DNA of 36,450 nucleotides from Synechococcaceae cyanobacterium SM2_3_1 (GTDB taxonomy: Bacteria > Cyanobacteriota > Cyanobacteriia > Thermostichales > Thermostichaceae): the NCBI GenBank assembly GCA_012030715.1, contig JAAUUJ010000025.1, forward strand, positions 1 through 36,450. The letters run 5' to 3'. Below the pieces are notes generated by a model. That model had not been told where the DNA came from and searched no databases. It saw nothing but the letters and a program-made list of their open reading frames with translations. The translations under genes and the position numbers were made by a program. Below, one piece after another: positions 1 through 36,450 of this stretch (the first letter of the stretch is position 1; the number at the start of each line of letters is the position of its first letter).

Positions 1-81
1 CTCTATCAGGAGGGCATGATCGCTCGGGGGATGGCACTGTCGGGCCTTTGATGCCAAAGCGCAGGGGAACGGTGGCTGGAG
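1..81 (+). other. Upstream KS-domain coding sequence with broken reading frame
   Basis: Conceptual reading gives typical ketosynthase sequence in successive frames: LYQEGMIAR (1-27), CRAFDAKAQG (38-67), TVAGD (69-83), then GVGIV in the frame used from base 82. At least three single-base frame changes in about 85 bases are needed to join them, including one extra base near 68 and one extra G in the run after 83. This looks like a poor-quality contig edge rather than a real gene start, though decay cannot be excluded. Confidence 0.7.
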
Positions 82-3000
82 ATGGGGGTGGGGATCGTGC
101 TCCTCAAGCCGCTGCAGCAGGCAATGCGTGATGGTGACCCGATTCGAGCGGTGATCCGAGGATCTGCCATCAATAACGATGGATCCAGCAAAGCGGGTTA
201 CACGGCCCCCAGTCTGGAACGGCAGGCGGATGTGATTCATCAAGCCCACGGTGCTGCAGGGGTGGATCCTGACTCGATCACCTATGTGGAAGCCCACGGC
301 ACAGCCACGCCGATTGGGGATCCGATTGAGGTGGCGGCCCTGACCCAGGCATTTGGTCATGTTTCGAGGAAACACTATTGTGCGCTGGGATCGGTGAAAA
401 CCAATGTGGGCCACCTGGATGTGGCGGCTGGGATCGTGGGACTGATCAAGACGGTTCTGGCTCTAGAGCACCAGCAGATCCCGCCCAGCCTGCATTTTGA
501 ACAACCCAATCCCGCCATCTCGTTTGAACATAGCCCTTTCTACGTGAACACGCGGCTACAGCCCTGGGACAGGAAAACATCACCTCGGCGAGCAGGGGTC
601 AGTTCCTTTGGGATCGGCGGCACCAATGCGCATGTGGTCCTGGAAGAAGCTCCGGCGTTGCCGAGGCTTACGGAACTCCACGAGGAACGACCGATCCAGC
701 TCCTTTGTCTATCCGCCAAAACCCCAGCTGCCCTCCAGTCTCTGGCCATCAGCTACCTGCATTATTTGCAGCAGCATCCCCACCACTCCTTAGCAGATAT
801 TTGCCACACCAGCCACAGGGGGCGTTTACACCAGCCGCACCGGATCAGCGTCTGGGGTGCCACAACTGCAGAAATGGTCACTCAGCTACAGGCATTCACT
901 CAGAAAGCATCAACTCCAAGAGTTGCCAGTTCTACTCTTAGAAAGAAAGGAGCGGCCACCCTTGCCATGATCTTTACCGGACAGGGCTCTCAGTATCTGG
1001 GCATGGGCAGGGAGCTGTATCAAACTCAACCTGTTTTCCAAGCGTGGCTGGATCGGTGTGCTGCGATTCTGGATCCGTTGCTGGAGCACCCACTGCTGGA
1101 AGTGCTGTATGCCTCTGAAGGCGTGTCTCCTCTCAATCAAACGGCCTATACTCAGCCTGCTCTCTTTGCTCTGGAGTACAGCCTGGCGCAGGTGTGGATC
1201 AGTTGGGGCATCCGCCCCCGAATCGTGATGGGCCACAGCGTGGGGGAATACGTGGCGGCATGTCTTGCGGGTGTGTTCAGTTTGGAAGCGGGGTTGAAGC
1301 TGATCGTTCAGCGGGCTCGCCTGATGCAATCGCTGCCCTCTGAGGGGGGGATGGTGGCTGTCTTCGCCGATTCTAAGATTGTGCAAGAGGTGATTGCGGC
1401 CTATCCAGATCAGGTGTCGATTGCGGCCTACAACGGCCCAGAGTCTGTGGTGATTTCAGGTGAACGGCAACGGGTGGAGTCGGTCAGGAAAGATCTGGAA
1501 GCCCGAGGCATTAAGGTTACGCCTTTGGAGGTTTCGCAGGCTTTTCACTCTCCGCTCATGGATCCGATCCTGCCGGAGTTTGCCACCTTCGCCCGCACAG
1601 TGCGCTTCGCTTCTCCTGAGATCGCTCTCATCTCCAATGTCACAGGGGATCTGGCAGGCATTGACATCGCGACTCCCGACTATTGGATCGAGCATCTGCG
1701 TCAGCCCGTTCAATTTGTCCGGGGAATCCAGACATTGCAGCACCAGGGTGTAGACATTTATCTGGAGATGGGACCAACCCCTGTACTGCTGGGCATGGCC
1801 AGAGCCTGTATCCCTGACTCAGAAGCGCTTTTTCTGCCGAGTTTGAGAAGAGGATCTTCGGATTGGGAGCAGATGTTGCCAAGCCTGGGCCAGCTTTATG
1901 GAGAAGGGATGGAAATCAACTGGCGGGAAGTGGATCGTGACTGTGGAGGTCACATAGTCGCAGATCTGCCCACCTATCCATTTCAACGGCAGCGCTACTG
2001 GGTTGAGCCATCCCCCAAACGGCAGCAACTTGCTCCCATCTTTCCAGATGGTGGGGCGCATCCATTGCTGGGGCAAAAGTTAAACCTGCCTGGCCAGATC
2101 AGAGAGACGATTTTTGAAATTACTCTGAGCCCAGATCAGCCGTCGTATCTCAGAGATCATCGCGTGTTCGAGCATGTGGTGTTTCCTGGAGCTGGTTATG
2201 TGGAAATGGCACTAGCAGCTGGGAATACCCTGTTGCAGCAAGAGGCTCTGGCTCTCGAAGATTTTAGTCTGGAGCGGCCCCTGATTCTTGCTTCGCAGTC
2301 TGCCACTTTGGTGCAGATCATTCTTACCCCTGCTCAGGATCAGTCCCACGCAATTGAAATCTGCAGTTTAGCCCTGACTTCAACAGCAACAGGAGATCCC
2401 CCTCGGACAGTCCATGCTCGAGGCAGGGTGATGCAGACCGATGATCTTGTCCCCGACCCCTGGACCTGGAATCAGCCTACACAAGCCTTTGACCTCTCCA
2501 CCTACTACAAAAAAGCCCACAGTTTAGGGATGAAGTTTGGCTCTGAATTTCGGGTGATCCAGGCGGCAGGCATCGAAAACGGCGTCGGTTATGCCCAACT
2601 GCAACTGCCAGTCAGTTCAGGTCGATCAGATCAGTCTTATCTGCTTCATCCCCTACTGTTAGACGCCTGTTTCCAGTTGACGGGGTTAACACTGGCGACA
2701 CTTGTAGAGGCTGAAACAACGGATGCGTCCCTTTATTTGCCCGTGGGGATTGAACGACTGCATCTGTACCGAAAAACTAGCCAACAGCTTTGGGCAAAAG
2801 TCCGCCCCCAGTCGCTGTATACCCCGATCCAGAAATTTGATATTGATCTGGCGGATCCCTCAGGAGTGCAGGTCGCCCGTATTGAAGGGTTATCGATGCG
2901 GAGAACAACGCCCGCGGCCCTGCAGCGCAGTTTACAGATCCGGCGCAGAGATTGGTTTTATCGACTCTTTTGGCAGCGGCAACCCCAGCCTCCGGTTGAA

Positions 3001-6000
3001 GAAGAGAAAGGCGCGGCCACTGCCGCAGGTGAATACTGGCTGATCTTTACGTCCTCATCGGAACGGGATCTCCTTCTGGCACAGCATTTAACGCAGAGGG
3101 GCTATACCTGGATTTATGTCTCACCTGGACCTGCTTTTCAGGAGCTGAGTGAAACTGAGTACCACCTCAATCCCCTGGATCCGGATCACTTTCAGCAATT
3201 GTTGCGATCTCTATTGGTCAAGGATCAGAAGCTTGCAGGAATCCTTCATCTCTGGGCTCTGCACGCCTACTCACAACCGCTGGATCTGGAAACCCTGCAG
3301 CGGGTTCAGGAATTGGGTTGTGCCAGTGTTTTGCATCTGGTGCAGGCGCTGGATCAGATGGCAATGCCAACCCCTGTACCTCTCTGGCTGGTAACCAAGG
3401 GGGCTCAGGCCATTACGAGCGAGAGGGAGGCGGTTCAGGTGCAACAGTCGCCGCTGTGGGGGCTGGCGCGGGTGATCAGGCTAGAAATGCCTCACCTCCA
3501 TGGCTGCATCCTGGATCTAGATCCCCAAGCAGTGCCTGTGGAGGATGCTGAGGTCCTGGTTGCCGAGCTGTTTTCCACTCCATCTGAGGATCAACTGGCC
3601 TACCGTCAACAGCAGCGCTATGTAGCCCGACTGATCCGCGATCAAGCCCATTCACAGATGGATCCTGGCTTACTCGCTCTTCCCCCCCATCCCTTCCAGT
3701 TGCGGATCTCAAAACCTGGACTGCTGGATCAGTTGCAGTTCTACCCCATGCAACGCAAAGCCCCTGCTGCCCAGGAAGTCGAAGTGCAGGTGCGAGCGGT
3801 GGGGCTCAATTTTCGGGATGTGCTGCATGCCCTGGGAATGATGCCAGAACCCAATCTTGTTCCCACCTTCGGCTTTGAATGTGCAGGAGTGATCACGCGG
3901 GTGGGGGATCAGATCCGCCATCTGGTCGAAGGGGATGAGGTGCTGGTAGTCCTGATTGGGGACGCTTTCAGTAGCTACGTCACCCCACGAGCGGAAGCGG
4001 TGATCAAGAAACCGCAGCACTGCAATTTCACGGAGGCTGCCACCCTGCCCCTAGTTTTCTTGACGGTCTATTACGGCCTGGTTGAACTGGCCCACCTGAA
4101 AAAAGGCGAAAAGATCCTGATCCACGCTGCCGCGGGTGGGATCGGTCAGGCTGCGATTCAGCTGGCTCATGCTCTGGGGGCCGAAGTCTATGCCACCGCC
4201 AGTCCTTCCAAGTGGGCCTTTCTCAGATCGATGGGAGTCAACCATATTATGAACTCCCGTACCCTGGATTTTGCTAAAGAACTGCGAAGCCTGACAGCGG
4301 GGGCTGGGGTGGATGTGGTGCTCAACAGTTTGAATGGTGAATTTATTCCCACCAGTTTGCAGGTGCTGGCTTCGGGGGGACGGTTTGTAGAGCTGGGCAA
4401 GCTGGGGATCTGGTCTGCAGCAAACGTGCAGCAACTACGACCGGATATAGCCTACTTTCCCTTTGATCTGGGCGACGTGGCCCAGGCAGATCCCGCTCTT
4501 GTCCCTCGTTTGTTTGCAGCCCTGTCTCCCCTCTGGCAGGACGGCACCCTCCAGCCCATTCGTCACCAGGTTTATGATCTGGTGCGGGTACGGGAAGCCT
4601 TTCGGCTGATGCAGCAGGGACGTCATGTGGGCAAACTGGTGATTCACTGGCCCGCCATACCCGAGACTGAACTGGAGGTGAATCCTGAAGCTAGCTACCT
4701 GATCACGGGAGGATTTGGGGCTTTAGGTCTGGAAGCGGCTCAATGGTTAGCGAGAAAGGGGGCTCGGCACCTGGTGTTGATGGGACGTTCCACTCCCGCG
4801 GTTGACGCTGAGAGGATCATGACTGAGCTGGAGACGACAGGCGTTGAGGTCAGGAAACTGCAGGGAGATCTTTCACAGCCTCTAGAAGTTACTCCTCATC
4901 TGGAAGCAATCCTTCAGAGCCCCTGGCCTTTAAGGGGGATCTTGCATGCTGCCGGAAGCCTGGACGATGGCATCTTACCGCAGCAAACCTGGGATCGGTT
5001 TCGAGCAGTCATGGCTGCGAAGGTGGAAGGAACGTGGCTTCTCCACTCCCTCACCCAGCACCAACCTCTAGATTTCTTTGTTTGTTTTTCCTCGGTAACC
5101 TCGCTCCTGGGGAATGCAGGTCAGGGAAACTACGCCGCTGCCAATGCTTTTCTGGATGGGTTTGCACATCTGCGGCAGTCCCTGGATCAGGAAGCCCTGA
5201 CCGTGAATTGGGGGCCGTGGGCAACTGCTGGAATGGCGGCCAGACTCAGCTCCCAGTTGCAACAGCGTCGCCATCAGGTGGGAATGGCTCCGATCCTTAA
5301 TCAGGAGGGCTGGCCCTTGCTGGAGGAGTTGCTCATGGAAAAGGCTCCTCAGATGGGAGTGATCGCTGTTGATTGGCCTAAATTCTTTGCGCAGGTGCCA
5401 GAGGCTGCACAGCTTCCTCTGTTCCGGGAGTTGCAGCCCTCCGTGAATCAGGATCCGGCTCTTTCCTCTGCCCTTTCCCTGCAGCAACTGAGTATCGCGT
5501 CAGCAGAGCAGCGCCAATTGCTGATACGAACCCATGTGGCCACTCAGATTGCCAGAGTCATGGGATTGTCATCTGCTGAGCAGATCGATCCGCAGCGATC
5601 CCTTTTTGATCTGGGGTTGGATTCCCTGATGGTCATTGAACTCAGGAACAGACTACAACAAACCCTGGGCCAGCAGCTCCGTTCAACTCTGCTGTTTGAT
5701 TTCCCGACACTGGACTCGCTGGTGAATCACCTGAGTCAACAGATCCAACCTGCGACGAAAACTAAACTCACTACTGCCGCGTTGTCCTCGGACAGGATCT
5801 CGGTAGAACCCGCAGCTTCTGCTCCGTCGGTTATTGCTGCGGAACCTGAGGCCCCAGCCAGTGACGCTACTCTCTTTCCTCTCAATCCAGACGGCGATGA
5901 ACCCCCGATCTTTCTAGCGACACCGATTTTTAATAATCCTCTGATCTTTAAGCAGCTGTCCCAAGCCCTGGGTCCAAACCAACCCTTTTATGTGCTCCGC

Positions 6001-7086
6001 TTTGTCGAGGAAGAATCTCCCGATCCAGTTTGGCGCATTGAAACTCTGGCAGCAAATTATGTTGAGAAGATCCGTAAAGTTCAACCTCATGGGCCTTATC
6101 GGATTGGGGGCTACTGTGCAGGGGGATCACTTGCCTACGAAATTGCCCAACAATTTGCTGCTCAAGGAGAACAAACTCTGTTAATGATCTTTGAAAAGAA
6201 CCCTAAACCCAGGGTCAGATTCTCACTTTCAAAGATTAAGTCATTCTTCACTAACCCTGAGCAGAAAGAGTATATGTCCCCACGATTAGCTCGACTCATT
6301 TACATCGTCATTAACAGTCGTGCGTATGTTGATCAGGTTTATATGCGTGTAATCAATGGCAATGCTATGAATGATCGCCAGAAAAAGTTAGGATTGCGGC
6401 AGAAATCTCTTAGAATATTGGAACTCGGATATGGGCTTTGTCTCTACTTTGCTTATGAATTGTCTCTGCGTTTTATGGTTCGTCTCGAGAAACATATTTA
6501 TACTAAAAGTCTGAGATCCAACCCTTCTCAAAATTCCGATCCAGCTTTCAATCCTCGTACTGTATTTTTTCTGCCTCATGAACGAGGTTCATTTTTTTCA
6601 CCCATTCTCAGGAATGTCTCTATTGTTCTTTTAGGTGGGATGCGAATGGAACGTGATTACATTAATCAACAAATTCAAAAGGATAGGAATGAAGATCCAC
6701 AGACCAAAACATCTCTCCTATTATTCCCCAAGAGATTATTTCAGAAGTGGAAGAAAATTTCTGGGTATCGTGCAAGCTACAAAAGCAAGCTAGAGCCCGT
6801 CATGATGGCTCGGTTTCAATATCAGATGAGTCTGGAAGCAAAATATCAATTGAAACCATATCCTGGCAAAATTGCTCTCTTCCTGGCCAAAGAGGAGCCA
6901 GGCTTTCGTCAGATGTATAAACAGGCAGGTGGCTGGATCGGCTATGCCCTTGGAGGTATCGAGATCTACTGTGCCTCTGGGCACCACTATAATTTTCTAA
7001 CCCAAGCCTCCTCTGCACAGGAGGTCGCCTCTCAAATTCGAGATCTGCTTGCCGTGAGAGCAACTAAAGAAGGATCTCAAGAGTAA
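82..7086 (+). CDS. Type I polyketide synthase, fully reducing terminal module (partial at 5' end)
   Basis: This is the C-terminal module of a modular polyketide synthase, which extends a chain with malonyl-CoA, reduces it fully and releases it. Domains by residue from base 82: end of KS (1-190; HGTATPIGDP near 71, KTNVGHLD near 106); AT (about 296-590; GQGSQ, GHSVGEY, and AFHS, which predicts malonyl-CoA); DH (about 660-930; DHRVFEHVVFPG, where Glu replaces the usual Gly, and LLLDACFQ); a degenerate ketoreductase-like structural region (about 975-1190); ER (1215-1525; AAAGGIGQAAIQL); KR (1538-1720; LITGGFGALG, B-type SLDDG, catalytic GNYAAANAF); ACP (DLGLDSLMVIE near 1847); thioesterase (1935-2325; nucleophile in GGYCAGG). 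The ATG at 82 is not the true start, because KS-like sequence continues upstream in other frames. The thioesterase lid is AT-rich. The product is unknown. Confidence 0.93.
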   Translation: MGVGIVLLKPLQQAMRDGDPIRAVIRGSAINNDGSSKAGYTAPSLERQADVIHQAHGAAGVDPDSITYVEAHGTATPIGDPIEVAALTQAFGHVSRKHYCALGSVKTNVGHLDVAAGIVGLIKTVLALEHQQIPPSLHFEQPNPAISFEHSPFYVNTRLQPWDRKTSPRRAGVSSFGIGGTNAHVVLEEAPALPRLTELHEERPIQLLCLSAKTPAALQSLAISYLHYLQQHPHHSLADICHTSHRGRLHQPHRISVWGATTAEMVTQLQAFTQKASTPRVASSTLRKKGAATLAMIFTGQGSQYLGMGRELYQTQPVFQAWLDRCAAILDPLLEHPLLEVLYASEGVSPLNQTAYTQPALFALEYSLAQVWISWGIRPRIVMGHSVGEYVAACLAGVFSLEAGLKLIVQRARLMQSLPSEGGMVAVFADSKIVQEVIAAYPDQVSIAAYNGPESVVISGERQRVESVRKDLEARGIKVTPLEVSQAFHSPLMDPILPEFATFARTVRFASPEIALISNVTGDLAGIDIATPDYWIEHLRQPVQFVRGIQTLQHQGVDIYLEMGPTPVLLGMARACIPDSEALFLPSLRRGSSDWEQMLPSLGQLYGEGMEINWREVDRDCGGHIVADLPTYPFQRQRYWVEPSPKRQQLAPIFPDGGAHPLLGQKLNLPGQIRETIFEITLSPDQPSYLRDHRVFEHVVFPGAGYVEMALAAGNTLLQQEALALEDFSLERPLILASQSATLVQIILTPAQDQSHAIEICSLALTSTATGDPPRTVHARGRVMQTDDLVPDPWTWNQPTQAFDLSTYYKKAHSLGMKFGSEFRVIQAAGIENGVGYAQLQLPVSSGRSDQSYLLHPLLLDACFQLTGLTLATLVEAETTDASLYLPVGIERLHLYRKTSQQLWAKVRPQSLYTPIQKFDIDLADPSGVQVARIEGLSMRRTTPAALQRSLQIRRRDWFYRLFWQRQPQPPVEEEKGAATAAGEYWLIFTSSSERDLLLAQHLTQRGYTWIYVSPGPAFQELSETEYHLNPLDPDHFQQLLRSLLVKDQKLAGILHLWALHAYSQPLDLETLQRVQELGCASVLHLVQALDQMAMPTPVPLWLVTKGAQAITSEREAVQVQQSPLWGLARVIRLEMPHLHGCILDLDPQAVPVEDAEVLVAELFSTPSEDQLAYRQQQRYVARLIRDQAHSQMDPGLLALPPHPFQLRISKPGLLDQLQFYPMQRKAPAAQEVEVQVRAVGLNFRDVLHALGMMPEPNLVPTFGFECAGVITRVGDQIRHLVEGDEVLVVLIGDAFSSYVTPRAEAVIKKPQHCNFTEAATLPLVFLTVYYGLVELAHLKKGEKILIHAAAGGIGQAAIQLAHALGAEVYATASPSKWAFLRSMGVNHIMNSRTLDFAKELRSLTAGAGVDVVLNSLNGEFIPTSLQVLASGGRFVELGKLGIWSAANVQQLRPDIAYFPFDLGDVAQADPALVPRLFAALSPLWQDGTLQPIRHQVYDLVRVREAFRLMQQGRHVGKLVIHWPAIPETELEVNPEASYLITGGFGALGLEAAQWLARKGARHLVLMGRSTPAVDAERIMTELETTGVEVRKLQGDLSQPLEVTPHLEAILQSPWPLRGILHAAGSLDDGILPQQTWDRFRAVMAAKVEGTWLLHSLTQHQPLDFFVCFSSVTSLLGNAGQGNYAAANAFLDGFAHLRQSLDQEALTVNWGPWATAGMAARLSSQLQQRRHQVGMAPILNQEGWPLLEELLMEKAPQMGVIAVDWPKFFAQVPEAAQLPLFRELQPSVNQDPALSSALSLQQLSIASAEQRQLLIRTHVATQIARVMGLSSAEQIDPQRSLFDLGLDSLMVIELRNRLQQTLGQQLRSTLLFDFPTLDSLVNHLSQQIQPATKTKLTTAALSSDRISVEPAASAPSVIAAEPEAPASDATLFPLNPDGDEPPIFLATPIFNNPLIFKQLSQALGPNQPFYVLRFVEEESPDPVWRIETLAANYVEKIRKVQPHGPYRIGGYCAGGSLAYEIAQQFAAQGEQTLLMIFEKNPKPRVRFSLSKIKSFFTNPEQKEYMSPRLARLIYIVINSRAYVDQVYMRVINGNAMNDRQKKLGLRQKSLRILELGYGLCLYFAYELSLRFMVRLEKHIYTKSLRSNPSQNSDPAFNPRTVFFLPHERGSFFSPILRNVSIVLLGGMRMERDYINQQIQKDRNEDPQTKTSLLLFPKRLFQKWKKISGYRASYKSKLEPVMMARFQYQMSLEAKYQLKPYPGKIALFLAKEEPGFRQMYKQAGGWIGYALGGIEIYCASGHHYNFLTQASSAQEVASQIRDLLAVRATKEGSQE

Positions 7087-7094
7087 GTCCAGTT

Positions 7095-8459
7095 TCAGCT
7101 CCCCGACACTGCTTTGAGGATCCCCACTTCAAATTTGCGGTCATCAAACCCGCGGCGCAAGGGGGTATGTCCCAGTCGCACCATCACGGTTTGGCGAGAA
7201 GGAATGATCATGATCCACTGTCCGTAAAATCCAGAAGTGCAATATTCATCCCCAGGGATTCCAGGAATACGGTTTTGCCCTCTCAGCCAAAAATGGGCTC
7301 CGTACTTTCCCTCTGAGGCTGGGGTCGGTGTCGTTGAATACTGAATCCATCCTTCAGGTAAAATCCGTTTGCTTCCCCAAACACCCTCTTGCAGATAGAG
7401 CAGACCAAATCGCGCCCAATCCTGCAGCGTGGCGTACATAAACGAGGAACCCACGAATGTGCCTGAGGGATCGGTTTCAAAAACTGCACTTTCCATTCCT
7501 AGTGGTTGGAAGAGGCGCAAATAGGGGAAATTCCAGTAGGTTTCATCCCCCAGAATCGACCGTATGGCTCGTGAAATGATATTGGTGCTAGCACTGGAGT
7601 ATTTCCAGATTTGGCCTGGGGGGCCTGTCAGGTTTTTTTTAGCTGCAAAGGCGGCGGCATCGGGTTCAAAAAAAAGCATCTGAATGGCATCGGCCCCTGG
7701 GATAGGCGCATAGTACTCCAAAAACTTAAGGCCACTATTCATCCGCAGCAGGTGATCCAGCGTGATGCGATTCCGAGGATCCTGTGGATGCTTCCACTCG
7801 GGCACAGGCAGGGGTGCATACACATCCAGACGTCCGTCCCCCACCAGAATCCCGACCATGGCATTGGTTACACTTTTGGCAAGCGATAATCCCGGCAGTC
7901 GATGATCAGCTGTGATCCCCTCGGCGTATCGTTCCGCCACCACCCATCCCTCCTTAACCACCATGACGGCTCGGGTGCGGCAGGGATACCTGGGATCCTG
8001 TTCTTGAAAAGCCTGATCAACAACTTGATTTAAGAGATTCCAGTTGACAGTAGGACTGTCATGGTGAGCATTGGGGGAAAGTCGCCAGGGGACTTGCTTG
8101 CCTAACCCTTGCTTGGGGAACGACCCGACAATATGACTTGACCGCGGACTAACCGCTGCCGATCCTCTGGAGACCAGCACGCAGCCAAATCCAGGTCTAC
8201 AATATGCCTCTGCCTGGATCAGTCCAAAGCAGGTTGAGGCTGTGACTCGTCGTTGAAAGTGATCGATCTGTGCAGAAACAAAGGAAAACAACGCTAATTC
8301 TTCTGCCTCCAGACGTTCACGTTCCAGTCCTGTCACCAGCAGGCCAGAACAAAGGGTCTTGGCTTTGTAGCGAGTACAGGCTCTGGCAAAGTAAACCATC
8401 ACCCACCCAATCACAGCAACGATAAACCCTAAAATTAGAACGATTGCTGTTTTGATCAT
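7095..8459 (-). CDS. Membrane-anchored serine hydrolase, beta-lactamase class C fold
   Basis: This belongs to the broad COG1680 family of penicillin-binding-protein-like hydrolases (esterases, amide hydrolases, peptidases); the substrate cannot be read from sequence. The catalytic SxxK is visible as LSLAKS (Ser192, Lys195 from the start chosen here). A YSSASTN motif stands where the family has Tyr-x-Asn, and RLGHT near the C-terminus matches the third motif region. An N-terminal hydrophobic stretch (MIKTAIVLILGFIVAVIG) suggests a membrane anchor with an extracytoplasmic enzyme. I chose the ATG at 8459 because the anchor then sits at the N-terminus. Longer in-frame starts would run into the divergent cyclophilin gene. 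The 3' end lies 8 bases from the convergent PKS stop. Confidence 0.85.
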   Translation of the reverse strand: MIKTAIVLILGFIVAVIGWVMVYFARACTRYKAKTLCSGLLVTGLERERLEAEELALFSFVSAQIDHFQRRVTASTCFGLIQAEAYCRPGFGCVLVSRGSAAVSPRSSHIVGSFPKQGLGKQVPWRLSPNAHHDSPTVNWNLLNQVVDQAFQEQDPRYPCRTRAVMVVKEGWVVAERYAEGITADHRLPGLSLAKSVTNAMVGILVGDGRLDVYAPLPVPEWKHPQDPRNRITLDHLLRMNSGLKFLEYYAPIPGADAIQMLFFEPDAAAFAAKKNLTGPPGQIWKYSSASTNIISRAIRSILGDETYWNFPYLRLFQPLGMESAVFETDPSGTFVGSSFMYATLQDWARFGLLYLQEGVWGSKRILPEGWIQYSTTPTPASEGKYGAHFWLRGQNRIPGIPGDEYCTSGFYGQWIMIIPSRQTVMVRLGHTPLRRGFDDRKFEVGILKAVSGS

Positions 8460-8636
8460 CCAGGTCAGATCCAAGGCGACGCTGCTGCAGGGCAAAACCT
8501 GCCTCATCCTACCTGGATCCAGATAGAGTCTCTTTGAGTTCAGGTTCTCCAGTCCTCTAAAATTGGAGCATACCAGGTGGAGATCTGTGAAAATCCTACT
8601 TGGAGCTGGCATGACAAAGGTAATGGAGGGTAACCC

Positions 8637-9746
8637 ATGATCTATCCAAATCCTGCCGTGGGGCGACAAGGTTTTTTCTCTCGTCTGGGGATTCTGCTGT
8701 TGTTCTTGAGTCTGCTGGTGATGGGCTTCTGCATACCTGTCCATGCCTTGCCTCAGGGAGATGCCATCACCGATAGCCGTACCATCTTGCGCCGGACCCT
8801 CCCGATCGGGGAATCGACACTGCAGCATCTGGATGACACCATCATCGGCGTCAAAGATGATCTGAAATACAAACGCTGGTCCACAGCCCGCTCCCACTTG
8901 CGCGATGCTTCCAGCCTGCTAGCCCGCAAAAAAGATCAGCTGCTCAGTGAATTAGCTGCGGGTAACCGTGCATCTGCAGCGGACACGATCGATCACTTGC
9001 AGGAGGATCTGAACCAGATGCAGGAGCAACTCAAGCTCAAGTCAAGAGGCAAGGCCGAGGCCCTGGACTACTTTGAGCTGGCCCTGGCGAAGTTAGAGTC
9101 CCTGGAGTCCAATTGGGTGCAGGATTTTCCTTACTCCATTCCTGAGCAGTACGAGCAGCTTCCCCGTCTCCTGGGGCGGGCACAGGTGGAGATGAAAACC
9201 ACTGCTGGTCGCATGGTCATGACCCTGGATGGGTATAGTGCCCCCATAACGGCTGGAAATTTTGCCGATTTGGTGCAGAAGGGGTTTTACGATGATCTGC
9301 CCATTGATCGGGTGGAAACTTTTTATGTGATTCAAGCGGGCGATCCTCCAGGTGACGCAGACGGCTACATGGATCCCGAAACCGGAAAGAAGCGCACCAT
9401 TCCCCTGGAGATCCGGGTGCAGGGAGAAACTAAGCCCTATTACGGTGATACTCTGGCCAACCTGGGGCTCTGGGATCAAGAACCAGCCCTGCCCTTTTCT
9501 GCTGCTGGTACCGTGGCCATGGCCCGCTACCCTGATGATCCCAACAGTGCTTCCTCACAATTCTTTATCTTTATTGCCGAGCCAGATCTGACCCCTGCCG
9601 GGCTGAATTTAATGGATGGCCGTTTTGCCGCATTTGGCTACATTACGGATGGTCTGGAGGTGATGTACGACATTAAGCCCGAGGATCGGATTCTTTCTGC
9701 CAGGCTGATTTCAGGCCAGGACAACCTGATCCTGCCAACGGCATGA
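8637..9746 (+). CDS. Thylakoid-lumen cyclophilin, TLP40/CYP38 type
   Basis: This is a two-domain lumenal protein. Residues 1-38 form a signal peptide (GILLLFLSLLVMGFC, then VHALPQG). Residues about 45-165 are a charged helical region resembling the PsbQ-like bundle of CYP38. Residues about 180-360 are a cyclophilin fold (FADLVQKGFYDDLPIDRV, VIQAGDPPG, GTVAMARYPDDPNSASSQFF). The family helps assemble and maintain photosystem II in plants. The usual FHRVI..GG signature is altered (IDRVETFYVIQAGD), which fits reports that CYP38-type proteins have little or no isomerase activity. A good ribosome site (GGAGGG) precedes the ATG. The assignment is secure at family level; an exact role in this organism is inferred. 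Confidence 0.9.
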   Translation: MIYPNPAVGRQGFFSRLGILLLFLSLLVMGFCIPVHALPQGDAITDSRTILRRTLPIGESTLQHLDDTIIGVKDDLKYKRWSTARSHLRDASSLLARKKDQLLSELAAGNRASAADTIDHLQEDLNQMQEQLKLKSRGKAEALDYFELALAKLESLESNWVQDFPYSIPEQYEQLPRLLGRAQVEMKTTAGRMVMTLDGYSAPITAGNFADLVQKGFYDDLPIDRVETFYVIQAGDPPGDADGYMDPETGKKRTIPLEIRVQGETKPYYGDTLANLGLWDQEPALPFSAAGTVAMARYPDDPNSASSQFFIFIAEPDLTPAGLNLMDGRFAAFGYITDGLEVMYDIKPEDRILSARLISGQDNLILPTA

Positions 9747-9795
9747 GAAGATAGAGCAAATGTATTTTGCAGAACAAAACACTGCCCATCTGAAT

Positions 9796-9800
9796 GGAGG
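9796..9800 (+). promoter_or_regulatory. Shine-Dalgarno site that decides the start of the small membrane protein
   Basis: GGAGG lies five bases upstream of the ATG at 9806. It overlaps the alternative ATG at 9794, which therefore cannot use it. Confidence 0.7.
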
Positions 9801-9805
9801 CTGTT

Positions 9806-10024
9806 ATGGATCCCACCGCCCCTGCCAATACCATCCCTACCCTGCCGTTGGTGGTCCTGGGAGTTGGCTTTGTTGCCGCTGTGACTCTGGGATCCATTGC
9901 CTGGTTTAATTCCAAGCGACCCCCAGGATGGGAAACCTCTGATCGGCCTGATTATGTCCCCAAGGTCTCTGAGGATGCTCCTGACGCCGTTAAGCCTGAT
10001 CCATCATCAGAGTCCCAGAGCTGA
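9806..10024 (+). CDS. Small single-helix membrane protein, possible photosystem II assembly factor
   Basis: This 72-residue protein has one membrane helix near the N-terminus (LPLVVLGVGFVAAVTLGSIA), then a conserved-looking stretch (WFNSKRPPGWETSDRPDYVP) and a low-complexity acidic tail. From memory, this pattern resembles a small conserved cyanobacterial protein related to Psb35 (Ssl2148), which stabilises the CP47 module; I could not verify that, so no symbol is given. GGAGG at 9796-9800 sits five bases before this ATG and favours it over the in-frame ATG at 9794. It lies 59 bases after the lumenal cyclophilin gene on the same strand, so co-transcription is plausible. Confidence 0.75.
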   Translation: MDPTAPANTIPTLPLVVLGVGFVAAVTLGSIAWFNSKRPPGWETSDRPDYVPKVSEDAPDAVKPDPSSESQS

Positions 10025-10136
10025 ACACTCTGAGGCTGGTCATCAAACCCAACCTGCATTCACCGGATCCATCTGGTGGGGTCGAGGGCGTAACGCCTAG
10101 AATTTCAGAGAGACTCCCTATCCCTGGATGGATCGA

Positions 10137-11834
10137 ATGCTGAAGCGGCTACGCATCGATAACTTTGCTTTGATTGAAAAGCTGGATGTGGAATTTGCTC
10201 CAGGGTTAAATGTCCTCACGGGTGAGACAGGGGCAGGCAAATCCATTCTCCTGGATGCACTGGATGCGGCCCTGGGGGGAACGGTTTCTACCAGATCAAT
10301 TCGGACTGGTGCCAAAAAAGCCCTGATTGAGGCGGTGTTTGCCCCGACCCCGGCGGTGTTGCAGTGGCTAGAAGAGCAGGCGATTGATCCGCTAGAGGAA
10401 GGGGTAGTCAGCAGCCGTGAAATTGGGGAGCGCACCACCCGCTCTCGTGTGAATGGAGTTCTGGTCAACAAACTGCAAATGCAGCGGCTGCGAGCCTGTT
10501 TGATTGAAATTACTGCCCAGGGACAGACCCTCCAACTGCAGGATCCGCAAAACCAGCGGCGATGGTTGGATGAGTTTGCTGGCGAAGCAACTCTACAGGT
10601 GCGGCAGCAGGTCCAGGAGGCCCATCGCCAGTGGATGACAGCTCGAACCGCCCTGGAAACCAGTCAACGGGATCAGCAAAACCGCCTGCAACGGTTGGAT
10701 ATTCTGCAGTTTCAAGCCCAGGAATTGGGGGCATTGCGTCTGGAGTCCCCTGATGAACTGGAACGTCTAGAGCGGGAACGGGATCGGCTCGCCCACAGTG
10801 TGGATCTGCAAAAGCAAAGTTACGAGATCTATCAGCTGCTCTACCAGGATGAAGGTGATCATCCCACGGCTGCGGATTTGGTGGGGGAAGCGGAGCGGAT
10901 CCTGGGAGGCATGGTGGAACTGGATCCAGAGTTGCAATCGGTGGCAGAGATGGTCAGCAGCGCCCTGATCCAGGTGGAGGAAGCAGCACGGCTCCTCTAT
11001 GCCTACGGGGAAGGCCTGGAGGCCAACCCGACGCGGCTGAGTAAGATTGAACGTCGCATCACCCAGCTGAAACAGATCTGTCGCAAGTATGGTCCCAGTC
11101 TGGCCGAGGTGATTGGCCATGCGGAGCGGGTCATGGAGGAACTGGACTTGCTCAAGGATCAGGGGGCCAGCTTGGAGGAATTGGAAGCACAGGACCAGGC
11201 CACCCGCACCCTTCTGGAACAACGCTGTACCCAACTGACCCACCTGCGGCAGCAAGCGGCAACGCAATTAGAAGCCAACCTGATTACAGAACTAGAACCT
11301 TTGGGAATGCACGGGGTGCGTTTTCAAGTCCAGATCTCCTCTGGTCCTCTCAGCGCTGAAGGCCATGATCAGATTACCTATTTGATCAGCCCCAACCCCG
11401 GGGAACCGCTTCAGCCTCTGGCGGCTACGGCCTCAGGGGGGGAAATGAGTCGTTTCCTGCTGGCGATGAAGGCCGTGTTTACTAGGGTTGATCCGGTATC
11501 AGCTCTGGTATTTGATGAAATCGATGCCGGAGTCTCTGGCAAAATGGCTCAGGCGATTGCCCATAAACTGCTCACGATTGCCCGCGATCATCAGATCCTG
11601 TGTGTCACTCACCAACCCTTGATTGCTGCCATGGCCGATCACCATATCCGTGTGAGTAAGGCTGTGAAACAGAAACGGACTCGGGTGCAGGTGGATACGC
11701 TCTCTGAACAGGATCGGCGGCATGAACTGGCGCAATTAACTGCCGGACATTCCGCTCAAGATGCCCTGGGTCTGGTGGAGTCACTGTTGAGTCAGGCAGC
11801 TCAGCTACGCTCTCGGCAGATGGTCTCCCAATAG
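10137..11834 (+). CDS. recN: DNA repair protein RecN
   Basis: RecN is an SMC-like ATPase that acts early in double-strand break repair. Visible parts are a Walker A motif GETGAGKSI close to the N-terminus, a long coiled-coil middle rich in Glu, Gln and Arg (roughly residues 150-370), the ABC signature ATASGGEMSRF, and Walker B ALVFDEIDAGVSG followed by the family's CVTHQP histidine switch. The length of about 565 residues is normal. I chose the ATG giving MLKRLRIDNFALIE, which matches the usual RecN N-terminus; an in-frame ATG three codons upstream (10128) is an alternative. The gene ends 16 bases before the convergent anti-sigma gene. It is intact. Confidence 0.96.
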   Translation: MLKRLRIDNFALIEKLDVEFAPGLNVLTGETGAGKSILLDALDAALGGTVSTRSIRTGAKKALIEAVFAPTPAVLQWLEEQAIDPLEEGVVSSREIGERTTRSRVNGVLVNKLQMQRLRACLIEITAQGQTLQLQDPQNQRRWLDEFAGEATLQVRQQVQEAHRQWMTARTALETSQRDQQNRLQRLDILQFQAQELGALRLESPDELERLERERDRLAHSVDLQKQSYEIYQLLYQDEGDHPTAADLVGEAERILGGMVELDPELQSVAEMVSSALIQVEEAARLLYAYGEGLEANPTRLSKIERRITQLKQICRKYGPSLAEVIGHAERVMEELDLLKDQGASLEELEAQDQATRTLLEQRCTQLTHLRQQAATQLEANLITELEPLGMHGVRFQVQISSGPLSAEGHDQITYLISPNPGEPLQPLAATASGGEMSRFLLAMKAVFTRVDPVSALVFDEIDAGVSGKMAQAIAHKLLTIARDHQILCVTHQPLIAAMADHHIRVSKAVKQKRTRVQVDTLSEQDRRHELAQLTAGHSAQDALGLVESLLSQAAQLRSRQMVSQ

Positions 11835-11850
11835 CTGGCAGCGTCAGACC

Positions 11851-12792
11851 CTAAGATTCTCCTGCCACTACATAGTCATCTAGAGAAGCATGAAAGAAAA
11901 AGAGACATCCCGACTCCGTGATCGGGGCATGGGCAGATCCCGGATCTGAACGCAGATAGTCTCCCGCTTCTAGCACGGTGCCATCTTCTAAGATCAAATC
12001 TCCCGAGAGCATGTAGATCTCTTCCGTTTGAGCATGCCGATGACAGGGATACTGGCTGCCCGCCTCTGCCCGCAGTAACCCCACCACTTCCCGTGCCACT
12101 GGATCCTGATGAAACAGGGCAATCGTGATCCCCTCAGCCAGATGGGGATACCACTGCAGATCTGCAGAGCGGACCAATTGAGAGCCTGAGATCGGTGTTG
12201 TGCGCTCTGCCTGAGTCAAGGGGACGGGCTCAAGCGGTTCCAGAAACTGATCCTGATAGCAGGCATGCACCAGGCATATACACCCCCCCAGGGTGCGATG
12301 GGGATGCTGGGAATCCGGAACCGAGCGAATATAGTCTCCAGCCGTGAGAACCGTATCATAGATGATCAGATCTCCCTCCAGCATGTAAATTTCTTCGGGT
12401 CCAACATGCCGATGGACAGGATAGTAAGCTTCTGGGTCTCCTTGCATGAGGGCGACCATCTCTCTTTTCTCTGTATCCACATGCAGTTGTGCCACCTTCA
12501 CCCCCGCCACTGGATGAGATTGCCACTGCCGATCAGAGGCGCGCTGGAGCACCTTGGTTGGGGGGTTGGCCTCTGCTTCTAGGCGGCGTTGCAACCGAGC
12601 TTTTAAATCTGGGGCAGGCGTCACGGGTGTAGCAAGATAGGATAAGCAGGCAAGGGTTTCAGTGATCTGGTTCAGATCCCCTTCTAGCCATTCTTTGTGA
12701 ACGAGTTCGACTTCAAACTGATCTTGCTCCACTGGATCCAGCAGATCTAGTGCATACCATGCCACCATATTCTGCAGTTCGAGATCATTCAT
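11851..12792 (-). CDS. Anti-sigma factor: RskA-like N-terminus plus two ChrR-type cupins
   Basis: This is probably the negative regulator of the sigma factor encoded just upstream. Residues 1-65 resemble the sigma-binding region of RskA/ChrR-class anti-sigma factors (MVAWYALDLLDPVEQDQFE). No Cys-rich zinc motif is visible there, unlike classical ChrR. Two cupin domains follow. Cupin 1 has HRHVGPEEIYMLEG and a later DSQHPH; cupin 2 has HRHAQTEEIYMLSG and GSAHAP. Each therefore keeps the two His, Glu and His metal-ligand set. There is no transmembrane helix, so signalling is likely cytosolic. In ChrR the cupin responds to singlet oxygen or peroxide; the same stimulus here is inferred. The gene lies 22 bases after the sigma gene, in one operon. 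Confidence 0.85.
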   Translation of the reverse strand: MNDLELQNMVAWYALDLLDPVEQDQFEVELVHKEWLEGDLNQITETLACLSYLATPVTPAPDLKARLQRRLEAEANPPTKVLQRASDRQWQSHPVAGVKVAQLHVDTEKREMVALMQGDPEAYYPVHRHVGPEEIYMLEGDLIIYDTVLTAGDYIRSVPDSQHPHRTLGGCICLVHACYQDQFLEPLEPVPLTQAERTTPISGSQLVRSADLQWYPHLAEGITIALFHQDPVAREVVGLLRAEAGSQYPCHRHAQTEEIYMLSGDLILEDGTVLEAGDYLRSDPGSAHAPITESGCLFFFHASLDDYVVAGES

Positions 12793-12814
12793 TGCGGAGT
12801 ACTTTACATTGCGC

Positions 12815-13420
12815 TTAAGTACCAGTGTAATGCGAATTCCCCCCTTGACTGTCCAGCGGTAGCAAGGCGCGGAGCTTACTTAATCCCAGCCGCAGCCGAG
12901 TCTTGACCGTGCCAATAGGGACATTCAGGTGTTCAGCAATTCTGGCCTGGGTCCAGCCGTTAAAGTAGGCCAGCAGGATCACCTCACTTTGTTCTGGAGG
13001 GATCTTCCCAAGGGCAGATCTGACTGCTGACTGCCGCTCTGTTTGTAAGACATGATCCTCTGGGCCAGAGGTGAACGTGCTACTCCCCTCGCGAAAGGTT
13101 TCCAGAGTGATGAGGGTGCGCAGAGCACGTCGTTGCGAACGGATTTTGTCCAGAGCACGGCTGCGGGTCAACAAAAAGAGCCAGGCTTCCACTTGCCCGC
13201 GGTGTGGATCGTAGGACTTTGCTGTGCGCCAGATCTGACTGAAGACATCCAGGACCACTTCCTCTGCGTCCTCAACCGATCCCAGCATTTTGCAGGCTAA
13301 CCCCAACAGGATGCGAGCATAGCGGTCATAAAGGTCGGAGAGGGCAGACTGATCCTGTTGAGCAATCCGCTGCATTAAATGCAATTCATCTGTCAACTGA
13401 TGGGAATTGGGATCTGACAT
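12815..13420 (-). CDS. ECF (group 4) RNA polymerase sigma factor
   Basis: This extracytoplasmic-function sigma factor contains regions 2 and 4 only, in 201 residues. Region 2 is about 15-90 (DRYARILLGLACKMLG, AEEVVLDVFSQIWRTA, AWLFLLTRSRALDKIRSQ). Region 4 is about 135-190 (LAYFNGWTQARIAEHLNVP, then GTVKTRLRLGLSKLR, a helix-turn-helix for the -35 element). The YDP.RG..WL pattern in region 2 resembles the SigK/RskA (ECF19-like) branch. It is transcribed with the cupin anti-sigma factor, so it is probably released under oxidative or similar stress and likely drives its own operon. The exact regulon cannot be seen here. Confidence 0.92.
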   Translation of the reverse strand: MSDPNSHQLTDELHLMQRIAQQDQSALSDLYDRYARILLGLACKMLGSVEDAEEVVLDVFSQIWRTAKSYDPHRGQVEAWLFLLTRSRALDKIRSQRRALRTLITLETFREGSSTFTSGPEDHVLQTERQSAVRSALGKIPPEQSEVILLAYFNGWTQARIAEHLNVPIGTVKTRLRLGLSKLRALLPLDSQGGNSHYTGT

Positions 13421-13553
13421 AGCAGAGATCCAGGGAAAAGCAATGCAGGTTCCTCAGGCAAAAAGGAAAGAGATTGCCTCCAGATTATGCCATGGGATTC
13501 TCGCTCTGGGGGGTGAGGGGGGCCTTTCGGTTGCTGGTCAGAACTTAATGATT

Positions 13554-13593
13554 GGATCAGTGGGGTTGGATGTTATCAACTGGGATCAGTGGG
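13554..13593. repeat. Short direct repeat near the sigma operon
   Basis: GGATCAGTGGG occurs at 13554-13564 and again at 13583-13593, 29 bases apart start to start. The second copy reaches into the 3' end of the small gene at 13586-13777. It could be a binding site pair, or simply reflect the high GATC density. Confidence 0.3.
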
Positions 13594-13777
13594 ATGAGCG
13601 ACTCTGATCAGTTTCCTGGATCTGTCTACTCAAAATACTATTACTTAAGACTGTCAGGGCCTTCAGATCGGCGTAGTTAAAATGGCGAGTTTGAAGTAAG
13701 AGTTGGATGCAGCGTTTCTGCCAGCTGTTCAGGGTGCCGCTGTGAAGGGCGTCTTGCACGATGTCCTGGATTCTCAT
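13586..13777 (-). CDS. Small conserved cyanobacterial protein, function unknown
   Basis: This 63-residue, hydrophilic and probably all-helical protein opens with MRIQDIVQDALHSGTLN. From memory that matches a family of short cyanobacterial proteins starting M.IQ.IV..AL..G.L, with a later DL.AL..L motif (ADLKALTVLSN here). These are usually annotated as hypothetical, and I know of no function. It lies about 165 bases before the sigma-factor start, on the same strand. That spacing would allow read-through, but the sigma gene could equally have its own promoter in the gap. No membrane helix or signal peptide is visible. Confidence 0.6.
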   Translation of the reverse strand: MRIQDIVQDALHSGTLNSWQKRCIQLLLQTRHFNYADLKALTVLSNSILSRQIQETDQSRSSH

Positions 13778-13941
13778 GGTTCAGCCTCTGCGTGAACACC
13801 TCTAGAGTGCCCCAGATCAAGGTATTGAGTGGTGATAACCCTCATAGATTGATGTGATCAAACTCACTCAACCCAGGAATGAGTAGCTTATGCAACCTGC
13901 AGGTACACTGGTGGCATGGAAGATAGTTCTCGAACTCGGCC

Positions 13942-14391
13942 ATGACTGAATCCATTTCCACACGTACCCATCACCTATTGGTGGTTGATGATGACTCCGG
14001 TCGCAGGGTTTTTCGCCTGGAGGCCACCACCTACTCGATTGGTCGAGATCCCACCTGTTCGATTATGCTGCATTCACCCCTGGTCTCGCGTCAACATGCC
14101 CTTCTGGCTCGAATTGGGGGAGGGGAAGGAGCTGCTGGAGTCGGGTACCGCATCTTCGATGGCAATTCCCAGGGCAAGCCCAGCAAGAACGGGATCCTGG
14201 TGCAGGGAGAACGGCGAAGTGCTCATGATCTTGAAGATGGAGATCTGATTGAATTTGCTCCCGAGATTCGGGCTTGTTACTATATTCGCACCATGAGTGA
14301 AGACGATATCTCCCGCTACACCCAGAGCACCCCGTTTCGCAGTATCAAGGCCATGCCCATTGATCAGATTGGGACCTCAGTTCTGGGGTAG
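13942..14391 (+). CDS. FHA-domain phosphothreonine-binding protein
   Basis: This 149-residue protein is essentially a single FHA domain. It shows the strand motif YSIGRDPTCSIML (GR at about residues 34-35), the phosphothreonine pocket SPLVSRQHALL, and KPSKNGILVQGE, which carries the conserved Asn-Gly. A short tail follows after about residue 115. FHA domains bind phosphothreonine partners, usually in Ser/Thr-kinase signalling. No kinase is adjacent; the next gene is a histidine kinase about 150 bases downstream on the same strand. A 9-codon upstream frame beginning at 13917 ends in an ATGA overlap with this start, which might couple translation. Confidence 0.88.
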   Translation: MTESISTRTHHLLVVDDDSGRRVFRLEATTYSIGRDPTCSIMLHSPLVSRQHALLARIGGGEGAAGVGYRIFDGNSQGKPSKNGILVQGERRSAHDLEDGDLIEFAPEIRACYYIRTMSEDDISRYTQSTPFRSIKAMPIDQIGTSVLG

Positions 14392-14492
14392 CCGCGGCTG
14401 GCTCCTGCATAGGATACAGAGAGAACATTTTCAAACACTGAGGTTCTGTCAAGGGGATACTCTGTTATTTACCATGTATATAATTGAGCTGG

Positions 14493-14509
14493 TTGAATAA
14501 TTCATTCAA
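14493..14509. promoter_or_regulatory. Inverted repeat upstream of the GAF-PAS histidine kinase
   Basis: TTGAAT-aattc-ATTCAA is a perfect 6-base inverted repeat with a 5-base spacer, ending 32 bases before the GTG start. It follows an AT-rich TATATAA stretch (around 14476) that could be a -10 element. The size fits a dimeric operator, but no regulator is known. Confidence 0.35.
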
Positions 14510-14541
14510 TCAGATGTAGCAATCTTACGGTAGTAGCTTTC

Positions 14542-16596
14542 GTGCTGAACCTCAATCTGCGACTTAGAAGCTCATCATGGTTACGCTGGCTCAAGGTTCT
14601 TTTCCAGAACCGACGAAGGGTTCCCTCTGATTTTCTCGAGCTCAAGTACAACTTGATCCGCACCCTGATCCGCGAGATTTACGGTCAACAGCCCCTGGAT
14701 CAAGTTCTATCTAAGGCCGCACAACAGGTCTGTGAGATACTCCAGGCAGATCGGGTGCTGATCTACAAGTTAGGGGAGTCTGGACATGGGCAGGTGGTGG
14801 CAGAGGCTGTGGGCTCTTCCATTACCCCTTTACTCGGACAGGTTTTTGTGGATGAGTGTCTGCAGGGAGACTACTTACAGAAGTTTGAGCGTCATTATGT
14901 TAAGGGAACTAAGGACGTAGAAGTAGAGGGATATTTACCCTGCTATCTGCAACTGTTACGCACCCAGGCGATCCAGTCGAATCTGCTGGGGGCCATCTGG
15001 AGCCAGGATCATCTCTGGGGATTACTGTTTGTGCAGCACTGTCAGGGTTCCCATGCCTGGACTTCCTTGGAAGAAGATCTGGTGCGTGAATTACTGGATC
15101 CCCTGGGACTAGCCATTCAGCAAGCTGAAGACGTCCAAAAACTGGATCAATCTCAGCAGAAGTTAGCTGGAATTTTAAGTAATGCCAGTGCCGCGATTGT
15201 CAGTTTCCGTGTGAAAGCAAGCCTGAATCAGAAGGAGTACGACTATTTCTCAGATGGCTGCACCACTGTCTTTGGGTTCAGTCCCGAGGAGTTTAAGGCC
15301 ACTCCCGATCTCTGGGAGTTCCGAATTCTGCAGCAGGATTTAGAAGTGGTCAGATCTCAACTGGAGGAGATCATTTTTCAAGGGGGAGAACTCACCTTCA
15401 GGTACCGTTTTTTACATAAAGATGGCACACTGCACTGGATCTCGGACTCCATCAGTTCTTACTGGAATCGAGAACAGCAATGCTGGCAGGTGACCAATGT
15501 GGCCTACGACATCACAGAACAGAAACAACTGGAAATAGCCTTACAGCAGTCAGAGCAACGGTTACAGAACCTGATCGATCGAGCAGGAGCTGCCATTACC
15601 GGATTTCGAGTCTCGGCTCAGGGAACCTATCAATATGACTACCTTTCCGCTGGCTGTGAGCGCGTTTTTGGCTACAAGGCGGAAGAAATGTTGAGTGATC
15701 AAGATCTCTGGTGGACAGGGGTTCACCCTGATGATCAACCTCACTTACCGCGACCGGGGATCTACACGTCAGCGCAACCGATGCTGCAGGAATATCGTTT
15801 TTTTGCCAAAGATGGCTCTCTACGTTGGATTGCCAACAGCTTCAGTACCCAGGCTGATCCCCGCACGGGTGGGTGGGTGGCGACAGCGGTGGATATTGAT
15901 ATTACCGATCGCAAGCTGGCGGAACTGCAGCTATTAGAGCGAGAAGAACAACTGCGGGCCTCTCTGCGTGAAAAAGATGTCCTGCTCCAGGAAGTACATC
16001 ACCGCGTCAAAAATAATCTGCAGGTGATCTCCAGCTTGATGCGGCTACAATCCCGCACTCTAAGCGAACCCTCGGCTCGGCAAGCCTTTCGAGAATGTCA
16101 GTACCGCATCCAGTCCATCGCCTTAATCCATGAGCAGCTCTATTCAGAACATCAACTAGCCTTGATCGATCTGGCCCGCTATGTGCCGCGATTGGCTCAT
16201 GATATCTACTGCACCCTGGTGACCGATGCCAACCGGATCCGATTGGGGGTGGAAGCGGACTCCATTGAGTTGAATCTCGATCAGGCGATTGCCTGTGGGT
16301 TGATTTTAAATGAGTTGATCACCAATGCTTGCAAACATGCCTTTCCTCAACAGTCGCAGGGTTTCATCCGTGTCGCTTGTCTGCAACGCTCTGGCCAGGC
16401 TAGTCTATGTGTCTCAGATGATGGTGTTGGTCTCCCCACTACTAATTTAAGGCAGATCAATCCCGAATCCCTGGGACTCTCACTAGTTTGTGATCTGTGT
16501 TCTAAAATAAAAGGAATGGTGAGTGTCAATTTGACTCATGGTACTGAGATTTGCATCACCTGGCCGATTGCGCCTATTTCAGATCCCCCACAGTGA
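14542..16596 (+). CDS. Sensor histidine kinase: cyanobacteriochrome-like GAF, two PAS, HisKA_2/HATPase
   Basis: This is a soluble sensor kinase with no membrane helix. Residues about 45-200 form a GAF domain of phytochrome/cyanobacteriochrome type (ADRVLIYKL). It carries Cys106 in DECL and Cys134 in LPCYLQLL, exactly 28 residues apart, the spacing seen in DXCF cyanobacteriochromes. Two PAS domains follow (about 210-335 and 340-465; DGTLHWISDS and DGSLRWIANS are their C-terminal strands). The kinase core is HisKA_2, with phosphoacceptor LQEVHHRVKNNLQVIS (His486/487), N-box LNELITNACKHAF and G-box VSDDGVGLP. The start is a GTG with a weak ribosome site, so the exact N-terminus is uncertain. A receiver-kinase gene follows 8 bases later and is the likely signalling partner. 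Confidence 0.9.
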   Translation: MLNLNLRLRSSSWLRWLKVLFQNRRRVPSDFLELKYNLIRTLIREIYGQQPLDQVLSKAAQQVCEILQADRVLIYKLGESGHGQVVAEAVGSSITPLLGQVFVDECLQGDYLQKFERHYVKGTKDVEVEGYLPCYLQLLRTQAIQSNLLGAIWSQDHLWGLLFVQHCQGSHAWTSLEEDLVRELLDPLGLAIQQAEDVQKLDQSQQKLAGILSNASAAIVSFRVKASLNQKEYDYFSDGCTTVFGFSPEEFKATPDLWEFRILQQDLEVVRSQLEEIIFQGGELTFRYRFLHKDGTLHWISDSISSYWNREQQCWQVTNVAYDITEQKQLEIALQQSEQRLQNLIDRAGAAITGFRVSAQGTYQYDYLSAGCERVFGYKAEEMLSDQDLWWTGVHPDDQPHLPRPGIYTSAQPMLQEYRFFAKDGSLRWIANSFSTQADPRTGGWVATAVDIDITDRKLAELQLLEREEQLRASLREKDVLLQEVHHRVKNNLQVISSLMRLQSRTLSEPSARQAFRECQYRIQSIALIHEQLYSEHQLALIDLARYVPRLAHDIYCTLVTDANRIRLGVEADSIELNLDQAIACGLILNELITNACKHAFPQQSQGFIRVACLQRSGQASLCVSDDGVGLPTTNLRQINPESLGLSLVCDLCSKIKGMVSVNLTHGTEICITWPIAPISDPPQ

Positions 16597-16604
16597 GTTC
16601 TTCA

Positions 16605-18052
16605 ATGCTGGATATTGGCAAAGCCAGCCTGTTTGTGGTCGAGGACGAAATTCTGGTCGCCCGTGATCTGCGCACCAGTCTGGAGGATTTGGGCTATGCC
16701 GTTGTCGGTACGGCTACTTCTGGCGAGGAAGCACTGGCCAAGGTGCCTTTACTTCATCCTGACCTGATCCTGATGGATATTCGTCTGGAGGGAGAACTGG
16801 ACGGCATCCAGACTGCTGAGATCATTCGTCGCCGATGGCGGATCCCCACCCTTTATTTGACAGCGCGTTCAGATATCGAGACGCTACAGCGGGCTAAGCA
16901 GACGCGGCCTCTGGGATTTTTGACCAAACCTCTGCGCTCCCAGGATCTGCAGGCAACGATTGAAATGGCCCTGATGCGCCCCCCCTGTTCTCCGGAAGCA
17001 GTTTACCGCTGGGATCCTCTGTTTTTTGTCCTCAATACACTGGAGGAGGCAGTGGTGGTGGTCAACAATCTTAACCAGATCACCCACACCAATCCGGCGG
17101 CAGATCTGGCGCTGGGCGCTTCCCATGAACGTGTTGATGGACAGGCTGCTGAGGTGATTCTGCCCCTGCCCGCTCATATTTGCAGCTGGGATACGATTCT
17201 CAACAGTCCCGGCCCGATGCTACTACCCCCAGAGTTTTCCTGCCTCATGCGATCTGGACGACATCTCCATCTCCATCAAGCCCGTGCTATTCCGTTGCAA
17301 GATGAAGAAGGCTCACCCCAGGGGGCCATGCTGATCTGGGATCCTCAGGTGCCTAATAGCCAGTTGATCCATGCTTTTGTGGAAACCATCTCCCATGAGT
17401 TGAAGACTCCCCTGACGGCGATGAAAATGGCGTTGCACCTGCTGAAAGTAGCTCGTCACAATTCGCCTCATTCAGAACCCAGTCCTACTGACCAGCGGTA
17501 CCTGGGGATCCTCGATAAAGAACTGGAAAAAGAAATTGAACTGGTGAACTCGCTTCTGGATTTTGAGCGCCTGGAATACCTGGCAGCCCCTCTGGAGATA
17601 CAATTTCTCGATCTGTATCCCTGGCTCCTGCAGCATTTGCAGTTATGGGAAGCTAGGGTGGCGACGGCTAACCTGACCCTCACCTGGGATCTGCCTGGCT
17701 CCCTGCCTGCCATTCAAACCGATCCTTCCCATCTCGAGAGAATCCTGAACGAATTGCTCACCAATGCCTGTCGCTTCAGCCCAGCGGAGAATCGATTCAT
17801 GTGCAACTGACCCTCAGGGATCAAACCCTACAGTTCAGGATCACGAACACTGGGGTGACGATTGCCGAGTCCTTTCACCGCCTCATTTTTAAACCCTTCT
17901 ACCGTGTTCCTTCCACCGATCCTTACCAGTTCCCAGGTACAGGACTGGGGTTAGCCACGGTACGGCATCTGGTGAGTCTTCTCGGGGGATCTATTCAGGT
18001 GGAAAGTGGGAATCACCAGGTAGGTTTCCAGATCAACTTGCCCATTGGTTAG
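16605..18052 (+). CDS. Hybrid receiver-PAS-histidine kinase (single-base frameshift)
   Basis: The domain order is a receiver domain first (residues 1-125; phosphoacceptor Asp58 in LILMDIRL, and FLTKPL), a PAS-like region (about 145-250; VVNNLNQITHTNPAAD), then HisKA (SHELKTPLTAMKMAL, His264) and HATPase. The frame breaks near 17795, between N-box LNELLTNACRFSP and the rest: QLTLRDQTLQF, then the G2-box FPGTGLGLATVRHLV, lies in another frame to 18052. Adding one base near 17795 restores a kinase of about 482 residues. The stop caused by the break, at 17808-17810, would remove the ATP lid. The gene begins 8 bases after the GAF-PAS kinase and is probably its co-transcribed partner. The start ATG at 16605 gives a normal receiver N-terminus. 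Confidence 0.85.
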
Positions 18053-18073
18053 GAAAGGGGGCTGCTTCTTTCC
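18052..18073. terminator. Possible weak hairpin after the hybrid kinase
   Basis: GGAAAG (18052-18057) pairs with CTTTCC (18068-18073) around a 10-base loop, immediately after the kinase stop codon. There is no clear T-tract, so termination is uncertain. Confidence 0.25.
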
Positions 18074-18124
18074 CTTGATCCCACATGATCCGCAAACCAT
18101 AAATCGGGCAGACAGACTCCAGCG

Positions 18125-18138
18125 TCCACTATTGTGGA
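18125..18138. promoter_or_regulatory. Short inverted repeat upstream of the MoxR gene
   Basis: TCCAC-TATT-GTGGA is a perfect 5-base inverted repeat ending 25 bases before the MoxR ATG at 18164. It overlaps an alternative GTG start at 18134. It could be a small operator or chance. Confidence 0.2.
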
Positions 18139-18163
18139 GAGAGGTTGCGTTCTGCTCAAATTC

Positions 18164-19141
18164 ATGGAAACCACTACCTCGGATAGTAAGGCCTCACTGC
18201 TCCCTCTCACGGAACAGATCAGCCAGTTAACTGCGAACGTGGGGTCTGTCTTCTTGGGGAAGTCGGAGGTGATCCAGATGGTGGTGACCGCGCTGATCGC
18301 CCGGGGGCATATTTTGCTGGAGGATGTTCCGGGTGTCGGAAAAACCACCCTGGCCCAGGCCATTGCCCGCAGTTTGGGGGCTGACTTTCAACGCATTCAA
18401 TTTACCAGTGATCTTTTGCCCAGCGATATTCTCGGGATCAGTATCTTCAATAAAGACACACGTATCTTTGAGTTTCGACCGGGTCCGATTTTTGCCCATG
18501 TGGTTCTGGCGGATGAGATTAACCGCACCTCCCCTCGCACCCAGAGTGCCCTGTTAGAGGCCATGGCCGAGAGCCGCATCTCCTTAGATGATCAAACCTA
18601 TCGCCTGCCGGATCCCTTTATCGTCCTGGCCACCCAAAACCCGCTGGAGTACCACGGCACCTATCCTCTGCCGGAAAGTCAGCTGGATCGGTTTTTAATG
18701 CGCCTCTCGATCGGCTATCCCGCTCAGGATATTGAGCGCAAGCTTTTGCTGGAACGGCGTGCCTCTGAGCCTGTCGAGGAACTGAAAACGGCCATGTCAC
18801 TGCCATCACTACAGGAGATTCAGACCAAGGTGGATCAGGTGCAGATGGATGAATCGCTGGCGGACTATATTCTGCAGGTGGTGCAGGCGACTCGGAGCTC
18901 ATCACTACTGCGGGCAGGGGTTTCGACTCGGGGGGCACTCGCCTTAGCTCGGGCAGCCAGAGCCCATGCCCTGATTCAGGGACGCACCTATTGCATTCCC
19001 GATGATCTCACGCATCTTTTTGTTCCGGTTCTGGCTCACCGCATTTCCCTGAGTGGCTTACCCGATTCTTTCCAGAGCACGCGCCGCGAAGCCGAAACGA
19101 TCATTCTAGATATTGTGGCAGGGATCGAGGCTCCCGTGTGA
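18164..19141 (+). CDS. MoxR-family AAA+ ATPase
   Basis: This is a MoxR-type AAA+ chaperone ATPase, usually working with DUF58 and von Willebrand-type proteins to mature or activate partner complexes. It shows Walker A PGVGKTTLAQA, Walker B VVLADEINRTSPRTQSALLE, sensor 1 VLATQNPLEYHGTYPLPESQ, and an arginine-finger region (SQLDRFLMRL). The length of 325 residues is normal for the family. I chose the ATG at 18164 (METTTSDSK); a GTG at 18134 would add ten residues with no better ribosome site. The stop overlaps the GTG start of the DUF58 gene by four bases (GTGA), so the two are translationally coupled. Confidence 0.92.
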   Translation: METTTSDSKASLLPLTEQISQLTANVGSVFLGKSEVIQMVVTALIARGHILLEDVPGVGKTTLAQAIARSLGADFQRIQFTSDLLPSDILGISIFNKDTRIFEFRPGPIFAHVVLADEINRTSPRTQSALLEAMAESRISLDDQTYRLPDPFIVLATQNPLEYHGTYPLPESQLDRFLMRLSIGYPAQDIERKLLLERRASEPVEELKTAMSLPSLQEIQTKVDQVQMDESLADYILQVVQATRSSSLLRAGVSTRGALALARAARAHALIQGRTYCIPDDLTHLFVPVLAHRISLSGLPDSFQSTRREAETIILDIVAGIEAPV

Positions 19142-20237
19142 GGTTGGGAAGAAAGATTCGTCTACCCCGCAAGTTTTCTCTGACTCGGATCGGTCGCATT
19201 TTTATTGGCATCACGATCCTGGTAAGTATTGCGGCCTTTAATACTGGCAACAATGCCCTCTATCTGTTGTTTTCATTAATGCTGAGTCTGATCTTGATCA
19301 GCGGCATCCTTTCCGAGGCAGTTCTGCAGGGGATTAGGGTAGAGCGACAGTGGCCGCGGCATATTTTGCAGGGCAGGACACGATCATTCCGGTAACCGTT
19401 GTAAACACCAAGCGCCGTGCCAGCTACTCGTTGCTGATCAGCGAGCAAGTGCAGGATCTAACCCATCCGTCTTTCTTTATTCTGCAACTGGATCCCCAGC
19501 AGGAGGTCGCATCCTCCTATCGCATGCATTTTCCCAGGCGGGGAGTGTGGAGAAGTCAGGGCTACGAGATCACCACTACTTTTCCTTTTGAGCTGTTTCG
19601 CAAAGGTCTGGAAGTCTTTCACCCAGAAGAGATTTTGGTTTTTCCCCGTCCCATTCCTCCTGCACGGCTTCCCCACTTCACCAGCCGTCCCCTGGGAGAG
19701 ATCGCTCGTCCTACCAAAGGGAACACCGGAGATTTTCGTAGTCTGAGGGAGTATCGTAGCAGCGACAGTATGCGGCATGTGCACTGGAAGGTGTCTGCTA
19801 AACGCGATCAACTGGTGATCCGAGAGCTAGAAGGACAGGCCCTTGATAGTCTGATCGTTTGCTTCTATAACAGCTGGCACCCCTATCCCTACGCTTCGGA
19901 ATGGATCTGTGAAGATCTGGAACAACACCGCCAGCGGCTAGAAAGGGGGGTAGAAGCCTGTGCAGGACTGATTCAACATTTGATCAACCGCCGACATCCG
20001 GTTGCCCTGGTAACGCTGCAGGATCGCACCCCCTACGGCAACAGTGCCTTGCACATGGAAGGGATCCTGAAGCTACTGGCGCGTCTGCAATTTGTAGGAG
20101 AACCGGACAGCCCTACCCTAACCCGAACGCTTGCTTTTGATCTGCAACCCCAGGATCGGTGCATTCTCATGGCGGAAGGGCCTGTTTTTCCTGAGATTAC
20201 GACGGGTCAGGTGGTGGCGAAGATCCCTTTTGGGTAA
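19138..20237 (+). CDS. DUF58 membrane protein, MoxR partner (frameshift)
   Basis: The N-terminal part has two membrane helices (IGRIFIGITILVSIAAF and ALYLLFSLMLSLILISGIL), followed by a cytoplasmic or extracytoplasmic body. The DUF58 signature is clear: LREYRSSDSMRHVHWKVSA, then KRDQLVIRELEGQ. The frame breaks at the T4 run 19364-19367. The first frame ends in a spurious RTRSFR, whereas one more T gives the continuous RHIFAGQDTIIPVTVVN. Restored length is about 367 residues. Start is a GTG overlapping the MoxR stop, a typical coupled MoxR/DUF58 pair. The stop abuts the convergent DUF192 gene with no intervening base. Function is inferred from the family. Confidence 0.85.
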
Positions 20238-20768
20238 TCACTTGATCTCGGTCACCTGGATGGTGTCTCCCTCTTCCAAACCCAGTTCCTGAGCGGTGCC
20301 ACCCCGAAATTCCAGCACCTGATCCACCAGCTGATCCCGAGGAGGGCCATAGGTGGGGCAGGGTTGTTCTAGACAGCTGGGCACATTATCCGCTAGATGC
20401 ACAATCTTGCCATCCAGCATAAAGATGATGTCCAGGGCAATGTAGGTGTTGTACATCCAGAAGGTGGCGGGGCGGGGTGGATCCATCGGGAAAAGCATGC
20501 CCCGATCTTCGGGTAGTTGCTCGCGGAACATCAGACCCAAACTTTGCTGTTGAGGGGTTTTTGCCACTTCCAGATCAAAGGTGCGATCTCCGATCACTGC
20601 TTGCGCCTCGATGTTCATGTTCTGGGGCTGCATCTTGTCAATTCGGGTCTCAGCGTTGGTGACCTGTGGAGATCCAAGCACCAGTAAAGCTGCGAGGGGT
20701 AAAATCAGACTTTTGTGGCCTGGTAAAAACGCAGGAGGACGGGTTGGGTTTAATGGAGATAAGTTCAT
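20238..20768 (-). CDS. Secreted DUF192 family protein
   Basis: DUF192 proteins are small globular proteins of unknown biochemical function, often exported. From the ATG at 20768 there is a signal peptide (HKSLILPLAALLVLGSPQ, likely cleaved after VTNAE). The DUF192 core follows: TPQQQSLGLMFREQLPEDRG, then GMLFPMDPPRPATFWMYNT, LDIIFMLDGKIVHLADN and VLEFRGGTAQELGLEEGD. I prefer 20768 over an upstream in-frame ATG at 20876 because the longer form would bury the signal peptide behind 36 residues. The gene is convergent with DUF58 at a zero-base gap. It is complete and unbroken. Confidence 0.88.
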   Translation of the reverse strand: MNLSPLNPTRPPAFLPGHKSLILPLAALLVLGSPQVTNAETRIDKMQPQNMNIEAQAVIGDRTFDLEVAKTPQQQSLGLMFREQLPEDRGMLFPMDPPRPATFWMYNTYIALDIIFMLDGKIVHLADNVPSCLEQPCPTYGPPRDQLVDQVLEFRGGTAQELGLEEGDTIQVTEIK

Positions 20769-20938
20769 AGATGATCCAGAATAAGACAGAGGCCAGAGAA
20801 GATCCTTCCTCAGGCTATCAGAGTCTTTGTCAAGCAACATGCTTTTGCCGCTAGTCTCGGGTGTGGCAAATTGCACCTGCTGATCAGAAAAACAGGATGC
20901 TATGACTGAGGGGTACCAGGAAACGGACCATCTATACC

Positions 20939-21619
20939 ATGATCTTCCAGCCTCATGCCGTGGACGATCTTGTCTATCCCGAGAGTGATGGCAATTCCAT
21001 GGCAGACAACACCGAGCAGTTTCGCTGGATTGTCACCATCAAAGAAAATCTAGAGATCCTTTTCGCCGAGGATCCTAATGTGTTTGTGGCTGGGGATCTG
21101 CTCTGGTATCCGGTCAAGGGGAGCTTAGAAAGAATGGCCCCGGATGTGCTGGTGGCGTTTGGGCGTCCTAAGGGGAAACGAGGGAGCTTCAAACAATGGG
21201 AAGAAGAGAATATTGCTCCCCAGGTGGTATTTGAGATCTTGTCTCCCAGCAATAAGGATCGACGAGGGGTTAATTCTCTGGAAACGAAATTTGAGTTTTA
21301 TGACCGCTACAGTGTTGAGGAGTATTACATCTACGACCCGGATGATCTGATCCTGGCAGGCTGGCTGCGTCGCGGTGAAAAGTTGCAGCCGATTCCAGAT
21401 ATGCAAGGGTGGGGCAGTCCCCGCCTAGGAATTCAATTTAAGTGGGAAGTGGAACAGATTCTCAAGATATTTCGCCCTGATGGCAAGCAATTTCTAACGC
21501 CATTGGAAATGGAGGAGCGAATCCAGAACATGGAAGCACAATTACTGCTTACTGAGCAAAGAGCAGATCGTCTAGCAGAACGACTCCGCTCCCTCGGGGT
21601 AGATCCAGATAGGCTTTGA
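20939..21619 (+). CDS. Uma2 family (DUF820) putative PD-(D/E)XK nuclease
   Basis: The Uma2/DUF820 family is greatly expanded in cyanobacteria and is predicted to have a restriction-endonuclease-like fold; its role is unclear. Visible features are the family opening DLVYPESDGNSMADNTEQF, a central MAPDVLVAFG (acidic residue of the PD-D/E-x-K site), VFEILSPSN (E-x-L strand), and a conserved KFEFYDRYSVEEYYIYDP. The C-terminal 35 residues form a charged predicted coiled coil (MEERIQNMEAQLLLTEQRAD), commonly seen in this family. It ends one base before the convergent crtQ stop. The start lacks a clear ribosome site but gives the full conserved N-terminus. Confidence 0.88.
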   Translation: MIFQPHAVDDLVYPESDGNSMADNTEQFRWIVTIKENLEILFAEDPNVFVAGDLLWYPVKGSLERMAPDVLVAFGRPKGKRGSFKQWEEENIAPQVVFEILSPSNKDRRGVNSLETKFEFYDRYSVEEYYIYDPDDLILAGWLRRGEKLQPIPDMQGWGSPRLGIQFKWEVEQILKIFRPDGKQFLTPLEMEERIQNMEAQLLLTEQRADRLAERLRSLGVDPDRL

Positions 21620-21620
21620 C

Positions 21621-23065
21621 TCAAGCTGCGGTCTGGAGAGCCGGAGATGTCGCATTAAGAATTGCATCTGCTGTTAATCGGCCTGAGATCGTTGCTCCCT
21701 CCATGCTGTCAATGTAGTCCTGGGCGGTGTAACTGCCCGCCAGAAAGAAGTTGGGGATCGGGGTCTGCTGTTGAGGGCGGTAGGGATCCATGCCAGGGGC
21801 TTCGCGGTATAGGGAATTGGCCAGCTTGACGACATTGAACCAGGTCATATTCAACTTGCGCGATGAGGGGAAGAGTTGATGCACCTGCTCCAGGACTTTT
21901 TGGGCAATCTCTTCGTTAGCTATGGGAATAAATGGATCTCCGGGGGTCAGTACACATTGCAATAGAGAGCCCTGTCCCTCTTTGTAGTAATCGGCGGGAC
22001 TGGTGAGAGCCAGATCAGCAAAACAGGAGAAATCGGCATCGGCGGTGTAGAGCAGGTTATCGATCCCCACCGCAGTTTTTTGCTCCTTCACTGTCTGTGC
22101 AGATCCTAGTTCCGTCACCCAACCGTCAAACCGCAACTGCACCGTTGCCACAGGAACCGAGTCCAGCTTGTAAATATTGTCGAACTGGGGCCAGTGTCTC
22201 CATGCCTCAGGGATCAGACGCTTGATGCCATCCACCGCTGCTGCGCAGACATACAGATCTGCCGTGATCACCTGATCGTTATTCATCCGCAGCCCAGTCA
22301 CCTGCCGTGATTCATCCTCACTGATCAAGATCTCACTGACTCCCCGACGGGTATGTAGCTGCCCGCCCCGCGCGCAGATGTAGTTGGCGATGGGCTGGAT
22401 TAGATACTGGTCTGGAGATCCCTTGAGCATGCGAAGCACCGAGGCATCGGTCTTACTGGCAAACATCTGAAAGATGGTCAGCATACAGCGAGCTGAAATC
22501 GCCTCTGTGTCAATAAAGCCCAGCGCATAGGCAATCGGGTTCCACAGGCGCTTGAGACTTTGCTGAGATCCCCCGTGGCTACGAAACCAATCGGCGAAAC
22601 TGATTCGATCTAGGGAGCGGATCTGGCGCATCGCCCCTTCAGAATTCACCAACCCTGGCACAATCGGACTGGTTCCGAGCGCGACTGCATTCTGCAACTT
22701 ATCGCGGATCGAGAGTTGAGCAGTGGTGAAGAAGGCTTAAGGCCATGGAAGGGGGCCCCGATAGGAAAGCGAAAATCCAGAGAAGCAAGCTGCCCCCCGC
22801 GATTGACAAATGTATGGGTATGGTCCTTGAGAAGCAGGGCATCAAAGGCACCCACTTTGCGCATCAGGGCGAACAACTTCTCATAATTGCCAAAGAAAAC
22901 ATGCAGGCCCATCTCAATGTGATTGCCCTCAGGATCCTGCCAGCTGCCCACTTTCCCTCCCAGAAAAGGACGAGATTCAAAGATCTCAACCCTGTAACCT
23001 GCATCCACCAGATGCACAGCAGTCACCAGTCCTGCCAGACCTCCCCCAATGATTGCTACACGCAT
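21621..23065 (-). CDS. crtQ: Zeta-carotene desaturase (frameshift)
   Basis: This FAD-dependent desaturase converts zeta-carotene to lycopene (through neurosporene) in plant-type cyanobacterial carotenoid synthesis, at the thylakoid membrane. The dinucleotide-binding motif is [18 protein letters not shown], with [14 protein letters not shown] following. Characteristic family blocks are [38 protein letters not shown] and the C-terminal [19 protein letters not shown]. The frame breaks near 22736: [10 protein letters not shown] should read [19 protein letters not shown], which needs one extra base in AAG(G)CC. Restored length is about 482 residues, normal for the family. The gene is normally essential for coloured carotenoids, so the break is probably a sequencing error. 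GGAG precedes the ATG. Confidence 0.93.
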
Positions 23066-23192
23066 GGCTGCAACTCCCGCTGTGTCACAAAGAAATGTAA
23101 ACCACTCTCATTTTGCGCGAAAAAGACCCGGACCAGGAAGAAACGCTCTCCCAAATTCCGAGTCCAGGATCCAAATGGATGACTAAGTCGGG

Positions 23193-23591
23193 TTAGCGAC
23201 CTCGCTGAAGGGCAGCTTCTGCCTGGGATAATTGCTGCAGCACTCGATTTGACTGGCTGTCACGCAGGGGACGCTCGGTGCGATAGTTGGAAGCCAGCGT
23301 ATTGAAAACCGTGCGCAAGGTGGTGAAAGATTGCAGTTTGGTGTAACGAGGGCCATGGTAACGGGCGTAAAACCCTTCAATCGCTACTTTGGCATCCTCG
23401 TGAGCGGCAACCCCTGCTTCTTCAGTCTCAAACTCGCCCAGAGACTCTCTCAGCGAAGCAATCACAGCCTGCCCATCCGACAGATAGTCTCCAGTGAAGG
23501 TAATCGCTGGGCTGGACTGGATCGAGCCCACCAGGATCAAAACCACCAGAAGGAGCGTGGAAACAATACGGGTAAAGAAAGATTGGATCAT
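23193..23591 (-). CDS. psb27: Photosystem II assembly protein Psb27, apparently not lipidated
   Basis: Psb27 binds the lumenal side of CP43 during photosystem II assembly and repair. After an N-terminal hydrophobic signal (TLLLVVLILVGSIQSSPA), the four-helix core shows family blocks: GDYLSDGQAVIASLRESL, AKVAIEGFYARYHG, and KLQSFTTLRTVFNTLASNY, followed by a C-terminal RVLQQLSQAEAALQRGR helix. Most cyanobacterial Psb27 proteins are lipoproteins with a Cys after the signal. Here no Cys is present, and the signal ends in a signal-peptidase-I-like SPA. It lies on the same strand as crtQ, with a gap of about 127 bases to the crtQ start. Confidence 0.88.
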   Translation of the reverse strand: MIQSFFTRIVSTLLLVVLILVGSIQSSPAITFTGDYLSDGQAVIASLRESLGEFETEEAGVAAHEDAKVAIEGFYARYHGPRYTKLQSFTTLRTVFNTLASNYRTERPLRDSQSNRVLQQLSQAEAALQRGR

Positions 23592-23775
23592 GATGACTCA
23601 CAAACGAGCGGTGTATCTCAAGCATAGAATAATGCCACTCCGCCACCGCTTCGACTTGCATATTCCAAGCATCGTAGTGTCGCCAGCTGGAAAACTGTCC
23701 TCCTCCTGTCCCTCTTCCTGAAGCAGCCTTCTACACTAAGTTTGAAACTGGTAGATCCCCTCTTTTGGAGTCCAG

Positions 23776-24873
23776 ATGGCAACCGAAGCTGCCGCCCGAG
23801 CTGACTTTTCTCAGATCCGTTATGCCCAGTGCTGGGAAGATGCGGATGTTCTGTTGGAGGGGTTGAATATTCAATCGGGGGATCACTGTCTGGCGATTGC
23901 CTCTGCTGGAGATAATGCCCTGGCGATGCTCACCCGTGATCCTGCTCAAGTCTACGCCATCGATCTCAATCCTGCTCAGCTGGCCTGCCTACAGTTGCGA
24001 GTGGCAGCCTACCGAACCCTGAGCTACGAAGAAATGCTGGAATTGATGGGTGCTATTCCCAGTCAACAGCGGCTATCTCACTACCGACGTTGCCGTTCAG
24101 ATCTGGATCCAGCGGTTCAAGATTTTTGGGATCAACGGCCCCAACACATGCAGGCAGGTCTAGGATCTGCGGGAAAGTTTGAACGCTATTTCAACCTGTT
24201 TCGCCACTGGTGTCTGCCCTTGATCCATTCTAAGCAGGTAGTGTTGCAGTTATTACAAGGGGGAGAAGCTGAGGCTCGACATCGCTTTTATTTCAAGACC
24301 TGGAACAGCTGGCGCTGGCGCACTCTTTTTCGGGTGTTCTTTTCTCGGGCTCTCATGGGCAGATTAGGACGAGATCCCGCCTTCTTTAAGTACGTGGAGG
24401 GCAATGTTGCAGACCAGATCTACCAGCGGACTCAGCATGCTCTCACGGCGCTTAACCCAGCCGATAATCCCTATCTGCAGTGGATCCTGACGGGGCGCTA
24501 TCTCTCCGCACTCCCCCTAGCGCTTCGGCCTCAACATTTTCAGACGATTCGCCAAAACCTGGATCGGTTGGAATGGCGACAGAGCAGTCTCGAAGATTTT
24601 TTGCAGACGGAATCTCATCTACGGTTCCAGAGGTTTAATCTCAGTGACATTTTTGAATACATGTCCCCTGCCAATTACCAGCACCTGCTGCAACTGATCC
24701 TGGAGCGGTCGCAGTCAGGGGGAAGACTGGTGTATTGGAATATGCTGGTGCCCCGTAGCCGTCCGGAGAGTCTGGCTCAATCCCTGATTCCCCAGCTTGA
24801 CCTGGCCCAAACTTTGCACCTGCAGGACAAAGCCTTTTTCTATAGCCGCCTGGTGGTTGAGGAAGTGGCATGA
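23776..24873 (+). CDS. DUF3419 / BtaA-like S-adenosylmethionine 3-amino-3-carboxypropyl transferase
   Basis: The BtaA family transfers the 3-amino-3-carboxypropyl group of SAM, in BtaA itself onto diacylglycerol on the way to betaine lipids. Family marks are IRYAQCWEDADVLLEGL, the SAM-binding ASAGDNALAMLTRDPAQVY then AIDLNPAQLACLQLR, FERYFNLFRHWCLPLIHS, and DIFEYMSPANYQHLL. No BtaB-type N-methyltransferase is adjacent, and the partners are isoprenoid-type enzymes, so the acceptor may be a different lipid alcohol; that is inferred. GGAG five bases before the ATG fixes the start. The stop overlaps the next start by four bases (ATGA), coupling it to the polyprenol-kinase-like gene. Confidence 0.85.
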   Translation: MATEAAARADFSQIRYAQCWEDADVLLEGLNIQSGDHCLAIASAGDNALAMLTRDPAQVYAIDLNPAQLACLQLRVAAYRTLSYEEMLELMGAIPSQQRLSHYRRCRSDLDPAVQDFWDQRPQHMQAGLGSAGKFERYFNLFRHWCLPLIHSKQVVLQLLQGGEAEARHRFYFKTWNSWRWRTLFRVFFSRALMGRLGRDPAFFKYVEGNVADQIYQRTQHALTALNPADNPYLQWILTGRYLSALPLALRPQHFQTIRQNLDRLEWRQSSLEDFLQTESHLRFQRFNLSDIFEYMSPANYQHLLQLILERSQSGGRLVYWNMLVPRSRPESLAQSLIPQLDLAQTLHLQDKAFFYSRLVVEEVA

Positions 24874-26206
24874 TCCCAATTTGGGTAAGTATCGGCGGCG
24901 TGATGATCCTTCTCGGGGTGATGATCGGGGGGCTCAAGCTTCTCACTCTCCACCATCAGCTGCACCCGGAACTGACTCGTAAGCTGCTGCATGTGGGTAT
25001 GGGGATGGTGATCCTGTCTTTCCCCTGGGTATTCACGTCTCCCTGGCCTGTGTTTTTGCTGGCGGGTCTATCGACTCTGGCGATGGCAGGGATGCGGCTC
25101 CTGAAATTCTTGCGGGAAGGGGTGGGGAGTGTTCTGACAGGCGTGAATCGCATCGGCTGGGGAGAGGTGTACTACCCCTTGGCGGTGGGGATCCTGTTCT
25201 GGTGGACGGAGGGCGATCCCCTGTTGTTCAGTATTCCCATCCTGATCCTGAGCCTGGCGGATACCGTGGCGGCATTGGTGGGGGTGCGCTATGGTCAGCT
25301 CACTTATTCCTCCTGTGACAGTCACAAGAGTGTGGAGGGATCGGTGGGCTTTTTGATCGTGGCTTTTTTGAGTGTGCATCTGCCCCTACTTTTATTCAGT
25401 CAGGTGGGGCGGGTGGAAACCCTGCTGATTGCCCTGGTGATGCCTTGCTGGTGATGCTATTTGAGGGGGTGGCCTGGCGGGGGCTAGATAATCTGTTTAT
25501 TCCTCTGGGAAGTCATCTGCTGCTCAGCCTTTACCTGGATGAAACCGTGGAGGCCCTGACCTGGCGGCTGCTGGCAACCGTGGTGCTGGTGGTGTTTGCC
25601 CTGGTCTGGCGGGGCCGATCCCGCTTGGATGATGGGGCACTGCTGGGGGTGGCCCTGTTTGGCTATGGGGCCTTGATGCTGGGGGGCTGGCCCTGGCTGA
25701 TTACTCCCCTGAGCTTGTTTCTTTTCCATGTCTGGTTCTGGCCCCGTTCAGCTCCTCAGGTGTCCATCGATACAATTCCCCGGGTTCTGGCCACCGTGAT
25801 CACTGGAGTGTTCTGGCTGGTGATGTACCGCTGGAGCCATGATCCGCTGCTGGTGTTTCCCTATGGCCTCAGCTTTGCGGTTCACCTGGCAACTCTCAAG
25901 ATCTCGGCAATGGCCCGACAGGATCACCGCCACTTTTCACTGCGGATGATGGGACGGGAAATTTATCTGGCCTGGGGTCTGGCTTTTTTTCCTCTGCTCC
26001 TGATCCGGGGTCTGGCCGGAGAGTCCTGGATCCTGTTGCTGCAAGTGGCAGGTGTGGCACTGATTCTGACAGGACTTACAGCGGGACTGTTCTACACACT
26101 GGTGAGCTGGCTTTACCGACCGGATCGCGGGCGGGGATTACCCACCATGAGCAGGTTGCTGCTAGCCACCCTGGGATCTGTGGGCTTGGCTATGGTGCTT
26201 CCCTGA
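24870..26206 (+). CDS. Polyprenol/phytol kinase-like membrane protein with DUF92-like C-terminal half (frameshift)
   Basis: The N-terminal 195 residues are a multi-helix dolichol/phytol kinase domain (COG0170): HPELTRKLLHVGMGMVILS, NRIGWGEVYYPLAVGI, then the CTP-kinase signature ADTVAALVGVRYG followed by SHKSVEGSVGF. The frame breaks near 25439; one added base turns LVMPCW into GDALLVMLFEGVAWRGLDN, typical of the kinase's last helix. The remaining 220 residues hold several further helices. One stretch (DDGALLGVALFGYGALMLGG, then WPWLITPL) looks like the opening of DUF92, the VTE6 phytyl-phosphate kinase family; this is a weak match by eye. If right, one polypeptide would phosphorylate a prenyl alcohol twice. 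Its 3' end overlaps the convergent dikinase by 17 bases. Confidence 0.78.
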
Positions 26207-28872
26207 GCCAGATCTGACCTGTGGCTCCGTCCATGTCCACCCAATCACCGGTTTGCAGATGATCCAGCAGGTGAGGAATGGCCACAATCGCCGGAATTCC
26301 CATTTCTCGGGCCACGATCGCGGAATGGGACAGCAAACTTCCCCGTTGCACCAGGATTCCGGCAGCGGCAGGAAATAAAAGAATCCAGCCCGGATCCGTG
26401 CGTTCCGCCACCAGGATTTCGCCTGCTTGCAGTGTCGCTCCTCGCGGATCCTGATGACTCTGACTGGACCCTGGACCCGACCCGGGCAGCAGCCCAATCC
26501 CTGTAGGGTGTCTGAGGGGGCTCGATCGGTGGTGGAGGGAGTTGAAATCGGGCTGGCAAAGGGATCCAGAGAAACTGTGCCACGGGTTTGAAACCGATCC
26601 GGAGGGGGAGCCTGGAGGTTGAAGCGGGTGAACTCCTCTTGGCGGACAGCGGCCAGGGCCTTCAGATCAATGCAGGTGGTGGATCCGTCTACAAATCCCA
26701 GCGCCTCTTCCACCTCCAGATAAAAGATATCGCGCGGATCGGCTAAGACTCCATCCGTCCAGTAGCGGTGACCCAGCTCCAGAAATAGGCGGCGAACTCG
26801 GCCAAAGAGGCGGGTGCGTTCAAACCGGAGATTCTCCCGTTCCCGGATCCGAGTTCGGGTATTTTGTAACACCCAGGCCAAGATCCACCGCTTGAGAGGA
26901 TGTTTGAGGAGCTGCTGGACCTGATCTTCCGCTTGCTTGCGAATCCGATCTGCGGGAAAGGACGGCTGAGCCTGGATGCGATTGCGCTGGCCTGCCACAG
27001 CGATAGAACGGTAGAGAGGCAGGGGATCATCGTCAAGTGTGGGGGACTCCAGTTTTAACTCCTCCAGGCAGCGATCCCCGAACTGATGCAGATAGGTTTT
27101 GACCTGTGTTTGCAGATCTGGATACTGAATCAGTGCCTTCTGGATCTCGTGAAGATCCGCTTCAGCAAGGGTTTTCAACAGATCTAGATGTTCAGCTGCC
27201 TGGTTTCCCATCCCGTGAATCAGGCGAGCGGGTTCTGTGCTGATCATCCCCCCTTCCCCGCACAGCAACTGGTTGGCCAGGGTTCGGTCTGGATCCTGAC
27301 ACCAGGACTGGGTGAGTTTGCCTAAGACCCCAAAAAAGATCATGGCCAGAAAATCGTTGATCAGGGGAGCATCCCAGTGGGTGAGCAACTGTTGTTCCAG
27401 CTGCCGGTAGGTGGTGACCAGCTGATCACTGCGCATGTCCTTGAGAGGCGGATCGGGGGGCTGGAGTGCTGCCGCCAGTCGTTGATAAAAACCTTCAATT
27501 GTCCGACTCAGGGTGAAATAGTTGCCCGCCAGGCCCAGCAGGGTTCTTCCCAGACGCAACCGATCCCGCCAGGGGTGGGTCTGTACACTGGATTTCAATT
27601 CCATTGCGATCTCAGGAGGTAATCCCTCCTTGAGCCCCATCATCTGTTCCATAAACCGTTGGTTGCTGCCAAAGCCAGGCAAAAGAGCCAGAAGGCGGTA
27701 CCAGTTGTAGAGGTTGTAGTAGACCCGTCCCCGCACCAGCCCGATCATGTGCCGGAACACATTGCCCTGCTCTGCCACCACCGCCTGAGGAACTCCGAGG
27801 AGAAGACAAAACTGCCGATAGACCTCTTCGTAGGCCCGACGGGCAAAGGAAAAGGTAAGAGGGGTGGTGATACCGCTATAGCTTTCGGCAATGTTGGAGT
27901 TGTCCCAGAGGATCGGCAGACCGTCTGGATCCGGGGGCAGGTGGGTAATGGGGCGCGATTGCAGCAGATAGAGATGCCCTCCGGCATAGGCCCATTCAAT
28001 GTCTTGGGGGCAACCTAGAAGGGTGCTGGTTTTTCTGGCCAGTGCAGCCACTGCCCGGATCTGCTCATCCTGCAATGTGAACTGCTGGGCCTGCTTGGGG
28101 GAGAGAGAGACCTGCTGAATGGGGTTCTGCCTAGCAGCCATCGATCCACCGGGCGTCAGGACCTGGGCCAGTACTTTGTCTCCTAAATCGCGCTTCCAGA
28201 TCTGCCCTTCTCGATCCACATGAAACGTATCGCCATCCCCATCCCCGTTCACCAGGCTGGATCCTAACCCCCAGACGGAAGAGACCACGGCCATAGAACG
28301 ACGACCTGTGATGGGATCTGCAGCAAACGCTACCCCAGCCACTTCTGCGGGGATCAGTTCCTGTACGATCACTGCGGGCACGGGAGGACGCGAAGCCAAA
28401 CCCTGTTGTTGTCGATAGAGCAGGAGCTGGTCGCTAAAGCCAGATCGCCAGACCTGCTGTACTGCGGCCATGATCTGAGGGGGGCAGATCCCCAGGACAC
28501 TCTCCAGCTGTCCGGCAAAACTTTGGGTCTGGCCATCTTCATCACAAGCAGAGGATCGCACCGCCAGATAGGTGTCCGCTACCCACCCCATGGCCGTGAT
28601 TGTGGCTTCGATCTCCTGCATCACCATCCGCGAGGGAACCACCTGTGAGACAAGGGTGGCCAGGCGCTGGGGATCCTCTGTTTCCAGAAAGGCCTGTTGC
28701 TGCCATTCGTTCAGACTTTGAAAAAAGCTTCAGGCGTAATCACAAACCAGGGGGGGATGGGCAGATCCCTGGTCTGCAGCTGAGCCAAGGCAGCCGCTTT
28801 ACCCCCGACGGTTTCTCGCTCGTTGGCCTCGTTAGCCAGTTGGATCATTGGGGTTGAAGGAATAACGGTCAT
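26190..28872 (-). CDS. PEP-synthase/rifampicin-phosphotransferase-like dikinase (two frameshifts)
   Basis: The architecture matches ATP-dependent dikinases of the rifampicin phosphotransferase type. The N-terminal third is a PPDK_N ATP-grasp (TVGGKAAALAQL, RSSACDEDGQTQSFAGQLES, VQELIPAEVAGVAFAADPIT, PQDIEWAYAGGHLYLLQSRP). A long helical middle domain (about residues 330-760) would bind the acceptor. The C-terminal swivelling domain carries the phospho-His in RGSLLSHSAIVAREMGIP. There is no C-terminal pyruvate/PEP barrel, so it is unlikely to be a true PEP synthase. Frames break at an A6 run, 28721-28726 (one T missing on the coding strand), and near 26450 (one G missing). Restored length is about 894 residues. 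The start overlaps the UbiA stop by ATGA. The substrate is unknown; a prenyl alcohol is inferred from context. Confidence 0.82.
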
Positions 28873-29772
28873 AACGATCTCCCGATCAGAGGGGCCATAC
28901 CCAGCATGAAATAAAGAACCAGGGTCCAGAGGGCTGAGAGGGATTGCAAATTTTTCCCCTGCTGCGGGGCCTGCCGACTTAGAAATTGTTGCCCTGATGC
29001 CAGCGCCACCAGCAGGAGCAATCCCAGACTGATCACCACAGGCCAGCGGAACTGAATCTGAGCTGCGGTGAAAGAGGCCAGGATCAACGTCAGGAGCAGG
29101 ATTCCCCACCAGATGCCCACCGCCCGCCTGATCCCCCACAGGTGTGAATAGGTTTCCACCCCGTTTTCTTCGTCCACAGGACTGCGGAGCTTGCGTCCGA
29201 TCTCAATCACGATGCCGTTGCTAAAGCTGGTGGCCATCAACCACCCCAGACCTGGGGGAGGGGATCCCTGCTGAGGTAACCAGTCAAAGCCGCTGGCATA
29301 GAGGTGAAGCAGGGGCATGATCACCATATGGCTGAGCAGGTAAACCCCAGGATGAGCCTTTAGCCAGTGGGGAATGCCAAACTCACAGCTCATGGCCCCC
29401 AGATAGATCCAGACCCCCAGCAGCAACAACAGCAGGCGGGGATCCGACCACCAGGCCAGTCCTGCTTCCACCACCAGGCTCAGGACAAATACACCAGCAA
29501 GTTCCGCCAAGCTGATCACGTCCCGGGGAACCGGACGGTAGGGCGAAACTGGCGATCTGCTTCCCGATCTTTAAATTCATCGGCAATGCGCAACTGCAAA
29601 AAAGTAGCAAGCAGCTGACGAAAGCCATCCCCAGGGGCAGCAGCAACAGGTGGGTTTCCCCTCGTAACAATCTGGAATAGCCCACCCCCGCAACACTGAA
29701 GATCAAGATCAGAGGTCCCTGGACCGCCAGGGGAAAACGTTCCTGCAGGTAGATCCAGCCCCGCTTAAGCAT
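28869..29772 (-). CDS. UbiA-superfamily prenyltransferase (two frameshifts)
   Basis: This is a membrane prenyltransferase with about eight to nine hydrophobic helices. The first metal-diphosphate motif, QLRIADEFKDREADRQFRP, appears only after restoring one base in the A6 run at 29598-29603. A second lost base near 29540 joins it to YRPVPRDVISLAELAG. The second Asp/Glu-rich region reads EIGRKLRSPVDEENGVETYS, which differs from the DxxxD of classical UbiA/MenA but still has paired acids. Restored length is about 301 residues. The start overlaps the HMGR stop by eight bases, and the stop overlaps the dikinase start by four, so the three are translationally coupled. It should join a prenyl diphosphate to an acceptor; neither partner is identifiable. 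Confidence 0.82.
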
Positions 29773-31063
29773 GGTGGTGATCCTCAGCTACCGCTTCACC
29801 TTTGCCACGTGCCAGTCGTTGATGGGCCCGGGTAAACTCCCCTGCCGCCATGGCTCCCACTAACGAAATTTCTCCCGCCAGGGCCAGCCCCACAGCTACC
29901 TCTGCCAGTGCATTGGCCTGTCCGCTGCCCACCAAACCCAGGATCTGTAGACAGGCTTGTGGAGTGGGCAAACGGGTGCCTCCCCCCACGGTTCCTAGGA
30001 TCAGATTGGGAAGCGTGAGGCTGACGTAGAGATCCTCTCCCTGTTGTTCAAAGCGGGTGATGCCCACCGCCGACTCTGCCACACAGGCGGCATCCTGACC
30101 GCAGGCAATGTAGAGGGCTGCCAGACCGTTGGCCAGGTGCCCCTGGATCCCGAAACTACCACTCATCACCCCTCCCGTTGCTGCAAATTGGTAGTAGTGC
30201 AGCATCTCTGCCACAGTGCAGTGCAGCCGCTTCTCGATCAGGCTGGCAGGGATCAGGGCTTCGGCAGTGGCTTTACGGCCCCGCACCGATTGAAAGGAAC
30301 TCCAGCTGGCCTTCTTATCCCCAGACATATTGGCCTCCACATACCAGCGCTGAGGGATCTCGGGTGTGTGCTGCAGAATGTATTGACAGGCGGCCTCGGT
30401 GGCAATGGTCACCATGTTCTGACCTGCAGCATCGGCGGTGAAATATTCAAAGATGAGATAGACGTGGTTGCCCTCCAGATGGATCTGCAGGTGGGTGAGC
30501 TTGCCATAGCGAGTGGTGGACTCGGCCACGGCCCGGATCGGTTCCTGGTTCTCGGTGATCCAGTGGATGAACTTGCCCGCCTGCAGCAGGGTGGAAAAGG
30601 CAAAGCCCGGGGTGCGCGTGACTCCTTCTTTGACCACCGCACAGGTGCAGCCCCCGGCTCGGGTCAGGATCTGGGCCCCTCGGGTGTAGGAGGCAACCAG
30701 GGTGGCCTCTGTGGTGGCTAAGGGCACATAGTAGTTGCCCTGGGCAAAGATGCCGTTGATCCGCAGGGGCCCCGCCAGACCAATGGGCATCCGCGCCACA
30801 CCAATAAAATTCTCGATGTTGTGGATATAGCAGGCAGCTTCCTCCAAACTGCGTGGATCTAGAAGCTGTTCCTGAACCTGATCATGCACCGGCAGCAGGT
30901 GCCAGCGTTGTTGGATTGCCGTGGCTGTGATCCTGGAAGGGTGGGCAATGCGAGGAGAAAGTACCTCCTCCGAGGGGAGTAACCGTTGTTCTAGATCCGC
31001 AAGCGGGTGCTGTTGCAATAGTCGTTGTAGATAGGTCTGGGCACGGGAGGCATCAGTTGACAT
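29765..31063 (-). CDS. Hydroxymethylglutaryl-CoA reductase homologue
   Basis: HMG-CoA reductase reduces an acyl-CoA to a primary alcohol with two NAD(P)H (mevalonate in the classical case). Family blocks are NFIGVARMPIGLAGPL (84-100), ATTEATLVAS with catalytic Glu119, DAAGQNMVTIATE (211-223) for NAD(P)H binding, SGDKKASWSSFQ with catalytic Lys250, CGQDAACVAES with Asp324, GTVGGGTRLPTPQA, and a C-terminal THR-like TRAHQRLARG with His414. Spacing fits class I enzymes. All four catalytic residues are therefore present in a 432-residue intact protein with no membrane anchor. Deviations (DAAGQNM for DAMGMNM, GQDAACV for GQDPAQN) leave room for a different acyl-CoA substrate. No other mevalonate-pathway gene lies in the window. 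Confidence 0.92.
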   Translation of the reverse strand: MSTDASRAQTYLQRLLQQHPLADLEQRLLPSEEVLSPRIAHPSRITATAIQQRWHLLPVHDQVQEQLLDPRSLEEAACYIHNIENFIGVARMPIGLAGPLRINGIFAQGNYYVPLATTEATLVASYTRGAQILTRAGGCTCAVVKEGVTRTPGFAFSTLLQAGKFIHWITENQEPIRAVAESTTRYGKLTHLQIHLEGNHVYLIFEYFTADAAGQNMVTIATEAACQYILQHTPEIPQRWYVEANMSGDKKASWSSFQSVRGRKATAEALIPASLIEKRLHCTVAEMLHYYQFAATGGVMSGSFGIQGHLANGLAALYIACGQDAACVAESAVGITRFEQQGEDLYVSLTLPNLILGTVGGGTRLPTPQACLQILGLVGSGQANALAEVAVGLALAGEISLVGAMAAGEFTRAHQRLARGKGEAVAEDHHHA

Positions 31064-31087
31064 GGGTGGGCTCCTTTTCAGGCATAG

Positions 31088-32674
31088 TTAAGAAAGATGG
31101 TGGGTGAGCCACTGCCGCAGCGCGGGGTAGTCGATTTTGCCGTTGTGGCGACGATCCACAGGAATGTGGGGTAAGAATAGGATCCGGTCCAGGTGAGCCC
31201 AGCTCAAGGCCTCCTGTAGCCGTGATTGCAAATGGCTTCTGGATGGTGAGGGATCGGCCTCCACCACCAGCAGTCGCTGATCTCGAAACTGGATCAGGGC
31301 CGTTCTGCGGATTCCCTGGATCTGGGTGGCAGCACTTTCGACCGCGAAGGGATAGAGCGTTCCTTGTGAATCCACCACCCTGGCCCGATCCCGCCCCAGC
31401 AACCAGAGGCGTCCGCCCTCATCCAGATAGCCTGCATCGCCGGTGCGGTGCCAGATCTGTTCTCCCACTCGCAACTTGTGCTCCTGATTCCCCTGGCCAT
31501 CCAGGTATCCCTTCAGGACATGTTCCCCGATCACGACGATCTCTCCTGGCTGTTGCGGGGAAAGACAGAGGCTTTCAAAGGAGGCTGGTGTGAAGGCAGG
31601 GAGAGGCTGATCCCCCTGGCTGGCGAGGATGCGCACCTGGATCTGGGGGATGGGATATCCGGTTAATAAGCCCTGACCGCACACCATCCGGTCGAGATCC
31701 TCTGGGGTGATCTGGGAGTAACGCATCGGGGCAATGGGTTCTGCCTCTGTAGAACCGTAGAGGGCGGTGATCTCTGCCTGGGGGGCTATGCTGGCTAACT
31801 GCTGCAGCAGACGGGGAAAGACAGGGGTACCTCCGGTGGTGATCCGCTGCAAACTCTCAAGTCGCAGATCCCTCTCCTGGCAGAAGGGGATTATCCGTTC
31901 CCAAAAAGCGGGAGGAGCGGCTGCCCGAGTGGGGGGATAACGCTGGATCTGAGCTATCACCGCAGCGGGTTTAATGTGACCGGGGCGACGTAGATCCAGA
32001 TTCGGAATCAGGGTGGTAACGCCCGCCGCCAGATTGGCCAGAGCAAACATCGGCAGGGTGCAGAGATCCCGATCGTCAGGTTGCAGCTGGATTGCCGCTT
32101 TCAGGGCTCTGTATTGGGCCAGAAGCAATTCATGAGTGCGGATCGCCCCTTTGGGAGCGCCTGTACTCCCGCTGGTGAAGGTGAGCAGGGCCGGAGATTC
32201 TCCCTCCACTTTCTGGATCCGATCCCAGGGCAGCAGGTGCCAGGCGCTGGAGAGTGGAGTGGTTCCTGGCAACCCAGGTCCGATCCCGATCGCATGGGGA
32301 ATAGCTCGCAACCTGGCATGGCGCAGGCGCAGCAAGTGAGCCTTCAGGGAGCCCACAAAGGCTACGGGTTGGATCCGCTGACAGCAAGCCGCAATCTGAT
32401 CTGCTGGAGCAGCAGGATCCATGAAGGTGGCCACCAGCCCCAGGCGGAAACAGGCCAGCAGCACGATGTAGAGGGAAGTGGACATGGCCTGAAAGATCAA
32501 CACCTTCTCCCCTGGCTGGAGCCCCAGATTTTGAAATAGAGCTGCAACCTGAGCAGATTTCTGATTCAGATCCGCAAAGCTGAGCGTGCGCTGCTGCCCC
32601 CACCGGATCTCCTCCAGAGCAGGATGGGATCCGTGCTGGTGGGCCTGTTCAACCAGCAGTTGGGCGATATTCAC
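31088..32674 (-). CDS. AMP-forming acyl/aryl ligase, OleC-like
   Basis: This ANL-superfamily enzyme of about 528 residues activates a carboxylate as acyl-AMP, normally then to acyl-CoA. Core motifs are LLTFTSGSTGAPKGAIRTHE (A3), ALYGSTEAEPIAPM (A5), HRTGDAGYLDEGGRLWLLGR (A7-A8) and RRHNGKIDYPAL with the A10 lysine. YGSTE..PIA and LRRPGHIKP resemble OleC of olefin biosynthesis, a beta-lactone-forming relative, from memory only. I start it at GTG 32674 (NIAQLLVEQAHQHG), which overlaps the stop of the upstream GNAT-like gene as GTGA. A frame shift near 32750 makes both genes read as one 903-residue frame, which I do not accept as real. It lies 24 bases before the HMGR start, so its thioester could feed HMGR. 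Confidence 0.88.
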   Translation of the reverse strand: MNIAQLLVEQAHQHGSHPALEEIRWGQQRTLSFADLNQKSAQVAALFQNLGLQPGEKVLIFQAMSTSLYIVLLACFRLGLVATFMDPAAPADQIAACCQRIQPVAFVGSLKAHLLRLRHARLRAIPHAIGIGPGLPGTTPLSSAWHLLPWDRIQKVEGESPALLTFTSGSTGAPKGAIRTHELLLAQYRALKAAIQLQPDDRDLCTLPMFALANLAAGVTTLIPNLDLRRPGHIKPAAVIAQIQRYPPTRAAAPPAFWERIIPFCQERDLRLESLQRITTGGTPVFPRLLQQLASIAPQAEITALYGSTEAEPIAPMRYSQITPEDLDRMVCGQGLLTGYPIPQIQVRILASQGDQPLPAFTPASFESLCLSPQQPGEIVVIGEHVLKGYLDGQGNQEHKLRVGEQIWHRTGDAGYLDEGGRLWLLGRDRARVVDSQGTLYPFAVESAATQIQGIRRTALIQFRDQRLLVVEADPSPSRSHLQSRLQEALSWAHLDRILFLPHIPVDRRHNGKIDYPALRQWLTHHLS

Positions 32675-33667
32675 TGGCCTGCCTCCGCGAGATAGAGGGT
32701 GTAACGACGAAAGGGACGCGCCTGTCCCCCCAGAACGTTGCGGAGGCATTTTTTCGTGCATGAGGGCATGGATTGCCCGCTTCAGTCCCAATTGCCTGGT
32801 GGTCTGATGGCAGCGCTGTACCAGCAGATTGCCGAGTCCGGCATAGGAGCGGCCCGGTTTGGTGGCTACGGTTTTGATGACGACAGTATCGAGAGGTTCG
32901 CCCCGCTGAGCTTGAGTCAGATCCGGCAGGGCAAAGATAAAACCCAACAGGTTTTCAGCGTGGTAGGCCAGCTGTACTAAACGGGGTTCAAGAAAGTTGG
33001 CAACAGGTTGATAGAGACTGAGGAATCGTTCCCTCTCCAGCGGCGTGTAGAGAAAATTACCCGCAAAGGCTTGCAGGCAGAGTTTATGAATATCCTCTAG
33101 ATAATCAGACAGGGATCGACCCACCAGATTAAAGATTTCCACCCCCAGTTTGTCCAGGCGTTGCTCGACAGCAAGCAGGCGAGGATCAACAGTTTCTAGA
33201 TCTTCCACAAGAGAAGATAGGTAATGGGTTAGCGGTTGAAAGCCAGCCTGCAGGAAATGCTGTGGCCAATCGGCAGGGTGATCCGGTTCCAGTAAAAAGG
33301 GAGGGTGATCTCCTGGCTCTGTAATCAGTCGATAGCGAAACCAGGTGGATCCATCCATGGGTCCTACGACCGCTGAACACCCATGTTCCCCAAGCAGATG
33401 ACAGGCATTTTTCAACAGTTCAGATCCGGCCTCTGTTTCAAGAGCCGCATAATGTCCTAGGACACCAAGGGTTTGTTCCTGCCAGATTAATCCTGTCGAG
33501 GCCCAAAAGGAACAACGGGCTAGTGGCCGATCGTCTTGAATCAAGATCAGGTGACTGGTGGGGGCATGCAGATCAAATTCTGTCTTTGAAAGCAGGGGTA
33601 GGTTCTGTTCATGACACCTGAAAAGATTGGGGATCTGGTCAAGAGTCTGGATCTGGAGGATTGACAC
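32671..33667 (-). CDS. GNAT-like acetyltransferase-type protein (frameshift near C-terminus)
   Basis: This protein of about 331 residues carries a GNAT-like C-terminal part: VVIKTVATKPGRSYAGLG, then NLLVQRCHQTTRQLGLKRAI, resembling the acyl-CoA-binding loop and following helix. The N-terminal part (CRFWAS-like beta strands, GCSAVVGPMDGSTWFRYRLI) is typical of bacterial proteins annotated as GNAT-like hypotheticals. After HALMHEK at the T6 run 32749-32754, the correct frame continues CLRNVLGGQARPFRRYTLYL and ends AEAGQ at the TGA overlapping the ligase GTG. I chose GTG 33667 (VSILQIQTLDQIP) because GGAG lies eight bases upstream; ATG 33685 or 33799 are alternatives. It appears to be the first gene of the leftward operon. 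Confidence 0.75.
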
Positions 33668-33675
33668 AGGTCTCG

Positions 33676-33679
33676 CTCC
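33676..33679 (-). promoter_or_regulatory. Shine-Dalgarno site supporting the GTG start of the GNAT-like gene
   Basis: On the minus strand GGAG lies eight bases before GTG 33665-33667. No comparable site precedes the in-frame ATGs at 33685 or 33799. Confidence 0.55.
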
Positions 33680-33886
33680 GCACATCGGAATAGTTCTACA
33701 GTAGGTCTGATCCTCCGTGCGATTCTGGACCACTTGTGCCAGTCTTTGAACTGCCCACCAAAAAAGGGGCGGATCGTATGAATGCACTCCCAGCTCCACA
33801 AGCAGAGTTTCAGGAGTTAGGAATCACTACCTCCAGTTCTATCGACAGCTAGGTTCTAGCGGCAGAGAGCGAATTCTGGAACTGGC

Positions 33887-35164
33887 TCATTGTTGGTCAA
33901 CAAAGCTCTTAACCGTCTCGATCAGCTTTTGGGGATCCACAGGTTTGGCAAGGAAACCATCCGCTCCCACCATTTTCGCTCTCACCCGGTCCACAAGGCC
34001 ATCACTGCCTGTGAGGATCACGACCGGAATGTCCTTCAGACGAGAAACTCTGTGGATCTGGGCACAGACCTCGTAACCATTGGACACTGGCATGACAAGA
34101 TCAAGAAGGATCAGAGTAGGTTTGTGCTTGAGCAGGGTGGGGATAGCCTGAAGCGGGTTTTGCTCGTAAAGGAGCTTAAATCCATGTGGACAGAGTAGCA
34201 ATTCCAGTTGTTTTGCCACCATCGGGCTATCGTCGATGCAAACAATGACTGGTTTCTGCCCTGGTTTTATTGAATGGGGCTTGGGGCTGGAAGGGGACAA
34301 GGTCTGTGCAGGAGTATTGGGTTGGGTTGGCGGATGATCTTGCCCAGACACAAGACTGACGACGGCAAGATTACCGCAGGCCACCTCAGGGAAAAGCAGG
34401 GTCGCCAGCTCAGTGAGATCCTGATCCAGTAGGGAGGCAATACTGCGTAGGGATTGAGTTCCATCCAGATAATGATGCAAAATCTCGAGGGTTGCTGGGA
34501 GGGCGCACTCCTTCAGGTTTTGGGGACGGCGAATCGTGATGGCATCGGTGGGAGAATAGGCTGCTAACCCAGTTTCTTGCCAGGCATCCCAGGTCTGTCT
34601 AACTTTTTCCAGGGCTTGCTCACTCCGGATCAGGGTGAATGGAGTGTCCAGAGATTGGTCTTGTTGCATCAATGCCAGTACACGATGTTCGGGTCTATCG
34701 GGAGACTGCATCTCTTCCAGGTAATGGCGCACATCGAACAGCACTTCTGTGACCACCTCTTCGACTATTGCGACCAACTGTACTCGCTGTATGGTGCGAC
34801 GTTCCAGGAGACGGGTTAAAACCCTGTACTCGGAAACACCTCCCTTTGCTTCCTGCGTCAGGAACTCTATGTCTACATGATCAACTTCCGGACAGTGTTG
34901 ATGCAGGATACGGTGCCACCGTTGATGAGGCTGGATCCCTTCTCCCGCCCAGACCAGGCGACCTAAACACAGGTACAGACTCCACTGCAGGCCCTTGGCT
35001 CCCATCAACAGAACTCGAGAGGTTACCCGTCGACGACTTAGATCTTCTAGATACCGACTTAGATCCGTAAAAGTGTGGAGAGTGGAGTAATTTTGCAGAT
35101 CAGTGGAGGTGGTGGGTATGCTCTGGGAAGAAGGAGACATTAGAAGTTGATCGTGTGTAGTCAT
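33887..35164 (-). CDS. PatA-like response regulator (N-terminal PATAN-type region plus receiver)
   Basis: This is a cyanobacterial PatA/PixG-type protein of about 425 residues. The N-terminal part (FTDLSRYLEDLSRRRVTSRV through VVTEVLFDV) looks like the DUF4388/PATAN region used for protein contacts. A helical middle (residues about 190-280) and a Pro/Ser linker follow (about 280-310). The C-terminal receiver shows CIDDSPMVAKQLELLL, the phosphoacceptor LILLDLVMPVSNG, VVILTGSDG and GFLAKPVDPQKL. No output domain follows, so it probably acts by binding partners in motility, phototaxis or pattern control. The start at 35164 is set by GAGGGG six bases upstream. It sits 10 bases after the EAL gene stop, in one operon. 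Confidence 0.87.
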   Translation of the reverse strand: MTTHDQLLMSPSSQSIPTTSTDLQNYSTLHTFTDLSRYLEDLSRRRVTSRVLLMGAKGLQWSLYLCLGRLVWAGEGIQPHQRWHRILHQHCPEVDHVDIEFLTQEAKGGVSEYRVLTRLLERRTIQRVQLVAIVEEVVTEVLFDVRHYLEEMQSPDRPEHRVLALMQQDQSLDTPFTLIRSEQALEKVRQTWDAWQETGLAAYSPTDAITIRRPQNLKECALPATLEILHHYLDGTQSLRSIASLLDQDLTELATLLFPEVACGNLAVVSLVSGQDHPPTQPNTPAQTLSPSSPKPHSIKPGQKPVIVCIDDSPMVAKQLELLLCPHGFKLLYEQNPLQAIPTLLKHKPTLILLDLVMPVSNGYEVCAQIHRVSRLKDIPVVILTGSDGLVDRVRAKMVGADGFLAKPVDPQKLIETVKSFVDQQ

Positions 35165-35170
35165 TGCAAA

Positions 35171-35176
35171 CCCCTC
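35171..35176 (-). promoter_or_regulatory. Shine-Dalgarno site that decides the PatA-like start
   Basis: GAGGGG on the minus strand lies six bases before ATG 35164 and overlaps the EAL gene stop codon. It excludes the longer start at 35215, which would sit inside the EAL gene. Confidence 0.65.
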
Positions 35177-36194
35177 ATTCAAAGACATTAAGTGTGTATG
35201 CCTGATCGTCAACAAGATGAGTGGCTTGTTCAGCTGGCAAGGCTGGAGAAAAGAAAAAACCCTGGGCTAGTTGACACCCTAAAGCCTTAATTTGTTCAAG
35301 TTCTTGACTGGTTTCGATTCCCTCAACAATTAGATTCAACCCTAATCGCTCTGCTAGATTGACCATAAATGAGATGATTTCCCATTCGCGGCAATGGACA
35401 AACGCACGACCAATCTTAAGGGTATCGATAGGCAGTTGAGTCAGCCGGATCAGATTAGAGTAGCCATTACCAAAGTCATCGAGATGGATCTCTGCACCCA
35501 ATGATTTAAGGTGGGAAATATTTGATAAAGCAATCAGATCATCTTCGGTTCTTTGGCTTTCAGTAATCTCAAAGCAGAGATTCTGAGCTTGACATCCTGT
35601 TTCATTCAAAACCGTGTGAATGAGTTGTGCGAACTCTAGATATTCCACCTGTTTGACAGAAAGGTTAATGCTCATCTTCAGATCTAGATTCCGCCCCTGC
35701 TGTTGCCATTGATTCAGTTGCAAGCAGGCCGTTCGTAGAACCCATTCTCCTAATGGATGGATCAAGCCAGTTTCTTCAGCCAATCGAATAAATTGACTGG
35801 GTGCAACCCAACCCCAATGGGGATGAAACCAGCGAGTCAGGGCCTCGAACCCGATTAAACGATGAGATCTTAAGCAGACGATGGGTTGATAGTGAAGTTC
35901 TAATTCACCCAGATCAATTGCAGTAGCTAGTTCCTGCATGAGGTTGTCGTCATCTACAAAGGTTGTTGTGCCGAGAGGGGATACTGGTGAATGTCCATTT
36001 TGCTTTGAAGTAGGAGCAGCAGAGTTTGCAGCTGAAAATATTGCTACTCCAGAATGAGGATGCGGTGATCTTGAGTGTTTCTTGACTCTGGAACAACGCC
36101 TATTCATTGCCAGACTGACATTGCTAATTGAAAAATGAGGGAAATCGTAGCCAGGCATAAATAGAACTCCATAAACCTTAGATAGGGAATCCAC
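35175..36194 (-). CDS. EAL-domain cyclic-di-GMP phosphodiesterase
   Basis: The EAL domain (about residues 85-325) should hydrolyse cyclic di-GMP. All metal and catalytic positions that I can check are present: GFEALTRW (Glu), SINLSVKQ (Asn), CFEITESQ (Glu), HLDDFGNGYSNL (Asp-Asp), TLKIGRAF (Lys; the following Asp of KID is Gly here), IVEGIE (Glu) and LAQGFFF (Gln). The N-terminal 80 residues are low in order, rich in Ser, Pro and Lys, with no recognisable sensor and no GGDEF. The true start may be later than the ATG at 36194. It is followed at 10 bases by the PatA-like gene. Base composition is lower in GC than the preceding cluster. An active phosphodiesterase is predicted. Confidence 0.88.
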   Translation of the reverse strand: MDSLSKVYGVLFMPGYDFPHFSISNVSLAMNRRCSRVKKHSRSPHPHSGVAIFSAANSAAPTSKQNGHSPVSPLGTTTFVDDDNLMQELATAIDLGELELHYQPIVCLRSHRLIGFEALTRWFHPHWGWVAPSQFIRLAEETGLIHPLGEWVLRTACLQLNQWQQQGRNLDLKMSINLSVKQVEYLEFAQLIHTVLNETGCQAQNLCFEITESQRTEDDLIALSNISHLKSLGAEIHLDDFGNGYSNLIRLTQLPIDTLKIGRAFVHCREWEIISFMVNLAERLGLNLIVEGIETSQELEQIKALGCQLAQGFFFSPALPAEQATHLVDDQAYTLNVFE

Positions 36195-36450
36195 AGACTA
36201 TGCAATCAGGTAGAGGCAACTCAAAAGTAGGAACCTGTGATTGACTATTGACTGTCAGAATAGTAACTCTAAAAGCCCAGTATTGAAAATAAGCAAGATC
36301 GCGTATTTGTAATTTATTAAACACACAAACACAAAACAGGCTGGATTACTATACAGCCTTGAACAGGAATGTCACGATGGAGGATGAGGTTCGACAGTTC
36401 TGCAGGTACAAGCCGCTTTCCATTTCATGATCAAAGAAGGAGTCAAGCCC
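36195..36450. other. AT-rich intergenic end of window
   Basis: This is probably the promoter region of the EAL operon. A tandem TTGACTA/TTGACTG occurs around 36240-36253. I see no gene in the remaining bases; short open frames on both strands have no recognisable content. Confidence 0.4.

Follow-up and report, generated by a model that had tools for sequence, protein, structure and literature searches.

A divergent DXCF-type cyanobacteriochrome-like GAF domain on a PAS-PAS-HisKA_2 histidine kinase gene of a Synechococcaceae cyanobacterium

The window, a 36,450-nucleotide stretch of contig JAAUUJ010000025.1 from Synechococcaceae cyanobacterium SM2_3_1, carries on its forward strand a 684-amino acid histidine kinase ORF with a GTG start (14542–16596, ORF listing and translation), followed by a response-regulator gene. 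Pfam searches of the kinase detected GAF, two PAS_3 domains, HisKA_2 and HATPase_c, with no PHY domain. The features are listed below, with their supporting evidence in brackets.

14542–16596, forward strand: sensor histidine kinase ORF, GAF-PAS-PAS-HisKA_2-HATPase_c (ORF listing, translation, Pfam)
14641–15132, forward strand: DXCF-type cyanobacteriochrome-like GAF domain, residues 34–197 (phmmer against PDB, DXCF versus red/green profile scores)
14851–14862, forward strand: D-E-C-L motif, Asp104–Leu107; Cys106 corresponds to TePixJ Cys494, expected reversible C10 linkage (alignment)
14935–14946, forward strand: L-P-C-Y motif, Leu132–Tyr135; Cys134 corresponds to TePixJ Cys522, expected stable C3(1) linkage (alignment)
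15175–15984, forward strand: two PAS domains, approximately residues 212–481 (two stretches each with Pfam PAS_3 and TIGR00229)
15991–16209, forward strand: HisKA_2 dimerisation/phosphoacceptor domain, H-box EVHHRVKNN, residues 484–556 (Pfam PF07568, 92.4 bits)
16297–16569, forward strand: HATPase_c, residues 586–676 (Pfam PF02518)
16605–18052, forward strand: response regulator-HisKA-HATPase gene, likely phosphotransfer partner (Pfam; similar genes 3' of related kinases)

Pfam placed the GAF domain at residues 52–192 of the kinase (47.5 bits, E = 3e-12), and its best-supported boundary is approximately 14641–15132; the longer stretch 14542–15140 also takes in some 33 residues N-terminal to this GAF. 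The HisKA_2 motifs, including the H-box, and those of HATPase_c are intact in the translation and by Pfam, and their presence in the same ORF bears out an earlier reading of the sequence alone, which had put the GAF on a kinase. A promoter scan of 13800–18300 detected no sigma-70-type site. Directly upstream of the kinase is a gene for a small FHA-domain protein (13942–14391, forward strand). Approximately 1.1 kb from the putative photoreceptor gene, the reverse strand (11851–13420) encodes an ECF sigma factor (12815–13420) and then an anti-sigma protein (11851–12792), a ChrR-like cupin that contains two Cupin_7 stretches. In Rhodobacter, an ECF sigma/ChrR-type pair answers singlet oxygen.

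The kinase stop, which ends at 16596, is separated by eight bases from the regulator ATG at 16605 on the same strand. Pfam detected Response_reg and HisKA in an ORF at 16551–17810 and the second half of HATPase_c in another at 17801–18052, the gene being frame-broken at about 17795–17805, within its ATPase domain. This frameshift may be an assembly error or may mark a pseudogene, both being compatible with the data. An apparent frameshift near 19350–19395 also splits a DUF58 gene (19138–20237) adjoining a MoxR-type AAA ATPase gene (18134–19141), and two frame breaks within 1.6 kb, in the regulator and DUF58 genes, hint at sequencing or assembly errors.

Of 28 related kinases, 24 are followed immediately, in the same orientation, by a similar response-regulator ORF. 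The HisKA_2 kinase and response regulator are a conserved cassette, hence this pair is the likely phosphotransfer route. Inputs of the sampled related kinases comprised IPHGHCYLW segments (the ethylene receptor motif, recognised by eye), PAS domains and ordinary GAF domains. A search of the 28 with the DXCF profile found no dual-Cys GAF, only weak GAFs lacking the cysteines (best 63.8 bits), a negative which is incomplete as many of these loci end at edges and six were re-fetched with longer flanks. Within this sample, the gene in the window is the only one in which a dual-Cys GAF is linked to the cassette. Six of the HisKA_2 kinases (L016, L022, L023, L026, L030 and L035) have an ethylene-receptor-like N-terminus with IPHGHCYLW and are paired with a response regulator-HisKA gene; pairs of the L016 type recur in cyanobacteria as a cassette whose inputs are interchangeable.

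Cysteines occur at residues 64, 106, 134 and 167 in the N-terminal part of the kinase. Two of these had been singled out from the sequence alone, Cys106 in DECL and Cys134 in LPCY, 28 residues apart, and the translation places them exactly so. Searching PDB sequences with phmmer, the top matches to the GAF were all cyanobacteriochromes or phytochromes, with the best cyanobacteriochrome GAFs at E values from 4e-22 to 1e-14 (matches include 6oap at 4e-22, 5zoh, 6bhn, TePixJ 3vv4 at 7e-15 and AnPixJ 3w2z). The alignment to TePixJ 3vv4 is gapless over residues 62–193, through both Cys motifs, therefore Cys106 corresponds to Cys494 and Cys134, the canonical ring A attachment residue, to Cys522, and both cysteines coincide with chromophore-binding positions, the check which the sequence-only reading had proposed. 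In TePixJ (residue numbering throughout after PMC6955287), Cys522 bonds C3(1) of ring A and Cys494 bonds C10, Asp492 and Asn535 are neighbours of the chromophore, and His498 and Trp499 bond the ring B propionate (PMC6955287). We aligned 48 GAFs taken from fetched loci, of which 34 have Cys in both columns; this dual-Cys sample was gathered with the query GAF itself and is biased toward it. A third family cysteine, Cys555 of TePixJ, is conserved in all 34 of these relatives and is present as Cys167. With 16 cysteines in all, the kinase has this residue often, which would favour a coincidental spacing in a GAF unrelated to phytochromes, but the uniform identity of the best PDB matches and the third cysteine make such a coincidence extremely improbable.

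The PDB matches and absence of a PHY domain place the GAF by sequence among those of cyanobacteriochromes. It scored 156.9 bits against a profile of the 34 other dual-Cys GAFs and 72.8 bits, a difference of 84, against a red/green (XRG) profile that was built from four GAFs and scores its own members at 288–311 bits. It has FVDECL instead of the WXDXXL of the XRG class, and also the second Cys. In the Asp-X-Cys-Phe motif, Asp and Cys are in exact register and Phe is replaced by Leu, as in six of the 34 otherwise typical dual-Cys relatives. Of six GAFs from the same genome lacking one or both cysteines, five scored 100–125 bits on the DXCF profile, at least 32 bits below the query, and the other (L004), canonical apart from its lost ring A Cys, scored 218 bits. 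By anatomy the domain belongs to an ordinary, DXCF-like kind of photoreceptor, within which it is strongly divergent. The TePixJ alignment and DXCF profile score agree with the earlier classification as a DXCF-like cyanobacteriochrome GAF, which is supported, while the argument for novelty that accompanied it is not.

That argument relied on Leu replacing Phe after the first Cys and Tyr replacing His after the second, taken as signs of an unusual photocycle. Both substitutions are present, but among the 34 dual-Cys relatives the first position is occupied by Phe (n = 27), Leu (n = 6) or Tyr (n = 1) and the second by His (n = 18), Tyr (n = 14) or other residues (n = 2); as Leu107 and Tyr135 recur in this way, we dropped DECL/CY as a mark of an unusual photocycle. 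In one GAF (L055) Leu and Tyr occur together, and Arg507 is replaced by Tyr and His553 by Gln, as in the query. A literature search found no named DXCL variant.

The real oddity of the GAF is its divergence, seen as a long branch and the replacement of Pro539 by Ala (Pro in 33/34 relatives), Val538 by Gly (Val in 28/34), Gly506 by His (Gly in 32/34) and His553 by Gln (shared by 4/34). In a maximum-likelihood tree its terminal branch measured 1.89 substitutions per site against a median of 0.38 and its placement was insecure; AU tests of clades that united it with XRG, phytochrome or degenerate GAFs rejected none of these, and because the branch is so long both the placement and the tests are uninformative. 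A search of 388 cyanobacterial genomes with the GAF returned best matches of 30–40% identity and none above 40%, the closest being nearly all dual-Cys, while a search of 84,980 named genomes returned phytochrome-type GAFs and distant matches only. Across 59 relatives, a full-protein search yielded no orthologue that carries this GAF; neither this search nor that of the 388 genomes supplied a close orthologue that could show selection on the Cys pair. An AlphaFold model made from few sequences had a pLDDT of 60, falling below 50 across the pocket, too low for use in a fold search.

The long branch, the lost near-invariant Pro and Gly and the distance of all relatives (40% identity or less) make the loss of bilin binding a serious rival. 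Here the domain would be a former cyanobacteriochrome GAF acting as an ordinary GAF input, with its Cys pair kept by chance, for sensing a small ligand or redox state, or for structure. Loss of Val538 points the same way, and several GAFs in other proteins of this genome plainly lack the cysteines. The pocket residues bear on both sides. Asp104 (Asp492), Cys106, Cys134 and Asn147 (Asn535) are all retained, whereas the five degenerate GAFs of the same genome, a comparison biased by their having been chosen for a missing Cys pair, lack the equivalents of both Asp492 and Asn535 and retain no more than one of these four residues; the margin of the query over these five on the DXCF profile also argues against loss. 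However, there are 48 columns in which 80% or more of the dual-Cys GAFs agree, and the query keeps 30 of them, against 33 (TePixJ) to 48 in the dual-Cys members themselves; at that rate the chance of retaining all four residues is about 0.14, so their retention is only mild evidence for pigment binding. This low count, the loss of Pro539 and Gly506, Gln in place of His553, Asp and Tyr in place of His498 and Trp499, and the broken frame of the partner gene downstream in this assembly would count against a working photoreceptor. Weighing both sides, we consider a loss of bilin binding somewhat unlikely.

The genome is cyanobacterial and encodes a single Fe_bilin_red (PcyA-family) gene (222.8 bits), so that this organism may be expected to have phycocyanobilin. 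Genome-wide there are 39 Pfam GAF matches and at least four further dual-Cys GAFs, on contigs C94, C100, C73 and C29. One protein on the last of these (G000:C29:15775–17283, reverse strand; L002, L005 and L008) carries three tandem GAFs, one dual-Cys with DXCL/CY, one of red/green type and one from which both cysteines have been lost.

From the observed domain order, the alignment of the cysteines with the Asp and Asn residues, and the conservation of the gene pair, we judge it somewhat probable that the GAF is a divergent cyanobacteriochrome of the DXCF type and that the PAS-PAS-HisKA_2 kinase which bears it signals to the response-regulator kinase downstream. Cys134 would hold phycocyanobilin through ring A, and a reversible bond between Cys106 and C10 would produce a dark state that absorbs blue or violet light. 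Light would isomerise C15=C16 and break the Cys106 bond, yielding a product absorbing at longer wavelength, and the signal would pass from the GAF through the two PAS domains and the HisKA_2 kinase to the response-regulator kinase encoded directly downstream. In typical DXCF domains, which switch between blue and green, phycocyanobilin is turned into phycoviolobilin (PMC11284453), and teal products have been ascribed to Phe residues which trap ring D, with the beta2 Phe central (PMC5578081). At these positions the query has Leu (beta1), Val (beta2) and, in the helix, Gln; by such motif rules a teal product would be less likely and a green or orange one more so.

Phycocyanobilin could also be bound through Cys134 only, with green or red rather than blue absorption in the absence of a Cys106–C10 adduct, or with Cys106 serving only in isomerisation of the pigment. 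Around Cys106 the sequence is altered (Leu107, Gly109, and Asp110 and Tyr111 at the positions of His498 and Trp499), and the DXCF cyanobacteriochrome AM1_6305g1 is reported to have a second Cys dispensable for isomerisation (cited in PMC11284453). Against this, the D-x-C core is intact and exact in position, and two of the changes around it recur in the family: of the 34 relatives, six have Leu next to the first Cys and 23 have Tyr where TePixJ has Trp499. We therefore regard binding through Cys134 only as distinctly unlikely. A bolder form of the dual-Cys reading is that the remodelled pocket (NLLGAI for NLVVPI, His553 to Gln, Gly506 to His and Asp110 near the ring B propionate) is that of a working dual-Cys photoreceptor with a photocycle new among described DXCF sensors, bringing light input to a cassette that elsewhere has ethylene-receptor-like, PAS or plain GAF inputs; taken as a whole, we think this improbable.

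Should the GAF bind pigment, it would show how much drift a two-cysteine pocket tolerates while still working and offer a further starting point for blue/green optogenetic switches, and it would put a light input on a kinase-regulator pair whose inputs elsewhere are quite different. If it does not, two conserved cysteines can outlive pigment binding, a caution for motif-based annotation.

Among known systems, the GAF resembles that of TePixJ (PDB 3vv4, 4glq, 6pru) in its equivalents of Cys494, Cys522, Asp492, Asn535 and Cys555 and in the gapless motif region. It differs in overall identity (28%), in having DECL rather than DPCF and Tyr for His523, and at Gly506 (His), Arg507 (Tyr), Val538 (Gly), Pro539 (Ala) and His553 (Gln), and its output is a HisKA_2 kinase where that of TePixJ is methyl-accepting chemotaxis. 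The L055 GAF (genome G130) shares all four query pocket variants (DXCL, CY, Tyr for Arg507, and QHC) at 34% identity, but is otherwise canonical, keeps Gly506 and Pro539, and belongs to a response regulator-GAF-GAF-HisKA-HATPase protein (by eye) unlike the architecture here. In the HisKA_2 and response regulator cassettes (such as L016, L022, L023 and L030) the kinase is 35–48% identical over the matched region and the response-regulator gene, often with HisKA, is likewise directly downstream on the same strand, but their N-termini are ethylene-receptor-like membrane segments (by eye), PAS domains or ordinary GAFs, with no dual-Cys GAF. UirS of Synechocystis (Slr1212, SynEtr1) also carries an ethylene-receptor membrane segment, which is absent from the kinase in the window. 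Set beside the query by description only, UirS is similar in joining a DXCF cyanobacteriochrome to a cognate response regulator (PMC5578081), and the abstract of PMC6682694 describes SynEtr1 as an ethylene receptor.

Follow-up and report, generated by a model that had tools for sequence, protein, structure and literature searches.

The DNA analyzed here, a contig of 36,450 nucleotides (C78; hereafter the window), comes from a draft genome of Synechococcaceae cyanobacterium SM2_3_1 that comprises 4.44 Mb and is 91% complete. The locus consists of a gene pair on the plus strand that converges with a five-gene arm on the minus strand. The pair encodes a homologue of the DUF3419 (BtaA-like) S-adenosylmethionine (SAM) 3-amino-3-carboxypropyl transferases (positions 23776 to 24873; PF11899) and a membrane kinase of the COG0170/phytol-kinase type with a C-terminal membrane extension (24870 to 26206), for which the profile match falls in two frames. 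In order of transcription, the minus-strand arm encodes a tandem GNAT acyltransferase (32671 to 33685, with the start somewhere in 33667-33799; GNAT domain and fold model), a PRK09274/OleC-like ANL acyl-adenylate/CoA ligase with a GTG start (31088 to 32674; PF00501), a class I HMG-CoA reductase (HMGR)-like enzyme with an intact frame (29765 to 31063; domain match and catalytic residues), a UbiA-family membrane prenyltransferase (28869 to 29772; motifs and domain match), and a dikinase with the architecture of rifampin phosphotransferase (26190 to 28872; domain matches). Domain and profile matches confirmed all of the families that a preliminary description had named at this place; its gene inventory overlooked the GNAT gene, which precedes the ligase.

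The DUF3419 stop (24873) and the kinase ATG (24870) form an ATGA overlap of 4 bases. On the minus strand, the GNAT stop (32671) overlaps the ligase GTG (32674) by 4 bases, the HMGR stop (29765) overlaps the UbiA ATG (29772) by 8 bases, and the UbiA stop (28869) overlaps the dikinase ATG (28872) by 4 bases, while the ligase stop (31088) and the HMGR ATG (31063) are separated by 24 bases. The convergent arms overlap by 17 bases (26190 to 26206). These measurements agree with the ATGA junction, the 4- to 8-base overlaps, and the 17-base overlap of the arms that had been described previously.

Relative to related loci, at least six single-base frameshifts occur within 10 kb: two in the UbiA gene (near 29598 and 29540), two in the dikinase gene (near 28721 and 26430-26450), one in the kinase gene (near 25442, the meeting point of the two-frame profile match), and one near the end of the GNAT gene (32726-32749). 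Several of these occur at homopolymers (6 T or A), and the remainder have no long run. The last makes the GNAT and the ligase appear as a single 903-amino-acid open reading frame (ORF); a fused GNAT-ligase protein was rejected, as the GNAT tail (RRYTLY) and its stop are found in a different frame, overlapping the ligase start. Elsewhere in the window, a flavin amine-oxidase gene (21621-23065) also appears split. Pseudogene decay is disfavored by the homopolymer runs and by the intact HMGR gene in the middle of the locus. Because several frameshifts coincide with runs of six identical bases and a gene outside the locus is split too, base-level assembly errors are the likelier explanation.

Conservation and co-occurrence of the seven genes

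A genome scan with the single HMGR protein as the query gave no matches, and we therefore used a DUF3419 alignment to scan approximately 85,000 species genomes. This yielded 381 relatives, and we retained 80, whose loci come from 16 phyla according to the phylum names in the records. In 43 of the 80 loci, all seven genes are present, share one strand, and follow one of two cyclic orders. The first is HMGR-UbiA-dikinase-DUF3419-kinase-GNAT-ligase; the second, GNAT-ligase-HMGR-UbiA-dikinase-DUF3419-kinase, is also that of the window, except that there the DUF3419-kinase pair is inverted. Cultured carriers include Methylomonas sp. SURF-1, Alkalilimnicola ehrlichii AK92, Desulfobulbus rhabdoformis, and Roseinatronobacter sp. 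S2, the last with an operon that lacks HMGR. Using tblastn, we found beside DUF3419 the dikinase in 75 of the 80 loci, the kinase in 68, the GNAT in 63, UbiA in 62, the ligase in 60, and HMGR in 52, counts that are affected by the many loci that end at contig edges. A grouping this frequent over so many phyla exceeds chance. The neighborhood is thus not unique to this contig, nor are the arms always apart, either of which would have told against the single-pathway idea of the preliminary description; in relatives the two arms are linked, usually as a single same-strand operon. A search around the related loci for an eighth conserved neighbor revealed none, returning only shadow ORFs and broad families.

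Six-gene operons that lack HMGR, with overlapping or abutting genes, are present in small genomes from another class of Cyanobacteriota, which is probably Melainabacteria. A Roseinatronobacter plasmid carries a further HMGR-free six-gene operon in which every junction overlaps or abuts. Because some otherwise complete operons lack HMGR, the step that it catalyzes is not obligatory everywhere, and the reduction is either optional or supplied otherwise. Pairwise distances among the seven families showed weak to moderate correlation (Spearman 0.12-0.65). In the DUF3419 tree, phyla are intermingled and the window branches apart from the cyanobacterial clade, a placement that is weakly supported; horizontal spread of the operon is therefore likely.

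We also assessed co-occurrence in a sample of 376-386 Cyanobacteriota genomes, where Fisher p-values, which ignore shared ancestry, ranged from 1e-11 to 1e-33. UbiA of this type was present in 22 genomes and a close dikinase in 21, all within those 22 (p 1.7e-33). High-scoring GNAT proteins were found in 17 genomes, each of which also has UbiA, and DUF3419 was found in 27, with 20 common to the UbiA set. HMGR was present in 12 genomes, 11 of them shared with UbiA and all 12 with a dikinase match of any kind. In three genomes (G011, G008, and G213) the genes are scattered, yet all six families searched for genome-wide (HMGR, UbiA, the dikinase, DUF3419, the kinase, and the GNAT) are present; in G011 they occupy four separate places, namely, HMGR, UbiA-dikinase-DUF3419, the kinase, and the GNAT. 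Shared presence without linkage speaks most strongly for a single pathway, and it bears out the earlier proposal that the two arms belong together, since they share a genome even when unlinked. Joint action of the seven genes in one pathway is, in our view, close to certain.

The patchy distribution across phyla, the plasmid-borne copy, and the phylum-mixing tree would also suit a secreted specialized metabolite (a natural product resembling a lipid) in place of a bulk membrane lipid. However, relatives of DUF3419 are membrane-lipid enzymes, and no conserved transporter, regulator, or resistance gene was found beside the seven. A parallel in favor of such a metabolite is the ebo operon, a widespread and horizontally moved gene set with a UbiA-like gene and a product that is not known, which has been linked to scytonemin (PMC5133447, PMC6282210). 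Beyond the wide transfer and the UbiA-like gene, the ebo operon consists of other genes: DUF3419 and HMG are absent from the paper that describes it (PMC5133447), and the eboA-F set is absent from our locus, where the sole trace is a weak EboC match of UbiA. On balance, a secreted metabolite appears unlikely, and we favor a membrane lipid as the product.

Predicted activities of the encoded enzymes

The DUF3419 protein belongs to the BtaA family (PF11899, 249 bits against a cutoff of 28.2). It shares 58-63% identity with many operon copies from other phyla but only 24-28% with rhizobial homologues. BtaA transfers the 3-amino-3-carboxypropyl group of SAM to diacylglycerol during synthesis of the betaine lipid DGTS, for example, in Rhodobacter and Sinorhizobium. 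Despite this homology, the locus differs from BtaA/BtaB betaine-lipid synthesis in having no BtaB methyltransferase neighbor, and that system has no counterparts of UbiA, the dikinase, the kinase, the GNAT, the ligase, or HMGR. The ligase matches PF00501 with 187 bits and lies close to PRK09274 (407 bits against a cutoff of 478) and more distantly to OleC. PF00583 was detected in 20 of 20 GNAT copies, and the model of the GNAT protein adopts a tandem-GNAT fold (pLDDT 89.6), with tandem GNATs, mycothiol synthase, and FemX as its Foldseek neighbors in the PDB.

The UbiA protein carries the motifs DEFKD...D and EIGRK.R..DEE.GV.TYS, and PF01040 was found in 19 of 19 copies. Its nearest solved structures are chlorophyll synthase and digeranylgeranylglyceryl phosphate (DGGGP) synthase, both of which move a prenyl group onto oxygen, and its nearest prenyltransferase models are PRK13592 and PRK12884. 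The prenyl transfer proposed in the preliminary description is strengthened by this proximity to the O-prenylating branch, with both the acceptor and the chain being putative. Archaeal ether-lipid synthesis through DGGGP synthase also uses a UbiA enzyme of this O-prenyl-bond branch; unlike the archaeal system, the locus lacks conserved neighbors encoding GGGP synthase, G1P dehydrogenase, or CDP-archaeol synthase.

The dikinase consists of a PPDK_N ATP-grasp domain, a long unique middle domain, and a C-terminal phosphohistidine (PEP-utilizers) domain in 19 of 19 copies; the pyruvate-binding C-terminal domain was absent from all 19. Its best solved relative is 5fbs; this entry and 5hv1, both deposited in the PDB as PEP synthase, are rifampin phosphotransferase (RPH) structures. 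The order of ATP-grasp, substrate, and phosphohistidine domains is the same in RPH. The locus dikinase belongs to a distinct, operon-bound family whose substrate is presumably a lipid alcohol, and it scores far below the cutoffs of the NCBIfam RPH models. Given the RPH architecture and the missing pyruvate-binding domain, it probably phosphorylates a hydrophobic alcohol. Residues 1-217 of the kinase are homologous to a protein of ~240 amino acids that was found in 6 of 6 cyanobacteria searched, and a second membrane half extends beyond this region at the C terminus. The kinase contains the motifs E..RK..H, D..AAL.G..G, K..EGS, and DN..P, from which we assume membership in the COG0170 polyprenol/phytol kinase family. 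Searches with Pfam and NCBIfam models gave no clear match, and a fold search gave no solved match. We therefore describe it as a predicted kinase of the COG0170/phytol-kinase type, based on these motifs and on its homology to the uncharacterized cyanobacterial paralogue.

The HMGR-like enzyme is class I by sequence, yet its score of 329.9 bits is under the curated TIGR00533 cutoff of 441.8. In an alignment of 59 operon-type copies (HMGR rows G029 and G053 were left out), E559, R590, K691, K692, and H866 are conserved in every copy and D767 in 58. The position of Ser684, which is Ser in the human and archaeal enzymes, is Glu in 54 copies and Asp in 5; the window has Glu. According to Istvan and Deisenhofer, Ser684 and Lys735 of human HMGR reportedly contact the HMG moiety. 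The Lys735 equivalent is hydrophobic in one alignment, and a one-residue shift gives Arg in 42 of the 59 copies and Gln in the window. An apparent loss of Lys735 is thus alignment-dependent; given the Arg or Gln of the shifted version, the substrate may be acidic. The carriers searched have no mevalonate route: HMG-CoA synthase was absent from 19 of 20 genomes, with one weak match in the remaining genome, and IspH of the MEP route was found in 15 of the 20. Because Ser684 is replaced, HMG-CoA synthase is missing, and IspH is common, the HMGR-like enzyme is probably not a mevalonate enzyme, and the economical reading is that it reduces a thioester other than HMG-CoA. Reduction of a non-HMG acyl-CoA, as first suggested, thus gains support from the Ser684 exchange and the lack of HMG-CoA synthase, while its precise substrate is one that we infer.

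A proposed lipid pathway and its alternatives

We propose, with a probability of roughly 0.6, that the locus encodes one dedicated, self-contained, and horizontally mobile pathway to a hitherto undescribed lipid of the ether type that bears an amino (homoserine-like) head. It is likely in itself that the product is some kind of lipid. In this pathway, the HMGR-like enzyme would reduce an acyl thioester (not HMG-CoA) to an alcohol, and the phytol-kinase-type kinase and the RPH-type dikinase would add one or two phosphates to a lipid alcohol. UbiA would then move the lipid chain from its diphosphate onto oxygen, creating an ether (or ester) bond, and DUF3419 would attach a 3-amino-3-carboxypropyl (homoserine) group from SAM. 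Finally, the ANL ligase would activate a carboxylic acid for transfer by the tandem GNAT to an amine; the simplest candidate is the amine installed by DUF3419. The substrates of all seven enzymes, the step order, and the membrane-lipid identity of the product are what we infer here, and this exact order of steps is tentative and rather doubtful. Of the unusual prenylated or ether-type lipid envisaged in the preliminary description, linkage and co-occurrence uphold the single pathway; the exact acid, alcohol, and acceptor are presumptive. In a decidedly speculative variant, the HMGR-like enzyme would reduce a 2-enoyl thioester to an allylic fatty alcohol, which the kinase and dikinase would convert to an allylic diphosphate for UbiA, giving an ether lipid with an N-acylated homoserine head. 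If true, this would mean prenyltransferase chemistry on fatty chains and a new route to ether lipids in at least 16 phyla.

The same enzymes could instead build a pseudo-ceramide, a sphingolipid look-alike of the form HOCH2-CH(NH-acyl)-CH2-CH2-O-lipid. UbiA would make a lipid alcohol onto which DUF3419 places homoserine, the ligase would activate the carboxylate of that homoserine, the HMGR-like enzyme would reduce the resulting thioester with its Glu or Asp holding the amine, and the GNAT would N-acylate the amine. An acidic residue at the Ser684 position in all 59 copies would fit a positively charged group close to the thioester, the GNAT, ligase, and HMGR genes are adjacent in one cyclic order, and the GNAT has a tandem GNAT fold. 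However, this scheme, with its putative substrates, spends the single ligase on reduction and leaves the acyl supply of the GNAT to general metabolism, and the ligase and GNAT are retained in HMGR-free operons. We consider it unlikely.

Less probable still is prenol salvage, in which the kinase and dikinase would rephosphorylate free prenol and UbiA would attach it to an acceptor, either aromatic or a tetrapyrrole, by analogy with the recycling of phytol into tocopherol or chlorophyll. The lipid-alcohol kinase plus UbiA logic of phytol/prenol salvage (VTE5, VTE6, and UbiA) resembles that of the locus, whose kinase is homologous in one half to the phytol-kinase-type cyanobacterial protein and whose UbiA is homologous to chlorophyll synthase. 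In contrast to salvage, the second kinase of the locus is an RPH-type dikinase, and acyl, amino, and reductase steps are added. The operon occurs in many largely nonphotosynthetic phyla, carriers possess normal polyprenyl diphosphate synthases, and salvage would leave DUF3419, the GNAT, and the ligase unexplained. An ordinary mevalonate HMGR beside unrelated lipid genes, with independent arms, is largely refuted: the class I catalytic residues are all kept, but HMG-CoA synthase is missing from nearly all carriers searched, most of which have IspH, all 12 HMGR genomes of the Cyanobacteriota sample also have a dikinase match, and elsewhere both arms form one operon.

The preferred reading is thus that the seven-gene set probably makes an undescribed membrane lipid. 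The preliminary description knew of no pathway with this set, and our search of the open literature, a limited one with most subscription journals outside it, likewise found no description. From cyanobacteria to Verrucomicrobiota and Gemmatimonadota, at least 16 phyla have kept this operon together, which makes a useful product almost certain and suggests a class of lipids that current lipidomes do not include. Such a pathway would account for class I HMG-CoA reductases in bacteria without a mevalonate pathway and would assign a lipid role to a type of dikinase known from rifampin resistance. Carriers are in culture, making the pathway directly testable.

Operon genes and related families across the Cyanobacteriota

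In three of the cyanobacteria compared, the genes of the seven-gene operon are dispersed across the genome yet still present together: on contig C1 in genome G011, on C7, C37 and C71 in G008, and on C30, C150, C138 and C68 in G213. This scattering represents the natural dispersal of an operon. Five genomes that all carry the HMG-CoA-reductase-like enzyme (HMGR) belong to other classes of the phylum (G007, G021, G029, G041, and G053); all five lack HMG-CoA synthase, IspH of the MEP route was not detected in any of them, and these bins may be incomplete.

A second GNAT family of ~390 aa, related to the operon GNAT at about 80 to 115 bits, is common in operon-free cyanobacteria. Its carriers are G002, G027, G033, G066, G298, and about 25 further Cyanobacteriota genomes.

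Other genes of the window

A type I polyketide synthase module (82-7086, plus strand) comprises a ketoacyl-synthase C-terminus, AT, DH, ER, KR, ACP, and thioesterase domains and begins before its ORF start. Next to it lies a gene for a beta-lactamase-fold protein (7095-8897, minus strand). The flavin amine-oxidase (carotenoid desaturase-like) gene at 21621-23065 (minus strand) appears split into two frames, 21621-22697 and 22646-23065, a further sign of single-base assembly errors.

Operon forms in Verrucomicrobiota and Roseinatronobacter

Five Verrucomicrobiota loci (L096, L100, L113, L122, and L131) constitute a variant operon: immediately upstream of DUF3419 they carry a second dikinase-like gene, which is divergent (23-30% identity). 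In L100 and L113, the usual UbiA-dikinase pair is also present, farther upstream than this gene. A complete six-gene operon without HMGR (locus L152, NZ_CP121116.1, 523-8507) is carried, near LPS-type glycosyltransferase genes, on a 137-kb plasmid of Roseinatronobacter sp. S2. This cultured alphaproteobacterium is a convenient host for experiments.
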